Assembly (NCBI RefSeq): GCF_001310225.1
Contig: NZ_CP012898.1
Location: 1,054,001-1,118,000, forward strand
DNA: 64,000 bases
DNA from: Pseudalgibacter alginicilyticus
GTDB lineage: Bacteria; Bacteroidota; Bacteroidia; Flavobacteriales; Flavobacteriaceae
Direction of reading: 5' to 3'
The notes under the pieces: generated by a model
The model's input: only the letters and a program-made list of their open reading frames with translations
Told to the model about the DNA's origin: nothing
Databases searched by the model: none
Program-made: the position numbers and the translations under genes
Shown: in pieces, positions 1 to 64,000 of the stretch
Numbering within the stretch: position 1 is the stretch's first letter
Layout: each line of letters begins with the position of its first letter

Positions 1-149
1 ATATCACCCAATTTTCCTTTAGGAAAACCTTTATTATGGTACCAAACAATGTAATATTCCGGTAAATCAATTAAATAGCGGTCTTTATATTTTCCAAAAG
101 GCATTTTGGTATGTGCCAGTTTAATCAAAAAATCTTTATCTGGAATCAC
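1..149 (-). CDS. DUF3820 family protein, partial (C-terminus beyond left edge)
   Basis: Reading the minus strand from a GTG at 149 gives an open frame running off the left edge. It contains LAHTKMPFGKYK, then LIDLPEYYIVW and KGFPKGKLG, which is the conserved core of DUF3820 proteins (small, about 70-90 residues, function not established). A TAG lies directly before the GTG, so the start is either this GTG or the internal ATG at 104; the GTG keeps the family's usual residues before the core. The gene follows the LysM protein by 26 nt on the same strand and probably shares its transcript. About 49 codons are present and the end is missing. Confidence 0.75.
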   Translation of the reverse strand, partial: MIPDKDFLIKLAHTKMPFGKYKDRYLIDLPEYYIVWYHNKGFPKGKLGD

Positions 150-175
150 CTATAGATGGATTTGTATTATATTGT

Positions 176-2107
176 TTACTGTTCTATTTCTACAATACTC
201 AAATCTTCATACTTTACTAAATAAACAGCTTCATTATAGTAACCTCCAAAAGCTTTCTTTTTATAAGCAAATTTATTTTCTACGTATTGTGTTAAAGCAG
301 CTTCATTTACAGACATATAAATATCATCTGAAGTTACTAAACGCAATACCACATCCATAGTTAAATCAAACCCTTTTGTAGCTCGACTGTTGGGAGTTGT
401 TTTATAAATGCCTACATATTTTTTAATAAATGAATTGGCTGCATCAGAATTATAAGGTTTTGATGCCGCTGCATAGGTAAACTTAAGACTAGATAAGTGC
501 TCATTTGAAATTTGATCTCCTTCAAATGCACTATTAAAATTGGTAGTTACTAACACTATTTCAATTTTAGCTTTTCCGGTTTCTTTATTTTCTTTTTGAA
601 TTAATGACTTTAATATACTGGATACATTTGAAGCCAACCCTTCACTATTCGTTTCTAAAAACACTACGTTTTTCCCTGGTTTTAACGTTCCTTTTATATC
701 ATCAATAAGTATATAATTTTGTTCTTTACCTTCTTTATCTTTTCTTGAACGCACTTGTTTTGCTTGATAAAAATCTTTTAACAAACTATTGGCAACGTCT
801 GTATTTTTAGAATCTGACACTATAACAATATTATTAACCAAACTGTCTGCTTTTATATAATTTACAATCTTATCTCTAAATAACTTTTCAGATGGTTTAG
901 ATTGAAAAACGTTATCATATAAATTTAAATTTTCACCAATTGGAGAAATAACTGGTGTATGCAGACCTCTTAATTCTGAAGCAACTTTTTCGAATGTGTT
1001 AGGTGTTAATGGCCCAATAACAGCATCTACATTCTCAAAATTATTTTCTTTCATAATTTTAATAACTTCACCAACTTCATATTTTGTGTCATACACATCT
1101 ACTTTTAATGAAACACCTAATTGTTTTAGAGAATCAATGGCCACCAAAACCCCTGAATGAAAATCTAATGAAGCATTTAAATATGGGTCTTTATTAATAT
1201 GATTTTTTATACCTGAAACAGAATCATAACGCACACGATGTAACCTAAAAGGTAACATAACAGCAATATGTTTAGTTTCAAAATTTTTAATATTATTAGT
1301 TAAATCTATCTTTTTTGAAGCCTCTTCTATACCCGAAGCCACTTGAGAAAACGGAATCTTTAAAATCATACCTACTTTTAAACCTGTTTCCTTTAGTCCA
1401 GGGTTTAATGATTCTAATACTTCTTGTTCCACACCTATTTTAAGCTTTAATCTGTAAAAACCCTCTTTTGGCAATACTTTATAATAGCTATAATTTTCAT
1501 CAACAACCTTTTCTTCTTCGTCCTCAATATTGGGTACATTCAAAACTTGTCCTTCTTGCAAAACAGCTCCCATTTCTGGATTTAAATCCTCTAATTCTTT
1601 AACCGTAATTCCAAATTTATAAGCCACCCGCCATTTACCCTCTTTAGGTAGAACTGTATATGTTTTTGTTTGTTTTACTTCCTTAACAACTTCTGTAACC
1701 TTAAATATGGGAATTTGAAGTTTATCGCCTTTTCTTAATGGATTAGCATATAAAAAAGTGTTATGTTTTTTTATTTCATCTTCAGTTACATTATATGTTT
1801 TAGCTAAACTATATAAAGTTTCTTTTCTACTTGTTTTATGAGTTTTATAACCTTGTAGCTCTTTTACTATAGTAATTTCAGGTTTAACCGCTTTAGTCAA
1901 CGGAATAATTAAAACCGTATTAGGTTTTAACTCTTTTCTGGCATCAGGATTTAAATCATAAATATCTGAAGGTGTAATGTAATAACGTTTTGCTATTGCA
2001 TCAATTGTTTCTCCGCTTTTTACTTGATGTGTACTAAAATTTTGTGCTGTAACAGTAGTTAAACTAGATACTAAAATCAAAATTAGTACTAAAAAAAATC
2101 TATTCAT
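176..2107 (-). CDS. LysM-repeat protein with PBP1-like periplasmic binding domain
   Basis: 643 residues. An N-terminal signal peptide (residues 1-22, ending TVTAQ) is followed by four LysM-like modules at about 24-68, 85-132, 148-193 and 208-252. The first two are the most canonical (GETIDAIAKRY, KETLYSLAKTY), the others more degenerate. From about residue 283 to the end there is a type-1 periplasmic-binding-protein fold (IAVMLPF near the start, VDAVIGPL in the middle) as in leucine-binding or LpoA-like proteins. LysM domains bind peptidoglycan glycan strands, so this is probably a periplasmic, wall-associated protein; the PBP1-like part may bind a ligand or partner. No enzyme residues are recognised. 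It lies 213 nt downstream of guaA on the same strand, a common flavobacterial arrangement. Confidence 0.85.
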   Translation of the reverse strand: MNRFFLVLILILVSSLTTVTAQNFSTHQVKSGETIDAIAKRYYITPSDIYDLNPDARKELKPNTVLIIPLTKAVKPEITIVKELQGYKTHKTSRKETLYSLAKTYNVTEDEIKKHNTFLYANPLRKGDKLQIPIFKVTEVVKEVKQTKTYTVLPKEGKWRVAYKFGITVKELEDLNPEMGAVLQEGQVLNVPNIEDEEEKVVDENYSYYKVLPKEGFYRLKLKIGVEQEVLESLNPGLKETGLKVGMILKIPFSQVASGIEEASKKIDLTNNIKNFETKHIAVMLPFRLHRVRYDSVSGIKNHINKDPYLNASLDFHSGVLVAIDSLKQLGVSLKVDVYDTKYEVGEVIKIMKENNFENVDAVIGPLTPNTFEKVASELRGLHTPVISPIGENLNLYDNVFQSKPSEKLFRDKIVNYIKADSLVNNIVIVSDSKNTDVANSLLKDFYQAKQVRSRKDKEGKEQNYILIDDIKGTLKPGKNVVFLETNSEGLASNVSSILKSLIQKENKETGKAKIEIVLVTTNFNSAFEGDQISNEHLSSLKFTYAAASKPYNSDAANSFIKKYVGIYKTTPNSRATKGFDLTMDVVLRLVTSDDIYMSVNEAALTQYVENKFAYKKKAFGGYYNEAVYLVKYEDLSIVEIEQ

Positions 2108-2295
2108 AGTGTTCTATTCTGCTAATAAATATATAATAAAAGCTCAGTTATATACGATTATTTTCGGGTTAAGGATGAAACCAATATCTTTTTTTTAATT
2201 ATAACATTTAGCATGCCAAAAAAAACTATTTCAATAAAACCTGATTTAATAAACTAAATAATTGGTGAAAATCTATTGCGTTTATGATTCATATT

Positions 2296-2324
2296 ATAAA
2301 ATTCCGAATAAGCAGGAATTTTAT
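2296..2324 (-). other. Perfect 10-bp hairpin overlapping the guaA stop codon
   Basis: ATAAAATTCC (2296-2305) and GGAATTTTAT (2315-2324) are exact reverse complements around a 9-nt loop. The right arm covers the guaA stop codon. On the guaA-sense strand no U-tract follows, so it does not look like a standard intrinsic terminator; it may be a 3'-end stabiliser or a partial terminator between guaA and the LysM gene. Confidence 0.35.
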
Positions 2325-3856
2325 TCCCACTCAATAGTAGCTGGTGGTTTTGAACTAATGTCGTAAACAACTCTATTAACTCCTTTTACCTTATTTATTA
2401 TATCGTTTGATGTTTTTTGAAGAAATTCGTAAGGTAAATTTACCCAATCTGCTGTCATACCATCTGTACTTTCTACCGCTCTAAGTGCCACACATTTTTC
2501 ATAAGTACGCTCATCCCCCATAACACCTACACTATTAACTGGTAATAACATGGCGCCTGCTTGCCAAACTTTATCATACAACCCCCATGATTTTAGCCCA
2601 TTAATAAAAATAGCATCAACCTCTTGAAGAATACGTACTTTTTCAGCCGTAATATCTCCCAAAATACGAATACCCAAACCAGGCCCAGGAAACGGATGGC
2701 GTCCTAAAAGCTCAGGATTGATACCTAAAGTAGCTCCAACACGTCTTACTTCATCTTTAAAAATAGCACGAAGTGGTTCGACAATTTTAAGTTTCATAAA
2801 ATCTGGTAACCCACCTACATTATGATGACTTTTAATAGTTGCCGATGGTCCTCCCGTTGCCGAAACACTTTCAATAACATCTGGATAAATAGTACCTTGA
2901 GCCAACCATTTTACATCGGTTAATTTATGGGCTTCATCATCAAAAACCTCTATAAAGGCATTACCAATAGCTTTACGTTTTAATTCTGGATCTTCTATTC
3001 CGGCTAAAGCATCTAAAAATCGTTTGGAAGCATCAACGCCTTTTACGTTAAGCCCCATACCCTCGTATTGTTTTAAAACACTTTCAAATTCATTTTTACG
3101 TAACAATCCGTTATTCACAAAAATACAGTATAAGTTTTTCCCAATGGCTTTATTAAGTAAAACAGCCGCCACGGTAGAATCTACACCTCCTGAGAGTCCT
3201 AAAACAACTTTATCTTTTCCTACTTTTTCTTGAATAGCTTCTACGGTTTCTTCTACAAAAGAATCTGGTGTCCAATCCTGATGTAATCCAGCTATATCAA
3301 CTAAAAAGTTTTGCAATAATTGTTTTCCATCTGTTGAATGATATACCTCAGGATGAAATTGAATAGCATACGTTTCTTCACCATCAATTCTGTAAGCTGC
3401 ATTAGCAACATCATGTGTACTTGCAATAAGCACACCATTCGTTGGTAATTTTTTAATAGTATCAGAATGGCTCATCCAAACTTGACTTCCGGTATGTATA
3501 TGAGCCAAAAATGGTTCATTACCTTTGATAAAAGACAAATTAGCACGACCATATTCTCTAGTATTAGATGGCGCTACTTCACCCCCTGAAAAATGAGCTA
3601 AATACTGTGCGCCATAACATACGGCTAGCATTGGTTTTTTTCCTCTAATTTCAGATAAATCAGGATGCAGCGCTTCTTCTCTTCGCACCGAAAACGGACT
3701 GCCAGAAAGAATCACAGCCTTGTATTCTGCTAAGTTGGTTGGAATTTTGTTAAATGGATGTATTTCGGAGTAAATGTTGAGTTCTCTAACTCTACGAGCA
3801 ATAAGTTGTGTGTATTGCGATCCGAAGTCTAAAATAAGTACCTTGTCATGTTGCAT
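2321..3856 (-). CDS. guaA: GMP synthase (glutamine-hydrolysing)
   Basis: Converts XMP to GMP using glutamine and ATP in the cytosol, the last step of de novo guanine nucleotide synthesis. The class-I glutamine amidotransferase domain occupies about 1-190, with nucleophile Cys80 in AVCYGAQ and the HPE motif in QFHPEVYHS. The ATP-pyrophosphatase domain carries the P-loop GLSGGVDST, and the C-terminal dimerisation domain ends in PATIEWE, the typical GuaA terminus. The open frame extends five codons upstream to 3871, but the ATG at 3856 begins [14 protein letters not shown], matches the family start and gives the usual 511 residues. It sits 60 nt after the PLP decarboxylase gene. guaB, the preceding step, lies elsewhere in this window at 21363. 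Confidence 0.97.
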
Positions 3857-3916
3857 GCGCAAAAATAACAATAGATTTTATATTGACGAATTGCAATAGT
3901 TTATTTTTTTATTTTT

Positions 3917-5290
3917 TTACAACATAGAATCTAAAATCACCTCTATATCAGCCTCTGTAGTGTCTGGATTAATAAAACAAAATCGAGAAATTGTTTCATA
4001 AGTTCCATCAACCTCCCATTTTGTAGGGGTTACTAATGCTAATCCTTTCCTATGATTTTCAAATGTCCAATTGGTATAATCTTCAGGTTTCCAACCAATT
4101 CTTCTATATAAAACACAAGATAAACCTGGCTCTCTAACCAATTCTAAATGATTGGCATTTTTTATCAGCTTACTGGCTATTTGCGCCAACTCAATACCAC
4201 GTTCTACTGATTCTTCATACTTATTTGTACCATGCATAGCTAAAGAAAACCAAAGAGGCAAGCCCCTAACACGTCTTGTTAATTGAATTTGATAATCGGA
4301 AGGATTAAAACCGTTTGATCCTTCATCCTTAAAAATATCTAAATAAGAACCTTCTTGCGAATGTGCTTGCTTTGCCAATTCCGGATTTTTATAAAGTACA
4401 GCACCACAATCATAAGGGGAAAATAACCATTTATGAGGATCGATAGTAATGCTATCAGCTTTTTCAATACCTGTAAATAAATGTCGCACAGATTTTGCTG
4501 CTAAAGCTCCGCCCCCATAAGCGGCATCCACATGAAACCAGATATTTTCATTTTCACAAATGTTTGCTATTCCTAATAAATCATCTATAATACCTGCATT
4601 TGTTGTACCTCCAGTGGCAACAATAGCGAATAGGCGCGTTCGATCTTCTTCACTTAAATTATTTATAACTTTTTGCACTTCGGCTGATTCTAATCGTTCT
4701 TCAGTTTTCACCATTAAAACATCTGCATCAATAACCTTTGCCATCGATTTCACAGAAGAATGAGCCCCAATAGAGGTAATAATCAACCCTTTTTTAAATT
4801 GATTTTCACTATTTAAACTTCGCCAATATTCTCTTGCAGTTACAATAGCCGACAAATTAGCCGCTGTACCACCACTTGTAAAAACACCAAATGCACCACT
4901 TGGCAATCCTGTTAATGAAACCAACCATTTCATTGCTTCATTTTCACAAAAAATTCCCCCAGCACCTTCCATCCAATATGCCCCATGTATACTAGAGGCA
5001 GAAGTGACCAAGTCAAACATAATGGCTGCTCTAGTTGGTGATGCTGGTACAAAAGCCAAATGCATTGGATGATCAACTGGAACGTTAGCTTTTACTAAAT
5101 GTTCTTTCCACAAATTAAAAGCCACTTCACCACCAATACCTTTTTCAGTTATAGTTTCACCCACTAATTTCTTTAAATCATCTGCACTTTTTGGAACTCC
5201 AATTTCAGGTTGAGATATAGAAATTCTATTGATAGCATATTTCATAATATCCATTGTCATTTCTATTAATTCAATGTCTATTTTGTGCAT
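3917..5290 (-). CDS. PLP-dependent group II decarboxylase (aromatic amino acid/glutamate decarboxylase-like)
   Basis: 457 residues of the pyridoxal-phosphate decarboxylase family (fold type I). Visible features are FTSGGTAANLSA (phosphate-binding region), His177 in GAHSSV (stacks on PLP), Asp255 in FHVDAAYGG and the Schiff-base lysine Lys287 in IDPHKW. Family members decarboxylate aromatic L-amino acids, glutamate or 2,4-diaminobutyrate; the substrate cannot be chosen from motifs alone. The protein is cytosolic, with no signal peptide. It starts 3 nt after the stop of bshC, so the two are almost certainly cotranscribed, and guaA follows after 60 nt. Confidence 0.88.
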   Translation of the reverse strand: MHKIDIELIEMTMDIMKYAINRISISQPEIGVPKSADDLKKLVGETITEKGIGGEVAFNLWKEHLVKANVPVDHPMHLAFVPASPTRAAIMFDLVTSASSIHGAYWMEGAGGIFCENEAMKWLVSLTGLPSGAFGVFTSGGTAANLSAIVTAREYWRSLNSENQFKKGLIITSIGAHSSVKSMAKVIDADVLMVKTEERLESAEVQKVINNLSEEDRTRLFAIVATGGTTNAGIIDDLLGIANICENENIWFHVDAAYGGGALAAKSVRHLFTGIEKADSITIDPHKWLFSPYDCGAVLYKNPELAKQAHSQEGSYLDIFKDEGSNGFNPSDYQIQLTRRVRGLPLWFSLAMHGTNKYEESVERGIELAQIASKLIKNANHLELVREPGLSCVLYRRIGWKPEDYTNWTFENHRKGLALVTPTKWEVDGTYETISRFCFINPDTTEADIEVILDSML

Positions 5291-5293
5291 ATT

Positions 5294-6886
5294 TTATAGT
5301 GTTACAATTAAAAACTTATTTTTTAAAGGTGCTAATTCCTCGATTAATTTAGAAATAAGAGCATCTCCATATTCCAAATATAATTGAGAAAAATTAACAT
5401 TACGCTCTTGTAGATTCCCATTTGGAAATAATTCATTTTGAAGATCTGTCATTCTTAAAACTTGGTCAGACAATTTGTTTTTCTGTGCTTTTAACAAACG
5501 CTTTTCCAAAGTTTCTAATCCTTTTAATTGCTTCACCTCCTGTGCTTTTACCGCTCCCAAAAACGACTTATCTGTCTGTTCTGCTAATACATATAAATTT
5601 TCAAATTGCTGTTTCAAGGCATTTTTTTGTGATGAAAAATCAATATCAATATTTGATATTTCTCGCACTTTTTTATTAATAAATGTATTGCGTTTTAAAA
5701 AGATATCTTCTTTTGAAATATTTAAATTTTCAAGTTTTTTATGGTGATTTTGTGTTTTAACTAAAACAGAATTACGCAATAACAACATAGGATAAGGCAC
5801 ATTAACTGTTTTAAAATAATTTTTCAACTGAAACCAATAAGCCAACTCACCACCACCACCAATATAACACAGATTTGGCAAAATTACTTCCTGATACAAC
5901 GGACGCATAATCACATTAGGCGAAAACCGTCCTGGTGCTTCATTGAGGTGTTTTAATAGCTGGCTCCTATTCCAAGTTAAATTGGTATTTACAACTTTAT
6001 AAACATCATCTTCAAAAACAATACGTTCTCTTAAATGATCTGTCAAATAAAACAAATTAATTTCACGAGGATTAACTTGAATATTATATCCTAAGCTTAC
6101 AAGCTGTTTGTTAGTTTCCGCAACAGTTTTAAAAGATGTTCCGTTTATTAATTCATCTTCAATAAAAGGAATAAATTGCCGTTTTAAATCCGAATCGTGG
6201 GCATCAATAATGACCAACCCATGGTCTTTAAATAATTCATTGGCTAAATATCGTGTAGCATCGGCTAAATTATCGTGATTTAAATATGCTTTCTTAAAAA
6301 GCTCTCTTAACCAGTCCGCATGTTTACCAGTTCCTAAATCTTGAGAAAACAAATTAAAAACAGCTTCTAACCCATCAGTAGACAATTCTCCCACGGCACC
6401 ACCTGTTTCTTTATTCCAATGAACTTTCTTTCCTTTAAAATTAAAATAATTGATTTCTTCAAAATCATGATCTTCTGTAGCCATCCAATAGACGGGGACA
6501 AAATTATAATTGGAATACTCTTGCTTTAACTGTTTTGTTAAATTAATAGTGGATATTATTTTATATAAAAAGTATAAAGGCCCAGTAAATAAATTAAGCT
6601 GATGTCCTGTTGTTATGGTAAAAGTATTAGGCTCCTTTAATAAATCTATATGAAGATTTGAAAGTTCTGAGGCCTCAATTTTTTGATATTGTTTTTTTAA
6701 AACAGCGGTTAAAATCTCTCTCGATTGTTGATTAAAATTAGATTTCGCTTCAATTTGAAGCTTAAAATTCTCAACATTAGGAAAATGCTTATAGAATTTT
6801 TTAAGTTCTGGTTTTTCATCTAAATAATCACAAATAAGTGACGAAAAATAGCCCGTTTTTTTAAATGCAATAGAATCTGTATGCAT
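5294..6886 (-). CDS. bshC: Putative cysteine ligase BshC (bacillithiol biosynthesis)
   Basis: 530 residues, full length for BshC. The Rossmann-like core contains TITTGHQLNLFTGPLYFLYK and VYWMATEDHDFEEI, both hallmarks of the family. A helical, coiled-coil-like segment follows at roughly 390-470, then the short C-terminal part. BshC is thought to add cysteine to glucosaminyl-malate, the last step of bacillithiol synthesis, in the cytosol. bshA and bshB are not in this window. It is the first gene of the minus-strand chain that continues through the PLP decarboxylase to guaA; the next gene upstream (7068) is divergent. Confidence 0.93.
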   Translation of the reverse strand: MHTDSIAFKKTGYFSSLICDYLDEKPELKKFYKHFPNVENFKLQIEAKSNFNQQSREILTAVLKKQYQKIEASELSNLHIDLLKEPNTFTITTGHQLNLFTGPLYFLYKIISTINLTKQLKQEYSNYNFVPVYWMATEDHDFEEINYFNFKGKKVHWNKETGGAVGELSTDGLEAVFNLFSQDLGTGKHADWLRELFKKAYLNHDNLADATRYLANELFKDHGLVIIDAHDSDLKRQFIPFIEDELINGTSFKTVAETNKQLVSLGYNIQVNPREINLFYLTDHLRERIVFEDDVYKVVNTNLTWNRSQLLKHLNEAPGRFSPNVIMRPLYQEVILPNLCYIGGGGELAYWFQLKNYFKTVNVPYPMLLLRNSVLVKTQNHHKKLENLNISKEDIFLKRNTFINKKVREISNIDIDFSSQKNALKQQFENLYVLAEQTDKSFLGAVKAQEVKQLKGLETLEKRLLKAQKNKLSDQVLRMTDLQNELFPNGNLQERNVNFSQLYLEYGDALISKLIEELAPLKNKFLIVTL

Positions 6887-7067
6887 GATACTTTAAAAAT
6901 TTATGTAAAGATAGTGTCTTTTAGAAATTTACGAGGTATCAGATTTTTTTAGTATTTTTTTAACAATCAAAATTTCAAACACTCCCCTAAATACTTCTTA
7001 AAATATTTTTTATTTATACTAATTATCAGTAACTTACATCTAAACACACTCTTTAAACCTCTAAATT

Positions 7068-8369
7068 ATGAAACCAACAATAACAAAACCGAATATTATA
7101 TTTTATGTTACCACTCTTGTTTTAATGACTGTCTTTTTTCATCATCAAAATATTTATGCGATGCAAGATCAGAAACTGCCACTTACACCAGTATTGACTG
7201 AATATAAAGGAATCATTTTAGATAAAGAATCAAAAAAACCGTTGATTTATACTAATTTAAACATTACAAATACAAATATTAGTACGGTAACTAATACTGA
7301 TGGTGAATTCTTAATTAAAGTTCCTGAATTATATTTAAAAAGTAGTGTTATTATTTCTCACTTAGGGTATAACGATTTAGAAATCTCTTTATCTGAATTA
7401 AACAATCCAATAAATCATATTTATTTAAATGAAGCAATTATAACACTAAATGAAGTCAATTTAAAAACTATTAAGAATGCAGAAGCTTTAGTTAGAGAAA
7501 CATTAAAACGAAAAGGAGATAATTATTATAACAATCATGCGTTGATGACTGCTTTTTATAGAGAAACCATAAAAAAACGCAATAGAAATGCCTCTCTCTC
7601 TGAAGCCGTAGTTGAGGTTTATAAACAGCCTCTAAAATCCAATAAAAATGACGCCGTAAAACTTATTAAGGCTAGAAAAAGTACTGATTATTCAAAACTT
7701 GACACTTTAGCTTTAAAACTTCAAGGCGGTCCTTTTAGCAACTTGTACACGGATATGATGAAGTATCCTGAATTTATTTTTAATGAAGATAATCTTTCTG
7801 ATTATATTTTTAGTTATGCCAAGACATCACAAATAAATGGCAGCGAGGTTTTTGTTATTGATTTTAAGCAGCAACCATACATTAAATATCCTATGTATTA
7901 TGGAAAATTGTTTATAGATACAAAATCTCGAGCAATAACAAGTGCTGTTTACAAACTGAATGTTACCAATAAAATTTTATCAAGTGAAATGTTTGTCAAA
8001 AAAAAACCTAACAGAGTGGACGCCTACCCTACTGAGGCTTCCTATCGAGTAGATTACAGAATAAAAGACGGTAAATGGCATTATGGATATAGCAATATAG
8101 CACTTACTTTTAAAGTAAAATGGAAGCACAAACTGTTTAATAGTTCCTATACTTTGAGCAGTGAAATGGCTATTACAGATTGGGAAGAAAATACCTCGGG
8201 CATTGACAGACCTAAAGAACGTCTCAAACCATCTGTTATATTAAGTGATCAAGCTTCTGGTTTTTCAGACCCAGATTTTTGGGGTGAATTTAATATCATA
8301 GAACCAGAAAAATCGATTGAATCTGCTATCAAAAAAATTAATAAGCAGTTAAGTAAAATAGCGTCTTAA
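7068..8369 (+). CDS. Secreted carboxypeptidase-like regulatory (CarboxypepD_reg-like) domain protein
   Basis: 433 residues. A hydrophobic N-terminal segment (about 10-31) looks like a signal peptide. Residues about 45-130 form a carboxypeptidase D regulatory-like beta-sandwich (KGIILDKESKKPLIYTN, then SHLGYNDLEIS), the domain also found at the N-terminus of SusC-type receptors. The remaining roughly 300 residues are predominantly beta-like with no catalytic motif that I recognise. Standalone proteins of this layout are common in Flavobacteriia and are usually placed in the envelope. The gene is divergent from bshC with 181 nt between them, and 59 nt before the MOSC gene. The function is unknown. 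Confidence 0.7.
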   Translation: MKPTITKPNIIFYVTTLVLMTVFFHHQNIYAMQDQKLPLTPVLTEYKGIILDKESKKPLIYTNLNITNTNISTVTNTDGEFLIKVPELYLKSSVIISHLGYNDLEISLSELNNPINHIYLNEAIITLNEVNLKTIKNAEALVRETLKRKGDNYYNNHALMTAFYRETIKKRNRNASLSEAVVEVYKQPLKSNKNDAVKLIKARKSTDYSKLDTLALKLQGGPFSNLYTDMMKYPEFIFNEDNLSDYIFSYAKTSQINGSEVFVIDFKQQPYIKYPMYYGKLFIDTKSRAITSAVYKLNVTNKILSSEMFVKKKPNRVDAYPTEASYRVDYRIKDGKWHYGYSNIALTFKVKWKHKLFNSSYTLSSEMAITDWEENTSGIDRPKERLKPSVILSDQASGFSDPDFWGEFNIIEPEKSIESAIKKINKQLSKIAS

Positions 8370-8428
8370 TACAAAACATTTTACAAAAACAAGTTCAAGT
8401 TCGAAATAAATATTACATTTATCGAACC

Positions 8429-9070
8429 ATGAAAATTATTTCTACCAACATAGCAAAACCAACCATAATTACTTGGAATGGTAAAAAAGAAACCACAGGG
8501 ATTTATAAAACACCAACAAATTTTCCTATTTATTTAGGAAAAAATGATGTAAAAGATGATAGCGTTATAGATAGGAAATATCACGGAGGAGAATTTAAAG
8601 CTTGTTATATATTCTCAGAAATGCATTACAAATACTGGAAAAATCTATATCCAAACTTAAATTGGGAATGGGGTATGTTTGGAGAAAACCTAACTATTTC
8701 TCACATGGACGAAACAGAAATATTTGTTGGAGATGTATATAAAGTTGGAGATGCAATAATACAAATTTCGCAGTCCAGAGAACCCTGTTATAAATTAGGC
8801 ATAAAATTTAAGAATCAAAACATTTTAAAAAAATTCATAACCCATGGTTTACCAGGATCTTATGTGAAAGTTTTAAAAGAAGGCGCTGTTAAAATTGGAG
8901 ATGAACTCATTTTAGAAAAACGCCCTAAGAAGAGTTTAACAGTTGCTCAATTATTTCGTTTATTGTATGATAAAGACAAAGACCAAAATCTACTAAAACT
9001 TGCTATAAACAATGAAGCTTTGCCTCTAAAAAAAAGAGAAAAGTTTAAAAAGTTTATACTAACCCATTAA
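8429..9070 (+). CDS. MOSC domain protein (YiiM-like)
   Basis: 213 residues. The MOSC beta-barrel spans about 15-160: DRKYHGGEFKACY, then WGMFGENLT and the conserved cysteine in SREPCYKLGIKF, which in MOSC proteins coordinates molybdenum cofactor sulfur. The helical C-terminal extension (about 165-213, KSLTVAQLFRLLYDKD) is the 3-alpha domain of the YiiM group, which includes 6-N-hydroxylaminopurine reductases. It is likely a small cytosolic molybdoenzyme detoxifying N-hydroxylated compounds, but the substrate is inferred from the family only. It is followed after 19 nt by a gamma-glutamylcyclotransferase-like gene on the same strand. Confidence 0.87.
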   Translation: MKIISTNIAKPTIITWNGKKETTGIYKTPTNFPIYLGKNDVKDDSVIDRKYHGGEFKACYIFSEMHYKYWKNLYPNLNWEWGMFGENLTISHMDETEIFVGDVYKVGDAIIQISQSREPCYKLGIKFKNQNILKKFITHGLPGSYVKVLKEGAVKIGDELILEKRPKKSLTVAQLFRLLYDKDKDQNLLKLAINNEALPLKKREKFKKFILTH

Positions 9071-9089
9071 AGCAATTAGGTTATCAAAT

Positions 9090-9473
9090 ATGTCTTATTT
9101 ATTTGTCTATGGTACTTTACTGCAGTCCTTAAAAAACCCCATATCAAAGTTTCTTAATGAACATTCCGAAATTATAGGTCAAGGTTATATTCAAGGAAAA
9201 CTTTATGATGTTGGCGAATATCCTGCTGCCATATTAAGTGATTTTAAAACAGATAAAATATATGGTACTGCATTAAAAATAATAAATCCAGAGAACGTCT
9301 TCAGCGTTTTGGACACCTATGAAGGTACAAACGAAACACCTCCTTTATATATAAAGAAAAAAATAATGGTTTATTTAGAAAACAAATATAATATTCAAGC
9401 TTGGGTATATATTTTCAACTATCCTGTACAGCATTTAAAACGCATCCATTCTGGAGATTACTTAAATCCGTAA
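9090..9473 (+). CDS. Gamma-glutamylcyclotransferase/AIG2-like protein
   Basis: 127 residues. The N-terminal LFVYGTLL is the family's YGTL/YGSL motif, followed by GQGYIQGKLYDVGEYPAAI and later VLDTYEG, where the acidic residue is the usual catalytic glutamate position. Family members cyclise gamma-glutamyl or similar amide substrates, and many bacterial copies have no known substrate. The protein is cytosolic. It lies 19 nt after the MOSC gene in a likely two-gene unit and runs towards the convergent epimerase gene, whose stop is 37 nt away. No clear terminator is seen in that gap. Confidence 0.85.
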   Translation: MSYLFVYGTLLQSLKNPISKFLNEHSEIIGQGYIQGKLYDVGEYPAAILSDFKTDKIYGTALKIINPENVFSVLDTYEGTNETPPLYIKKKIMVYLENKYNIQAWVYIFNYPVQHLKRIHSGDYLNP

Positions 9474-9510
9474 TACTTACTTTTGAATAATTAACAAGAT
9501 TTTATTCATA

Positions 9511-10419
9511 CTATTTTATGAGTAAATCTTCTAATGCTGGTTTTAAATGATGAAATCTAAATTGAAATCCTTTATCCTCAATTTTTTTAGAACTAACACG
9601 TTGGCTAAGGAACAACAGTATAAACATGTCTCCTAAAACAAACTTCATGACACTTTTAGGAATATTTGGCATAAATAAAGGACTATCAATAACATGTGCT
9701 GCTATTTTTGTAAACTCATGATTGGAGATGGTATCTGGAGACACGCCGTTAAACACGCCTTCTAATTCATTTTTAGTAACAAATAGAAACAACCGTCCTA
9801 AATCTTTAATATGAATCCATGACTGCCATTGTTTCCCCGTACCAAACGAGGCCCCTAAACCAAACTTTATTGGTTTAACAATTTGAGGAAGTGCTCCGCC
9901 TTTATTTGATAAAACCAATCCTGTTCTAATTTTTGATACTTTAATTTTCAAATTTAAAAACCCATCAACTGCAGCTTCCCATTTTTGTACGACTAAAGAC
10001 AAAAAAGAATCTCCTACTTCTTCAAAATTTTCATCGTAATAATTGGTTTGTGAATCTGGATATATACCAATAGCACTAGAAGAAATCACATGCCTAACTT
10101 GATGTTGAATATCTTTTAATGAATTTATCAATAACTCAGTAGTCTTTACCCTACTAAAAATAATCTCTTTTTTATAAGCTTTTGTCCACCGTTTAGATAT
10201 AGAAGCCCCAGCCAAATGAATAATAGTTTCAACACCATCAAAACAATTGGTATCAATTTCATTTTTTTTAGGATTCCAATAATACCCCTGATAATTTTTG
10301 ACGGTTGAAATTTTAGCCTTTGAAGTGGTTAAATAATTAACATCTATATCTTTTTTATGACATTGATTTACAATCTCCTGCCCTATAAGTCCTGTAGCTC
10401 CTGTAATTAAAATGCGCAT
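9511..10419 (-). CDS. TIGR01777-family NAD(P)-dependent epimerase (SDR39U1-like)
   Basis: 302 residues of the atypical short-chain dehydrogenase family. The N-terminal Rossmann motif MRILITGATGLIG starts at residue 1, SSSAIGIY carries the serine/tyrosine region, and the C-terminal DUF1731-type extension begins near 250. The pattern FGTGKQWQSWIHIKDL is typical of TIGR01777. These are predicted nucleotide-sugar-like epimerases or oxidoreductases with no confirmed reaction. It is encoded 101 nt downstream of mnmD on the same strand and could be cotranscribed. Nothing links it to the PUL. Confidence 0.88.
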   Translation of the reverse strand: MRILITGATGLIGQEIVNQCHKKDIDVNYLTTSKAKISTVKNYQGYYWNPKKNEIDTNCFDGVETIIHLAGASISKRWTKAYKKEIIFSRVKTTELLINSLKDIQHQVRHVISSSAIGIYPDSQTNYYDENFEEVGDSFLSLVVQKWEAAVDGFLNLKIKVSKIRTGLVLSNKGGALPQIVKPIKFGLGASFGTGKQWQSWIHIKDLGRLFLFVTKNELEGVFNGVSPDTISNHEFTKIAAHVIDSPLFMPNIPKSVMKFVLGDMFILLFLSQRVSSKKIEDKGFQFRFHHLKPALEDLLIK

Positions 10420-10520
10420 TTTTATTTTTATATAAATTTACAAAAAGGATATACATTTAACAGGATATTTAGGTTGGATTTAACAAAATATAACGTTAAA
10501 AAATTATAGTATGTTTCAGT

Positions 10521-11231
10521 TTAAATTATTGTTTGTTTTGTTGCACGAAGCATTTCTCGTTTTCCTGGTGGGCCTGGCAATTTTTCAACTAAAAACCCTA
10601 CCGTTTGCATAGCACGACGCACACTTCCTTTAGCTGCATAAGTTACCAAAACACCACCACCTTTTAAAGCATCATACATTTTTTTAAAAATAGATTCTGT
10701 CCATAATTCTGGTTGTACACGAGCACCAAAAGCATCAAAATAAATAAGATTATATACATTTTTATCTTCAATTTGAGAAAACAAACGCTGCTGCTTAGTT
10801 AATGAAAATGTATCAGAAATTACATGTTGGGTTTCCCAAGGTATTTGATGTAATTTTCGAAAAACGTATGCTTTATTATCTGCTTTTAATTCTGCCGGAT
10901 AATTAAGTTGTAAAACTTCATCATTTGAAACAGGATAACCTTCAACACCAAAATAATTCACTTTAATATTCATTTTTTCAGCTTCTAACAAAGTAATAAA
11001 AGCATTTAAACCTGTTCCAAAGCCTATTTCTAATATTGACACTTCTACAAAATTAGGGTAACTTAATTTGCTATTATTCGCATCAAAACCATAAAAATAA
11101 TGCAAGCCTTGTTTTATAAAAACATGACAAGCCTCTTGAATAGCTCCGTGTTTAGAATGATATTGCTCATCCCAATCTGGTAAATGAATGGTTGAAGACC
11201 CATCTGCAGTAATTACTATTTCACGTTTCAT
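10521..11231 (-). CDS. mnmD: tRNA U34 methyltransferase MnmD
   Basis: 236 residues, equivalent to the methyltransferase half of the bifunctional MnmC of enterobacteria; the oxidoreductase half is absent, as is normal for standalone MnmD. The SAM-binding motif is ILEIGFGTGLNAF and the post-I acidic residue lies in VNYFGVEGYP. YFDAFGARVQPELW and the C-terminal GPPGKREMLRA are family signatures. The enzyme methylates 5-aminomethyl-2-thiouridine to mnm5s2U at the wobble base of tRNAs. The start at 11231 gives the family's usual N-terminus. It is divergent from ilvE with about 170 nt between the start codons. Confidence 0.9.
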   Translation of the reverse strand: MKREIVITADGSSTIHLPDWDEQYHSKHGAIQEACHVFIKQGLHYFYGFDANNSKLSYPNFVEVSILEIGFGTGLNAFITLLEAEKMNIKVNYFGVEGYPVSNDEVLQLNYPAELKADNKAYVFRKLHQIPWETQHVISDTFSLTKQQRLFSQIEDKNVYNLIYFDAFGARVQPELWTESIFKKMYDALKGGGVLVTYAAKGSVRRAMQTVGFLVEKLPGPPGKREMLRATKQTII

Positions 11232-11373
11232 TGAATTCTTTTTTTATCATTTTATTGAAGTGTATCTTTTTTTTAAAGCAAAAGACTAACCTTCTGAACT
11301 AGATTTGTAAAAATAAGCTATAAGCCACGCTTTTTTTGACAACTTATACTTTTTTTATAAATACTTATTTACC

Positions 11374-11381
11374 TAAATTTG
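11374..11381 (+). promoter_or_regulatory. Bacteroidota -7 element TAAATTTG upstream of ilvE
   Basis: An exact match to the TAnnTTTG -7 consensus of the Bacteroidota housekeeping sigma factor, 21 nt before the ilvE ATG at 11403. No TTG -33 element is at the ideal spacing. Confidence 0.45.
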
Positions 11382-11402
11382 TACGATATAATAATAGGAG
11401 CA

Positions 11403-12467
11403 ATGAGCACAGAAATAAATAACATAGAAATACAGAAGGCAACGACCTCAAAAATTAGCAATGTAGATTTTGATAACTTAAGTTTTGGCAAAGTCTTTTC
11501 TGATCATATGTTACTTGGCGTTTATAAAGAAGGTAAATGGCAAGCCCCTAAAGTTGTTCCTTATGAACCTATTACTTTAGATCCATCTGCTAAAATTTTT
11601 CATTATGGGCAATCAATTTTTGAGGGCTTAAAAGCTTATAAAGATGCCAATGGAGATACTTTTCTATTTCGCCCTTTAGATAACTGGAAACGTTTAAACA
11701 TTTCGGCTAAACGCTTATCAATTCCCGAATTACCAGAAGAACATTTTATAGAAGGCCTAAAAGCCTTACTACAAGTTGATGATGAATGGATTCCTAAAAA
11801 AGATGGTAGTTCATTATACATCAGACCTTTTATTTTTGCGTCAGGAAATGGATTTCATGCTTCTCCAGCTGATGAATATACTTTTATTATTGCCACAGCT
11901 CCTTCAGGAGCTTATTTTTCAGGACAATTAAAAGTATTAATAGAACAAACCTACTCGCGTTCTGCAAATGGAGGTGTTGGCTTTGCTAAAGCTGGAGGAA
12001 ATTATGCTGGACAATTTTACCCAACACAATTGGCGGTTGAAAAAGGCTATCAACAAGTTATTTGGACAGATGATACTACGCATGAGTATATTGAAGAAGC
12101 TGGAGCTATGAATATTTTTATTCGCATAAATGACACATTAATTACAGGTCCTACTAGTGATCGTATTTTAGATGGCATAACTCGCAAAAGCATTCTTGAA
12201 ATAGCTAAATCTGAAAACATACCTTTTGAAGTTCGAAAAATAAGCGTAACAGAGGTGGTTGAAGCATCTAAAAACGGATCACTTAAAGAAATGTTTGGAG
12301 CAGGAACAGCAGCCGTTATTTCTCCCATTTCTGCTTTTGGTTACAAAGACACAGACTATGATTTACCTAAAATAGCAAACAGTTATGGAGAACGTTTAAA
12401 AAAACGTATCACTGACATTCAAACCAATAAATCTGATGATTCATTTGGATGGAGATATAAAATTTAA
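11403..12467 (+). CDS. ilvE: Branched-chain amino acid aminotransferase
   Basis: 354 residues from the ATG at 11403. An open frame begins with a TTG at 11379, but that codon overlaps the -7 box, so the ATG (preceded by a GGAG-like sequence) is preferred and gives the usual length. This is a fold-type IV PLP enzyme: HYGQSIFEGLKAYK is the N-terminal motif, the Schiff-base lysine lies in GFAKAGGNYAGQ, and EYIEEAGAMNIF and the phosphate-binding GITRKSIL follow. It transfers amino groups between leucine, isoleucine or valine and 2-oxoglutarate in the cytosol. It is monocistronic, ending at a strong bidirectional terminator. Confidence 0.95.
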   Translation: MSTEINNIEIQKATTSKISNVDFDNLSFGKVFSDHMLLGVYKEGKWQAPKVVPYEPITLDPSAKIFHYGQSIFEGLKAYKDANGDTFLFRPLDNWKRLNISAKRLSIPELPEEHFIEGLKALLQVDDEWIPKKDGSSLYIRPFIFASGNGFHASPADEYTFIIATAPSGAYFSGQLKVLIEQTYSRSANGGVGFAKAGGNYAGQFYPTQLAVEKGYQQVIWTDDTTHEYIEEAGAMNIFIRINDTLITGPTSDRILDGITRKSILEIAKSENIPFEVRKISVTEVVEASKNGSLKEMFGAGTAAVISPISAFGYKDTDYDLPKIANSYGERLKKRITDIQTNKSDDSFGWRYKI

Positions 12468-12483
12468 ATTCTTTTCTAATAAT

Positions 12484-12513
12484 AAAAAAAGAAGCCATTA
12501 GGCTTCTTTTTTT
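12484..12513. terminator. Bidirectional intrinsic terminator between ilvE and the MazG-like gene
   Basis: GAAGCC/GGCTTC stem with an ATTA loop, extended by seven A residues (12484-12490) pairing with seven T residues (12507-12513). It gives a U-tract in both directions and serves ilvE (+) and the convergent pyrophosphohydrolase gene (-), whose stop codon it overlaps. Confidence 0.9.
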
Positions 12514-12898
12514 ATTTATCTAAAATAGACTGAATATTTGGTTTAAAATAATTTGGCCCTTTTAACACTTTTCCATCTTTGCGATAAATAGGTTGACCAT
12601 CAGCCCCCAGTTTACTCATATTACTACGTTGTATTTCATCAAAAACCTCTTCTATTTTATACTGCATACCATGCTCTATTATGGTTCCGCACAAAATATA
12701 GAGCATATCACCCAAAGCATCTGCTACCTCTACTAAATTATTTTCATTTGCAGCTTCTAAATACTCTTCATTCTCCTCCTGCATTAAATTAAATCGCAAG
12801 GTGTTTTTTGCAACTCCCAAATCTGCTTTTGGAATTTCACTATGCCCTAATTTAAATGCCTCATGAAATGCTTTTACAGCCTCTATTTTACTTTTCAT
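12512..12898 (-). CDS. MazG-like nucleotide pyrophosphohydrolase
   Basis: 128 residues from the ATG at 12898; an alternative ATG at 12907 adds MKF. The all-alpha NTP pyrophosphohydrolase fold shows the metal-binding pattern EENEEYLEA, then EVADALGDMLY, i.e. ExxE followed by ExxD. Members hydrolyse nucleoside triphosphates, or phosphoribosyl-ATP, to the monophosphate and pyrophosphate. This subgroup ends with a tail resembling DGQPIYRKDGKVLKGPNY, as seen in other flavobacterial copies. It is probably a cytosolic house-cleaning enzyme of unknown preferred nucleotide. It is divergent from the small membrane protein gene at 12930. Confidence 0.85.
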   Translation of the reverse strand: MKSKIEAVKAFHEAFKLGHSEIPKADLGVAKNTLRFNLMQEENEEYLEAANENNLVEVADALGDMLYILCGTIIEHGMQYKIEEVFDEIQRSNMSKLGADGQPIYRKDGKVLKGPNYFKPNIQSILDK

Positions 12899-12906
12899 AA
12901 ATTTCA

Positions 12907-12914
12907 TAAATTTG
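12907..12914 (+). promoter_or_regulatory. -7 element TAAATTTG upstream of the 61-residue membrane protein gene
   Basis: An exact TAnnTTTG match 15 nt before the ATG at 12930. It overlaps the start region of the divergent MazG-like gene. No well-spaced TTG is seen. Confidence 0.4.
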
Positions 12915-12929
12915 CATAAAAATAACTAT

Positions 12930-13115
12930 ATGTTCAGCAACGGTCAAATCATTTTCGGAATTTTATTTTTTATTGTTTTCGCTATTATTATTACTTACAC
13001 CTACCGAAAAGATTTGAATCTTCATAAGCGTTTTTATTCTGGCAGTATTTGGGTTTTACTTGCTTTTATCGGCTTTATTTTATTTATTACTGCTATTAAA
13101 TTTATTTTTAGATAG
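12930..13115 (+). CDS. Small two-helix membrane protein, unknown function
   Basis: 61 residues from the ATG at 12930; the open frame reaches a TTG at 12912 that lies inside the -7 box, so it is not the start. Two hydrophobic segments are clear, about 6-22 and 39-57, joined by a basic loop (YRKDLNLHKRFYSG), consistent with a hairpin in the inner membrane. I do not recognise the family. It has its own -7 element and no close downstream partner, and no signal peptidase site is seen. Confidence 0.65.
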   Translation: MFSNGQIIFGILFFIVFAIIITYTYRKDLNLHKRFYSGSIWVLLAFIGFILFITAIKFIFR

Positions 13116-13232
13116 CACAAAAGACAATAAAAACAAATGTTTAGGAGTTTTATAAAAAAACACCAAGATTTCAACGCAACCAAGTTGACTTTTGTGTATC
13201 TATATAATAACTAACGTCTAAACAGCTAAAAA

Positions 13233-13310
13233 ATGAAAGTAATCATTATCATTTCAATCCTTCTTGTTATCAATGTATTACTATTAACTTTCAGCGTCAA
13301 CAAAAAGTAG
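13233..13310 (+). CDS. Possible 25-residue hydrophobic micropeptide
   Basis: ATG at 13233, TAG at 13308-13310. The product is 25 residues: a lysine at position 2, about 20 strongly hydrophobic residues (MKVIIIISILLVINVLLLTF) and a short tail, like a single-span membrane peptide. It lies in the 358-nt gap between 13115 and 13474, which otherwise holds only AT-rich sequence and a -7 box. A chance ORF of this length is quite possible, so confidence is low. Confidence 0.3.
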   Translation: MKVIIIISILLVINVLLLTFSVNKK

Positions 13311-13437
13311 ATTATTTATTTCAATAAAATCATTTGATTTTATATTTCAGAATCGATTAATTCAATTGTTAATTGTTTAATATTTAGCAGTTCTATTAAG
13401 CATCTAATCATTTAACTTCTTAAAGTTTAAAAATGAT

Positions 13438-13445
13438 TATATTTG
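13438..13445 (+). promoter_or_regulatory. -7 element TATATTTG upstream of the SRPBCC gene
   Basis: An exact TAnnTTTG match 28 nt before the ATG at 13474. It would start the SRPBCC-crcB transcript with a leader of about 20 nt. Confidence 0.45.
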
Positions 13446-13473
13446 GTTTTAAATTCATCTCAACAAAACCATC

Positions 13474-14496
13474 ATGAAAGTGTTTAAATATCTACTATTT
13501 CTAATTCTCATTGGAATTATAGGCACATCTATTTATATTGCCGTTCAACCAAATTTTTTTGAAGTTTCTCGTAGCAAAACCATCAAAGCACCGGCTGCTG
13601 TTATTTACAATAATATTATTGACTTTAAAAATTGGGAATCATGGTCTGCATGGATTGAAAAAGACCCGACTATAAAATTAACTTATCCAGAACAAACTCA
13701 AGGCGTAAACGGAGCTTATTCCTGGGAAGAAGAAGATGGTATGGGTACTATAAAAACTATTGAAGCCACTCCCAATAAAACCATAACCCAGCAAATGCAA
13801 TTTGCAGATTATCCGGCTTCTGACATTACTTGGAATTTTACTTCAAAAGAAAATGATTTCACTGAGGTAACTTGGACTATTACAGGTAAAGATTTGCCTT
13901 TTAACTTCAAAGCCTATTCTACAGTTTCTGGCGGTATGGAAAAACAAATAGGTCCATATTTTGAACGCGGATTAGAAAAATTAGATAGTGTTATTGTGAG
14001 TAACATGAAAAAATATAGTGTGGTAATAAATGGTATTACTGAGCATAGTGGAGGGTATTATATATACAATACTGCATCTTGTAAAATAGATCAATTGGAA
14101 ACAAAAATGCAAGAAATGTTTCCTCAAATTCAAAATTTCGCTCTAAAAAACAATATCCAAATAGCAGGAGCTCCTTTTGTCTATTATCATAAATGGGATG
14201 AACAAAATAATGCTGCTATGTTTTCTTGTTGCATACCAACTACCACAAAGGTTATTACAACTGAAAGCGATATTTTAACAGGACAGCTTATGCCTTTCAA
14301 AGCTATTTCAACAACACTTAAAGGAAACTATAATCATTTAAAAGAAGCTTGGGAAACTACAATGAATTATATTCCTGAAAATGATTTTACATTGGATAAT
14401 AATGGTCCAATGTTAGAAACTTACTTAACAGACCCTGTAAATACTCCCAACCCTGCCAATTGGGTCACACAAATTTTTATAGCTATAACGGAATAA
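13474..14496 (+). CDS. SRPBCC-domain plus GyrI-like effector-binding protein, membrane anchored
   Basis: 340 residues. One N-terminal hydrophobic helix (about 4-22) is followed by a START/SRPBCC polyketide-cyclase-like domain at about 25-170 (SRSKTIKAPAAVIYNNI, WESWSAWIEKDP). The C-terminal half (about 180-340) resembles the GyrI-like/AraC effector-binding small-molecule domain. No catalytic residues are assigned. This two-domain layout occurs in Bacteroidota and probably binds a hydrophobic ligand at the membrane. The crcB start codon directly follows its stop, so the two genes form an operon, which hints at but does not prove a link to ion stress. Confidence 0.75.
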   Translation: MKVFKYLLFLILIGIIGTSIYIAVQPNFFEVSRSKTIKAPAAVIYNNIIDFKNWESWSAWIEKDPTIKLTYPEQTQGVNGAYSWEEEDGMGTIKTIEATPNKTITQQMQFADYPASDITWNFTSKENDFTEVTWTITGKDLPFNFKAYSTVSGGMEKQIGPYFERGLEKLDSVIVSNMKKYSVVINGITEHSGGYYIYNTASCKIDQLETKMQEMFPQIQNFALKNNIQIAGAPFVYYHKWDEQNNAAMFSCCIPTTTKVITTESDILTGQLMPFKAISTTLKGNYNHLKEAWETTMNYIPENDFTLDNNGPMLETYLTDPVNTPNPANWVTQIFIAITE

Positions 14497-14862
14497 ATGA
14501 AAAGTATTTTACTCGTTTTTTTAGGCGGTGGTTTTGGAAGTGTGCTTAGATATTTAATAAGCAAATATCTAAATAATATTGAAAGCGGTATTCCTTATGG
14601 CACGTTCGCAGCTAACATTTTAGGGAGCTTGCTTATCGGCTTAATTTTAGGGTTGGCTGCTAAAAACGATAGTCTTACACAGAGCCAAACATTGTTATTA
14701 GCTACTGGTTTTTGTGGAGGCTTTACCACTTTTTCAACCTTTGCTTACGAAAACCATGTATTTTTAAAATCAGGAGATTTTATTAGTTTCACTATTTATT
14801 CAATTTCAAGCTTTGTTATTGGTTTTTTAGCGGTCTTTTTTGGTATGTTTTTAGTTAAATAA
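14497..14862 (+). CDS. crcB: Fluoride efflux channel CrcB (Fluc)
   Basis: 121 residues with four hydrophobic segments. Hallmarks are GGGFGSVLRYL at the N-terminus, GTFAANILGSLLIGL with the conserved asparagine, and GFCGGFTTFSTFAYE containing the phenylalanine-box and TTFST motif that binds Na+ and lines the pore. Fluc forms dual-topology homodimers that export F- across the inner membrane, and a single gene of this length matches the homodimeric type. It begins immediately after the upstream stop codon. No fluoride riboswitch is seen before this gene or before the operon. Confidence 0.93.
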   Translation: MKSILLVFLGGGFGSVLRYLISKYLNNIESGIPYGTFAANILGSLLIGLILGLAAKNDSLTQSQTLLLATGFCGGFTTFSTFAYENHVFLKSGDFISFTIYSISSFVIGFLAVFFGMFLVK

Positions 14863-14917
14863 GATTGAAAACATAAAGCACCATACTTTATGAACAAAAT
14901 ACAATTATTCATTTAAA

Positions 14918-15538
14918 TTAATAATTATTAAAAGCCTTTACACCAGCTTCTACTTTCACTTTTAAAAAATTTCCCCTTGGAACTAGCGGACAAGAATATT
15001 TTTCATTATACACACAATACGGATTGTATGCCTTATTGAAATCAATGATAAAAGTATCTCCTTCAGGAATTTTTGCATCAATATATCTGCCACCTCCGTA
15101 GGTTTCTAAACCATTGGTTTCATCTAAAAATGGAAGAAATAAATAATCTTCAAAACCCTCTTTTTCAAGTAAATCTTGATCTTGATAGATGTTTAACTGA
15201 TGTTTTTTTTTGTGTAGTGTAAAATGTAGCACTCCAAAAACTCGTTTTTTAGAAACTTCTTCAGTGGTTGTCTGCATTTCAAAATACTCGGTATCTGGAG
15301 TCCTTTTTAAAACAGCAGTGACCACATAAGTTGAATCAAACTTAAAAAAATCTAAACCCTTAAAATTCTTTCTATCTTTATCTTTTAAAGGAGATGTAGT
15401 TGCGTCTTTATATGTAGCATTAAGATTTTTCTGAAACTCTGTTTCACCTTGAATTGGTCGTTTTTTTTGACTGCAATTTGTCAAACAAACCATAGATAAA
15501 ATAAATAAGAATACTATTTTCATTGTAATGTTTTTCAT
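14918..15538 (-). CDS. DUF1684 family lipoprotein
   Basis: 206 residues from the ATG at 15538 (alternatives at 15559 and 15523). The signal peptide ends in a lipobox (CLTNC), so it is probably an outer-membrane or periplasmic lipoprotein. DUF1684 features are YLFLPFLDETNG, then ETYGGGRYID, DFNKAYNPYC and the CPLVPRGN motif near the C-terminus. The family is widespread with no established reaction. It follows the Lrp/AsnC regulator gene on the same strand with only a short gap, so it is likely cotranscribed with it and perhaps controlled by it. Confidence 0.85.
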   Translation of the reverse strand: MKNITMKIVFLFILSMVCLTNCSQKKRPIQGETEFQKNLNATYKDATTSPLKDKDRKNFKGLDFFKFDSTYVVTAVLKRTPDTEYFEMQTTTEEVSKKRVFGVLHFTLHKKKHQLNIYQDQDLLEKEGFEDYLFLPFLDETNGLETYGGGRYIDAKIPEGDTFIIDFNKAYNPYCVYNEKYSCPLVPRGNFLKVKVEAGVKAFNNY

Positions 15539-15575
15539 TTCAAAAATAAAATAATTCATTTTTATTTTCTGTCTT

Positions 15576-16016
15576 TTATAAGCTTTTAACAGCTTTTTGC
15601 TTTACAACATGAGATAAGGCTATTTGTGTTTTAGATTCGCCATAAACAATAAGTTGGTCTATAAAGTTTTCTAAGTGCTTTTGATTTTTTAACACAACTT
15701 CCATGACTATATTTTCATCACCAGTTATTCGGTAGCAATTTATAACTTCATCATACGTTTTTACTTTTTCAAGAAAAGGCTTTAGCTTGCCCATAAATGC
15801 ACGCAATGTAATAATGGCCCTAAGTTGATACCCAATTTCAAAAGGTGAAACTATGGTTTTATACCCCTCAATAACACCCAAATCTTCCATTTTTTTTATA
15901 CGTTCTGACACGGCAGGAGATGTAATACCTACTTGTCTACCAATTTCGGCATTTGATTGTCTTGCATTTTCTTGTAAACACTTTAAAATCTTTGAATTAA
16001 GTCTATCAATATTCAT
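15576..16016 (-). CDS. Lrp/AsnC family transcriptional regulator
   Basis: 146 residues. The N-terminal winged helix-turn-helix (about 4-62) contains NARQSNAEIGRQVGITSPAVSERIKKM-type sequence, with the recognition helix around SPAVSERI. The C-terminal RAM/ACT-like ligand-binding domain covers about 65-140, with GDENIVMEVV the usual central strand. Lrp/AsnC proteins bind amino acids or related ligands and often control the adjacent gene. Here the adjacent cotranscribed gene is the DUF1684 lipoprotein; the divergent neighbour is a small hypothetical gene. The ligand is unknown. Confidence 0.92.
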   Translation of the reverse strand: MNIDRLNSKILKCLQENARQSNAEIGRQVGITSPAVSERIKKMEDLGVIEGYKTIVSPFEIGYQLRAIITLRAFMGKLKPFLEKVKTYDEVINCYRITGDENIVMEVVLKNQKHLENFIDQLIVYGESKTQIALSHVVKQKAVKSL

Positions 16017-16053
16017 TTTAAAAAATTTAATAATAATACATAAAATATTAAAG

Positions 16054-16061
16054 CAAATATA
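16054..16061 (-). promoter_or_regulatory. -7 element TATATTTG upstream of the Lrp/AsnC gene
   Basis: Reverse complement of CAAATATA: an exact TAnnTTTG match 38 nt upstream of the start codon at 16016. Confidence 0.45.
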
Positions 16062-16105
16062 CCAATATACTTTAAAAATTAAAGTAGATTATATTTTTTA
16101 GTAAG

Positions 16106-16113
16106 TAATTTTG
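16106..16113 (+). promoter_or_regulatory. -7 element TAATTTTG upstream of the 131-residue hypothetical gene
   Basis: An exact TAnnTTTG match 24 nt before the ATG at 16138. Together with the element at 16054-16061 on the other strand it defines a divergent promoter pair. Confidence 0.45.
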
Positions 16114-16137
16114 GTATAATTGCTAAGAAAGAAAAGA

Positions 16138-16533
16138 ATGTCATCAAATACCCCACTAAATCTATCGGAATTACCGATTTACAAAAAAGCCATTGAGATT
16201 TTTGCACTATCGCAAAATATTTCTACTTATTTAAATCATGATTTATCTGATTTAAAGGAAGATGGATCTGAAAATCCGCATATCTATTTCTCTGGAGATA
16301 TTGTACAACAATCTGTTTCATTGGCTCCAGAAATTTTAAATGCAGAAAGACAACGTTACTCAGAAAGAAAGTACAAACACATCGCTTCACTTAAGCGATT
16401 AACAAATATGCTGTACAAAAACTCATACCGCTTAGAACGTTCAAATAGTAATGGAAAAGATTTTTTACCTATTTTACGTACTGAACTAAAAAAGTTTAAA
16501 AAACTTCAACGCTCTTGGTTACTTACCTTATAA
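16138..16533 (+). CDS. Hypothetical cytosolic helical protein
   Basis: 131 residues from the ATG at 16138; the open frame reaches a TTG at 16120, just after the -7 box and not favoured. No signal peptide or membrane segment is present. The sequence is helix-rich: LPIYKKAIEIFALSQNI, then DIVQQSVSLAPEILNAERQ and a strongly basic C-terminal third (RLTNMLYKNSYRLERS). The pattern is reminiscent of small four-helix-bundle proteins but I cannot assign a family. It is divergent from the Lrp regulator gene, which might control it. Confidence 0.7.
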   Translation: MSSNTPLNLSELPIYKKAIEIFALSQNISTYLNHDLSDLKEDGSENPHIYFSGDIVQQSVSLAPEILNAERQRYSERKYKHIASLKRLTNMLYKNSYRLERSNSNGKDFLPILRTELKKFKKLQRSWLLTL

Positions 16534-16569
16534 TTGATTATTAATTTATATATTGAACTTTCCATATTT

Positions 16570-16577
16570 TAGCTTTG
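16570..16577 (+). promoter_or_regulatory. -7 element TAGCTTTG upstream of the candidate ncRNA
   Basis: An exact TAnnTTTG match downstream of the 16138-16533 stop codon, with a TTG at 16553-16555 (14-nt spacer, shorter than usual). No ORF follows before the terminator at 16721. Confidence 0.45.
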
Positions 16578-16584
16578 GTTTTAA

Positions 16585-16746
16585 ACTCAAATAAGTATTG
16601 CTACAGGAATTATAAAAAAAACATTTTAATATAAAAACTACGATTGTTAAATAAAAATATGGTGTTTTCTAATTTTTAATCTTATCACCATAAGGCTATA
16701 TGCCTTAGATAAAAATATTTAGTCCTGCTTCGGTAGGACTTTTTTA
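16585..16746 (+). ncRNA. Candidate structured small RNA, about 160 nt
   Basis: The 321-nt gap 16534-16854 has no ORF but has a -7 box (16570-16577) and a textbook terminator (16721-16746). Between them is structure: TATGGTG (16658-16664) pairs with CACCATA (16686-16692), and TAAGGC (16691-16696) pairs with GCCTTA (16702-16707) around a 5-nt loop; the two stems share two bases and may be alternatives or stack. It could instead be a long 3' UTR of the upstream gene, or the leader of purU ending in an attenuator. It matches no RNA family I recognise (not tmRNA, SRP or RNase P by visible motifs). Confidence 0.5.
16721..16746 (+). terminator. Intrinsic terminator with UUCG tetraloop
   Basis: AGTCCTGC and GTAGGACT form an 8-bp stem (one G-U pair) closed by C-UUCG-G, an exceptionally stable tetraloop, followed by TTTTT. 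It lies about 190 nt after the nearest upstream stop codon and 110 nt before purU. Confidence 0.9.
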
Positions 16747-16854
16747 TATAATTCAATAATATCACATACCTACAATATAGGTAATGAATAAATTACATTA
16801 TGAAATTTAGCATATTTAAGCTACTTTTAGCCCCTTAATTGAGTAAATACATTT

Positions 16855-17709
16855 ATGAATAAAATCACCATATTAATCCATTGTAAAGACCGCCCAAACA
16901 TCATTGCCTCTATAACTAATTTTATTGCAATAAATGGCGGTAATATTGTTTATATCGACCAGCATGTTGATAGAGAACAAGATATATTTTTTATTAGGTT
17001 GGAAAGTGAATTTAGTTCCGCTGATTTTTCTGTTGATGCATTTAAAACATTATTTAAAAATGCTTTGGTTGAAAAATTCAATATGAAATGGCGAATTTAT
17101 TCCTCTGATAGAAAACCCAAAATGGCCATTTTTGTTTCAAAATACGACCACTGTCTTTATGATATTTTAGGGCGGTACAATTCTGGAGAGCTACATTTAG
17201 AAATCCCATTTATAATTAGTAATCACAATGATTTAAAACCAATTGCCGATAGTTTTAAAATTCCGTTTTACCACATTCCAGTAACCAAAGACACAAAAGA
17301 AGACGCTGAGCAAAAACAATTGGAGCTGCTTGAAAAATTTAATGTTAATTTTATTGTTCTTGCCAGATATATGCAAATAGTTTCAAGCAAATTAATTAGC
17401 AAGTACACCAATAAAATTATTAACATTCATCACTCTTTTTTACCTGCTTTTGTTGGAGCCAAGCCTTACCACTCTGCGCACAAACGCGGTGTTAAAATAA
17501 TTGGTTCAACAAGTCATTATGTAACTGAAGAATTAGATGCAGGTCCAATTATTGAACAAGATGTAGCTTATGTTTCACACACACATAACATTGAAGATTT
17601 AATAGCAAAAGGACGCGATTTAGAAAAAATCGTTTTAGCAAACGCTATTAAATTACATACCAATAGAAAGGTAATGGTTTATAATAATAAAACAGTGATT
17701 TTTTCTTAA
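16855..17709 (+). CDS. purU: Formyltetrahydrofolate deformylase
   Basis: 284 residues. The N-terminal ACT domain (about 1-80: ILIHCKDRPNIIASIT) is followed by a formyltransferase-like domain with the catalytic Asn-His-Asp set: the asparagine and histidine in INIHHSFLPAF, and the aspartate in ELDAGPIIEQD. It hydrolyses 10-formyl-THF to formate and THF in the cytosol, balancing one-carbon pools and feeding formate to PurT-type purine synthesis. The length is typical. No -7 box with perfect consensus is seen directly upstream; the nearest matching element drives the ncRNA candidate 280 nt upstream. Confidence 0.93.
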   Translation: MNKITILIHCKDRPNIIASITNFIAINGGNIVYIDQHVDREQDIFFIRLESEFSSADFSVDAFKTLFKNALVEKFNMKWRIYSSDRKPKMAIFVSKYDHCLYDILGRYNSGELHLEIPFIISNHNDLKPIADSFKIPFYHIPVTKDTKEDAEQKQLELLEKFNVNFIVLARYMQIVSSKLISKYTNKIINIHHSFLPAFVGAKPYHSAHKRGVKIIGSTSHYVTEELDAGPIIEQDVAYVSHTHNIEDLIAKGRDLEKIVLANAIKLHTNRKVMVYNNKTVIFS

Positions 17710-17952
17710 GAGACTTCAATTTGTGTATTAAAATAAAACACATTTTCAAACAAAATAAACAAAATCATTGTTAAAATGTGACCTTATTATTTTTCAGTGT
17801 CTATAATGAATAACTAACATAAAATATAACAACAAAGGATTAAATATTATTTTATTAAAAAAACGACTGTTTAAGTCCATTATTTTTAACAGCATAAGCT
17901 ATCAGCTTTTATTATAAACAACTATATTTACGCAAATTTTAAACCCAAAATC

Positions 17953-18660
17953 ATGATTCGTAAAATTCTTGCTATCCTAATAACACTTAATTTAACTGCC
18001 TGTGCAGAATTACAACAAGTAGTTAGTCAACTTCCTCAAGAAGTAGGTACAATTGGCAATGCAGAAATAGCCTCTGGTTTGCGTCAGGCATTAAATCTTG
18101 GTATAGAAAAGCAAGTAAGTAAACTAACAGCAGAAGACGGTTTTTTCAAAAATGAATTGGTTAAAATTGCCTTACCCGATGAACTACAAAAAGTAGATAA
18201 AGCCTTAAGAGATATTGGACTTAGTAGTTTGGCTGACGAAGGCTTAAAAGTACTTAATAGAGCTGCAGAAAATGCTGTTAAAGAAGCAACTCCCATTTTT
18301 GTTGACGCAGTAAAAGATATCACTTTTGCTGATGCTAAAAATATCCTTTTAGGAGATAACGATGCAGCCACTCAATATCTAACCTCAAAAACTCAAACAG
18401 CACTTTACGATAAATTTAATCCTGTAATTAAAAATTCATTTAGCAAAGTTGGAGCTGATCAAATTTGGAGTAACCTTATAACGAAATACAATTCTTTACC
18501 TTTTACATCAGATGTAAATCCCGATTTGACAGATTATGTTACGGCAGAAGCTTTAAAAGGTGTGTATACTATGATTGCTGTTGAAGAAGAAGATATAAGA
18601 ACCCAGTTATCTTCAAGAAGCACTGATTTATTGAAAAAGGTTTTTGCATTGCAAGATTAA
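17953..18660 (+). CDS. DUF4197 family lipoprotein
   Basis: 235 residues. The signal peptide ends in lipobox NLTAC with the lipidated Cys at residue 17. The remainder is mostly helical and matches the DUF4197 pattern: AEIASGLRQALNLGIEKQV near the start, then KIALPDELQKVDKALRDIG, DAKNILLGDNDAATQYL and TAEALKGVYTMIAVEE. The family is common in Bacteroidota and Proteobacteria envelopes and lacks an experimentally known role. A single gene, with 243 nt of AT-rich sequence upstream that contains no ORF. Confidence 0.88.
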   Translation: MIRKILAILITLNLTACAELQQVVSQLPQEVGTIGNAEIASGLRQALNLGIEKQVSKLTAEDGFFKNELVKIALPDELQKVDKALRDIGLSSLADEGLKVLNRAAENAVKEATPIFVDAVKDITFADAKNILLGDNDAATQYLTSKTQTALYDKFNPVIKNSFSKVGADQIWSNLITKYNSLPFTSDVNPDLTDYVTAEALKGVYTMIAVEEEDIRTQLSSRSTDLLKKVFALQD

Positions 18661-18739
18661 CCAATCAATTAATAATAATATCTTTTTTTTATTTCTGAAT
18701 AATATTTGTATATTTAAATACCTGTTATTCAGATAGTAA

Positions 18740-18922
18740 ATGAATAGAACTGATATCATAACAAATCACCAAGCCAAACTCAAGAAACAATACAAAGTTC
18801 TTATTGAGCAGGCTTATAATTTCCGTCAAACAGACTCTGCTTTAAGCGATATTTCAGAATATAAAGCCATTAAACTACTTAATAAGCTTAATAAACTAAA
18901 ATATCTTTATAGAGCAAGATAG
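18740..18922 (+). CDS. Small hypothetical protein (Lacal_2735-like)
   Basis: 60 residues, basic and entirely helical in appearance (KLKKQYKVLIEQAYNF, then EYKAIKLLNKLNKLKYL). Small flavobacterial proteins with a KLxxxYxxLxxEAYxxS region followed by a second helix (often named Lacal_2735 family) look similar, so I tentatively place it there. It has no membrane segment or cysteine and its role is unknown. It starts 79 nt after the DUF4197 gene. Confidence 0.55.
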   Translation: MNRTDIITNHQAKLKKQYKVLIEQAYNFRQTDSALSDISEYKAIKLLNKLNKLKYLYRAR

Positions 18923-19013
18923 AACAGTTTTATAAATATATTATTAATTCTTTAACATTTAGCTTACATCCAAAAGTGTAAAATATTCGTACTTTATATA
19001 AAAAAAGAACGTT

Positions 19014-19160
19014 ATGAGCCCACATTTTTGTAAAGTTGGTAAAATTAAACCCAACCTAAGTAAACTAATTAGTTTAAAAGAATTAGAAAATAAGATTTCC
19101 AATTTTGTTGATGATGTAAGTAAAGTTGACTACCCTGACAGAATTACGAGTAGTAGCTAA
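19014..19160 (+). CDS. Possible 48-residue hypothetical protein
   Basis: ATG at 19014, TAA at 19158-19160. The product has a basic N-terminal half ([14 protein letters not shown]) and an acidic amphipathic second half ([17 protein letters not shown]). Its stop codon overlaps the stop of the convergent pyrF gene by 4 nt, a tight packing typical of real genes. No homologue is recognised. It is below the length where ORFs are reliable. Confidence 0.45.
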
Positions 19161-19972
19161 GTTTTTAATAGAACTTGCATTTCCTGTTGTAACTCTTTAG
19201 CTTTTATAGCTGCTATTTCTGCAAAATCTTCTGTTTTAGAAGCATAAATAATACCTCTAGAAGAGTTAATTAGCAATCCAACAGAATGATTCATACCATA
19301 TTTACAAACCTCTTGTAAATTACCTCCTTGTGCACCAATTCCAGGTACCAATAAAAAACTATCAGGAATAATTTTTCTAATATCAGCAAAATATTCAGCT
19401 TTGGTAGCTCCAACAACATACATTAAATTTTCTGAATTTTTCCAAGTTTTAGATGTTTCTAATACTTGTTTATACAACTCGCTTTCATCAACAACTTTTG
19501 TTTGAAAATCAAAAGCCCCTTGATTTGATGTTAATGCCAAAAGTATGGTGTGCTTATTTTCAAAAGCCAAAAAAGGTTCAACAGAATCTTTTCCCATATA
19601 AGGGGCTACGGTAACAGAATCAAAAGCCATATTTTCAAAAAACGCTTTGGCGTACATGGTGCTTGTATTTCCTATATCACCTCGTTTAGCATCTGCAATG
19701 GTGAAAATTTCTGGATGTTTTTCATTTATGTAATTAATAGTTTTTTCTAAAGATTTCCATCCATGTAATCCATAGGCTTCATAAAAAGCCGTGTTGGGCT
19801 TATATGCTACACACAAATGATGTGTGGCATCAATAATAGCCTTATTGAAAGCAAAAATAGGATCTTCTTCTTTTAAAAGATGTTTAGGAAGCTTATTTAA
19901 ATCAACATCCAATCCAATGCATAGAAAGGATTTTTTTTGTTTGATTTGCTGTATTAATTGGCTTGTTGTCAT
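19157..19972 (-). CDS. pyrF: Orotidine 5'-phosphate decarboxylase
   Basis: 271 residues, the longer group of OMP decarboxylases found in Bacteroidota. The catalytic signature [11 protein letters not shown] (Lys-Asp pair) is intact, the N-terminal [13 protein letters not shown] holds the first conserved aspartate, and VPGIGAQGG is the phosphate-binding loop. It decarboxylates OMP to UMP, the final step of pyrimidine synthesis, in the cytosol. It follows prfA by 77 nt on the same strand and may share its promoter at 21148. pyrD, an earlier pathway enzyme, is at 29092. Confidence 0.95.
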
Positions 19973-20049
19973 GGTTTCGTTAAAAAACTATTTCACAAAA
20001 AATTTTCAGAGTAAATTCAATAAAAATTGTTCGTGTATATATTACTAAC

Positions 20050-21126
20050 TTAAATTACATCATTATTAGCTTTCAATTTTTCTGTATTTTCTGCCAATTG
20101 TAATTCATCAATAATTTTTTGAATATCCCCATTTACAATATTTGACAAATCATAAAGTGTCAGTCCTATTCTATGGTCTGTTACACGACCTTGCGGATAA
20201 TTGTAAGTTCTAATTTTAGCACTTCTATCTCCTGAGGTAACCATAGAACCTCGTTTTTCAGCATCTTCAGCATTCTTTTTAGCAAGTTCCATTTCGTATA
20301 AACGCGAACGCAATACCTTAAAAGCCTTCTCCTTATTTTTATGTTGTGATTTTTGATCTTGACATTGCGCCACCAAACCTGTTGGAATGTGAGTTAACCG
20401 TACCGCAGAATACGTGGTATTTACAGATTGTCCTCCTGGTCCTGAGGAACAGAAAAAATCTATTCTAACTTCTTTTGGATTTATTTCAACATCAAATTCC
20501 TCAGCTTCGGGAAATACCATAACGGTAGCAGCACTGGTATGCACACGACCTTGTGTTTCTGTTTGTGGCACGCGCTGTACTCGATGTACACCAGCTTCAA
20601 ATTTTAAAGTTCCATACACATCTTCACCAGAAACTTCAAATTGAATTTCTTTAAACCCACCATTGGTACCTTCACTAAAATCTACGGTATCAACTTTCCA
20701 GCCTTTACTTTCACAATATTTAGTGTACATTCTAAATAAATCACCTGCAAAAATACTAGCCTCATCACCACCTGTTCCGGCACGTAATTCCACTACTGCA
20801 TTTTTAGAATCTTCAGGATCTTTTGGAATTAAAAGTACTTTTATTTCTTCTTCTAATTTAGGAATACCTTCTTTTGCTTCATCATATTGCATTTTGGCCA
20901 TTTCAACCATTTCTGCATCACTGCCATCTGAAATAATAGATTCTGCTTCCTTTAAATTATCTATAAATTCTATATACTGCGCTCGCTTTTCCATCAAGAT
21001 TCGCAAGTCTTTATATTCTCTATTGAGTTCTACATAACGTTTTTGATCTGAAATAATGTCGGGTTGGATAATTAAATCGCTAACCTCATCAAAACGCTGC
21101 TTTACTATTTGTAATTTCTCTAACAT
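20050..21126 (-). CDS. prfA: Peptide chain release factor 1
   Basis: 358 residues, standard RF1 length. The peptidyl-tRNA hydrolysis motif GGQ lies in [26 protein letters not shown] and the downstream [15 protein letters not shown] are conserved RF regions. RF1 reads UAA and UAG; the PxT-type stop-recognition tripeptide lies in the RVPQTE segment (PQT), which supports RF1 rather than RF2. N-terminal helices (1-100) include the predicted ribosome-contacting coiled coil. Gene context: its own -7 box 22 nt upstream, pyrF downstream. Confidence 0.95.
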
Positions 21127-21147
21127 CTGCCTTTTTTAATTGGAAAT

Positions 21148-21155
21148 CAAAAGTA
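21148..21155 (-). promoter_or_regulatory. -7 element TACTTTTG upstream of prfA
   Basis: Reverse complement of CAAAAGTA: an exact TAnnTTTG match 22 nt upstream of the prfA ATG at 21126. Confidence 0.45.
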
Positions 21156-21362
21156 CGATAATTTATGGATTTTATATAGTTGCCGAAATTGTATTAACAA
21201 CAACTATATTTTAAAGATTACTAATAAACATTCAATATTTACGAACTATTAAACTTGAAGTATTAAATCCAAGTTGCAATAGCCGTTTTAAAATAGCAGG
21301 AGATATGTATCATCCATCACAATCTTTAAATAAACGGGTAAATAAGCTTTATTTTTTGTTGT

Positions 21363-22835
21363 CTATCTAGAATAATTTGGAGACTCATTAGTAATAGTTA
21401 CATCATGTGGATGACTTTCATTGATACCACTTGATGTAATTTTAACAAATTGCCCTGTTTCTTTTAATGTTTCAATATCCTTAGCTCCACAGTACCCCAT
21501 ACCAGCACGCAATCCTCCTATAAACTGATGAATGCTTTCAACCAACTCGCCTTTGTAAGGTACACGACCAACAATACCTTCTGGTACTAATTTTTTGATA
21601 TCATCTTCAACATCCTGAAAATAACGGTCTTTACTCCCTTGTTTCATAGCCTCTACGGACCCCATACCTCTATAAGACTTAAACTTCCTTCCTTCATAGA
21701 TAATGGTTTCACCTGGAGACTCTTTAGTTCCTGCTAAAAGCGATCCTAACATAACAGTATCTGCACCAGCTGCAATAGCTTTTGGAATATCGCCTGTATA
21801 ACGAATACCTCCATCTGCAATTACTGGAACGCCTGTTCCTTTTAATGCCGCCGCAACTTCTAAAACTGCTGAGAATTGAGGAAACCCAACACCTGCTACA
21901 ACACGTGTTGTACAGATAGAACCTGGACCAATACCTACTTTTACGGCATCGGCACCTGCTTCTACTAAATATTTAGCAGCTGCTCCTGTTGCTATGTTTC
22001 CAACTATAACTTCCAATTCTGGGAATTTAGATTTTATATCTTTTAAAACATTGACTACACCTTTAGTATGTCCGTGCGCTGTATCAATTACAATAGCATC
22101 TACACCTGCATTTACTAATGCTTCAGCTCTATCAACAGCATCAGCAGTAACACCAATTGCAGCAGCCACACGCAAACGACCAAACTGATCTTTATTTGCA
22201 TTTGGTTTTTGACTTAGTTTAGTTATATCTCTAAAAGTAATTAAACCTGACAATTTAAAATCTTCATCAACAATCAGTAATTTTTCAATTTTATGCTCTT
22301 GAAGAATAATTTCAGCATCTTTTAAAGAAGTACCCACTGAAGCCGTTACCAAATTTTCACTGGTCATTACCTCTGTAATAGGTCTTTTTGAATCATGCTC
22401 AAAACGTAAATCACGATTGGTAACAATCCCCCTTAAAGTTCCATCTTTATCAACAATAGGAATGCCTCCAATACCATATTCAGCCATATAATTTTTAGCA
22501 TCCTTAACCTTTGCGGTAAGTGGTAATGTTACAGGATCAATAATCATCCCACTTTCTGCACGTTTTACTTTTCTAACTTTTAAAGCTTGAGCTTCAATAG
22601 TCATATTTTTATGCAATACACCAATACCTCCTTCTTGTGCCATGGCAATAGCCATTTTACTTTCTGTTACAGTATCCATAGCAGCCGATATAATAGGCAC
22701 ATTTATGGTAATGTTTCTTGTGAATTTTGTTTGAATACTAACTTCTCTGGGAAGTATTTCTGAAAAAGCTGGTACTAAAAGAACGTCGTCGTAAGTAAGT
22801 CCTTCTCCAACTATTTTATTTTGATGTGCAGTCAT
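21363..22835 (-). CDS. guaB: Inosine-5'-monophosphate dehydrogenase
   Basis: 490 residues. The TIM barrel is interrupted by two CBS domains at about 95-205 ([15 protein letters not shown], then [15 protein letters not shown]). The catalytic cysteine is in [15 protein letters not shown] and the flap region contains YRGMGS. It oxidises IMP to XMP with NAD+, the committed step to GTP, and feeds guaA at 2321. CBS domains bind adenine or guanine nucleotides for allosteric control. It has its own -7 element at 22861-22868 and an inverted repeat just upstream of the start codon that may take part in regulation. Confidence 0.96.
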
Positions 22836-22838
22836 GAT

Positions 22839-22857
22839 GCAATTACGTTATAATTGC
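22839..22857 (-). promoter_or_regulatory. Inverted repeat in the guaB leader
   Basis: GCAATTA and TAATTGC, 7 bp each around a 5-nt centre, lie 3 nt before the guaB start codon and overlap the predicted transcription start. It is either an operator or an mRNA hairpin. Confidence 0.4.
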
Positions 22858-22860
22858 GTG

Positions 22861-22868
22861 CAAATATA
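22861..22868 (-). promoter_or_regulatory. -7 element TATATTTG upstream of guaB
   Basis: Reverse complement of CAAATATA: an exact TAnnTTTG match 26 nt upstream of the guaB ATG. Confidence 0.45.
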
Positions 22869-23010
22869 CAACTTATTTGATATATATTAATATTATTTAT
22901 AATAGAATTATAAACAGAAAACAAGTCCCTATTTAAGAAACTTGTTTTCTACCGACAATCATGTTACATTTTATAAAAAAAGAATTTCTTAATTTATAAA
23001 GTTATTCAAC

Positions 23011-25776
23011 TTATCTTACTCGGCCGCCACCGCCACCACGATAACCACCACCTCTTCTAGAACCTCGGTCTCCTCTATTATTCATATTTTGACCTGCAAA
23101 ACTTCCAAATTTATAAGTGAAGTTTAACATAAAATACTGTTCTAAAATATTATTTTCAACATCTTGTATATAGGTTTCTGTCACCGTTCTTCTATAACCA
23201 TTATTTTTACCTAACATATCATAACCTACAAGTGTTACAGTGGCCTTATTATCCCATAATTCAACACCTAAACCTGCATTCCAAAATACTGCGTCTCCAT
23301 CAAATTCATCACCAACTCTACTGTTATATCTATAGGATACTTTGTTTGTAAAAAATACATTTTTTATAAAAAACACATTCGTATCAAAATCTAAGTTTTG
23401 AACAAAAAAGCTATTATCATTAAACTCATCAGTATCAAAAACACTTTGATTATTAGTATAACTATATGAACCACTAAAATCTATTTTATTATCATAAGAA
23501 TATCTAAATGATAACGATGGTCTTATAGTTGTTGTTTTGGCTGTAAACTTAATAGCGTTCTGAACTGATAAGCTGTTTTTGTAAGTTGTATTAAACCTAG
23601 CATTAATGTTTATATTGGTTTTTTTATTATAAATAGATTTTGATACAGCCACATTTCCTGATAATGAATAATCTCCATTGATATTATCATAAGTTGTATA
23701 TTTATTCAAGTCTTCATCTGTTATAGTTGAATTGATTATTTTATCCTGAACAAAACTTGCTCTTGCATCACCTGTAATATTGATATTATTAAAGGCTAAA
23801 TTGTTTTGATACTCAAATCTTAAACTATGATTAATTTCTGGTTCTAAAGATGGATTCCCAACACGAATGTGTGTTATATCACTCACATCTTCAACTGGCT
23901 GCAATTGACTTACGGATGGTAAATCTACACTTTGATTATAATTTAAATTGATGTTTTTGTAACCATTTTCATCACGGTATCTAATTCTTGCTGAATAGGT
24001 TGCATATTCAAAATCCGTTTTAAAATCACGAGCTACAACCAATTTATCTGTGTAATTTCTGTAAGTATTTGTATACCCTCCTTCTAATTCAAAACGAAAA
24101 TCCTTATACTCATACCTCAACCTTAGAGCCGGTCTAACAGTTGTTGTAGCATATTTACTATCTGAACTTAAAATATCATTAAAATCATCATAACCATTAG
24201 TGGTATCATCATAATCATAAATATACTTTTCATTTTTTTGAGAGTTTATGCTTGCAGTATATCTTGGCATAATTCTAAAATTAGTAAATAATTCTTTGCT
24301 CCAAAAAGCACTTAATCTTATATTGCTACTATAGTTATCCGAATTATTTATTTGATCTTGAACAACCGTTTCACCTAATCTTTCAATGTAATTTTCAGAA
24401 TAATTTAAACTTTCTGAACTACCTTTATTAAAATCTGTATTTAATGCTATATTTAAATAATCTCTATTGCCCGTAATGGTAGTAACACTAAGTTCATTTT
24501 TTATTTCATAACTATCAGATAATGATTCGTTTTTTGAGTAAAAATCACTTATTAAATCTCCTTCGGTAGATTCGGAAATTTTAGTTGTTTCAGATCCTGA
24601 TTCTGAATTTGAACTACTAAAATCAGTTTCATTAGATAATTGAACTCTTCCGTTTGACAATTTATTTTTAGGGTTTAATATAAATTTTAAATCTGCACCA
24701 GCTTGATGCCCATCAGAATCGTTAAAACTACTTGTTTCCGAATCTGTTATATAATTCAAATCAGGTAAAAAATTCTCTCTATAACTTTTTTGCATATTTT
24801 CTCTATCCTGAGCACTATATCTGTAATTTCCATTAACTCGGGTTTCATTCCATTTTCCTTTCGTATAATTTGCCCCAACAAAATCTGATTCTATATACCC
24901 TGTACTTGTTTCTGTGTCGGGTAACGCATTAAAGCCTCGCCCCATATTAATATTATTAGTACCGGCTATAATACCTAATTGCTTACCATCAATTAATTGA
25001 AATACATTACCATTACCTTGATATTTATCATCTGTACCAACCCCTACTTTTACATCGCCAAAAGTAGCTCTGTTCATTCCTTTTTTAATTTTTAAATTTA
25101 TTTCCTTGGTTCCTGAATCAGATTCTTCACCAGTAAATTTTTGCATATTAGTTTTATAATCTGTTACCTGCACTTTACTTACTACATTGCTTGGTAAATT
25201 TTTTAAAGCTATCTCCCCTTTCTTTTCTCCAAAAAACTCCATCCCATCTACATTTATTGCTTCTACTTCAATACCATTGTAAGTTATATTACCATCTATA
25301 TCTATTTCAATTCCTGGCAGTTTTTTTAATAAGTCTTCTGCCTTATCATTAGGAAGTGTTTTAAAACTATCCGCATTGTATTCTATAGTGTCTTTTTTAA
25401 TTACAATTGGAGGGGCTTTTCCAATTATTGATACTACATTTAGTTCTTCAACTTGATCCTCTAAAGTAATAATACCCATGTTCAATTGATCACCAGAAGG
25501 AACAGCAATATCTTTTTTTAAAGGTTTATAACCCAAATAAGCAATATTAAAAATTACTTTAGAATCGTTTTCGGCATTAGCTCTAATTGAAAATTCTCCA
25601 TTTTTATTGGTAATACCATAAGCTATAGGAATACTATCCTGCACACTTTGAAGATACACAGTTGCACCTTCTAACCCTTTCTCTGTCTTATCTTTAACAA
25701 CCCCTTCTAAAGTAAATCTTTGTGCAAATAAAGTTGTAGAAATAAATAACGATAATAATAGTAATATCTTTTTCAA
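23011..25776 (-). CDS. Outer-membrane beta-barrel protein with CarboxypepD_reg N-terminus and Arg/Gly-rich tail
   Basis: 921 residues. Signal peptide (1-18, ending TLFAQ), then a carboxypeptidase-regulatory-like domain at about 20-110 (FTLEGVVKDKTEKGLEGATV), a plug-like region with ADSFKTLPNDKAEDLLKKLPG at about 130-240, and a long beta-barrel of the Outer_membrane_beta-barrel_3 type. It resembles TonB-dependent receptors but with no SusD partner, so the cargo is unknown. The last about 25 residues are almost only Gly and Arg (GDRGSRRGGGYRGGGG), coded by the GC-rich patch at 23020-23075 in an otherwise AT-rich gene. The expected beta-barrel end (FMLNFTYKFGSF) lies just before this tail, so the tail is an appendage. 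A single gene with no close partner. Confidence 0.85.
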   Translation of the reverse strand: MKKILLLLSLFISTTLFAQRFTLEGVVKDKTEKGLEGATVYLQSVQDSIPIAYGITNKNGEFSIRANAENDSKVIFNIAYLGYKPLKKDIAVPSGDQLNMGIITLEDQVEELNVVSIIGKAPPIVIKKDTIEYNADSFKTLPNDKAEDLLKKLPGIEIDIDGNITYNGIEVEAINVDGMEFFGEKKGEIALKNLPSNVVSKVQVTDYKTNMQKFTGEESDSGTKEINLKIKKGMNRATFGDVKVGVGTDDKYQGNGNVFQLIDGKQLGIIAGTNNINMGRGFNALPDTETSTGYIESDFVGANYTKGKWNETRVNGNYRYSAQDRENMQKSYRENFLPDLNYITDSETSSFNDSDGHQAGADLKFILNPKNKLSNGRVQLSNETDFSSSNSESGSETTKISESTEGDLISDFYSKNESLSDSYEIKNELSVTTITGNRDYLNIALNTDFNKGSSESLNYSENYIERLGETVVQDQINNSDNYSSNIRLSAFWSKELFTNFRIMPRYTASINSQKNEKYIYDYDDTTNGYDDFNDILSSDSKYATTTVRPALRLRYEYKDFRFELEGGYTNTYRNYTDKLVVARDFKTDFEYATYSARIRYRDENGYKNINLNYNQSVDLPSVSQLQPVEDVSDITHIRVGNPSLEPEINHSLRFEYQNNLAFNNINITGDARASFVQDKIINSTITDEDLNKYTTYDNINGDYSLSGNVAVSKSIYNKKTNININARFNTTYKNSLSVQNAIKFTAKTTTIRPSLSFRYSYDNKIDFSGSYSYTNNQSVFDTDEFNDNSFFVQNLDFDTNVFFIKNVFFTNKVSYRYNSRVGDEFDGDAVFWNAGLGVELWDNKATVTLVGYDMLGKNNGYRRTVTETYIQDVENNILEQYFMLNFTYKFGSFAGQNMNNRGDRGSRRGGGYRGGGGGRVR

Positions 25777-25874
25777 TTTTATTTTTTTGTTGGTTCAACC
25801 CTTTAGACCCAACTATCAAGTAATAGTTTAACGTGCTAAGTGTTAAAAAAACCTTAAAAACTAACTTTATTTTC

Positions 25875-26738
25875 TCAAAAAAAATGTTTAAAAATTTTAG
25901 AAGCCTCGTTATGTGCACTTTCAAAACTAAGTGCATTGAGAGGATTAATTTGTTTGGTAGTAAAATAAGATAGCAGTTTTTCTGTTGGCATATTACCTGT
26001 AAGTTTATCTTTAGCCATTGGGCAACCACCAAAACCTTGAATTGCACCATCAAAGCGAAAACATCCTCCTTTAAAAGCCGCATCAATTTTTTCAAACCAA
26101 GTATCAGGTGTAGTATGTAAATGTGCTCCAAACTCAATATGTGGATAAAGTGGAATTAAATTTGAAAATAAAAAATTTATAGTTTCTGGATCTGAACTTC
26201 CAACAGTATCACTTAATGATAGTATTTTCACTCCCATTTTAGCTAATTTTTCAGTCCATGCCCCTACAACATCTACATTCCAAGGATCTCCATAAGGATT
26301 ACCAAATCCCATAGAAATATAAACAACGACTTCTTTATTTGATTTATTAGCTATTTCGAGTATTTCTGAAAGCACAACTACAGATTGGGCAATAGTTTTA
26401 TGAGTATTACGCATTTGAAAATTCTCAGAAATAGAAAACGGATAGCCCAGATAATCAATCTCTTTATGTTTGCAAGCATCTTTAGCCCCTCTCGTATTTG
26501 CTATAATGGTTAAAAGTTTACTTGTACTTTTACTTAAATCTAATTTGGACAATACTGCAGCCGTATCCACCATTTGAGGAATGGCTTTTGGAGATACAAA
26601 ACTACCAAAATCAATAGTATCAAAACCTACTCGCAACAAGGATTGAATGTACTGAACCTTTTGTTCTGTAGGAATAAAGTCCTTAATGCCTTGCATAGCA
26701 TCACGCGGACATTCTATTATTTTTATTAGGTCTGACAT
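25875..26738 (-). CDS. Hydroxymethylglutaryl-CoA lyase-like protein
   Basis: 287 residues of the HMGL/DRE-TIM family. The N-terminal IIECPRDAMQGIK supplies the catalytic Arg and metal-binding Asp, FGAHLHTTPDT provides the HxH metal ligands, and GFGGCPMAKD is the glycine-rich loop with the active-site cysteine typical of HMG-CoA lyases. HMG-CoA lyase splits HMG-CoA to acetoacetate and acetyl-CoA in leucine catabolism; a related acyl-CoA lyase activity cannot be excluded. No other leucine-degradation genes are adjacent. It is divergent from the M43 protease gene across a 319-nt gap. Confidence 0.88.
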   Translation of the reverse strand: MSDLIKIIECPRDAMQGIKDFIPTEQKVQYIQSLLRVGFDTIDFGSFVSPKAIPQMVDTAAVLSKLDLSKSTSKLLTIIANTRGAKDACKHKEIDYLGYPFSISENFQMRNTHKTIAQSVVVLSEILEIANKSNKEVVVYISMGFGNPYGDPWNVDVVGAWTEKLAKMGVKILSLSDTVGSSDPETINFLFSNLIPLYPHIEFGAHLHTTPDTWFEKIDAAFKGGCFRFDGAIQGFGGCPMAKDKLTGNMPTEKLLSYFTTKQINPLNALSFESAHNEASKIFKHFF

Positions 26739-27057
26739 ACATCTTAAAATAGAACGATAAAAGTACTATTATTTTGCATAACCACTTTGCATAATGATAA
26801 CGTTTTATATCTATTTTAGTAAACTAATAAATCCTCTATGGCTAAGTTTATATAAGACTATTAACCGATTTAATAGATAAACAGCAACTCTAAATTAAAC
26901 TTCTATACTGCTTAGGTATAGATACTTACTCTTTGAAAACAAAAATCAATTCAAAAAAATTAGTAGAACAGAAACGTTTATGACAGAATAACCGAAAAAA
27001 ACATATAGTTAACGTTTTTTTTACATATTTATTACACTAAGGGATACATTTGACTAA
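26739..27057. other. Intergenic region between divergent HMGL and M43 protease genes
   Basis: 319 nt, AT-rich, with no ORF. It holds the -7 box for the protease (27045-27052) and a 7-bp inverted repeat, TCTATAC (26902-26908) with GTATAGA (26916-26922), with no U-tract after it. No perfect -7 element is seen for the minus-strand gene. Confidence 0.6.
27045..27052 (+). promoter_or_regulatory. -7 element TACATTTG upstream of the M43 protease gene
   Basis: An exact TAnnTTTG match ending 5 nt before the ATG at 27058. Transcription would start near that codon, which favours the next ATG at 27070 as the true start, or a leaderless mRNA. Confidence 0.4.
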
Positions 27058-29079
27058 ATGTTTGCCCCTATGAATGTTTCTACCTTAAAAATTAAATTAT
27101 TTTTATTCTCCCTTTTTCTGCTTGGTGTCTTTACTACATCTTTAGCACAAGAAACTAATGAATCAGGTTGTGGTACTATTATCAATCCTGAAGCCTTAAA
27201 CTATTTAGATAGTTTTCAATCTCAAATAAAATCGTTTGAAGAAGAATTTCATCAATTAACATCTATTAGCAATAAATCATCCAGCAGTAAAAATGCCTTA
27301 GTACCTACAATTAATTCCATTCCTATAAAAGCTCATATTATAAGAAACTCTGAAGGTAATGGAGGATTAAAAATCTCCGAACTACAGGATGCTATTGATA
27401 ATTTAAACGCAATATATGCAGACGCTTTTTTAGAATTTTTTCTTTGTGATGGTATTAATTATATAAATAGTGATAACTACTATTATGATTTTGAAAAAAG
27501 TGAAGAAAGCCAGTTAACCAAAAACAACTTTACACCTAATGTTATAAATATTTATTTTACAGACTATGTTGAGGTCACCGATGGTAATAGTTTATGTGGG
27601 TATTCCAATACTTTTGGTGGACCTGATGTAATTGTATTAAAAAATGATTGTGCTACTAATGGATCTACTTTAGCTCATGAAATGGGGCATTTCTTTTCAT
27701 TATTACATACTCATGGTAATAGCAACACTAAATTAACAACTGAATTAGTAGATGGGTCTAACTGCGATACGGATGGTGATCAAATTTGTGACACTCCTGC
27801 GGATCCTCAATTAAGCTATTATAATGTTAATTCTAATTGTGAATACACAGGTTGTGAAACTGATGCTAATGGAGATCCTTTTACTCCAGACACGAGAAAC
27901 ATAATGTCCTATTCCAATTCGTCATGTAAATCTCATTTTTCTCCACAACAATTAGCTCGAATTTATGCATTCTATAAATCTGCACGAAATTATTTTGAAT
28001 GCCCTTCTTTTTATATTGACATAACTGCAGATATCAATCAAGAATGTGGTGAATCTTTAACCGTTAATTTTAGTGACCATAGTGCCGGTGCAGTTGCATG
28101 GCAATGGGATGTTGATGGTGATGGCGTTATTGATTATACCACCCAAAATCCAACCCACACTTTTACTACAGGTATTTACGATGTTACACTCACCATATCC
28201 AAAGCAACCAACTTAAAAAAATCTTCAGAATCAAAATATTATAACACTAAAACCATCACTAAAACATTTCCACAATTCATTAAAGTAGGTTCTATTAAAG
28301 GACTTTCTTTGAATGAAACTTTTGATGATTTTGAAATGGCCAGTGATTTTGGGTGGACAGCAATTGATATTACAGGAAATGGTTATAATTGGTACTCTAA
28401 TTCTGGGAAAACTGTAACAAATGGTACAGGACCTGCTGTTGACAATTCAAATAAAACCTCTGCTGGAACATATATTTATGCCGAAGCCTCAGGAGCCCAA
28501 CCTGGTGATGTAGCTGAATTTGTCTCGCCATGCTTGATTGTTAATTCAAACAATGCCGTGTTTAATTTCAATTATTATATGTATGGAAAAAACATAGGAT
28601 CACTTCATATTGACATTGAAACAACTACTGGCGAATATATTAAAGATGTAATTCCTGCTATTTATGGTGAACAGCAAACATCTCAAAACGATCCATATAT
28701 TACACAAACTGTAGACTTATCTGCCTATGCAAATAAAATAATAAATATACACTTTAGAGCTGTACGTGGCGCTAGTTGGGATGGCGATATTGCCATAGAT
28801 GATGCCTCTGTAAGTGGAGATGTAACAATATTTCCAAATAACCAAGATACTCCAGTTAATATTGCCATTTATCCAAACCCTGTTAATGGAGACATACTTT
28901 ATGTTAAAACAAATGACATACTAAATTTAGATTACGAAATCACAAATTTAGTAGGACAACAATTTGCTAAAGGACATCTAAGCAATTCTCAAATAAATGT
29001 GAGTGATTTATCACAAGGCTCTTATTTTTTAGTACTGCTAGGGAAAAATCACAGAACTATCAAAAGGTTTATTAAGTAG
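27058..29079 (+). CDS. Secreted M43-type metalloprotease with PKD domain and T9SS sorting signal
   Basis: 673 residues; the start may be the ATG at 27070, which still gives a good signal peptide (cut near SLAQ). The catalytic domain at about 85-315 has the zinc motif HEMGHFFSLLH (His207, Glu208, His211, His217) and the Met-turn in NIMSYSNS, as in pappalysin/cytophagalysin M43 peptidases. A PKD domain at about 317-410 contains WQWDVDGDGVIDYTTQNPTH. A MAM-like or 'choice-of-anchor J' region follows at about 415-590. The type A T9SS C-terminal sorting domain (about 600-673, IAIYPNPVNGDILYV) directs secretion to the cell surface or medium. It degrades extracellular protein and stands alone between divergent and convergent housekeeping genes. 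Confidence 0.92.
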   Translation: MFAPMNVSTLKIKLFLFSLFLLGVFTTSLAQETNESGCGTIINPEALNYLDSFQSQIKSFEEEFHQLTSISNKSSSSKNALVPTINSIPIKAHIIRNSEGNGGLKISELQDAIDNLNAIYADAFLEFFLCDGINYINSDNYYYDFEKSEESQLTKNNFTPNVINIYFTDYVEVTDGNSLCGYSNTFGGPDVIVLKNDCATNGSTLAHEMGHFFSLLHTHGNSNTKLTTELVDGSNCDTDGDQICDTPADPQLSYYNVNSNCEYTGCETDANGDPFTPDTRNIMSYSNSSCKSHFSPQQLARIYAFYKSARNYFECPSFYIDITADINQECGESLTVNFSDHSAGAVAWQWDVDGDGVIDYTTQNPTHTFTTGIYDVTLTISKATNLKKSSESKYYNTKTITKTFPQFIKVGSIKGLSLNETFDDFEMASDFGWTAIDITGNGYNWYSNSGKTVTNGTGPAVDNSNKTSAGTYIYAEASGAQPGDVAEFVSPCLIVNSNNAVFNFNYYMYGKNIGSLHIDIETTTGEYIKDVIPAIYGEQQTSQNDPYITQTVDLSAYANKIINIHFRAVRGASWDGDIAIDDASVSGDVTIFPNNQDTPVNIAIYPNPVNGDILYVKTNDILNLDYEITNLVGQQFAKGHLSNSQINVSDLSQGSYFLVLLGKNHRTIKRFIK

Positions 29080-29091
29080 AATATCTAAACT

Positions 29092-30126
29092 TTACATCTT
29101 TTTAAGTATGGCTTTATTTATCTTTTTAATCAAACCTGGACCTTCATAAATAAAGCCTGTGTAAATTTGTACTAAATCAGCACCAGCTTCTATTTTTTCA
29201 AGTGCATCTTCCGCTGAATGTATACCTCCTACTCCTATTATGGTAAAAGATTTATTGCTTTTATCTGATAAGTATTTAATCGTTTTTGTACTCTTATCTT
29301 TAATAGGAAGTCCACTTAAACCACCATTACCAATGGTTTCAAGCTGTTCTTTAGTCGCACTTAAACCACTTCTATCCATAGACGTATTACTTGCAATCAC
29401 ACCATCTAATTTTGTATCTGCAACTAATTGTACTATTTCGTCTAACTGATTGGAATTTAAATCTGGTGCTATTTTTAAAAGGATGGGTTTTTCTTTTAAA
29501 AAGTTTTTATTCGCATATTGTACTGCTTCAATTAACTCTTCTAAATAATCCTTATCATTTAATTTGGCATGACTACCAACATTAGGACAACTCACATTTA
29601 AAACAAAATAATCAACATATGGATGTAAAGCATTGAAGCACTCTAAATAATCTTTTGTATAATCTTCGGGTTTGGTATTGGTGTTTTTTCCAATATTTCC
29701 ACCAATAATAAGCTTACCTTTATTTTTTTTAAGTTGATCAATGGCTGCCTCTAACCCCTCATTATTAAAACCCATTCGGTTAATAATACCTTTATCATCT
29801 TTAAGTCTGAATAATCTTTTTTTAGGGTTTCCTGCTTGTCCTTTAGGCGTTACAGTTCCAATTTCAATAAACCCAAAACCAAAATTTGCTAACTCATTGT
29901 ATAATACCGCATTTTTATCAAAACCTGCAGCTAATCCCACAGGGTTTTTAAAAGTCAAACCAAACAATTGACGCTGCAATCGTGTATCTTCTACTGCATA
30001 CAACCATTTAAAAATAAAGCTTACTCCAGGAATTTTAGAAGTGCTTTTTACTAATGAAAATGTAAAATGATGAATGGTTTCAGGGTCGAATAAAAAAAAT
30101 AAAGGACGAAGTAATATTTTGTACAT
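29092..30126 (-). CDS. pyrD: Dihydroorotate dehydrogenase (quinone), class 2
   Basis: 344 residues. The hydrophobic N-terminal helix (about 1-40) is the membrane-associating region of class 2 enzymes. FMN-barrel motifs include [20 protein letters not shown] (the catalytic serine region), [16 protein letters not shown] and the C-terminal [11 protein letters not shown] phosphate loop. It oxidises dihydroorotate to orotate with quinone as acceptor at the inner membrane. Its -7 box lies 16 nt upstream. It converges on the protease gene with 12 nt between stop codons and no terminator seen in that space. Confidence 0.95.
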
Positions 30127-30141
30127 CAGGTATTATTTCTG

Positions 30142-30149
30142 CAAAGGTA
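30142..30149 (-). promoter_or_regulatory. -7 element TACCTTTG upstream of pyrD
   Basis: Reverse complement of CAAAGGTA: an exact TAnnTTTG match 16 nt upstream of the pyrD ATG at 30126. Confidence 0.5.
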
Positions 30150-30275
30150 CTTCTAAATAAAAAATCCTCCAATTCAAAAAACAAAATTATTTATTTGGTA
30201 TTCTTTTTCAAGAAAAAGATAACTTTAAAAACTAACTCTTCAAAACATTCAATGATAATTGTAAATTAATAATTG

Positions 30276-30283
30276 TAAATTTG
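30276..30283 (+). promoter_or_regulatory. -7 element TAAATTTG upstream of pepT
   Basis: An exact TAnnTTTG match with a TTG at 30259-30261 (14-nt spacer), 67 nt before the chosen pepT start. A partly matching copy (TAAATTAA) lies 14 nt further upstream. Confidence 0.45.
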
Positions 30284-30349
30284 AAACCTAAATAAATGGT
30301 TAAAATCAAATCCAATTTTCACTTCAACTATATTAAATTCTCTCCTAAA

Positions 30350-31591
30350 ATGATTTCAAAAGAACACATTATAAAACGTTTTATAAGTTACGTAAGCATA
30401 GATACGGAGTCGGATCCTGAAAGCACTGCCACTCCTAGCACAGCTAAACAATGGGATTTAGCAAATAAATTAATTGACGAATTAAAGGCTATAGGTTTGG
30501 AAGATGTTAGTATCGATGAGAATGCATACATTATGGCAACCTTACCAAGTAACGTAGCTCATGAAGTACCTACCATTGGTTTTATTTCTCATTTTGATAC
30601 GTCTCCAGATTTTACTGGAAAAAACGTGAACCCACAAATTATTGAAAAATATGATGGAAAAGACATTATTTTAAATGAAGAACTTGACCTTATTTTATCT
30701 CCTGATTATTTTGAAGATTTATTACTATACAAAGGACAAACTTTAATAACTACAGATGGCACAACTCTTTTAGGTGCTGATGACAAAGCAGGAATTTGTG
30801 AAATCATTTCTGCAATGGAATATTTAATAAATCATCCTGACATTAAACATGGAAGAATCCGCATAGGTTTTACTCCAGACGAAGAAATTGGCAGAGGCGC
30901 TCATAAATTTGATGTTAAAAAATTTGATGCAGATTGGGCTTATACGATGGATGGTAGCCAAATTGGGGAATTAGAATATGAAAATTTTAATGCTGCCAGT
31001 GCCGTTGTTAAAATAAAAGGTAAAATTGTTCACCCCGGATATGCAAAAGGTAAAATGGTAAATTCCATGTATTTTGCTACTGATTTTATAAACTCACTCC
31101 CCCGATTAGAAACTCCTGAACACACTGAAGGTTATCAAGGCTTTTTCCATTTGCATAATATGAAAGGAGATGTTGAAGAAACAATATTGCAATATATTAT
31201 TCGCGACCATAATAAAAGTCATTTTGAAGCTCGAAAAGAAATGATGCAAAAACTAACAAACGAGCTAAACTCACAATATGAAAAAGAAATAATAAGCATT
31301 GAAATTACAGACCAATACTTTAATATGAAAGAAAAGGTTGAACCTGTAATGCATATTGTTGATATTGCTGAAGAAGCTATGAAGCAGCTAAAAATCAAGC
31401 CTCTAATTAAGGCTATTCGTGGTGGAACAGACGGGTCTCAATTAAGTTATATGGGATTACCGTGTCCTAATATATTTGCTGGTGGTCATAATTTTCATGG
31501 GCGTTATGAATATGTTCCAGTTGAAAGCATGATTAAAGCAACTGAAGTGATTTGTAAAATAGCAGAATTAACAGCTCAAAAAAACAAATAA
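30350..31591 (+). CDS. pepT: Peptidase T (tripeptide aminopeptidase)
   Basis: 413 residues from the ATG at 30350. The frame opens at 30296, but the extra 18 residues (MVKIKSNFHFNY...) are not part of the family and the shorter form has the normal PepT length. M20 zinc-peptidase motifs are IGFISHFDTSPDF (metal His and Asp), LLGADDKAGI (bridging Asp) and FTPDEEIGRG (catalytic and metal Glu). The C-terminal metal His is in AGGHNFHGRYE. It removes the N-terminal residue from tripeptides in the cytosol. It is monocistronic, with its own -7 box and terminator. Confidence 0.94.
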   Translation: MISKEHIIKRFISYVSIDTESDPESTATPSTAKQWDLANKLIDELKAIGLEDVSIDENAYIMATLPSNVAHEVPTIGFISHFDTSPDFTGKNVNPQIIEKYDGKDIILNEELDLILSPDYFEDLLLYKGQTLITTDGTTLLGADDKAGICEIISAMEYLINHPDIKHGRIRIGFTPDEEIGRGAHKFDVKKFDADWAYTMDGSQIGELEYENFNAASAVVKIKGKIVHPGYAKGKMVNSMYFATDFINSLPRLETPEHTEGYQGFFHLHNMKGDVEETILQYIIRDHNKSHFEARKEMMQKLTNELNSQYEKEIISIEITDQYFNMKEKVEPVMHIVDIAEEAMKQLKIKPLIKAIRGGTDGSQLSYMGLPCPNIFAGGHNFHGRYEYVPVESMIKATEVICKIAELTAQKNK

Positions 31592-31603
31592 AATCTTTTT
31601 AGC

Positions 31604-31638
31604 ATATTAGATGAAACTCAGTATTCTAATATTTTTTT
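31604..31638 (+). terminator. Intrinsic terminator of pepT, overlapping the glpD 3' end
   Basis: ATATTAGA (31604-31611) pairs with TCTAATAT (31625-31632) across a 13-nt loop, followed by a run of T to 31638. The right arm covers the stop codon of the convergent glpD gene. Confidence 0.7.
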
Positions 31639-33200
31639 ATAATAAAATGACTGGCAACTTCTATAAAATCAGAAATTTGTTGATGTTTCCAATCTTCATC
31701 TTTATCTAATTCTTTAGCAAGCATCTTAGCTACTAAAGGGGTGATTTCAATTGCTGCATTAGCATCCAAAAACAAGGCCCTTACACGTCTTGCTAAGATA
31801 TCTTCAACAGTTCTAGCCATTTCATTTCGAATTGCCCAAATAACTTCCGCCTTTAAGAACTCCAGCCTTGGATGTAATTTTTCTCCTAATTCTGGAAATT
31901 CTCCAATTAGTTGATTTATTCCTTTTTGGTCACTACCATAAACATACAAATGATTTGATTGCCCTATCATCTCCATAGTAGATCCATGAATTTTTAAGTC
32001 TTTTGTTATACATTTAGCTTTTGACAGTTTACCTAACCTAATAGCTTTATTTATGGTATCTTGAGCCATACGTCTGTAGGTTGTCCATTTTCCGCCAGTA
32101 ATAGTAATCAACCCTGATTTTGAGACAATAATTTTATGACTTCTGGATATTTCTTTTGTTTTTTCTGATTTATTTTTAGGAGCTGCTAAAGGTCTTAATC
32201 CTGAAAAAACACTCAAAACATCACTTTTAGTTACTTTTTTTGTTAAATACTTATTAGCTGTTTCTATTATAAAATCAATTTCTTCATCTAATGCTTTTGG
32301 TTCTAAACTATGACTGTACAAAAGCGTATCAGTAGTTCCTACAATTATTCTATTATGCCAAGGCACTAAAAATAAAACTCTCCCATCAGCAGTTTTAGGG
32401 ATCATAATAGCATCCGTTCCAGGTAAAAATGATTTATCTAAAACCAAATGCACACCTTGGCTCGGACGTATTATATTTTTAGCAGACACATTGTCCATTT
32501 TTAAAACTTCATCTGTAAAAACACCTGTGGCATTAATAACCAATTTTGTTTTTAAAGTATGTAGCTGGTTTGTTTCAGCATCTTTTGCGACAACACCATT
32601 TAAGCTACCATCGCTGCTCTTTAACAACTGAACTACTTTAAAATGATTGATGACTGTAGCACCATATTCAATACAAGTCTGAGCGATATTAATTGCTAAT
32701 CTGGAGTCATCAAATTGCCCATCATGATAAGCAACCCCTCCTTTAAGATTTTCTGTTTTTATGGTTTTTAGACGTGCTAAAGTTTCCTTTTTTGAAATTT
32801 TTAACGATTTCCCAAAACTTAGTTTTCCTGATAAAAAATCGTATATTTTTAATCCTACGGTATAAAAAACAATATCCCACCACCTATAATTTGGTATAAT
32901 AAACGATTGATTACTCACTAAATGTGATGCATTTTTTAACATCAACCCTCTTTCATATAACGCTTCTTTTACCAAATCAATATTACCTTGCTCCAAATAC
33001 CTGACACCTCCATGTACCAATTTAGTACTCCGGCTTGAGGTACCTTTTGCAAAATCTACTTGTTCTAAAAGTAAAGTTTTATACCCGCGTGTTACACTAT
33101 CTAAAGCGACTCCTAAACCAGTAGCCCCACCACCAATGATAATAACATCCCACTCCAAATTCACTTTTAGCGTTTCAACTAAAGAAGTCCTATCAAACAA
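31626..33200 (-). CDS. glpD: Glycerol-3-phosphate dehydrogenase/oxidase
   Basis: 524 residues. The FAD-binding Rossmann motif is VIIGGGATGLGVALD at about 20-34, followed by SSRSTKLVHGGVRYLEQG, the GlpD/GlpO signature. The FAD-dependent oxidoreductase domain is followed by a C-terminal alpha domain (about 385-510). It oxidises glycerol-3-phosphate to dihydroxyacetone phosphate, passing electrons to quinone or oxygen at the inner membrane. No glpK or glpF is adjacent. It is the last housekeeping gene before the PUL; the gap to the first sulfatase is 227 nt. Confidence 0.94.
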   Translation of the reverse strand: MFDRTSLVETLKVNLEWDVIIIGGGATGLGVALDSVTRGYKTLLLEQVDFAKGTSSRSTKLVHGGVRYLEQGNIDLVKEALYERGLMLKNASHLVSNQSFIIPNYRWWDIVFYTVGLKIYDFLSGKLSFGKSLKISKKETLARLKTIKTENLKGGVAYHDGQFDDSRLAINIAQTCIEYGATVINHFKVVQLLKSSDGSLNGVVAKDAETNQLHTLKTKLVINATGVFTDEVLKMDNVSAKNIIRPSQGVHLVLDKSFLPGTDAIMIPKTADGRVLFLVPWHNRIIVGTTDTLLYSHSLEPKALDEEIDFIIETANKYLTKKVTKSDVLSVFSGLRPLAAPKNKSEKTKEISRSHKIIVSKSGLITITGGKWTTYRRMAQDTINKAIRLGKLSKAKCITKDLKIHGSTMEMIGQSNHLYVYGSDQKGINQLIGEFPELGEKLHPRLEFLKAEVIWAIRNEMARTVEDILARRVRALFLDANAAIEITPLVAKMLAKELDKDEDWKHQQISDFIEVASHFIIKKY

Positions 33201-33427
33201 ATTGATTTATTTTAGCTTATTATTAATGTTATTTTTACTCTAAATATCTTATAAAGGTAAGGAATTGGTGGAAAGCCTTATCATTTATTACATCTAATTT
33301 TTGATGAATATTTATTTAAAAATACATTAAAGTCTTAACAAAGAAGTTAAGTATTTAGTTCCAATACATTTACAAATTGCTTAGCTATTATTTCGCCTTC
33401 TTATTTATAGAAATTTAATAAAAATGA

Positions 33428-34870
33428 CTATTGAATATTTTCTTCATTATAATCAATTTCTAAATCATTCGTTCTTACTTCTTTTAATTTATCCTTAAGT
33501 TTTTGCTGAAATTTATCAATGATATTTGAATATTCAGAACTATAAGCTAAGTTTGTATACTGCTTGGGGTCATTTTCCATATCAAAAAGTTCCATCCCAG
33601 ATTTTGCATCTTCATCATATTGAATGTATGCCCATTTATCTGTTCTAAGTAAAAAGTCTTTTCCTCCTTGTGAAACACTAAATGCCATATCTCTAACTTC
33701 ATGGTTTGGATTCTCTAAGGTACCGACAAGACTTTTACCTTGAATATGCTTTGAGAAATCTAATCCCGCTAATTCTGCTACTGTAGGGTATAAATCAATA
33801 AGTTCAACAAATGAATTACACACAGCTGGATTTTTACCAGGAACTTTAATTATTAAGGGAACTCGTGCAGACTCTTCATGCAAACTTACTTTCATCCAAA
33901 AATCATGCTCACCTAAATGAAAACCATGGTCAGATGTAAATACTATGATAGTATTATCTTCAAGGCCTTCTTCCTCCAAAGTTTTCAACACCTTACCAAC
34001 TTGAGCATCCATAAAAGAAACAGATGCATAATAAGCAGCTACAGCCTTTTGTTGCTGCTCTATACTCATTTCTCCATTTACACTAGTAACGTAATTAATT
34101 CCTCTTTCTGGAATATCATTCCAATCTCCATCTATTTTTTCTGGTAAATTAATTTTTTTATATGGATATGGGTCAAAGTAAGATTGTGGAGCTACAAAAG
34201 GTACATGAGGACGTACCATACCAACTGCTAAAAAAAACTTTTCATTTTTATGGTTTCTTATTAATTCACAGGCTTTTTCTGCCGTTTTGCCATCGGCATG
34301 TACCAAATCATCACCATCAGCTTTTACTATGGTCATGACATTACCGCCTTTTCTTTCTAACTTTTCATCTGGGTTTCCCTGAACTAATTCAGCAGCTCCT
34401 TGTGTTTTCCATTCTAAAGCTTGACTATTATACTTTTCATGCCACGAAGCTAAGTCATCAGTACCATCACTTCCTGTTTCAATATCAATTGGAACTCCCA
34501 TATGAAATATTTTGCTCACTCGAGCAGTATAATATCCATTTTCTTTAAATGTTTGCGACCATGTTTTACGTTCATTTCCTATATTTCCCCGGCCACTTAC
34601 ATAGCCATAAGTAGTTGTTGCATTAGGGTAATATCCACTCATAAAAGATGCCCGAGATGGCCCACAAACTGGATATTGACAATATGCCTTCGTATATTTT
34701 ACACCTTCAAAAGCTAATTTATCAATATTTGGTGTTTTGCAAAACTTATTTCCATAAGAAGATAAGGCCGTTGCTGTTAAATCATCTGAAATAATAAATA
34801 GTACATTGTAATCTTTTTTTTGATGGCAAGAAAAAAAGATTATTAATACAAAAAAGGTAAAATACTTCAT
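33428..34870 (-). CDS. S1 sulfatase, iduronate-2-sulfatase-like lipoprotein
   Basis: 480 residues. The lipobox IFFSC places the mature lipoprotein in the periplasm or outer membrane. Formylglycine-type active site: Cys69 in VCGPSRAS, the C-x-P-S-R motif converted by an FGE or anSME maturase (not in this window). Metal-binding Asp29-Asp30 lie in IISDDL, and TSDHGFHLGEH and SLHEESARVPL are iduronate-2-sulfatase-like (probably SulfAtlas S1_7; tentative). It removes sulfate esters, possibly from uronic acid or fucose. It lies 561 nt beyond the terminator of the susCD arm on the same strand, so it probably has its own promoter, though none with perfect consensus is seen. Confidence 0.9.
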   Translation of the reverse strand: MKYFTFFVLIIFFSCHQKKDYNVLFIISDDLTATALSSYGNKFCKTPNIDKLAFEGVKYTKAYCQYPVCGPSRASFMSGYYPNATTTYGYVSGRGNIGNERKTWSQTFKENGYYTARVSKIFHMGVPIDIETGSDGTDDLASWHEKYNSQALEWKTQGAAELVQGNPDEKLERKGGNVMTIVKADGDDLVHADGKTAEKACELIRNHKNEKFFLAVGMVRPHVPFVAPQSYFDPYPYKKINLPEKIDGDWNDIPERGINYVTSVNGEMSIEQQQKAVAAYYASVSFMDAQVGKVLKTLEEEGLEDNTIIVFTSDHGFHLGEHDFWMKVSLHEESARVPLIIKVPGKNPAVCNSFVELIDLYPTVAELAGLDFSKHIQGKSLVGTLENPNHEVRDMAFSVSQGGKDFLLRTDKWAYIQYDEDAKSGMELFDMENDPKQYTNLAYSSEYSNIIDKFQQKLKDKLKEVRTNDLEIDYNEENIQ

Positions 34871-35431
34871 AACGTTAATAAATGTTTGTTTTTATTAATA
34901 AATTCCTAATATGATTTTTGCTTTTTCACACAATAATTTTATCCGATTTATTTTAATAAAAATAACCAAAACTACAAATTGCAGACGAATTTACTGGCAA
35001 CCAATTACCTATTAAATTAGAACTAAAAAGACTACCAATCATTAATTCATAAATTAAAATTCTCAGTTTATTTTTTCTAATAAATCTATAAAATTCAGTT
35101 TATTCTATACTGGTATTATTCCAACTCATATAAAACCATTTTTTGTTTTAGGAGTCACCCAATATATAAACGAACCTAAAACCACATCATTACACCATGA
35201 GCTGAACTCTTATATTGGTTAGTTATAATAATGAATTAAATTCTCAAATTTCATTCTTAATCTGTCACATTTTATGTTCTCCTATCAGAAAAAAATAATG
35301 TTAACAGCTATAATACTAAGATTTTTATTTAACATGATTTTTTAGTTTTTTATTAAAATAAAAACACCCATTATTATAAATAAATCACTAATAATGGGTG
35401 TAATATAACAGATAGTTACGAGTAGATATTT
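34871..35431 (-). other. 561-nt non-coding gap between the sulfatase and the T9SS cargo gene
   Basis: Very AT-rich, with no ORF of useful length on either strand. The right end (35352-35401) holds the terminator of the susCD arm. The rest shows no strong repeat, and the promoter of the 33428-34870 sulfatase must be here but no exact TAnnTTTG is seen near its start. Confidence 0.6.
35352..35401 (-). terminator. Intrinsic terminator of the susCD arm
   Basis: A perfect 13-bp stem (35364-35376 with 35389-35401, containing ACACCC and GGGTGT) around a 12-nt loop, followed on the minus strand by TTTTATTTTAAT. It lies 30 nt after the stop codon of the T9SS cargo gene. Confidence 0.85.
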
Positions 35432-36451
35432 TTATTTTATAAGTACTTTTTTTGTTAGTGTATTACCATTTACATTACTAATTTTAACAAAGTAAAGCCC
35501 CACACTTAAATTACTGATATTTATTTTATTAAAATCATTTTTTAAATCAATTTTTTCTACTAACTGTCCTAAAGAATTTAGGATTTGAATATTTTTTAAT
35601 GGTACATTATTTGTACTTAATACATTAATAAAAATTCCATTTGAAGCACTTGAAGGATTTGGATAGATTTCTACTTTATTATCAAACCCAAAATCACCAA
35701 CAGCTAATGTAAAGCAATCTGTAACATTAGGTAGTGTAAAGTCTGCGGGAGTAATGCCATCTGGTATAGGGCTTGGTCCAATATTATCGTGTGACCAATT
35801 TAATTTATTGTTTGTACTGGCAAGTAATTCTGCAGCTGTTCCTGTAAGCGTTCCAGTGTATTTATGATTTCTAAACTCAGTGGCTCCAGGGGTAAGTGAA
35901 ACACAATTAACGCCATTAGTCAAACCCATAGGCAACCCCGATAATTGAACACCTGTGATAATTTCAGAATCATTCCACTGAGTTATTGCATCTAAATCTC
36001 CTTCTGCGTCACCATGAATACCAGCTATAAAAATAGGGGTTAATGTATCAGCCGAAGTACCTTGATATGCTAAAATTTGATCACCACCTGCTAAAGCAAA
36101 TGTTCCTGAAGTTGTAGTTGCTGAACCTGGACCAGAAACCACCATTACAGCACTTTCTTCTACAATACTAATTATGGTTCCACAAGAGACGCCTTCTGCT
36201 GGTGCTGTATAAGTTACCCGACCTTCTGTCGTGTTGTCCCAAGTATTTGTGAAACTATTCCATCCTATTTCTGTAAAATAAATAACTTCATTAGCCGGAA
36301 TGTCTACTAGGGTGATAAATGCAAAACCATCTCCAGACGCACCGCCTCCAGTATTAAAACCAACAAAAGAAATATTTCCTGCTGATAAACTTTGAGAATG
36401 CATTGTTACAGACAATGCTACAACTGATAATAGTAGTAATAATTTTTTCAT
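35432..36451 (-). CDS. T9SS-secreted protein of unknown function, PUL arm
   Basis: 339 residues. Signal peptide (about 1-19, ending MHSQ), then a beta-rich region at about 24-245 with GDGFAFITLVDIPANEVIYFTEIGW and later GGDQILAYQG, and a type A T9SS C-terminal sorting domain at about 262-339 (VEIYPNPSS, then LSVGLYFVKI). It has no catalytic motif I recognise; similar domains occur in secreted proteins of Bacteroidota and cyanobacteria without a known role. It is the last gene of the susC-susD-glycosidase arm, between a 23-bp palindrome (upstream) and the terminator (downstream). A surface polysaccharide-binding role is a guess from context only. Confidence 0.75.
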   Translation of the reverse strand: MKKLLLLLSVVALSVTMHSQSLSAGNISFVGFNTGGGASGDGFAFITLVDIPANEVIYFTEIGWNSFTNTWDNTTEGRVTYTAPAEGVSCGTIISIVEESAVMVVSGPGSATTTSGTFALAGGDQILAYQGTSADTLTPIFIAGIHGDAEGDLDAITQWNDSEIITGVQLSGLPMGLTNGVNCVSLTPGATEFRNHKYTGTLTGTAAELLASTNNKLNWSHDNIGPSPIPDGITPADFTLPNVTDCFTLAVGDFGFDNKVEIYPNPSSASNGIFINVLSTNNVPLKNIQILNSLGQLVEKIDLKNDFNKINISNLSVGLYFVKISNVNGNTLTKKVLIK

Positions 36452-36483
36452 AATTTAAGGGTTTTTAAATGTTAATGTTATGA

Positions 36484-36506
36484 TTATAAGATGTAATACA
36501 TCTTAT
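36484..36506. repeat. 23-bp perfect palindrome between the six-hairpin and T9SS cargo genes
   Basis: Two exact 11-bp arms (TATAAGATGTA and TACATCTTATA) around a single A. It can be a protein-binding site, or in RNA a 9-bp hairpin with a 5-nt loop. No U-tract follows on the minus strand. Confidence 0.6.
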
Positions 36507-36512
36507 ACATCG

Positions 36513-39071
36513 TTATTTTTTTAAATTTAATATTAGGCAATCACTAACTTTGCCTGTTTCATCAACCACAATTGCTTTTATTTGCTTGATAGCTTCAATG
36601 TTTATACTTTTTTTATACTTTATTGAATTTTCAGTTGGTTCTTCTCCATTTACTGTGTAATAGACAGTTCCTATATTCCCTGGTGAATACAATTCAATAG
36701 AATTACTATCCTGATTTAAAACTTTGGGTGCTGCCAGTGAAGGAAATAAAGTAACATAGTTTTCTGTATTTGAGCGGTTATGAAATTTATTTAAGTAATG
36801 GTCAACTGCTATATCAAAACTCAATTCTTGAGTAATTTTGTTTCTCCAAGAAATCTCAATTTTTTTAGAGCTCTTAGGCAAGGCTATTTTTTCTACATCT
36901 TTATTGATGTATGGAACTCCATCTATTATTATTCTTGAAGGGTTTACAAACCATGGTATATGAATAAATAAATTTTCTAAAGTTTCATTGAAATTATTTC
37001 TTAATGATATTGTCATTTTGTTTTTCCCAAATAAAACAGAATAACTAACTGTACCCATATAAGTAGGAGCTTCTTTAACTTCAATTGATTCTCCTTGTTT
37101 TACCCAATAAGGAGATATACTTGACATCAAATGAATATCATTTTTTTCTTCTCTAACAAGCATATTTCTAAGCAACTCAATATACCTTGCAGCCATCCAA
37201 CCATGAGGTGTTCTATTATGATCTACATCTCTATTTCCCCAAGGTGTTGGTTTCCACTCAAACCCAGCATTTGTACTTGAGGTATGTACGAGAATACTAT
37301 ATAAATCTTCAATTACCTTTTGCTGCTCACCAATTATTAAATTACCATTGGTAACATAAAATGTTTCATAATGATGCAATCCTCTTTCTGGAAGTTCTTC
37401 ATTAGATAATATTTTCTGTTTGGCAACTAAGGCATTACAACCGCTATAAGAACTAATACCTTCCATGTAGTTATAGTCCCTCACTATTTCTAAAGTTTTT
37501 TTAACCGCAGAATCATCCTTATCAATTACTTCAAAAGGGTAAAGTCCTGCTGATGCGTTAGCCCAATCATAGCCATCATTTGGATTATCCATGCCTGGTG
37601 GTATATAACCGTCTGTTTCGGCAGTTATCTTTTCTAATTCTGATAAAAAATTAGTAGAAAACTCATCATATAATTCACTCCATTCCTTCACCTTCTTTTC
37701 ATCATCCATATCTTTTGCCATTAAAATAGCATAACGTAACCCAAGGATTACCCAAAAGTTATGTCCTGTATAATGTCCTGTAATATGCTCATTATCATAC
37801 GGCCATGTTTTTGGCCACAATCCTCTATCATCAAGAGCAACCATATTTTTAAAATCCTCAATATGGTTTGGTAAAAGAGCATAAACTCTTTCCAATAACT
37901 CTCTATCTCCTGTCTGTCTGTAATATGAACCAAAAGCCCATACTACTTGTCCCCAATAGTCAAAACAATATTTATTATAAATACCCGTGCGCTGTCTAAA
38001 CGCCATATCATTACCTTCAATATCTTTCACAAAGTATGGGGCTAAAGTTATTTTACTTTCATTATGAAGCCCCAACATATCATAAACCCTAGCGAAATAA
38101 GCATTATCTCTTACATAGAAATAATCATATTGAAACTCATTACATTTTTGTATAAAGTTTTTTCCATCTTCAAGAATATCTCTAGCGGTAAGCAAATTGA
38201 AATAGGAAGATGTATACGTATCCATAACCTTCGCTTCTGGAACTGAAAAAACCGATAATGCCTTAGCTTCATTCTTCCAAAAATCTAAAGCCACCTTTCT
38301 TTCTTGGCTATAGGTAGATTTTTCAATTTGATTTATTTCTTTAGAATTAGCATTTTTCAATGGCACGAAAGGCATTTTAAAAATAAATTCTTTTGATTCG
38401 TTTGGAGAAAGATTTAAATCTACATTAGCTACATCTTTTTCTGAGGCAAACATTTCTGGATACCATAATACATTGTATTCACCTTGTGTCAGTCTACCTC
38501 CATTAAATTCTACATTTGAAAAAACTTTAGAATAACTTGCATCATCTAAGTATTGGTTTTGATACCATGGCGTACAGTACATATTGTGCCTTATATGATG
38601 ACGCCTACCTGTATTATACAATGGAATGAATTTAAAACCTAATTTAGTCTCCTTATTCAATTTAGAGATATTTGTAATCTTAATTTTCACATACGTAATT
38701 AGATTATTTTTAGGATTCATATCTAAAGGCAACGACAATGCTTCTAATTCATATTTTACTCCATCTTCTTGTAATTTAAATTCAATAATTGGAATATAAT
38801 TGTCTATTAAATTTACTACTCGTTTGTTGACAGGCTTTAGATCTTTACCGTATAAAAATTCGATACCTAAAAAATATGAAGAAAAAAGACCTCCATTAGT
38901 AACAGCCATTGCTTCGGGAGCATCTTTAAAACCTAATTGTTCGACAGAATTATATAAATAACTAAACCTTTCACTTTTTTCTTCTTCGATAGAAGTAGGT
39001 AGTTGTGCGTTTATCTGAAAAGAGATAAAGCACACTATAAAATACCATACACTTTTTTTTATTTGTTTCAT
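36513..39071 (-). CDS. Six-hairpin glycosidase-like secreted protein with chitobiase-like C-terminal domain
   Basis: 852 residues. Signal peptide to about residue 23 (QINAQ). An N-terminal beta-sandwich-like region covers about 30-260. A central (alpha/alpha)6 toroid-like region at about 265-665 is rich in aromatic, acidic helical hairpins (YDYFYVRDNAYFARVYD, KTWPYDNEHITGHYTGHNFW, HNRTPHGWMAARYIE). A C-terminal CHB_HEX_C_1-type domain at about 785-850 contains VYYTVNGEEPTENS. The layout suggests a six-hairpin glycosidase (GH15/GH63/GH65-like scaffold), with conserved Asp/Glu in the toroid as candidate catalytic acids, but I cannot assign a family. It is expressed from the susC arm and sits 69 nt after the propeller protein gene. 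Confidence 0.6.
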   Translation of the reverse strand: MKQIKKSVWYFIVCFISFQINAQLPTSIEEEKSERFSYLYNSVEQLGFKDAPEAMAVTNGGLFSSYFLGIEFLYGKDLKPVNKRVVNLIDNYIPIIEFKLQEDGVKYELEALSLPLDMNPKNNLITYVKIKITNISKLNKETKLGFKFIPLYNTGRRHHIRHNMYCTPWYQNQYLDDASYSKVFSNVEFNGGRLTQGEYNVLWYPEMFASEKDVANVDLNLSPNESKEFIFKMPFVPLKNANSKEINQIEKSTYSQERKVALDFWKNEAKALSVFSVPEAKVMDTYTSSYFNLLTARDILEDGKNFIQKCNEFQYDYFYVRDNAYFARVYDMLGLHNESKITLAPYFVKDIEGNDMAFRQRTGIYNKYCFDYWGQVVWAFGSYYRQTGDRELLERVYALLPNHIEDFKNMVALDDRGLWPKTWPYDNEHITGHYTGHNFWVILGLRYAILMAKDMDDEKKVKEWSELYDEFSTNFLSELEKITAETDGYIPPGMDNPNDGYDWANASAGLYPFEVIDKDDSAVKKTLEIVRDYNYMEGISSYSGCNALVAKQKILSNEELPERGLHHYETFYVTNGNLIIGEQQKVIEDLYSILVHTSSTNAGFEWKPTPWGNRDVDHNRTPHGWMAARYIELLRNMLVREEKNDIHLMSSISPYWVKQGESIEVKEAPTYMGTVSYSVLFGKNKMTISLRNNFNETLENLFIHIPWFVNPSRIIIDGVPYINKDVEKIALPKSSKKIEISWRNKITQELSFDIAVDHYLNKFHNRSNTENYVTLFPSLAAPKVLNQDSNSIELYSPGNIGTVYYTVNGEEPTENSIKYKKSINIEAIKQIKAIVVDETGKVSDCLILNLKK

Positions 39072-39107
39072 TAAAAAATTATTTACAATTTTAGTTGATG
39101 TTTTTTT

Positions 39108-39126
39108 CTCCTAATTTTATTAGGAG
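39108..39126 (-). other. 8-bp hairpin between the propeller and six-hairpin genes
   Basis: CTCCTAAT and ATTAGGAG around a 3-nt loop, with a poly-A run rather than poly-U after it on the coding strand. It is more likely a processing or stability element than a terminator. Confidence 0.4.
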
Positions 39127-39140
39127 GTACTTTAATAATT

Positions 39141-40217
39141 TTAATTAAGGTTTTTTAATGGTATTTGTACATTAAAGCTCAATTCTTCTGAAGTTGGCAT
39201 AACTGCACATAATAAAACCGAAGGCTCTCCATTTTTATTGAACCATAATTGTGGTCTTTCTAAATGTTTTAGTTTAGTAACTACTCCATCTTCCCATGTC
39301 ACCTCAGGATAAGACACTAATGGGTTTTTAGATACTTCCCAACCAAATCCATCATGAGATTCAAAAAGCACTAAACCTCTATCTACTTTTAAATAATCAC
39401 CATATTGATCATCTGCAATGGCATAAAACTTGCCTTGTTGATACCAAATAAAAGGATCTTCAGCAGTAGCTTCAGTTAATGTTGGTTCTTCCTTAATTAT
39501 AAATGGGCCTGCAGGACTTGATGATGTTGCTAAACATTGAATTGCAGTAAAATCTTTAGATTTTTCAGAACCTTCAGGTCTAGATTTAAACATCATTAAA
39601 TAAGAGCCGTCGGGCATTTTACAAACACTTGGATTGACCATATAACCATGAGCAGCTTTGCCTTTTTGATAGTCTATTAAAGGCTCATCCATAACTTCCC
39701 AAGGGCCAGCAGGATTATCTGCCATTGCCACACCTATACGCTGACCATAGGTTAAATTACGTCGTGCTCCTAAGCCATAATCCTTGATGTGATGTGAAAT
39801 AAAATATAAGTAGTATTTGTTATTAAAATATTTAACATGTGGATTATGTGCAGCCTCTTCATTCCAATACCCTTTTCCAAAACCATTTAATATTGTTTTT
39901 TTATACTTAAAGGGACCTAAAGGAGAACTTGCAGTTGCATATGCTATTTCTGATTTGTTTAACCAACCTTTAAACTCTGATTCTTTTGGCCATCTTGAAT
40001 AAAACAAATGATATAAACCGTCTTCGGTGTCAATCATTGAGGCTCCCCATACATAATAATCGTCATGTGCCATAACACTATATTTAGGAGTTGGCTGTAT
40101 CATTTCTCCTAAATTAAGTTCGTATTCGTCGTGAGTTAGGTCATTATTGTTTTTCTTATCGTTGTTATTTTTACAAGAACTTACAACGATAAGAAAACAT
40201 ATTAAAAAAAACTTCAT
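39141..40217 (-). CDS. Beta-propeller glycosidase-like lipoprotein (GH43/GH117-like clan), copy 1
   Basis: 358 residues from the ATG at 40217; the frame opens at 40244 inside susD, but the shorter start gives a clean lipoprotein signal (lipobox VVSSC) and a gap of one base to the susD stop. Repeated blade-like motifs include YVWGASMIDTEDGLYHLFYS, HNPHVKYFNNKYYLYF, MVNPSVCKMPDGSYLM, AEDPFIWYQQGKFYAI and ERPQLW. This is the pattern of five-bladed propeller glycosidases of the GH43/32/68/117 type, whose catalytic acids are Asp and Glu on separate blades. I cannot name the exact family or substrate. A paralogue is at 56052. Confidence 0.7.
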   Translation of the reverse strand: MKFFLICFLIVVSSCKNNNDKKNNNDLTHDEYELNLGEMIQPTPKYSVMAHDDYYVWGASMIDTEDGLYHLFYSRWPKESEFKGWLNKSEIAYATASSPLGPFKYKKTILNGFGKGYWNEEAAHNPHVKYFNNKYYLYFISHHIKDYGLGARRNLTYGQRIGVAMADNPAGPWEVMDEPLIDYQKGKAAHGYMVNPSVCKMPDGSYLMMFKSRPEGSEKSKDFTAIQCLATSSSPAGPFIIKEEPTLTEATAEDPFIWYQQGKFYAIADDQYGDYLKVDRGLVLFESHDGFGWEVSKNPLVSYPEVTWEDGVVTKLKHLERPQLWFNKNGEPSVLLCAVMPTSEELSFNVQIPLKNLN

Positions 40218-40218
40218 A

Positions 40219-41754
40219 TTAATATCCAGGATTTTGATCAGCAATGTTAATGTTTGGATTCAATGCCATTTCATCTGAAGGAATGGGCATTAATTCATAT
40301 TTTGGATAATATCCTAAAGCCCATCTATTTTGTGCTGCATGAGTAAATTTTCCTTCTGATACTAAAAGCTCTCTATAATATTTATAATAAGACTCTCCAT
40401 TTTTCTTCATTCTTAGCACATCAAAATAGCGCTGAAACTCTCCAAATAATTCTATTCCTCTCTCATTCGAAATAGCATCTCTAAATGTGTCTTTATTTAA
40501 ATTTCTCGTAATAAGTGTAGAATTGGAACGCCCTCTTACTTCATCAAAAGCATCATAAGCAACATCAGTTGGGCCGTTTAATTCATTTTCTATTTCGGCC
40601 TTCATCAAAAGAATGTCAGCATATCTTAGAATTATTAAATTATTATCGTAATTTCTATCATTAGAATTGTTAGGGTCTCTATATTTACTATAAGCAGGAC
40701 CTTGAGATGCAGCACTTGTATTCTCAGGATATCTTGTCACAGTAGCTCCAGTATTTGAATTTACATAATTGGTAATAAAAAGTTCATTACGTTTGTCTAC
40801 AGTATAATCTCCTGTGGTGTATCTATCGTAAGTAGCATGCTCAACTCGCATTTGTCCTTTTGGATGATCAGGGTCTCCTGCATACCCTAAAGTATTGAAT
40901 GCAGGTAAATAAAAATACGCAAGCAAACTCCCTTTAGATTGTTCTCCAGCAATTGTAGCATCCTGAGAAAATTGAATGGAAAATATTTCTTCAATATTAT
41001 TTTCATTATTAACATCAAAAACATCTAAATAGTTAGGTAATAAATCGTAAACACCCAACTTAATAACCTCATCTACTGCTACTTTTGCTTCCGGCCATTT
41101 ATCTTGAGCCATATATACTTTTCCTAAAAGACCATAAGCAGCACCTTTGGTTGGAAAGCCATATTGTGGTTCTAAAATATTTAAGTTTTCTATAGCGTAT
41201 TCTAAATCTTCTTCAATATAAGCGTAAACTTCAGATTTTGGTGTTCTTGATGGGTATGAGTTTTCTTCAGTTACTAAGTATTCTTTTACTAACGGAATAT
41301 CTCCCCACAAACGTACAGCGTTAAACAAGTTTAAAGCTCTTATAAAGCGTAATCTACCAAGGAAAATTTTCTTTTCATCGCTTGACAAGTTTGGTGTATT
41401 ACTCAATGCAAATATGGTAAAATTGGCTTTGCCGTGCATATAGAAAATAGAATTCCAAAGCCCCGTAACATAACCATCAGTAGGTAATAGTGTTCCATCC
41501 TCATAACGACTAAAAAGGTCTGCATTATGATATCCCTCATCACCAGCATAACCAGTAATCATAAGAAATGCTCTTTTATAATAATTTACTTCGCTAAGAA
41601 GGTCATATACACCTATTAAAGACGCATTTGCTTCTTCATAATTATTGAAGAAAGAATCTTCAGTAAGTGTATCGAATGACTGTTCTTCTAAGATACTTTC
41701 GTTGCATGAGAACACAACTAAAAGCACACATAATATTCCTATTTTTTTCATCAT
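40219..41754 (-). CDS. susD: SusD-like surface glycan-binding lipoprotein
   Basis: 511 residues. The lipobox VVFSC gives a surface-exposed lipoprotein. RagB/SusD features are FNNYEEANASLIGVYDLL near the start, the helical TPR-like scaffold (RFIRALNLFNAVRLWGDIP) and the C-terminal RYADILLMKAEIENEL with RGIELFGEFQRYFDV. It lids the SusC transporter and delivers oligosaccharides to it. It begins 3 nt after the susC stop and is followed one base later by the propeller lipoprotein. The pair marks this region as a PUL; the fine specificity cannot be read from sequence. Confidence 0.95.
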   Translation of the reverse strand: MMKKIGILCVLLVVFSCNESILEEQSFDTLTEDSFFNNYEEANASLIGVYDLLSEVNYYKRAFLMITGYAGDEGYHNADLFSRYEDGTLLPTDGYVTGLWNSIFYMHGKANFTIFALSNTPNLSSDEKKIFLGRLRFIRALNLFNAVRLWGDIPLVKEYLVTEENSYPSRTPKSEVYAYIEEDLEYAIENLNILEPQYGFPTKGAAYGLLGKVYMAQDKWPEAKVAVDEVIKLGVYDLLPNYLDVFDVNNENNIEEIFSIQFSQDATIAGEQSKGSLLAYFYLPAFNTLGYAGDPDHPKGQMRVEHATYDRYTTGDYTVDKRNELFITNYVNSNTGATVTRYPENTSAASQGPAYSKYRDPNNSNDRNYDNNLIILRYADILLMKAEIENELNGPTDVAYDAFDEVRGRSNSTLITRNLNKDTFRDAISNERGIELFGEFQRYFDVLRMKKNGESYYKYYRELLVSEGKFTHAAQNRWALGYYPKYELMPIPSDEMALNPNINIADQNPGY

Positions 41755-41757
41755 TTT

Positions 41758-44700
41758 TTATTTTAAAATAATACTAAAACCTAATTTAAATGTTCTTGGA
41801 AGTGGGTATGACCCCAAATCAATGCCTGGTGCTAACGGCGTGTTTACAATCCCTTTTACTTCTGGGTCATACCCTGAGTAATTAGAAATAATAAATAAAT
41901 TAGAAACCGACACATAAGGTCTGATTAAACTGAATGGACTTTTTTTATTAGGCCTCCATGTATATGATAATGAGATGTTTTGTAATCTTAAAAATGAACC
42001 ATCTTCTACATATCTATCTAAATAATCTGGGTTAACCGCACCTAAAGAAGCTCTAGGATAGGTTGCAGGCGTATTTTCATCCACCCATCTACCATTAAAT
42101 GCTTCAAGGGTTTGACTATATCTACCATCCCAAATATTCATGCCTTCCCAAGTAATTTTGTTTAAGTTAAACACATCATTTCCTAACATGCCATTAAAGA
42201 GCATATTCACTGAAAATCTCTTGTAAGTAAAAGTTGTATTGATTCCATAAATTAAGTCTGGTTCAGGATTACCTATAACAACCTTATCTTCATCATTGAT
42301 TTCTCCATTATCATCTTGATCTATATAAATAATATCTCCAGGATTAGGAGCAACACTAGACCGTGTTGGTGCATCTACAACGTCTGCAGCGGATTGATAA
42401 ATACCATTCGTTTGATACCCATAAAACAAACCGACAGTTCTTCCCAAATATGAAATATTTGGAGCTCCACTCTGTAAGCCTCCAACTCCAGGGCCAAATC
42501 GATAAGGATCACCATCTAAGTCAATAACTTTAGATTTATTTTGAGAGAGAGAAACCCCTATATTCCATGTAATATTTTCTTTTTTGATAATATCACCTTC
42601 TATGAATAGTTCCCAACCTTTATTCTCAATTTCACCTCCATTAACTGTAGTAGAGGAAAATCCACTAGATAAGGGGAATGTTTTATCTAACAATAAGTCT
42701 TTAGTGTTCTTTTTATAATAATCTGCTGTTACATTTAACCTATTTTGAAACAACCCAATATCTAACCCTACATTACCTTGATAAGTTGTTTCCCACTTTA
42801 AATCATTATTAAATTGATAAGATGAAGAAGTTACACCTGTTTCAATAGTTCCATTAATAGGATATCGTCCTCCTTGTGCTAGCTGAGCCACTGTAGCTAA
42901 TGGACTTATTGCTTGATTACCACTGGTACCATAACTCAATCTTAATTTAAGAGCCGAAAGCCAATCTTCATTTTTAAGAAATTGTTCATTTTTCATTCTC
43001 CAAGCAAAAGCTGCTGAAGGAAAGAATGACCATTTGTTCCCTTCCGCGAATTTTGAAGACCCATCATATCTACCTGTGAAAGTAAATAGATATTTATTAC
43101 TAATAGTATAATTAAGTCTTCCATAATAGGATGCAAGTCCCCATTCTTTATGTGAGCTAATTGGTGTACCAGTAATTGCCGCTCCTACAAAACTTTCATA
43201 TCCTAAAGTTGGAATATCAAATCCTGATGCTTTATTTCTAAAGCTTTTTCTAATCCATTTATGAATGGTTTGTCCAACGACACCATTTAACCTGTGGTTG
43301 TTATTTATTTTCTTATTAAATGACAGTGTATTTTCATTTATATAATCAAAATTTGAGTTTTCAACCCTAGAAACAACACCATTATTCCTATCACTTGCAT
43401 AAGTGCCTTCACCCCAAAATGAATTTCGGATTGAATTAGAAAAATTAAAACCAAATGTAGATTTAAAAGTTAACCAATCATTTATTTCAAAAATTCCAAA
43501 TAATTTTGATTGGGCAAAATAAAGTCTCTGTTCATCTACAATATTGTTAATTTGTGTAATAGGATTATACGTTTCATCTTCATTATCATTGATAAGATCC
43601 TCAACATTAACATCTAAATCTTGAACCCAAGTTGGATTAAAAGCTCGATATTGCACAGCCATACTAATAGGAGAGAAAAAACCATTTGTTCCATTATTTG
43701 AATACGGAACAATATTAGATACAGTACTACTGAAATTAGAGTTTATTCCAACTTTAAATGAATTTGAAACCTTGGCTTCTAAATTAGATCGTATAGAATT
43801 TCTTTTTTGATCTGATTTTATGATAACTCCTTCAGCTTCATTATGATTTGCAGCTATTGAGTATTTAAAATTATCCGTACCGCCTCTAACAGATAGATTT
43901 ATATCGTTACCTATAGCTAAACGATATAACTCATCTTGCCAATTTATATCATAATTATAAGTTTCATACGTCGATAAATCATTCGGATCACCAAAAACAG
44001 GTAAATTAGTAGGGCCATCATTTATTGATGCTTCATCGTAAAGCTGTGTCCATTGTTGAGGCGTAATTACATCTATTTTATCACGAATTGTTGAAAAGGT
44101 TGTACCTACATCTAATTGAATAACTTTCTCTCCTGACTTTCCCTGTTTTGTTGTAATTAATATTACACCATTTGCTCCACGAGATCCGTAAATAGCAGTA
44201 GCAGATGCATCTTTAAGGACATTAATAGATTCAATATCATTAGGGTTTATCATAGACAACGGACTTGGTGCAGGTGTGCTCCCATAATCTTCAGTACCTT
44301 CAGAATAGAAAGAATCTGAGTTATTCATTTCCATACCATCTATAATATACAAAGGCTGGTTTGACCCCGTTAGAGAATTACCCCCACGAATATTGACATC
44401 TGCATTAGAACCTGGAGCTCCACCCGTGGTAGTAATCTGTACTCCGGGCATAGTTCCTTGCAGTAATTGCTCCGCAGATGATACAGCTCTTTGTTCTGTT
44501 AATTCTGTTTTAATACTTGACATAGAACCTGTTAGATCAGATTTCTTAGATTGTCCATAACCTATAAGAAGGACCTCATCTAATGTAGAATTTTCGGTTT
44601 CCATTACCACATTGATAACGTTTTGACCATTTATAGGAATGGTTTTATTCTTCATTCCTAAATAAGTGAATCTTAAAGAACCCGATTTGTTTCCTGGTTT

Positions 44701-44880
44701 TATTGCATACTTCCCATCAAAATCAGTAATTTCTCCAATTGATGTATCAACAACAACAATAGTAACACCTACTAAAGGCTCTCCTGTTTGATCTTTCACA
44801 ACGCCAGTTACTATCTGTTGTGCTGATATTTGAAAGGCACACGATAAAAAAACACTTAATAAAAATAATTTGCATTTCAT
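41758..44880 (-). CDS. susC: SusC-like TonB-dependent oligosaccharide transporter
   Basis: 1040 residues, normal for SusC. Signal peptide (ending ISAQ), carboxypeptidase-regulatory-like domain at about 22-100 (VTGVVKDQTGEPLVGVTI), TonB box/plug at about 107-230 (VLLIGYGQSKKSDLTGS, then ATAIYGSRGANGVILITTK) and a 22-strand barrel to the C-terminus (TFKLGFSIILK). It imports oligosaccharides into the periplasm with energy from TonB-ExbBD. It lies 440 nt downstream of the regulator gene, with a -7 box and a C7 tract in the leader. It should be the first gene of the left arm transcript. Confidence 0.96.
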   Translation of the reverse strand: MKCKLFLLSVFLSCAFQISAQQIVTGVVKDQTGEPLVGVTIVVVDTSIGEITDFDGKYAIKPGNKSGSLRFTYLGMKNKTIPINGQNVINVVMETENSTLDEVLLIGYGQSKKSDLTGSMSSIKTELTEQRAVSSAEQLLQGTMPGVQITTTGGAPGSNADVNIRGGNSLTGSNQPLYIIDGMEMNNSDSFYSEGTEDYGSTPAPSPLSMINPNDIESINVLKDASATAIYGSRGANGVILITTKQGKSGEKVIQLDVGTTFSTIRDKIDVITPQQWTQLYDEASINDGPTNLPVFGDPNDLSTYETYNYDINWQDELYRLAIGNDINLSVRGGTDNFKYSIAANHNEAEGVIIKSDQKRNSIRSNLEAKVSNSFKVGINSNFSSTVSNIVPYSNNGTNGFFSPISMAVQYRAFNPTWVQDLDVNVEDLINDNEDETYNPITQINNIVDEQRLYFAQSKLFGIFEINDWLTFKSTFGFNFSNSIRNSFWGEGTYASDRNNGVVSRVENSNFDYINENTLSFNKKINNNHRLNGVVGQTIHKWIRKSFRNKASGFDIPTLGYESFVGAAITGTPISSHKEWGLASYYGRLNYTISNKYLFTFTGRYDGSSKFAEGNKWSFFPSAAFAWRMKNEQFLKNEDWLSALKLRLSYGTSGNQAISPLATVAQLAQGGRYPINGTIETGVTSSSYQFNNDLKWETTYQGNVGLDIGLFQNRLNVTADYYKKNTKDLLLDKTFPLSSGFSSTTVNGGEIENKGWELFIEGDIIKKENITWNIGVSLSQNKSKVIDLDGDPYRFGPGVGGLQSGAPNISYLGRTVGLFYGYQTNGIYQSAADVVDAPTRSSVAPNPGDIIYIDQDDNGEINDEDKVVIGNPEPDLIYGINTTFTYKRFSVNMLFNGMLGNDVFNLNKITWEGMNIWDGRYSQTLEAFNGRWVDENTPATYPRASLGAVNPDYLDRYVEDGSFLRLQNISLSYTWRPNKKSPFSLIRPYVSVSNLFIISNYSGYDPEVKGIVNTPLAPGIDLGSYPLPRTFKLGFSIILK

Positions 44881-45319
44881 ATACTTTTGGTTTTAGTTTT
44901 AACAATAGTAATTCATATACGGGTAGAAAAAAGGGTATATGGGGGGGTATTTTTTAGTTGAAATTAAAATTATTTTAACAAAATTAAATCAATTTCGAAA
45001 CCTTGAGTTAAACTTAAAAATCAAAAACTTAACACTTAATTAATTTAACTTTTTAGAAAAAAACAATGAAATTCATTTACGCAAAAACTATTGCTACCAC
45101 TATATTTATTTAGGATTAATATAATTTAAGTCTAAATAGTAATCTTTAAAAGATAGTTAATACTAATTAATACCTGTTTTTAATAATTGAAGCATCTTAA
45201 TACAAAAAAAAGAAACTTATTTTTATATTTTAGTTTTAAAAGTGAGAAGGTTTAAATCTTTAAAAATTAATTAGAAAAAATTCAAAAAAATCGTATAAAT
45301 AAATTCTTTTATTGACGTA
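44881..45319 (-). other. susC upstream region: promoter and leader
   Basis: 439 nt without an ORF. It contains a -7 element (44979-44986, minus) and, in the predicted leader, a run of seven C on the coding strand (44941-44947), unusual in this AT-rich sequence. The rest is AT-rich with no strong inverted repeat. Binding sites for the adjacent regulator are expected here. Confidence 0.6.
44979..44986 (-). promoter_or_regulatory. -7 element TAATTTTG for the susC arm
   Basis: Reverse complement of CAAAATTA: an exact TAnnTTTG match about 100 nt upstream of the susC ATG, giving a leader of roughly 90 nt. No -33 TTG lies at ideal spacing, as expected of an activator-dependent promoter. Confidence 0.45.
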
Positions 45320-47719
45320 TTACTTTTTATACGGTTCATTAAAATAATTTTCCCAATCTTTCTTGAACTGTTGTTGAAATTTTAAAGCTTTGGTTTTGTT
45401 TTCTTCTTCAAGAATCCTATTTTTATTTGTATAGGCAACTTCATTTACAACATCAAAAACAAATAAAGTATCTGCTATTCTTAATAATTGATGTTGAGAA
45501 AATTTTGATGTTTTCAAATTCAATAAGTCTTCCAAAACATCAAGGATTTTTGAATGTATTGTACTTTTACAGTTATCTACAATTTCTGATTGAATATCAG
45601 CTATTAACTCACCCTTTTCTAAAATACTTAAAAAACTATTCAATTCATCACCCTTTATAGGTAAGTCTTTTTTAATAGATTCCGTAATGACAGCATTCAA
45701 TTGATTATATTGAAACAAATCAATAAACAAATCATCATCTGCTCTTATAAACCATTTTTTATTTTCGTATTTTATTTTTAATAATTTATTAGGAATATTA
45801 GCTCTTATATTTTGCAAATAGGTGCTCCTTATATTTTTAGCTCTTTTTGCATTAGCTCCAGGCCACATAATATCTGATAATTTTTGAGGAGAAATCCCCT
45901 TTTCTTCCATAGTATAGTATAGTATAACAAACAGAAAAATCTTTTGTTTAAAAGGTAAATCATTTAAAATATTAACACCTTTATTATTTGTTATTTCAAA
46001 TGTTCCAAAACATTTAATACTACCGCTATCTGAATTTTTTTTAAATGTTTTAAAACGGTTTGAAGAAATCGATTTTTTTCGTCGCTTTAAAAAAAGTAAA
46101 ACTATAGTTCCAATAACAAGTGCTATTGATAAAACCATTAAAAATTGAAACTCCTTATTATTATTTTTAATTTTCACAGGAAATTCTCCATTGAAAACAC
46201 GGTTAATTTCTTGATCAGTTAACACTCTTGACCACAAGGCAACATCTTTTAAGTTTCCGTTATACAACTCCCCCCATTGATCATTACCTAAAATGTATTT
46301 ATTATCGTCTGTTTTTAATTCATACTGTTTAACAACCTGAAAATCTGTAAGTATGCCATTAACATAAAATTTTACATACTCTCCCGCTTTATAAGTTATA
46401 GCTAAATGTTGCCATTCGTCCTTTTTTAATTCTGTTTTTCTATCAACAATATCAATTACACCTGGAAAAGTCAAGCATAAGTGCCCTTTTCGTATTTTAA
46501 TAGTAAAACCATTATTTGTTGATAAAATAGAATAATTGTTGTTTATGTGTTTTGGTTTAGCAAAAAAACTAACCGTTAAAGCTCGTTTTTCAAAATCACT
46601 ATTTAAAGCTTTGAAATAAAAAACATTATTCTCTCCATCAAAAAAAGCCACACTTTTCTTTTTTGTTTCCTTGTGATACTGAATATTTTTATCAATTTCT
46701 AAAATATTATATGAAAAGCTATCTCCATGTAAAGGAAGATAAAAATCTAAATTTTCATCTATTTCTATTTTTTTTGCTTGCATATTTTTAAACAAGCTAT
46801 AATTATTTGTGTTAAATGTAAAAAGTTCGGGTATAAAATTAAAACCTTCTTTATACGGCTCCACATCTAATTTTCCAAGATATTGATTGCGCTGTTCATT
46901 AAAACGAAAAACATCTGAGGATATATGAGTTACTCCAAAACTTTGAAGAAATGGCTGATGTTTCCATCTTATGTTTTTTTCATAACCTCCATTTTCATTA
47001 GTAGTTTTTAATTTTATTGTTAAAGGAATTTCCTTTTTTAATTGAATAACCATCTCGGGGTTATTTGTGCAAATAAAATTTGCAAACTTACCTGTTTTAC
47101 GCAAATAATTTAAAACGGCTTCTTTTAAAGTATTATTTATAAAATTAGAATCTGTAAGCTCTTGTTTATAATTAGGATTAAACTCAAAAAGAGTGAAATG
47201 ATTGGAAGGATCTCCCTTAATAAAAAGTTTTTCTGCATCAATTGGCATGCCTACTCCCATTTTTACATAAGTTATCGGAGAATTTTTTATATTGAAATTA
47301 TTAAAAACAAGTACTTGCTTTTTATGAGATAATAGATCTTCAGAAAGACTATGTGAGTTTGGTTCTATTAATAGACTATTATTTTTAAAATATTTATTAA
47401 TTTTAAGAGTATTCAAATTAGCATTATTAATAAATGCTATAAAATCGTTAGGATTATTTTTTAAAAAAGTTTTTATAAAAATAAACTCTGAAGTATTAAA
47501 AACAGTATTTGAATCAAGAATAAAAGCTCTATACCCTATATCTAATAATTCTTGAATAGGTTTGTTTTTTGAGGTTGTAACAAAAATTTCCTCATCAATA
47601 TATTTCGATCTAAATATATTAGAATTAACATTTTGACTACTTACATACTCAACACTTATAAAAAAAAAGGAGATTATTAATAAAGTACTAAAATTAAAGT
47701 GTATTGTAGTTCCTTTCAA
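45320..47719 (-). CDS. Membrane-spanning PUL regulator: periplasmic LamG region, TM helix, cytoplasmic winged-helix-like domain
   Basis: 799 residues. Signal peptide (about 1-28, VSSQ). Residues about 45-330 are a periplasmic region whose start resembles a degenerate PI-PLC-like barrel (IQELLDIGYRAFILDS, KTFLKNNPNDFIAFI); this part is tentative. A LamG/concanavalin-like domain lies at about 350-507 (LTVSFFAKPK, KKDEWQHLAITYKAGEYVKFYVNG). One TM helix at about 524-545 ends in KRRKK, placing the C-terminus inside the cell. The cytoplasmic part (about 563-799) begins with CFGTFEI and has PQKLSDIMWPGANAKRAKNIRSTYL, like the winged-helix plus helical (SARP/BTAD-type) layout. No histidine kinase, receiver or sigma/anti-sigma motif is present. 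The gene is directly upstream of susC, so it probably senses the glycan and activates the PUL. Confidence 0.75.
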   Translation of the reverse strand: MKGTTIHFNFSTLLIISFFFISVEYVSSQNVNSNIFRSKYIDEEIFVTTSKNKPIQELLDIGYRAFILDSNTVFNTSEFIFIKTFLKNNPNDFIAFINNANLNTLKINKYFKNNSLLIEPNSHSLSEDLLSHKKQVLVFNNFNIKNSPITYVKMGVGMPIDAEKLFIKGDPSNHFTLFEFNPNYKQELTDSNFINNTLKEAVLNYLRKTGKFANFICTNNPEMVIQLKKEIPLTIKLKTTNENGGYEKNIRWKHQPFLQSFGVTHISSDVFRFNEQRNQYLGKLDVEPYKEGFNFIPELFTFNTNNYSLFKNMQAKKIEIDENLDFYLPLHGDSFSYNILEIDKNIQYHKETKKKSVAFFDGENNVFYFKALNSDFEKRALTVSFFAKPKHINNNYSILSTNNGFTIKIRKGHLCLTFPGVIDIVDRKTELKKDEWQHLAITYKAGEYVKFYVNGILTDFQVVKQYELKTDDNKYILGNDQWGELYNGNLKDVALWSRVLTDQEINRVFNGEFPVKIKNNNKEFQFLMVLSIALVIGTIVLLFLKRRKKSISSNRFKTFKKNSDSGSIKCFGTFEITNNKGVNILNDLPFKQKIFLFVILYYTMEEKGISPQKLSDIMWPGANAKRAKNIRSTYLQNIRANIPNKLLKIKYENKKWFIRADDDLFIDLFQYNQLNAVITESIKKDLPIKGDELNSFLSILEKGELIADIQSEIVDNCKSTIHSKILDVLEDLLNLKTSKFSQHQLLRIADTLFVFDVVNEVAYTNKNRILEEENKTKALKFQQQFKKDWENYFNEPYKK

Positions 47720-48152
47720 TTTGTATTAATTTAACATATTACGAAAATACCTGTTGATGTTTTAACAGAAAATTAGAATTGAAGACTTGTTTTCTGTTCA
47801 AATGTAATAATTTTTTTTATCCTATCTTGATTTTTTGCATACCAACCTAAAGACTCTCTTAGCTAGTCTAAACCTCGTTTATGATATAATAAATACACCT
47901 TCTATTTTTTTTCAAAATTATAAAAAAACATTTGTTTTTATGCAGAATTATTATTGTCTTGATTTTGAGTTTTATAAAATAGGTAATAATCTTTTTACTT
48001 TAATTACCCCTTTGGATACTCTTTTATATACTCTATTCATAATGATATTAGCAAAATACATAAGCATAACACCATATTAAATAACTTTATTGTATAATTT
48101 TTTAAGTAAAAAGGATAAAAACTAAATATAGCATAAATAAAATTTCATTTTA
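47720..48152. other. Divergent control region between the regulator and the middle arm
   Basis: 433 nt between divergent start codons. It contains a 9-bp inverted repeat (47764-47798) near the regulator start. An 81-codon frame at 47835-48080 starts with a TTG and looks spurious. No exact TAnnTTTG is found near either start, which fits activated promoters. Confidence 0.55.
47764..47798. promoter_or_regulatory. 9-bp inverted repeat upstream of the regulator gene
   Basis: AACAGAAAA (47764-47772) and TTTTCTGTT (47790-47798) are exact reverse complements, 26 bp centre to centre, 45-80 bp upstream of the regulator start codon. It is a candidate operator for the regulator or another factor. Confidence 0.45.
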
Positions 48153-51100
48153 ATGAAAAATACTCCCAAAAAAATTAAATCCTGTTCCTATTTATTTTTA
48201 ACGATGGTTTTATTAGTTTATCCTGTATATTCTCAAACAGAACCCAATTGGATTGATCAGGTAACAAACTACCAACAACCTTCTTGGTTTAATAGAGAAA
48301 GGGTTCAAATACATACTAGATTAGCTGCTCCTTATTACAATAATCCAGACCACCCCATTTATTCAAATTGGGCGAGAGATGTGATTTCTGTTATAGGTGC
48401 TACTGTTTTTACTAGACACATCAAAACAAATGATGATCCAATCCATTGGCAAAGTTCATGGGGAAAATGGACTGACTTTGCTGAAAATAGAAATATCATT
48501 CAAGAAGCCATTAATGAAGCTCATACCCACAATACAAAAATGATTGGATATTACAATCATTATTCCGATGGATATATTCGAGACAACTACCCTGAATATA
48601 AATGCAAAGATGTAAATGGTAATGATATTATTAGAGAAGGAAGAGGCACAATGATATGTTTTAATTCTCCATATATAGATTTACTTGCCACGAGATTAAT
48701 AGAATTTGCTCAAATGGGAGGCGATGGGTTATATTTTGACGAGATTCATATGCCACGCGAAGGATGTTGGTGCAACTATTGTAAAACAAAATTTAACGAG
48801 CTAACAGGTCAGACTGCACCAACAACCATTAATGTTAATTCCCAACTGTACAAAGATTATCAAAACTTTAATAATGAATCTGTCGTTGAAGGATTTTATA
48901 AACTCCGACAAACATTAGAGGCTGAAAACCCGGATTTAGTTATGATAATTGGTAGTAATACACTACCAAAATTGACAGAGCGTCATTTAAACACTAATTT
49001 GTTTCGCTTAGCTCATGCTCATAAAACGGAATGGGACATATCACAAAGAACACTGTCCTCAGTGCCGAATGGAATAATGGTTCCTGATGAGAAAGTATGG
49101 AGAGGCCTATCTTATACTTTCTCAAGAGATATTTCTGATGGACGCCCTGCTCATTATTGGGTACCAGGAATGAGTTTTGTTCCCTCAAAAGATATTTTGG
49201 GAGCTACCGCTGGCTTAATTTCTTTTGGAAACATAGCTAACTTAGATATGAGGGAAACACTTTCCCCCGATTTAGATTTTATTAATGCTGTAACTTATGG
49301 CAATAATGTAAGTTCGGTATTTGAAGATTCTAAGCCTAATAGATGGTTGTTAATACATTTTAACGAGAAAGCGTTAGAAACTTATAGTGGAGAAACTGCT
49401 AATGGATGGTCTAATTTTTTATCACCATTTTACGGTTCGTATTATGCGGCTTCGGAGAATAAATTGTCTGTTGGAATAATTACTGATTCTCAACTTAAAC
49501 AAGGATTATTTCAAGGAGCTAAAGTCTTATTTACACCAAACACAGAAACTATATCTGCGGAGTTACAGATTAAAATCGATGAGTTTGAATCTCAAGGTGG
49601 TGTAGTAATAACGGAAGACCCCTCTTGGGAATGGGAAAATGGCGGCACTGATTTTAATAATGCAAAAAATGAATTTCAAGCAATACTTAATAATGTGTAT
49701 TCGCAACCATTATTCAAATCTAATGGGGGTTCTGGGTTTTATTACGTTAATTATTTTGAAAAAAATGATGCTGGGAAATTTAAATATATAGCATCCTATA
49801 GTAATGAACTTGAGTGGGTAACGGTTGGTGCTACCGCGCAAACAAATGGTAATTTACAGCCTGATCCAATAAGTGGAATCAAATTAATCGTAAATTCAGG
49901 ACAAATACCAACATCTGTAAGGAATGTGCTTACAGACACTCCTGTATCTTTTAATATTTCTAATGGTGTTTTATCATTAGATGTTCCTAATTTTCAGAAC
50001 TCAGGACTTATTGAATTAACTTATGATGAGCCGTTAATTGCACAAACCAATAATAATAGTTTGTTTCTTATAGATGATGCCTATGTACAAGGAGGTACAA
50101 ATGGAGATTCAAACTTTGGAGTAGCAAGGTTGGCCACAAAAAGAGATGACGCTTTTAGTAATCAAGTACAACATTCATACTTAAAATTCGACTTAACTCA
50201 CCTTGGAGCTTACCAAAACGTAAAATTAAGATTAACTAAAGAGGACTCCATAAACAACAATTTCGAAGCTTTTTTTGTGACAGACGATAGTTGGTTAGAA
50301 AGCACTATAACATGGAACACTGCACCTGTAGCAGGAACATCATTAGGAATTATTTCTAGTGGCACGTCTCCGCAAATAGAATGGAACATTACTGACATTG
50401 CCAATACGGAGCTGTCTGGAGATGGGATTATTTCAATAATGATAGTTTCATCTATTAACGGATTACAGTCAAATTTATATAGTAAAGAAACTGCTCCTAC
50501 TAATAGTAAAAAACCATTACTTGCCGTAACAGTCGATTCTTCTGAACGGCAATTCCCAGTAGATGATGCATATGTAAGAGCAGGAACAGGTAGCGAAGTT
50601 AACTTTGGAACAGCGAGATTAATAACTAAAAGGGATGACTCTTCTGTCAATTTGGAAAGATTGTCGTTTGTAAAATTTGACTTATCAAACATAGGAACCA
50701 ATTACAATAATCTAACATTTACTCTCACCAAAGAAGATAATATAAGTAATACCTTCGAAGCCTTTTTGGTTACGGACGACAACTGGTCAGAAAATAACAT
50801 TACTTGGAGTACTGCCCCAAAAGCTCATACATCATTAGGAAAAATAAACAACAGCACTACAAATAAATTAGAATGGGACATTACTAATGTTGCTCAAGAA
50901 GAACAAAATAAGGATGGAATAATCACGATTATGATAATTTCTTCCAAAAACGGAATACAGTCCAATATATATAGCAAAGAATCTGCTCCTACTGATTTGG
51001 ACAAACCAGCTGTAATTATTAATAACAAAACCTCATTAAACGTATTATCTTACTGCTATAATTGTGAAGAAAAAAATGTATATATATCCCCAAATCCAAC

Positions 51101-51293
51101 TCTCGATGTTATTAATATTACAGGTATTGATATGGGTAAAAAAATATACTTGTATAATATATCTGGTAAAATGGTTTTAGAGCAAGATTTCACGCCATCC
51201 ATTAATACCAAGAAATTATTGAAAGGGATGTACTTTTTAACTATTGTTGATAAAGAAAATTTCAAACACCATTTTAAATTTATAAAAAAATAG
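48153..51293 (+). CDS. T9SS-secreted putative glycoside hydrolase with two DNRLRE domains
   Basis: 1046 residues. Signal peptide (about 1-27). A TIM-barrel-like region at about 45-385 carries GGDGLYFDEIHMPREGCWCNYC, with Asp196-Glu197 in the FDE motif followed by a CxxxxCxC-type cysteine cluster, as in 'hypothetical glycosyl hydrolase 6'/GH29-like barrels. A flavodoxin or GATase-like beta-galactosidase-trimerisation domain follows at about 395-560 (FESQGGVVITEDPSWEW). Two tandem DNRLRE/CBM96-like domains start at Asp641 and Asp804 (period 163 residues). A type A T9SS C-terminal sorting domain lies at about 975-1046 (VYISPNPTLD). It is probably a surface or extracellular polysaccharide-acting enzyme at the head of the middle arm. 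The family is not assigned and the activity is inferred. Confidence 0.65.
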   Translation: MKNTPKKIKSCSYLFLTMVLLVYPVYSQTEPNWIDQVTNYQQPSWFNRERVQIHTRLAAPYYNNPDHPIYSNWARDVISVIGATVFTRHIKTNDDPIHWQSSWGKWTDFAENRNIIQEAINEAHTHNTKMIGYYNHYSDGYIRDNYPEYKCKDVNGNDIIREGRGTMICFNSPYIDLLATRLIEFAQMGGDGLYFDEIHMPREGCWCNYCKTKFNELTGQTAPTTINVNSQLYKDYQNFNNESVVEGFYKLRQTLEAENPDLVMIIGSNTLPKLTERHLNTNLFRLAHAHKTEWDISQRTLSSVPNGIMVPDEKVWRGLSYTFSRDISDGRPAHYWVPGMSFVPSKDILGATAGLISFGNIANLDMRETLSPDLDFINAVTYGNNVSSVFEDSKPNRWLLIHFNEKALETYSGETANGWSNFLSPFYGSYYAASENKLSVGIITDSQLKQGLFQGAKVLFTPNTETISAELQIKIDEFESQGGVVITEDPSWEWENGGTDFNNAKNEFQAILNNVYSQPLFKSNGGSGFYYVNYFEKNDAGKFKYIASYSNELEWVTVGATAQTNGNLQPDPISGIKLIVNSGQIPTSVRNVLTDTPVSFNISNGVLSLDVPNFQNSGLIELTYDEPLIAQTNNNSLFLIDDAYVQGGTNGDSNFGVARLATKRDDAFSNQVQHSYLKFDLTHLGAYQNVKLRLTKEDSINNNFEAFFVTDDSWLESTITWNTAPVAGTSLGIISSGTSPQIEWNITDIANTELSGDGIISIMIVSSINGLQSNLYSKETAPTNSKKPLLAVTVDSSERQFPVDDAYVRAGTGSEVNFGTARLITKRDDSSVNLERLSFVKFDLSNIGTNYNNLTFTLTKEDNISNTFEAFLVTDDNWSENNITWSTAPKAHTSLGKINNSTTNKLEWDITNVAQEEQNKDGIITIMIISSKNGIQSNIYSKESAPTDLDKPAVIINNKTSLNVLSYCYNCEEKNVYISPNPTLDVINITGIDMGKKIYLYNISGKMVLEQDFTPSINTKKLLKGMYFLTIVDKENFKHHFKFIKK
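50073..51026 (+). repeat. Tandem in-frame duplication of a DNRLRE domain (489-nt period)
   Basis: Unit 1 starts at 50073 and unit 2 at 50562. Shared blocks include DDAYV, NFG.AR, TKRDD, LTKED, FEAF.VTDD.W and NGIQSN.YSKE. The units are clearly homologous at protein level though diverged in DNA. Confidence 0.8.
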
Positions 51294-51418
51294 ATTTTTC
51301 ACAATATTTTCAAAACTTACCCTATAAAGTAACCATTATAATACCCCATAATGATGTTATTTTGAAAAATTAATGAATAAAATTATAATAATAAACCAAA
51401 GAAAATAAAATTTTAAAA

Positions 51419-51433
51419 TAGTCACTATGACTA
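51419..51433. promoter_or_regulatory. 15-bp palindrome upstream of the first middle-arm sulfatase
   Basis: TAGTCA and TGACTA around CTA, 46 nt before the ATG at 51479. It could be an operator in the 185-nt gap after the secreted barrel gene. Short palindromes arise by chance, so confidence is low. Confidence 0.25.
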
Positions 51434-51478
51434 CTAACAATATATAATCGATTATTTTAATATCAAATTAAATCCTAT

Positions 51479-52858
51479 ATGTTTTATAATACAAGATTAC
51501 TTTTTTTAATATTTACCAGTTTATTAGGTGTTGTAAGCTGCTCCTTTAAATCAAAAAAAGATAAGGTTAATAAAATTAATGAAGAAAAAACAAATTTTAT
51601 TGTAATTTTTGTTGATGATTTAGGTTATGGAGACATAGGCTGTTTTGGAGCCAAAGGTTTTAAAACACCTAATATTGATCAAATGGCAAAAGAAGGTGCT
51701 CGTTTCACAGATTTTTATGTTCCGGCATCTGTATGTACTCCATCAAGAGCAGGTTTATTAACAGGTTCTTACCCAAAACGGGTAGGACTTCATAAAGAAG
51801 TTTTATATCCATATTCTACTTCAGGATTAAATCCTAATGAAATTATTATTCCGGAGGTATTAAAACCTGCAGGATATACTACAGGATGTATAGGCAAATG
51901 GCATTTAGGACATCAAGAAAAATTTATGCCAAATAATCAAGGATTTGATTATTTTTATGGTGTACCATATTCCAATGATATGGACGGACATGTATACGTA
52001 AATATACCTTTCACATCACCACCACTTCCTATATATAAAAATAAAGTTAAAGTAGCTGAGGGCATCAATCAAGATTCGTTGACTATTCGTTGGACCAAAG
52101 CAGCTACCTCCTTTATAAAGGAAAATAAAAAACAACCCTTTTTCCTTTATTTAGCACACAATATGCCACATCGCCCTTGGCATGTCTCCAAACGCTACAA
52201 AGGAAGTAGTGAAAAAGGATTGTATGGCGATGTTATACAAGAATTAGATTGGAGTGTTGGAGAAATACTAAAAACATTAAAAGAAACAAATTTAGACGAA
52301 AACACCCTTGTAATATTTACATCAGATAACGGCCCAGTAGAGACATTAAAAAATGGTGGCTCTGCCGAACCACTTAGAGGAGGTAAAATTTCTACTTGGG
52401 AAGGCGGATTACGTGTTCCTTGTATTATGCGTTGGCCAGGAAAAATAAAACCAAATAAAGAAATTAATCAAATAACTTCTGTTATGGATTTCCTACCCAC
52501 CTTTGCTTCAATAGCTCAAGTAAAAGTTCCTATTTCTCATAAAATTGATGGTTATAACATATCAAATATATTACTTGAAGATAAAAAAACAGTTTCACCT
52601 TATAATGCCTTTTATTTTTATGGACGTAATGGAGACTTAGAAGGTATACGTGAAGGCAATTGGAAATTTTACATAAAAAAATATAATATGCGTAAAAAAA
52701 CATACACCAATCACATGAATTTGTACAATTTAAAAAATGATGTTGGAGAAAAACAAAATATTGCTGATATGCATCCTGAAATTGTTGAAAAGCTACATCA
52801 AAAAATGCTAAAGTTTGACAAGCAATTATCAATTGAAGCAAGACCTATTGGCCACTAA
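51479..52858 (+). CDS. S1 sulfatase lipoprotein (arylsulfatase-like)
   Basis: 459 residues. The lipobox GVVSC gives a lipoprotein. Asp46-Asp47 in FVDDLGYGD bind Ca2+, Cys86 in SVCTPSRAG is the formylglycine residue, and IGKWHLG and FTSDNGPVE complete the sulfatase core. A C-terminal region with REGNWKFYIKK follows. The subfamily cannot be chosen with confidence. It acts on sulfate esters of imported or surface-bound oligosaccharides. It starts 185 nt after the secreted barrel protein and 19 nt before the next sulfatase start, leading a tight four-gene unit. Confidence 0.92.
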   Translation: MFYNTRLLFLIFTSLLGVVSCSFKSKKDKVNKINEEKTNFIVIFVDDLGYGDIGCFGAKGFKTPNIDQMAKEGARFTDFYVPASVCTPSRAGLLTGSYPKRVGLHKEVLYPYSTSGLNPNEIIIPEVLKPAGYTTGCIGKWHLGHQEKFMPNNQGFDYFYGVPYSNDMDGHVYVNIPFTSPPLPIYKNKVKVAEGINQDSLTIRWTKAATSFIKENKKQPFFLYLAHNMPHRPWHVSKRYKGSSEKGLYGDVIQELDWSVGEILKTLKETNLDENTLVIFTSDNGPVETLKNGGSAEPLRGGKISTWEGGLRVPCIMRWPGKIKPNKEINQITSVMDFLPTFASIAQVKVPISHKIDGYNISNILLEDKKTVSPYNAFYFYGRNGDLEGIREGNWKFYIKKYNMRKKTYTNHMNLYNLKNDVGEKQNIADMHPEIVEKLHQKMLKFDKQLSIEARPIGH

Positions 52859-52877
52859 TTATATATTTAACAAAATT

Positions 52878-54407
52878 ATGAATAAATTATTTTCTGTACT
52901 ATTAACACTATCTGTACTATTAGGCTGCAAAAGCACCCCTTCAATTACAACTACTAAACCACTACAACTACCTAATATTATTTATGTTTTAACAGATGAT
53001 TTAGGTATAGGAGATGTTAGTACTTACAATCCTGAATCAAAAATTAAAACCCCTTATATTGATAAATTAGCATCAGAAGGAATGACGTTTACAGACGCAC
53101 ATACTACATCTGCAGTTTGTACACCAAGCAGATATAGCATATTAACAGGAAGGTACAGTTGGCGAACTAAATTAAAAAGCAGAGTGCTATATGGTGAAGA
53201 CCCTCACTTAATACATCCACAAAGAGCTACTGTAGCCTCATTACTAAAAAGCGCTGGTTACTATACAGCTTCTATAGGAAAATGGCATCTTGGATGGGAC
53301 TGGCAAAGAAATGAACACGGTAGTATAGATTTTTCAAAACCCATAAAAAATGGTCCAAATGTTAATGGGTTTGATTATTCTTATGGTTTTTGCGGCTCTT
53401 TAGATATGCCTCCGTATGTGTATGTAGAAAACGGAAAACCAACTGCCATCCCAAATGATTCTTCTGAAAACACAGATTATCAAGCACATTGGCGTAAAGG
53501 TCTTACTGCTCCAGATTTTATACATGAGGAAGCTACCCCTAATTTTTTTGAACGATCATTTAATTTTATCAAAAAACACGCACAATCAAACAAGCCTTTT
53601 TTTCTTTATTTACCATTACCATCCCCCCACACACCCATTTTACCAACAAAAGAATGGCAAGGTAAAAGTGGTTTGAATCCTTACGGAGATTTTGTTATGA
53701 TGGTAGATAACTATATCGGAAAATTAGAAGCTATAATTAAAGAATCTGGAATTGAAGAGAATACTATGATTGTTTTCACAAGTGACAATGGCTGCTCTCC
53801 TAGAGCCAATTATCAAGAATTATTGAATAAAGGTCATAACCCTAGTTATATTTATAGAGGAACAAAATCCGATATTTTTGAAGGAGGTCATAGAGTTCCT
53901 TTTATTATTAAATGGCCAAATGCGGTGCCTCAAGGCACAATTTGTAGCCAAACCATTTCTCAATCAGATTTAATGGCAACTTGTGCTTCTTTAACCAATT
54001 TAAAACTATCAGATAACACCGCTGAAGATAGTTTTAATATGTTACCATTAATAAAAAACCCTAACACTGAAAACTACCAAAGAAAGGCAACTGTACATCA
54101 TTCCATCGACGGGAGTTTTGCAATACGCAAAGGAGATTGGAAATATATTTTTTGCTCAGGTTCAGGGGGCTGGAGCTATCCAAAAACGATTAAAGACACT
54201 GAAGGGCTTCCGCCTTTTCAATTATATAATTTAAAATCAGATCCAGGAGAGTCAAACAATTTATACGGAAAATATCCTAAAATAGAAAATGAACTTTTTA
54301 ATCTTATGTCTAATTATATTAAAAATGGCAGAAGTACTCCTGGCGCTAAAGTAAAAAATGACGGCGAACAATGGTGGCCTCAATTAAGTTGGATGAAAAA
54401 TTCTTAA
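52878..54407 (+). CDS. S1 sulfatase lipoprotein
   Basis: 509 residues from the ATG at 52878. The frame extends to 52815 inside the previous gene, but only the later ATG gives a lipoprotein signal peptide (lipobox SVLLGC). Asp40-Asp41 lie in VLTDDLGIGD and formylglycine Cys81 in AVCTPSRYS, followed by GKWHLGWDW. The YSILTGRYSWR context resembles the S1_15/S1_16 sulfatases, which include N-acetylgalactosamine-6-sulfatases, though this is tentative. It is 19 nt after the previous sulfatase and 20 nt before the fucosidase gene. Confidence 0.92.
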   Translation: MNKLFSVLLTLSVLLGCKSTPSITTTKPLQLPNIIYVLTDDLGIGDVSTYNPESKIKTPYIDKLASEGMTFTDAHTTSAVCTPSRYSILTGRYSWRTKLKSRVLYGEDPHLIHPQRATVASLLKSAGYYTASIGKWHLGWDWQRNEHGSIDFSKPIKNGPNVNGFDYSYGFCGSLDMPPYVYVENGKPTAIPNDSSENTDYQAHWRKGLTAPDFIHEEATPNFFERSFNFIKKHAQSNKPFFLYLPLPSPHTPILPTKEWQGKSGLNPYGDFVMMVDNYIGKLEAIIKESGIEENTMIVFTSDNGCSPRANYQELLNKGHNPSYIYRGTKSDIFEGGHRVPFIIKWPNAVPQGTICSQTISQSDLMATCASLTNLKLSDNTAEDSFNMLPLIKNPNTENYQRKATVHHSIDGSFAIRKGDWKYIFCSGSGGWSYPKTIKDTEGLPPFQLYNLKSDPGESNNLYGKYPKIENELFNLMSNYIKNGRSTPGAKVKNDGEQWWPQLSWMKNS

Positions 54408-54427
54408 ATAAGTAAAAAGTTTAAAAT

Positions 54428-56014
54428 ATGATTACCAAAAAATCTTTATTAATAATATTATTGATAATCTCGTTTTCAAAAACCACAATTGGGCAAAGTG
54501 TAGCAAATACTAATACATTAAAACAACGTATGCAATGGTGGGAAGATGCACGTTTAGGAATGTTTATACACTGGGGAGTATTTTCAGAGTTAGGAGGGGA
54601 ATGGAATGGCGTTGATTATGGAAAAGAAATGGGAACTGCTAGTGCCGAATGGATTTACTTAATGTCTGAAATTGACACCAATGATTACAAACAAGCTGCT
54701 CAAAGGTTTAATCCTAAAAATTATTCGCCCGAAGAATGGGTGAAATCTGCCAAAGACGCAGGTATGAAATATATTGTTTTAACAACAAAACACCATGATG
54801 GCTTTGCTTTGTTCAACACCAAAGCATCAGACTGGAATATCTTGCAAGCATCACCTTATAAAAAAGATTTAATAAAACAATACATTGACGAATGTCACAA
54901 ACAAGGTATTCGTGTAGGTTTATATTATTCGCATGAAAAAGATTGGTACCATCATGTGCGCTTACGTAATGATACATCGCCAATAAAAGAATCATATAAA
55001 AAATTAGTAAAAACCCAAATTGAAGAACTTTTAACGAACTATGGCCAAATTGATTTAATTTGGTTTGACATGGGAATTAGTGCCCATAAAGAATTCAATC
55101 AAATGTGCTATGATTTAGTTAGAAAACTACAACCCAACTGTATAATTAGTAGTAGAATTGGAAATGGTTTAGGAGATTATAAAAATTTAGGAGACAGAGA
55201 ACTCGTTAATCCTGGTATGAATGAATATGTAGAATCAATAATGACAATGAGGTTAAATTGGGGTTTTGATAAAAATGATAAAAACTGGAAATCATCCTCA
55301 GAAGTTATTAGCATGATTTCTAAGAGTGCTTGTAGAGGCTCTAATTTTCTATTAAATTTAGGACCTCAACCCGATGGAAAGTTTACCCCCGAAGAAACTA
55401 TTAGATTAAAACATATTGGAGAATGGATGACATTAAACGGTGATGCTATATATGAAACCAAGGGGTCTCCATTTAAAGGGGAATACAAATGGGGATCTTT
55501 AACATCAAAAAAACAACATGCTTTTCTTCATTTGTTTGATATGAAAGAAGATCATATTTCGGTAAATGGAATTATTTCTAAAGTAAAAAAAGCATATCTG
55601 CTTCACAACAATCAACCAATTGAGTTTAAGCAGAATTTAACTGACAAAAAAATCAGTCTAGATATTTCTACAATTACAAATAGCCATGCCACTAATATTA
55701 TAGCACTTGATTTAGAGGGCGAATTAAAAGTAGATATAAACGAAGGTCCTACTTGGATTCCTGAACCTATTAAGCACTTAACACGAAAAGAAATTGTTGG
55801 TATCGCAACGAATGTTTCCAATTTTGGATTTACTATAAGTAATAAAGAAGATGAAATTATTTTTAAATTAAATGAAAATATTGAGTATCGAATTGTTAAA
55901 AATAAGGAAATATTAAGCGTACAAGGATTTCATGTTAGTAACGGTGAAAAATACAGGGTAGTTTACACGCCTTTTGACACCCCTGTTATAGAAATAATTT
56001 CTAAAGAAAACTAA
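54428..56014 (+). CDS. GH29 alpha-L-fucosidase
   Basis: 528 residues. Signal peptide (about 1-23, TTIGQ), with no lipobox, so it is periplasmic. GH29 motifs: WWEDARLGMFIHWGVFS (His48-Trp49), TTKHHDGFALF (residues 119-129) and the catalytic nucleophile Asp214 in IWFDMG. The acid/base residue cannot be placed by eye, as usual in this family. It retains configuration and removes alpha-L-fucose from non-reducing ends. A beta-sandwich domain follows the barrel (about 370-528). Placed among sulfatases, it is expected to act after desulfation of fucose residues. It sits 20 nt after the sulfatase and 37 nt before the propeller protein. Confidence 0.92.
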   Translation: MITKKSLLIILLIISFSKTTIGQSVANTNTLKQRMQWWEDARLGMFIHWGVFSELGGEWNGVDYGKEMGTASAEWIYLMSEIDTNDYKQAAQRFNPKNYSPEEWVKSAKDAGMKYIVLTTKHHDGFALFNTKASDWNILQASPYKKDLIKQYIDECHKQGIRVGLYYSHEKDWYHHVRLRNDTSPIKESYKKLVKTQIEELLTNYGQIDLIWFDMGISAHKEFNQMCYDLVRKLQPNCIISSRIGNGLGDYKNLGDRELVNPGMNEYVESIMTMRLNWGFDKNDKNWKSSSEVISMISKSACRGSNFLLNLGPQPDGKFTPEETIRLKHIGEWMTLNGDAIYETKGSPFKGEYKWGSLTSKKQHAFLHLFDMKEDHISVNGIISKVKKAYLLHNNQPIEFKQNLTDKKISLDISTITNSHATNIIALDLEGELKVDINEGPTWIPEPIKHLTRKEIVGIATNVSNFGFTISNKEDEIIFKLNENIEYRIVKNKEILSVQGFHVSNGEKYRVVYTPFDTPVIEIISKEN

Positions 56015-56051
56015 AAATTTAATTCTCATAAAAGAAGAAAATTTAATAAAT

Positions 56052-57269
56052 ATGAAATTGCTGTTAACAAATTTATGCCTAACCTTAGTACTATTTAGCT
56101 GTGTTTTTAATAAAACAAAAAAGTTAAGTGTAGTCCCTTTCCCTGTTAATGCAAAAATAGTAGGTGATACTCTATCAGGACCATCAGTTTTAAACGACCC
56201 CAATAGATTTGTTTGGGGTGCAAGTGTTATTAAAGGTAGCGACAATAAATATCACATGCTCTATGCTACATGGGAATGCGGTGATTCACTTCCTAAATTC
56301 TCAGATTCATGGGTGTTGCATTCAAAAATCGCCTATGCAATTTCTGATTATCCTGACAAAGATTTTAAATTTCAAAAAATTGTCTTACAAGGGAATAAAT
56401 TAGAAGGTGATTCAACTACATGGGATGCACAAATGGTACATAATCCCCACATCAAAAAATTTAATAATAAATATTATCTATATTATGTAGGCTCAAAAGA
56501 TTCTGGTGAGCAACTACAAGAATTAAATGAGACACCAATAAACAAACGTAACAGAGTTCAACAAAACCAATGTATAGGAGTTATTGAATTTAATACGTTT
56601 AGTGATTTAGTAAAGGGAAATTTCAAAAGATTTGATTCTCCAATTCTATCTCCAAGAACCAGAGTAAAGCCAGATCATATTGTTAACCCTTCACCTAAAG
56701 AAACTAAAGCAAAACCAGACAATATTATTGTAGTAAACCCCTCGGTTATTCAACGTCCTTCAGATGGGAAATACTTATTGTATTTTAAAGGAAACTTTTA
56801 CAACCCAAACTGGAGAGGTGTACATGGTGTAGCCATATCTGATTCACCATTAGGGCCATTTACTGCAACAGACAATTTTGTTTTTGATGTGTATAATGAT
56901 GATGGCACTATTGCTAGTGGTGAAGATCCATATGTATGGTATCATAATACATTTGAAAAATTTTATGTAGTACTTAAAGATTTTACGGGAAAAATAACAA
57001 AAAACAAACCTGGATTAGCCATTTTAGAGTCTGTAGATGGTATCAACTGGACCAAACCTAAAAATTCTTTCTTCATGAAAAAAGAAATCATACTCGAGAG
57101 TGGAGATACAATTAAAGTAAACCGTATGGAGCGTCCTCAACTTTTAATAGACCAATATGGCTACCCAAAATTTTTATATGTAGCATGTGCTATAAAAGAT
57201 ATAAATACAAGTAAAGATGGGGCCTCATTTAACACTCACATCTCTTTAAACACAGAACCAACTCCTTAA
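56052..57269 (+). CDS. Beta-propeller glycosidase-like lipoprotein (GH43/GH117-like clan), copy 2
   Basis: 405 residues. The lipobox VLFSC gives a lipoprotein. Motifs shared with the protein at 39141 are FVWGASVIKGSDNKYHMLYA, HNPHIKKFNNKYYLYYV, VVNPSVIQRPSDGKYLLYF, GEDPYVWYHNT and ERPQLLID. It carries an extra loop around 175-230 (NKRNRVQQNQCIG, then PRTRVKPDHIVNPSPKETKAKP) not found in copy 1. It is probably a five-bladed exo-glycosidase, but the family and substrate are unassigned. It is the last gene of the middle arm; 290 nt separate it from the convergent sulfatase, without a clear terminator. Confidence 0.7.
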   Translation: MKLLLTNLCLTLVLFSCVFNKTKKLSVVPFPVNAKIVGDTLSGPSVLNDPNRFVWGASVIKGSDNKYHMLYATWECGDSLPKFSDSWVLHSKIAYAISDYPDKDFKFQKIVLQGNKLEGDSTTWDAQMVHNPHIKKFNNKYYLYYVGSKDSGEQLQELNETPINKRNRVQQNQCIGVIEFNTFSDLVKGNFKRFDSPILSPRTRVKPDHIVNPSPKETKAKPDNIIVVNPSVIQRPSDGKYLLYFKGNFYNPNWRGVHGVAISDSPLGPFTATDNFVFDVYNDDGTIASGEDPYVWYHNTFEKFYVVLKDFTGKITKNKPGLAILESVDGINWTKPKNSFFMKKEIILESGDTIKVNRMERPQLLIDQYGYPKFLYVACAIKDINTSKDGASFNTHISLNTEPTP

Positions 57270-57559
57270 CAAAAACATAAATAATAGCTTGTATTCAATA
57301 AAGTATATTAGTATACATTTTAAACCACCGATGAATTTGATTTTATTTGTGAGTTAAACTCATATATAACCTATGTAAAAATCACTTTACATAAGTAATA
57401 AAAACATATTGACAATTGCATCTGCATCTTTCTTCTCTTAAGCTACCTTTGAATTGCTTACAACCTTTAATACAAAACCTCTCACCTAATAAAAAGAACG
57501 CTTTTAAAAACATATTCCCTCTTATCTAAGTTACTTTTTTAAAACTAAAATCTAAATAG

Positions 57560-59170
57560 TCAATTTAATTCTACTTCATGTTTATTTGTAAAACCGTCTT
57601 TTTTCAAAATCATCAATTTTTCCCTAAATTCTTTGACCTTATCTGGGAAATTTTCAGCTAAGTTTGTTTGCTCTTTAGGATCATTTTTTAAATCATAAAG
57701 TTGCGGTGTTTTCTGAAATCCGGTTTCTATAACAGGCCCCCAAGGTACTAATTTAGGTCCATTCAGTGGTTCTATATACTTCCAAGAACCTTCAAGATAG
57801 GATAAGGGCCCCATAAAGCTTTCTTGAATTAATGATGTTCTACCAATTTTATCTTCACCTAATAAAACATCTAATCTGTTTTGGCTATCAATTACATCAT
57901 TCGCTACATTTTCTACCCCTACCAAATCCGCAAAAGAACTTAAAAAGTCTACTTGACTAAATAAGGCATTAGAAACCAAGCCTTTTCCTGTTCCATCAGG
58001 CCAACGAATAATTAAGGGTATTTTACTTCCGCCATCATAAGCACTGTATTTTCCACCGCGCAAACCTCCTGTTGGCTTATGATTACCTAGAAGTTCACTT
58101 GCCTGATCATGATATCCATCATCTACTACAGGACCATTATCACTAGAAAAAACTATCAGGGTATTCTCCAATAAACCTTGATTCTTCAATGTATTCATAA
58201 TCTGTTTAACCGTCCAATCCAACTGCAAAATAACATCACCTCTAGGCCCCATATTACTCTTACCTTGAAACATTTTATTTGCTATTCGAGGCACATGAAT
58301 ATCATGTGTAGAAAGTAATAAAAAGAAAGGCTGACCTTTTACTGAATTTATAAATTTTTGCGATTTATCAACCAGTTCCATAGGAATAGTTTCATCATCC
58401 CATAAAGCAGCTTTTCCGCCAGTCATATATCCAATTCTACTTATACCATTAACAATAGTATTATTATGTCCCTGAGATGGTTTCAAGGTCAATAATTCTG
58501 GGTTTTCTAACCCCGTAGGCCAATCACCAATTTTTTCTTTATAATTTACCTGAATGGGATCGTTAGAGTCTAAATTAACAATATGATGGTTTTCAACAAA
58601 CACACAAGGCACTCTATCACCCGTTGCTGGTATCAGATATGAATAATCAAAACCTATTTCCAATGGACCAGGCGTAATTTTCCCATTCCAATCTGGACCA
58701 TTTAAACCTCCCAATCCCAAATGCCATTTACCTACAACACCTGTTTTATACCCAGCTGTTTTTAAAATACCCGGCAACGTTGTTCTTGTAGTATCAATTA
58801 AAAGAGACTGGTCGCCTGGAGCCACACCCGTACCTTTTTTACGCCATGCATAATTACCTGTTAACAAAGAATACCTAGAAGGCGTACAAGTGGCTGCCGT
58901 TGCATACGCATTATGAAACGCAATACCATCTTTAGCTAAAGCATCTATAGCGGGTGTTTCAATGGAGGTAGCTCCATAGCAACTAATATCTCCGTAACCA
59001 AGATCATCAGTATATATAAAGACAATATTTGGTTTTTGTTGCTCTGCCTGTAAAACATCAATGGCATCAATATTTTCTGAATTTTTATTTTTACAACTAA
59101 TAATTAGCATTAAAAAAATCACAATTAATGAACTTTTTAACGACATCATATTTTTTATAGGTTTTATCAT
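57560..59170 (-). CDS. S1 sulfatase lipoprotein (GalNAc-6-sulfatase-like)
   Basis: 536 residues; the start could also be the ATG at 59146, which gives a shorter signal. The lipobox LIISC is at residues 22-26. YTDDLGYGD holds the metal ligands, Cys95 in ATCTPSRYS is the formylglycine site, and KWHLGLGG and SSDNGPVVDDG complete the core. The long insertion (SLLIDTTRTTLPGIL) resembles S1_15 enzymes, whose characterised members remove 6-O-sulfate from GalNAc of chondroitin; the assignment is tentative. It lies 47 nt after the PL8 gene and ends the right arm. Confidence 0.92.
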   Translation of the reverse strand: MIKPIKNMMSLKSSLIVIFLMLIISCKNKNSENIDAIDVLQAEQQKPNIVFIYTDDLGYGDISCYGATSIETPAIDALAKDGIAFHNAYATAATCTPSRYSLLTGNYAWRKKGTGVAPGDQSLLIDTTRTTLPGILKTAGYKTGVVGKWHLGLGGLNGPDWNGKITPGPLEIGFDYSYLIPATGDRVPCVFVENHHIVNLDSNDPIQVNYKEKIGDWPTGLENPELLTLKPSQGHNNTIVNGISRIGYMTGGKAALWDDETIPMELVDKSQKFINSVKGQPFFLLLSTHDIHVPRIANKMFQGKSNMGPRGDVILQLDWTVKQIMNTLKNQGLLENTLIVFSSDNGPVVDDGYHDQASELLGNHKPTGGLRGGKYSAYDGGSKIPLIIRWPDGTGKGLVSNALFSQVDFLSSFADLVGVENVANDVIDSQNRLDVLLGEDKIGRTSLIQESFMGPLSYLEGSWKYIEPLNGPKLVPWGPVIETGFQKTPQLYDLKNDPKEQTNLAENFPDKVKEFREKLMILKKDGFTNKHEVELN

Positions 59171-59217
59171 AGTGATGATTTTTTAATAGGAAACACTTTA
59201 AAATACCTCTAAGATAT

Positions 59218-62200
59218 TTAAAGTTTATTCAATTTAAATTCTCTTGGCAATCCATTAATGCACTCCAATGTTATAATTGTATTGGTTCCAGAATTATCAA
59301 TATTTTTAATATAATCTGCTGGAAACGTACTCCATTTTCCTTCCAAAGTCATTTGCAATTCTACCGGCCTGCTATAGTTTCTAAATTTTCCCTTTTTATA
59401 TTCAGGAAAATTCAAATCCGGCTGTACAGCACTAATGGTTAAAGAATTGTGATTTTTATGATTTAGCATAACCAGTGCTGGTTCTGAAACTTTTAATAAA
59501 AGACCACTATCTAAATCTTGATTTGCTTCAAAAACCACATATCCTGTAATATCAGTTTCTTTATTTAATACAATATGTGCAATACTATCTGCCCGAATAA
59601 TAGTAAATGAATCATCATTTTTAATCTTATCATCAAAATTCTTTTGCTCATCATCATTAAGAAATGGATATACCACATACTGATAAGAAGCATTTTTAGG
59701 AGCTAAACCATGGTTTATCCAAGCCGTTGCATAATCACCCTCTGTTTCTTTAGCACCTTTTCCTTTTGGGTTCATAGATCCGGTATTAATTGAGTATTTA
59801 TTATGATAAGACTGTTGCCGCTCTTTTTTGATTTGAATTGGAGTATTGGAAAGTATATGATAACCATTGCCATAAGGATCTGTTAACCAACTCCCCATTT
59901 CGGAATCTTTTTTTAATTCTGCTTTATAAGGAAATTTTTTAATCGTTTCAGAAGATGTATATAAAGTTGATTTAGTATCTGTTAAATACGATTGATAGAT
60001 ATTAGTTTGTGTTGGATTGATTTTATCAATACTAGAAATATTTGTCCCTATATAAATCAATTTATCTCCAAATGAAAAAACTGATTTTTTGGCAAAAAGT
60101 TTACCAGGATAACCTGCTTTCGTTTCTGGTCCATCGGCATTTGTTCCATCTCCTTCATTTAAAATCATACCAAAAACACCATGACCATCCAATTTGGTAG
60201 TTCCTGCAAAAGTTTCGTTGGAACGAAACATAAGTAAAGACTTTTTAGCTTCTAACGTTTTTAAAGGTAAATAAATAATTGTTGATCCAGGATAACGGTT
60301 CCAATCCCAACCTTCTTGTTTAAAACCACTTCCCTCTTCTCCTTTTGAATTTAATAATTGTACCGTGCCATTGGCAGGATACCTACCGTATCTATTTTCA
60401 TTTACATAAATTTCAGAAGCCCAAACATATTTGCTATATCCTTTTATTATAGCAGCCCAATCATTACGTCTGTGCACCGCAGTAGCAGCTAAAGGAAACG
60501 TATAATATCCAGATAATTTTTCTTTAGGAATACCATTAACTTGTGTGAATATTGATGTATTCAACATATCATCTTTTCCCCAAAGCCTTAAATATGCCCC
60601 TGCAACGTCTTTATCTATTTTAGAAGTACCTTGTGGGTTTCCTGCATATGCCATTTGTAAAAATTCATCTTTTAAAGAATGAATACCATTACTTTCCAGT
60701 GGATGGCGACCAGCATTACCGAAACCCCATTCAAAAGGTTGACTATAGATTCTAGAAGCTAAAAATGCTCTTTTAAAGTTTTCATGTCCCGCTGTAGAGA
60801 TACGAAAACGTGTTCCAGACAACGTTTTTATAACTTTTGGAACAGCTTGAAAAGCACCTATACCATAGGCAGGATAATGCCCATTATGATGCCAGGCCGT
60901 ACCATCTACTTTAAATCCCCACTCTTCTTTTTGCTGAGCTAAGGTAATAGACATATATTTTGAATAAGCTCGCAACATTTCTGCTTGCATTTCCTGTTTT
61001 TCAAATAAGAAAATAAGCATTAAATGGTAATAAGATTGTGTATTTAAATAATCAATATTTACATGAAATGTGTTTTCGTCATTTAAAAGCATTCCTAAAT
61101 TGAACAACCAATGTAAACTGCCCCCAACCTCATCAAGCAAACCATGGTCAAATAATAACTGGCGCATGATAAAAAAAGCTTCGGTAATTTCTCTAACATT
61201 ATATCCAATATGATGTCTCGTTCCTCCATTAGAACCCGCCTGCCAGCCTTGATCTAGAAAATATTTTGTTCCAGCTATAAACATTGTTTCTATTTCTGCT
61301 TGTTCGGCAGGATTTGCTCGATCATGGAAATTAGCTAATTTTTTCAGCACTTTTCCTAAATCTTGAATATCATTAAAAACCTTATCCCCTTGCTGGTTTT
61401 TATCAAAATATTCTTGTTCTTCTTTAAAAGTTAATGGAGGCCCAACTACGGTTTCTCCATTGTCTTTTATTTGTAAACCTTGATACATATCACGCAAGGT
61501 ATTAATGTACACTTTATATTTTTTATCAATAGTTAAATCTTGATCTATAAGCTGTTCAAATTTTTTCAAATCCATTCTTATGGCCATAGAAACTGGATTT
61601 GGTTCTAAATTTTTAATATTATTATAATTGCTAATTAAGGGCATCCAATGATCATCGCCTAAATTTAAATCAGATTTAATAAACGGTACAATTTCATCAG
61701 GATATTGATGCCTATCGTCTTGATATTGAGAAAAAATAATATCATCAAAAAACAATGTACCATTGGATGAATTAGTTGTTATTTTAAAATAGTCATAATC
61801 AATTTGTTCTCCTTTTTTAGGTGGATTTCCATACATATTATAAAAAGGCACCCAGATTCTTCTCCAGCCTTTAAAAGATAATTCAATATCAAAATACACT
61901 TCCTTTATCCCATTTTTTTCAAAGGAAATTGTAATAGTTCCTGCTTGAGGTTTTTCACTATATAAAGACATTTGTAAGGTTGGACTTGCTGGAAAATAAT
62001 CACCATAAGCCAAAGGGCTTTCATCAAGAGTTAATATTTTAAAATGCGAGGTACCCATTGAGCTTTCTCCATTCCAATCCCATTGCAACGCAGATTTACC
62101 ATATCTTACATGGGTATTGCTTAAAGATAATTTACCATGAGACGTATCATAATTTGTTAAGACGGTTTCATCTTCAAACGATTCTACTGTAGGTTTATAA

Positions 62201-62289
62201 TTGTTTTGAGCAAAATTTATAGTTACCATCAAAAAAACGGTCACCAGAAGTAATCTCTGCTTTTTTGATCTTAAAAATGAATACATCAT
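59218..62289 (-). CDS. PL8 chondroitin sulfate ABC lyase-like enzyme
   Basis: 1023 residues. Signal peptide (about 1-28, NFAQ). An N-terminal beta-jelly roll (lyase_N, about 30-190), an (alpha/alpha)5 toroid (about 200-590) and C-terminal beta-sheets. The four catalytic residues known from Proteus chondroitinase ABC I have counterparts: His468 in TAWHHNG, Tyr475 in YPAYG, Arg528 in AGRHP and Glu626 in ASEIY, with ENRYGRY and EGWDWNR also conserved. It cleaves GalNAc-uronic acid bonds by beta-elimination, giving 4,5-unsaturated oligosaccharides, the substrate of GH88. No T9SS tail is present, so it is periplasmic or surface associated. It lies between two sulfatase genes in the right arm. Confidence 0.93.
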   Translation of the reverse strand: MMYSFLRSKKQRLLLVTVFLMVTINFAQNNYKPTVESFEDETVLTNYDTSHGKLSLSNTHVRYGKSALQWDWNGESSMGTSHFKILTLDESPLAYGDYFPASPTLQMSLYSEKPQAGTITISFEKNGIKEVYFDIELSFKGWRRIWVPFYNMYGNPPKKGEQIDYDYFKITTNSSNGTLFFDDIIFSQYQDDRHQYPDEIVPFIKSDLNLGDDHWMPLISNYNNIKNLEPNPVSMAIRMDLKKFEQLIDQDLTIDKKYKVYINTLRDMYQGLQIKDNGETVVGPPLTFKEEQEYFDKNQQGDKVFNDIQDLGKVLKKLANFHDRANPAEQAEIETMFIAGTKYFLDQGWQAGSNGGTRHHIGYNVREITEAFFIMRQLLFDHGLLDEVGGSLHWLFNLGMLLNDENTFHVNIDYLNTQSYYHLMLIFLFEKQEMQAEMLRAYSKYMSITLAQQKEEWGFKVDGTAWHHNGHYPAYGIGAFQAVPKVIKTLSGTRFRISTAGHENFKRAFLASRIYSQPFEWGFGNAGRHPLESNGIHSLKDEFLQMAYAGNPQGTSKIDKDVAGAYLRLWGKDDMLNTSIFTQVNGIPKEKLSGYYTFPLAATAVHRRNDWAAIIKGYSKYVWASEIYVNENRYGRYPANGTVQLLNSKGEEGSGFKQEGWDWNRYPGSTIIYLPLKTLEAKKSLLMFRSNETFAGTTKLDGHGVFGMILNEGDGTNADGPETKAGYPGKLFAKKSVFSFGDKLIYIGTNISSIDKINPTQTNIYQSYLTDTKSTLYTSSETIKKFPYKAELKKDSEMGSWLTDPYGNGYHILSNTPIQIKKERQQSYHNKYSINTGSMNPKGKGAKETEGDYATAWINHGLAPKNASYQYVVYPFLNDDEQKNFDDKIKNDDSFTIIRADSIAHIVLNKETDITGYVVFEANQDLDSGLLLKVSEPALVMLNHKNHNSLTISAVQPDLNFPEYKKGKFRNYSRPVELQMTLEGKWSTFPADYIKNIDNSGTNTIITLECINGLPREFKLNKL

Positions 62290-62370
62290 AATCTTATAAT
62301 TTCTTTATTTTATACAAAAAGTAATTTCTTTAATTAAAAGGTTATACTAACTGAAATATTTTAATACTGC

Positions 62371-63885
62371 TTATTCTACCAATTTCTTGTAACGCTGTAA
62401 CCAAGGATCTTTCTTCATTTCTAATTGTAATATCAATTCTGCTTTTAGTGTTTTTTCCAAAGTTGAATCTACACCTATCAAATTATTTTTTTGATAGGGA
62501 TCCGCCATATTATCATATAACATTTTATGTTCCACACCAGCTTTGTCTATTGCAATTACATACGTATGCCTTTGAGTTCTGAGTCCTCTATGCCCTGAGG
62601 CTGGCTGGCCTTCTTCAATATAGTAATACATGACAGAGGTGGGACGTTTTCCTCTATTTTTTAAAATGATTGATGACAAATCTTGACCATCCAAATTTTC
62701 AGGGATTCCATCAGTTGTTCCCAACATATTTAACAGTGTTGGCATAACGTCAATAGGACTTATTAATAAATTATCTTTTTGACCTGCTTTAATTTTCTCT
62801 GGCCAACGAATAATAAAAGGTATATTAATTGCTTCTTCATACCAAATATTTTTAGACATTAGCCCATGGCTCCCCATCATTTCACCATGATCGGAGCTTA
62901 TAACAACAATAGTGTTTTTATCTAACCCCTCGTCTTCCAAGGTTTTTAATACACGGCCTATTTGCTCATCAACTCCTGTTACCATAGCAAAATAATCACG
63001 CACATGTTCTTTTGCTAAATTTACACGATTTCTAGTGGCTCCATTATGAAATGCTAAATGACCAGCATCGGTTTGTAAATTGACATTACCTCTAACCAAT
63101 AACTCCTCTAAAGATTTATCTTTATAAGTTTCCAAATATTTTTCAGGCACATACTGATAAGGGGGGTGTGGAGGATTTACAGACCAAAAAAGTGCAAATG
63201 GCTTATTTCCATCTCTTGTTTTTTCTGAAGGGTTTTTCAAATAATCAATAATAACATTAGCTTCATGTATTGGAGACCATTCTTTTACAAAAGTTAGCTC
63301 GTCTTCTTTAGCATCATTTACCCAATAATGCGGCTCATTATGCACGTCAAAAGTCCCATAAGAATACCAAAAATTAAATCCGTGACGCTGTTCTTTAGGA
63401 GTATATGCATCCCATACAATAGAATCTTTACCTGGTATGGGAGGCGGTGAAGTAAGGTGTAACTTACCAACATAACCTGCATCATACCCATTTTTAACCA
63501 AAACATCAGAAAAACTAACATCTTCTTTTTGCCAAGAATTATTATACTTATAGCGTCTAGAGTTACTGTTACTCAATACATTATTATTATATGGTAATTT
63601 CCCTGTCATAAGCATACCCCGGTAAGGGCTACACAAAGGGAAACTGCTTATGGCATTTGAAATAACCATTCCTTCTTTAGCTAATTTATCTAAATTAGGT
63701 GTAACAACAGGGTCTTGATTATTAATCCCTATTGCTGCATTTCTTAACTGGTCGGGGAATATAAAAAGTAAATTTGGTTTTTGAACTTCATCAAGCTTTT
63801 CTGATTTTTTTTTGATTAAACTTATATAGCCTAATAACAATAAAATTGAAGAAATAGCAATTATATATTTAAAGGAATACCTCAT
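62371..63885 (-). CDS. S1 sulfatase with CSPYR active-site motif
   Basis: 504 residues. A hydrophobic N-terminal segment (about 8-24) acts as a signal anchor, with no lipobox. The metal motif is FPDQLRN (Asp45-Gln46, DQ rather than DD, as seen in several S1 groups). The formylglycine site is Cys85-Ser-Pro-Tyr88-Arg89, where the usual serine after proline is tyrosine; C-x-P-x-R, the core for conversion, remains. SSDHGEMMGSHGLMSK is intact. The protein is probably active, with a distinct subfamily specificity that I cannot name. It starts 22 nt after the GH88 stop and lies 81 nt before the PL8 start. Confidence 0.9.
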   Translation of the reverse strand: MRYSFKYIIAISSILLLLGYISLIKKKSEKLDEVQKPNLLFIFPDQLRNAAIGINNQDPVVTPNLDKLAKEGMVISNAISSFPLCSPYRGMLMTGKLPYNNNVLSNSNSRRYKYNNSWQKEDVSFSDVLVKNGYDAGYVGKLHLTSPPPIPGKDSIVWDAYTPKEQRHGFNFWYSYGTFDVHNEPHYWVNDAKEDELTFVKEWSPIHEANVIIDYLKNPSEKTRDGNKPFALFWSVNPPHPPYQYVPEKYLETYKDKSLEELLVRGNVNLQTDAGHLAFHNGATRNRVNLAKEHVRDYFAMVTGVDEQIGRVLKTLEDEGLDKNTIVVISSDHGEMMGSHGLMSKNIWYEEAINIPFIIRWPEKIKAGQKDNLLISPIDVMPTLLNMLGTTDGIPENLDGQDLSSIILKNRGKRPTSVMYYYIEEGQPASGHRGLRTQRHTYVIAIDKAGVEHKMLYDNMADPYQKNNLIGVDSTLEKTLKAELILQLEMKKDPWLQRYKKLVE

Positions 63886-63907
63886 AAATAGTTACACGTT
63901 TCATTTT

Positions 63908-64000
63908 TTATATTTTTTCTTGTATTTTTTTCAATCTATCCAAAGCTTCAATATAATAATAGTCGGCATAAATTAAAGCCACATCAATTTCATGACCTAA
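63908..64000 (-). CDS. GH88 unsaturated glucuronyl hydrolase, partial (C-terminal 30 residues)
   Basis: The minus-strand frame entering from the right edge ends at a TAA at 63908. Its 30 residues include GHEIDVALIYADYYYIEALDRLKK, which (in pieces) matches the well-conserved end of GH88 enzymes (YADYYFIEALLR-type). GH88 hydrolyses the 4,5-unsaturated uronic acid left by PL8, the standard next step. The stop is 22 nt before the sulfatase start, so it belongs to the right arm operon. Only the tail is visible, so catalytic aspartates cannot be checked; GH105 is a less likely alternative. Confidence 0.7.
   Translation of the reverse strand, partial: LGHEIDVALIYADYYYIEALDRLKKIQEKI

Follow-up and report, generated by a model that had tools for sequence, protein, structure and literature searches.

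A predicted membrane-anchored SARP-like regulator with a periplasmic LamG sensor and candidate tandem 12-bp repeat operators in a PUL of Pseudalgibacter alginicilyticus

In the accessible text of PMC3878776, Bacteroides PUL regulators are divided into SusR-like, HTCS and ECF/anti-sigma systems, and SusR is described as a one-chain membrane regulator with a periplasmic sensor and a cytoplasmic C-terminal DNA-binding part. The regulator described here is encoded in a PUL within a 64,000-nucleotide stretch of the P. alginicilyticus genome (the window, Table 1). Since SusR is already a one-component membrane regulator, the principle of this design is not new; it is the DNA-binding domain that differs. 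Based on the evidence below, the protein is quite likely a one-component, membrane-anchored, SARP-like transcription activator that would act on tandem 12-bp TACCC repeats and have its targets in the window PUL.

Table 1. Features of the regulator, its predicted operators and the surrounding PUL (window positions)
Feature	Position	Strand	Remarks
Sulfatase	33428..34870	-	
852-aa protein, possibly glycosidase	36513..39071	-	matches solely C-terminal: Fn3_assoc/CHB_HEX_C
GH43-like enzyme	39141..40244	-	
susD-like protein	40219..41754	-	
susC-like TonB-dependent receptor	41758..44880	-	predicted target
-7-like element TACTATTG	44903..44910	-	column 42 of operator 1; 5/6 letters of TAnnTTTG
Predicted operator 1	44923..44951	-	three TACCC, 12-bp period, starts 44949, 44937, 44925; upstream of susC
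Regulator gene	45320..47719	-	starts at TTG, encodes 799 aa; from N- to C-terminus: signal peptide, PI-PLC-like, LamG, TM, winged helix and BTAD parts
BTAD (TPR-like helices)	45341..45721	-	residues 667-793; structure comparison
Winged helix-turn-helix	45740..46021	-	residues 567-660; structure comparison
Single transmembrane helix (predicted)	46076..46162	-	residues ~520-548; sequence and model
LamG/concanavalin-A-like domain	46178..46768	-	residues ~318-514
N-terminal periplasmic region	46985..47617	-	residues ~35-245; weakly PI-PLC/TIM-barrel-like, model confidence low
Signal peptide (predicted)	47636..47719	-	residues ~1-28; hydrophobic stretch
Predicted operator 2	48003..48031	+	TACCC/TACTC/TACTC, 12-bp period, starts 48005, 48017, 48029; upstream of 48153
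Operator 2 -7 GATATTAG	48044-48051	+	poor
CBM96 protein, T9SS tail, sub-cut-off GHL6 match	48153..51293	+	predicted target
Predicted operator 3	51316..51344	+	TACCC/TAACC/TACCC with 12-bp period; in front of sulfatase 51479
-7-like element TTATTTTG	51357..51364	+	column 42 of operator 3; 5/6 letters of TAnnTTTG
Sulfatase	51479..52858	+	predicted target
Sulfatase	52815..54407	+	
GH29 alpha-L-fucosidase	54428..56014	+	
Weakly GH43-like protein	56052..57269	+	28.8 bits, cut-off 32.2

The regulator gene has exactly the coordinates proposed in a sequence-only reading of the window and lies on the minus strand, where its frame contains zero internal stops; the plus-strand reading is stop-rich. As judged from sequence and a structure model, the protein is arranged N-out/C-in: a degenerate PI-PLC-like region precedes the periplasmic LamG domain, and these are followed by one transmembrane (TM) helix and a cytoplasmic SARP-like part. 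The signal peptide and single TM helix of the earlier reading are also predicted here: the N-terminus is hydrophobic and modelled as a helix at residues 10-29, and a helix at residues 520-548 is followed by KRRKK. The LamG domain, likewise proposed before, was recovered with Pfam at residues 372-506 (E 6.9e-21; Laminin_G_3, 75.4 bits against a cut-off of 27.6), which places it among LamG/ConA-like lectins, and its model matches domain 4 of AbnA (5hon; Z 19.6, rmsd 2.6, 184 aligned). Fold lists for the full model are dominated by LamG-type lectin domains, including the receptor-binding domains of clostridial neurotoxins, with which a common fold and nothing beyond it is shared. The proposed PI-PLC-like start is weakly visible through relatives: PI-PLC-X was matched in 3 of 26 aligned members (Pfam, best E 2e-4), and the best PDB match of profile A6 is a PI-PLC (2plc, E 0.0053). 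In contrast, the window protein itself has no Pfam match to this domain. A PF00388 search gave 0 matches in 80 genomes, and its controls were blank as well, so it carries no weight either way.

The ~240-residue cytoplasmic domain was modelled with a pLDDT of 91.5, and the structure agrees with the SARP/BTAD-like assignment made earlier. Over the whole domain, winged helix plus BTAD, the model aligns with AfsR (8hvr; Z 16.0, rmsd 4.9, 234 of 242 residues) and EmbR (2ff4; Z 15.5, rmsd 4.7, 230 aligned); all remaining listed structures have Z <= 10.0, and rows of the response-regulator type align the winged helix only. By sequence alone the resemblance is weak. Pfam BTAD (PF03704) matches 2/26 members, with E 0.0015 at best, the relative L151 reaches 18.3 bits where the cut-off is 22.1, and the window protein has no match, so the regulator is classed as SARP-like rather than as a SARP member. 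Its whole modelled cytoplasmic fold thus resembles that of SARPs such as AfsR and EmbR, in which an OmpR-type winged helix is joined to a BTAD; unlike these, the regulator is predicted to be membrane-anchored behind a periplasmic lectin sensor, and it occurs in Bacteroidota. An OmpR-type winged helix is also found in the one-component membrane activators ToxR (8b4d, Z 8.1) and CadC (5ju7, Z 8.0). In both, the winged helix precedes the TM helix in the chain, whereas in the regulator it follows the TM helix and is accompanied by a BTAD. Loss of DNA binding by the cytoplasmic domain, which would leave a lectin-type membrane protein, is highly improbable. The long branch of the window protein (2.27, with modest support for its placement) and the cytoplasmic identity of just 15-33% to relatives would fit such a loss; however, the reading frame is intact, predicted operators are present, and W619, R631 and R639 are retained with the other invariant columns of alignment A1, a retention that is true by the construction of that list.

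Among the regulator's Pfam matches up to E 1 there is no kinase or receiver domain, as the earlier reading had stated, and HisKA, HATPase_c, Response_reg, AraC-type HTH and DUF6377 (PF19904) are absent at the same threshold. Neither sigma-70 nor anti-sigma (FecR-type) domains were matched with Pfam and NCBIfam at E up to 1, and the regulator is not classed as part of an ECF sigma/anti-sigma pair. A SusR-like identity also failed, in line with the earlier distinction from SusR: DUF6377 is present in the two sus-operon copies scanned, where SusR was identified by position, and the sus-operon regions, searched with the profile of the regulator family, gave no match up to E 10. In addition, the SusR motif spacing published in the accessible part of its source is 67 or 77 bp, compared with the 12-bp period at the predicted operators. 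The regulator resembles an HTCS in its location next to susC and in the predicted union of a periplasmic sensor with a cytoplasmic DNA-binding part on a single chain, and differs in that the HisKA, HATPase, receiver and AraC domains are all missing. A full HTCS (HisKA, HATPase_c, Response_reg and AraC-type HTH) is located ~29 kb away in an adjacent PUL (L207:13017-17162), where it adjoins a susC-like gene of its own. The description of the regulator as standing in place of an HTCS is therefore limited to, at most, the divergent promoter region of the window PUL.

A LamG-TM-cytoplasmic core is common to all 25 relatives aligned in A1, which omits L034, L035 and L042 with their other architectures; the PI-PLC-like part is missing in several. 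A single-protein search of the genome contigs with the window protein returned no relative. The same cytoplasmic domain is joined to a different sensor in double-LamG relatives (L144, L151) and kelch-propeller relatives (L146, L147, L149, L150, L153, L156, L157), some of which adjoin susC/susD, GH92-like genes or sulfatases. Gene context was compared between 40 family regions, several shortened at contig ends and one (L145) belonging to an AraC-type relative, and 40 control regions, hand-placed off the regulator, two per contig on 20 contigs of 19 family-bearing genomes outside f47. Gfo/Idh/MocA (3-keto-glycoside-type) genes are present in 24/40 family regions versus 0/40 control regions. SusC was found in 8/40 of either, SusD in 7 versus 4 and sulfatases in 3 versus 5, and a general linkage of the family to PULs thus failed. 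The window PUL copy is a minority context for the family. These counts and the HTCS ~29 kb away favor a reading in which the membrane-anchored SARP-like regulator has its main targets elsewhere, the PUL is controlled by the neighbouring HTCS, and the repeats described below serve as decoys or are bound by another factor. We consider this unlikely, in part as the HTCS has a susC-like neighbour of its own.

Operators were sought in homologous loci. From 61 loci (L050-L070, L127-L166), 52 non-duplicate loci with a regulator ORF >400 aa and sufficient upstream sequence were retained, 38 of which have a gap of 40-400 bp to a co-directional next gene (divergent or distant next genes were left out). 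In 34/38 loci, the gap after the regulator gene contains direct repeats that recur every 12 bp, ATTACCCC-N4-ATTACCCC-N4-ATTAC. The pattern ACCC-N8-ACC occurs in 34/38 homolog gaps versus 1/235 control gaps (Fisher 9e-38, which overstates independence because the homolog loci come from related species). At 12-bp spacing, 188 repeat matches were counted in 36/38 gaps, compared with a maximum of 14 at the other spacings from 8 to 44; the SARP-classical 11/22-bp spacing is unenriched in these loci. The repeat type tracks the DNA-binding clade, assigned by hand from the tree for 32/38 gaps: TTACCC in 26/26 gaps of clades A and B, and TTCACC in 5/6 of clade C. Clade-A homologs beside Gfo/Idh/MocA genes occur, for example, in Zhouia and Galbibacter. 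A -7-like element (Bacteroidota-type consensus TAnnTTTG) is located at column 41-42 in 25 of the 27 gaps (from 38) with a repeat score >= 17 and sufficient sequence, using the first match to a loose pattern; with TAGATTTA at column 42 in L056 the count is 26/27, leaving L151 as the sole scored site without one. The motif accompanies the regulator gene in differing surroundings, with MocA operons, with a sulfatase (L151) and, in variant form, before susC (L149), which argues against main targets elsewhere. Upstream of the regulator gene itself the motif was found in 1/52 loci, so autoregulation is unsupported, and an apparent 21-bp excess there was dropped because L150 and L153 accounted for most of it. 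In the accessible parts of the SARP literature, tandem direct repeats are likewise positioned just upstream of the promoter core. The 12-bp period differs from the classical 11/22 bp of SARPs; read as a heptamer plus a 5-nt spacer, it falls within the spacer range of 4-15 nt given in the accessible part of PMC10972967.

The alignment A7 comprises 26/38 gaps of the TTACCC type, chosen by score. When the window was scored with a matrix built from 26 sites of other genomes, its three best sites were those on the sense strand upstream of 48153, 51479 and susC; an equally good third site was seen in 1/200 random windows and an equally good best site in 2/200. Their scores of 13.3, 8.5 and 6.6 are below those of the training sites (27.7-44.6), a point in favor of targets elsewhere, and single sites of this score arise by chance, because the best among 20 random windows reach 21.4, 10.8 and 8.6 and control regions 8.6 and 8.2. 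When a -7 term is added, which is negative for the susC site and the 48003 site, two control regions (11.1, 6.2) outscore the susC site (4.0). The top matrix score in the L207 region of the HTCS-bearing PUL is 2.2. An exact TACYC pattern, devised after the first two sites were known, has 2 matches in 3.99 Mb (reversed-pattern control, 0), and both flank the regulator gene, in contrast to what decoys or main targets elsewhere would suggest; with one mismatch there are 4 matches versus 3 for the reversed control. Of the 22 matches up to E 10 to a local covariance model, R1, part of operator 2 ranks second and operator 1 eighth, and operator 3 is absent. Scanning the window for repeats in general and for sigma-70 sites yielded no signal discernible above chance. 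The earlier proposal, in which one chain both senses glycan and binds DNA to regulate the PUL, is thus supported by structure, topology and predicted operators in both intergenic regions that it named, together with a third.

In the proposed mechanism, a glycan fragment of the PUL substrate, probably sulfated and fucose-containing, would enter the periplasm and bind the LamG/N-terminal region of the regulator. Ligand binding would align or oligomerise the cytoplasmic domains, so that protomers could line up next to each other on the tandem 12-bp TACCC repeats, immediately before a -7 element of the Bacteroidota type, and recruit RNA polymerase in an AfsR-like manner. As targets we predict susC-susD together with the genes behind them, the gene at 48153 and the sulfatase-sulfatase-GH29-GH43 series. 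As the repeats fall within the promoter region, a repressor that occupies them without ligand and is released upon glycan binding was also considered. This is quite improbable: the repeats stop upstream of the -7 element, and in the accessible sources SARPs are activators with a similar repeat-to-promoter geometry. The regulator is probably an activator of the window PUL.

More broadly, the relatives likely form a family of membrane-anchored SARP-like activators in Bacteroidota, with swappable periplasmic sensors (PI-PLC-like plus LamG, double LamG or kelch propeller) and a tandem 12-bp operator at a set distance from the -7 element, whose commonest job would be 3-keto-glycoside catabolism in Flavobacteriaceae-type genomes and some of which would have been recruited to PULs. 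Among the literature matches listed, judged by titles and abstract openings, no earlier description of such a regulator was found. In Bacteroides thetaiotaomicron, according to the accessible parts of PMC3878776 and PMC11879859, the SusR paralog BT2160 has the role of 3-keto-glycoside regulator for BT2156-BT2160; the present family is a candidate control for the 3-keto-glycoside operons of Flavobacteriaceae. If true, the combination of a membrane-spanning lectin sensor with a SARP-like activation domain would be an additional class of PUL regulator with a predicted operator, and its regulons would therefore be readable from sequence.

The regulator gene proposed in the sequence-only reading is real, a frame of 799 aa with a TTG start and zero internal stops, and lies on the minus strand. 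Hydrophobicity peaks at the N-terminus and at residues ~526-544 (from a profile whose L001 numbering is two residues ahead), the AlphaFold model places helices at 10-29 and 520-548, and a K/R-rich segment (KRRKK) directly after the transmembrane (TM) helix fits an N-out/C-in orientation. LamG (residues 372-506, E 6.9e-21) is the sole Pfam match above cut-off, and an NCBIfam scan of the protein gave zero matches up to E 1. Sequence comparison is weak for the cytoplasmic domain: 2/26 aligned family members match BTAD (best E 0.0015), and profile A2, run against the PDB, finds a PhoB-family protein (0.07) and AfsR (0.5). A model built from 47 aligned cytoplasmic domains (pLDDT 91.5, pTM 0.87) has six Foldseek matches at E <= 0.001, namely three AfsR and three EmbR chains aligned over nearly their full length (7e-9 to 2e-5). 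VIA-align gives Z 16.0 and rmsd 4.9 over 234 aligned residues for AfsR and Z 15.5 and rmsd 4.7 over 230 for EmbR; the remaining entries among the matches listed have Z <= 10.0, and those of response-regulator type span the winged helix only. These matches to the model identify the predicted fold as a winged helix of SARP type followed by BTAD and answer the main question of the earlier reading.

In the periplasmic part, the LamG domain matches domain 4 of AbnA (5hon; Z 19.6, rmsd 2.6, 184 aligned), a structure solved with arabino-oligosaccharide; further structural matches are other lectin-type jelly rolls. The suggested PI-PLC-like start persists as a faint signal through relatives (PI-PLC-X in 3/26, best E 2e-4; profile A6 to 2plc, E 0.0053), and residues ~35-245 are modelled with poor quality. 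This region is absent from several relatives of ~600 aa, including L019 and L021, and is probably accessory and degenerate.

Whole-protein matches (E <= 1e-12) occur in 22/397 genomes of the window's family, own genome included, and one of these matches through LamG. That protein (L035) carries two LamG domains and an AraC-type HTH with a hydrophobic stretch between them, without winged helix and BTAD, and is possibly another one-component LamG membrane regulator. The cytoplasmic profile was detected in 6/395 genomes of the class, own included (E <= 1e-8), and in 12/121 genomes of family f47 (E <= 0.01), 3 of the 12 strongly; the window's genome has one copy at these thresholds. Sensors vary: PI-PLC-like plus LamG, two LamG (L144, L151), or a kelch propeller on the same cytoplasmic domain (L146, L147, L149, L150, L153, L156, L157). 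Some kelch-propeller members adjoin susC/susD or GH92-like genes. A tree of the cytoplasmic domain puts the window protein close to clade A, on a long branch whose placement is modestly supported (85/70). Many homologs lie near contig ends, perhaps because in some genomes the regulator is preceded by rRNA genes (23S, 5S; 2/6 loci searched).

SusR is described as membrane-bound, with its sensor in the periplasm and a DNA-binding domain unlike any other known; its motifs are predicted to be spaced 67 or 77 bp apart (PMC3878776). Sus operons were found through SusE/F; in L119-L121, the gene divergent to a susA-like gene encodes 531-558 aa with a single internal TM and is by position taken as SusR. 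Both copies scanned (L120, L121) carry DUF6377, and the cytoplasmic-domain profile finds nothing at E <= 10 in the three regions; the regulator family and SusR share a common principle and differ in domain.

At 38 loci, the gap separating the regulator from the following co-directional gene was examined for direct repeats at spacings of 8-44. Spacing 12 gave 188 repeat matches in 36/38 loci, whereas every other spacing gave <= 14. The repeat reads ATTACCCC-N4-ATTACCCC-N4-ATTAC, and 26 sites align gap-free. At least one 12-bp repeat match occurs in 36/38 homolog gaps versus 23/235 co-directional control-region gaps, and ACCC-N8-ACC in 34/38 versus 1/235 (Fisher 9e-38, inflated by species kinship). 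TTACCC repeats are present in 26/26 gaps of clades A and B, and TTCACC repeats in 5/6 of clade C. Of 27 scored sites, 26 have a -7-like element beginning at column 41 or 42 (TAnnTTTR; in clade B, TTTCTTTG and similar), a loose pattern counted without control; the 26 include L056, whose first scripted match is at 37 and whose TAGATTTA at 42 was seen in the printed line. This geometry is closely similar to that of SARP sites, described as direct repeats that recur every 11 or 22 bp and are bound by a side-by-side dimer, with 8 bp between the last repeat and the -10 element (PMC10936776); two or three heptamers with 4-15-nt spacers are also given (PMC10972967).

Both strands of the window were scanned with a weight matrix built exclusively from the 26 sites of other genomes. 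The top three sites with the -7 term each lie upstream, in sense direction, of a gene (Table); such gaps make up ~6% of position-strand pairs. Without this term the identical three sites lead (13.3, 8.5, 6.6). Among 200 Markov-random windows, an equal or better best site occurred in 2 and third site in 1; with the -7 term, the best scores in 40 control regions were 11.1 and 6.2. The three window sites were not the top matches of a local covariance model. The exact pattern TACYC-N7-TACYC-N7-TACYC, drawn up with the first two sites already known, matches at two positions of the 3.99-Mb genome, both at this locus (reversed control, 0). With one mismatch allowed there are 4 matches (reversed control, 3): the two exact sites, that at 51318, and a fourth immediately upstream of a gene identified by eye as P-II-like. 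This fourth match, a tandem ACCCTAAATATT-type repeat of 12-bp period, may be chance or another factor's site.

Table. Coordinates of the regulator, its predicted operators and other features
Feature	Coordinates	Strand	Score with -7 term	Column-42 element
Regulator	45320-47719	-		
Predicted operator, susC	44951-44923	-	4.0	TACTATTG
Predicted operator, gene 48153	48003	+	13.0	GATATTAG (poor)
Predicted operator, sulfatase 51479	51316	+	12.0	TTATTTTG
852-aa PUL protein	36513-39071			
PL8	59218-62289			
Sulfatases	57560; 62371 (named by eye)			
HTCS	L207:13017-17162 = G000:C1:1131017-1135162	-		
Repeat before P-II-like gene (L211)	G000:C1:2250232-2250260			
LamG-AraC protein	L035:754-2457	+		
rRNA genes	L050:1-288; L063:4182-7334			

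Just past the window lies a full HTCS (Reg_prop, Y_Y_Y, HisKA, HATPase, receiver, AraC). Its region, L207, also holds a second susC-like gene, a further PL8 enzyme and a susD-like gene (outside the domain scan), and its best operator-matrix score is 2.2. This PUL is separate and adjoins that of the window; judging from strand, it probably also takes in the window's PL8 and two sulfatases (57560 and 62371). No other regulator domain was found at 33.4-57.3 kb among the proteins scanned (excluding the 35432 protein, short antisense ORFs and ORFs <100 aa). The 852-aa PUL protein, with C-terminal domains only and zero catalytic Pfam matches, is possibly an unassigned glycosidase.

The computation establishes the regulator's architecture, cytoplasmic fold and operator conservation. 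In the proposed mechanism, glycan would bind in the periplasm, the signal would cross through the single TM, and cooperative binding on three repeats would activate transcription. The sulfatases, GH29 and GH43-like enzymes of the PUL suggest a sulfated, fucose-containing glycan as substrate. A position beside susC, as in the window, is a minority context for the family, shared by the kelch-type L149 (directly before susC/susD) and L147. Forty family regions of up to 20 kb were compared with as many control regions, drawn from 19 of these genomes. The counts were 8 versus 8 for SusC, 7 versus 4 for SusD, 6 versus 4 for both together and 3 versus 5 for sulfatase, against 24 versus 0 for homologs of Gfo/Idh/MocA and 17 versus 0 for those of 3-keto-disaccharide hydrolase (PF06439). 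The MocA homolog is the next gene on the same strand in 23/39 regions holding the family ORF, an order also seen in most named loci L050-L070. In B. thetaiotaomicron, the cluster BT2156-BT2160 is reported to include the glycoside 3-dehydrogenase BT2158 (PMC11300592) and the regulator BT2160 (PMC11879859), which is counted among SusR paralogs (PMC3878776). Given this parallel and the MocA/PF06439 context, the LamG-type family probably regulates primarily the use of 3-keto-glycosides.
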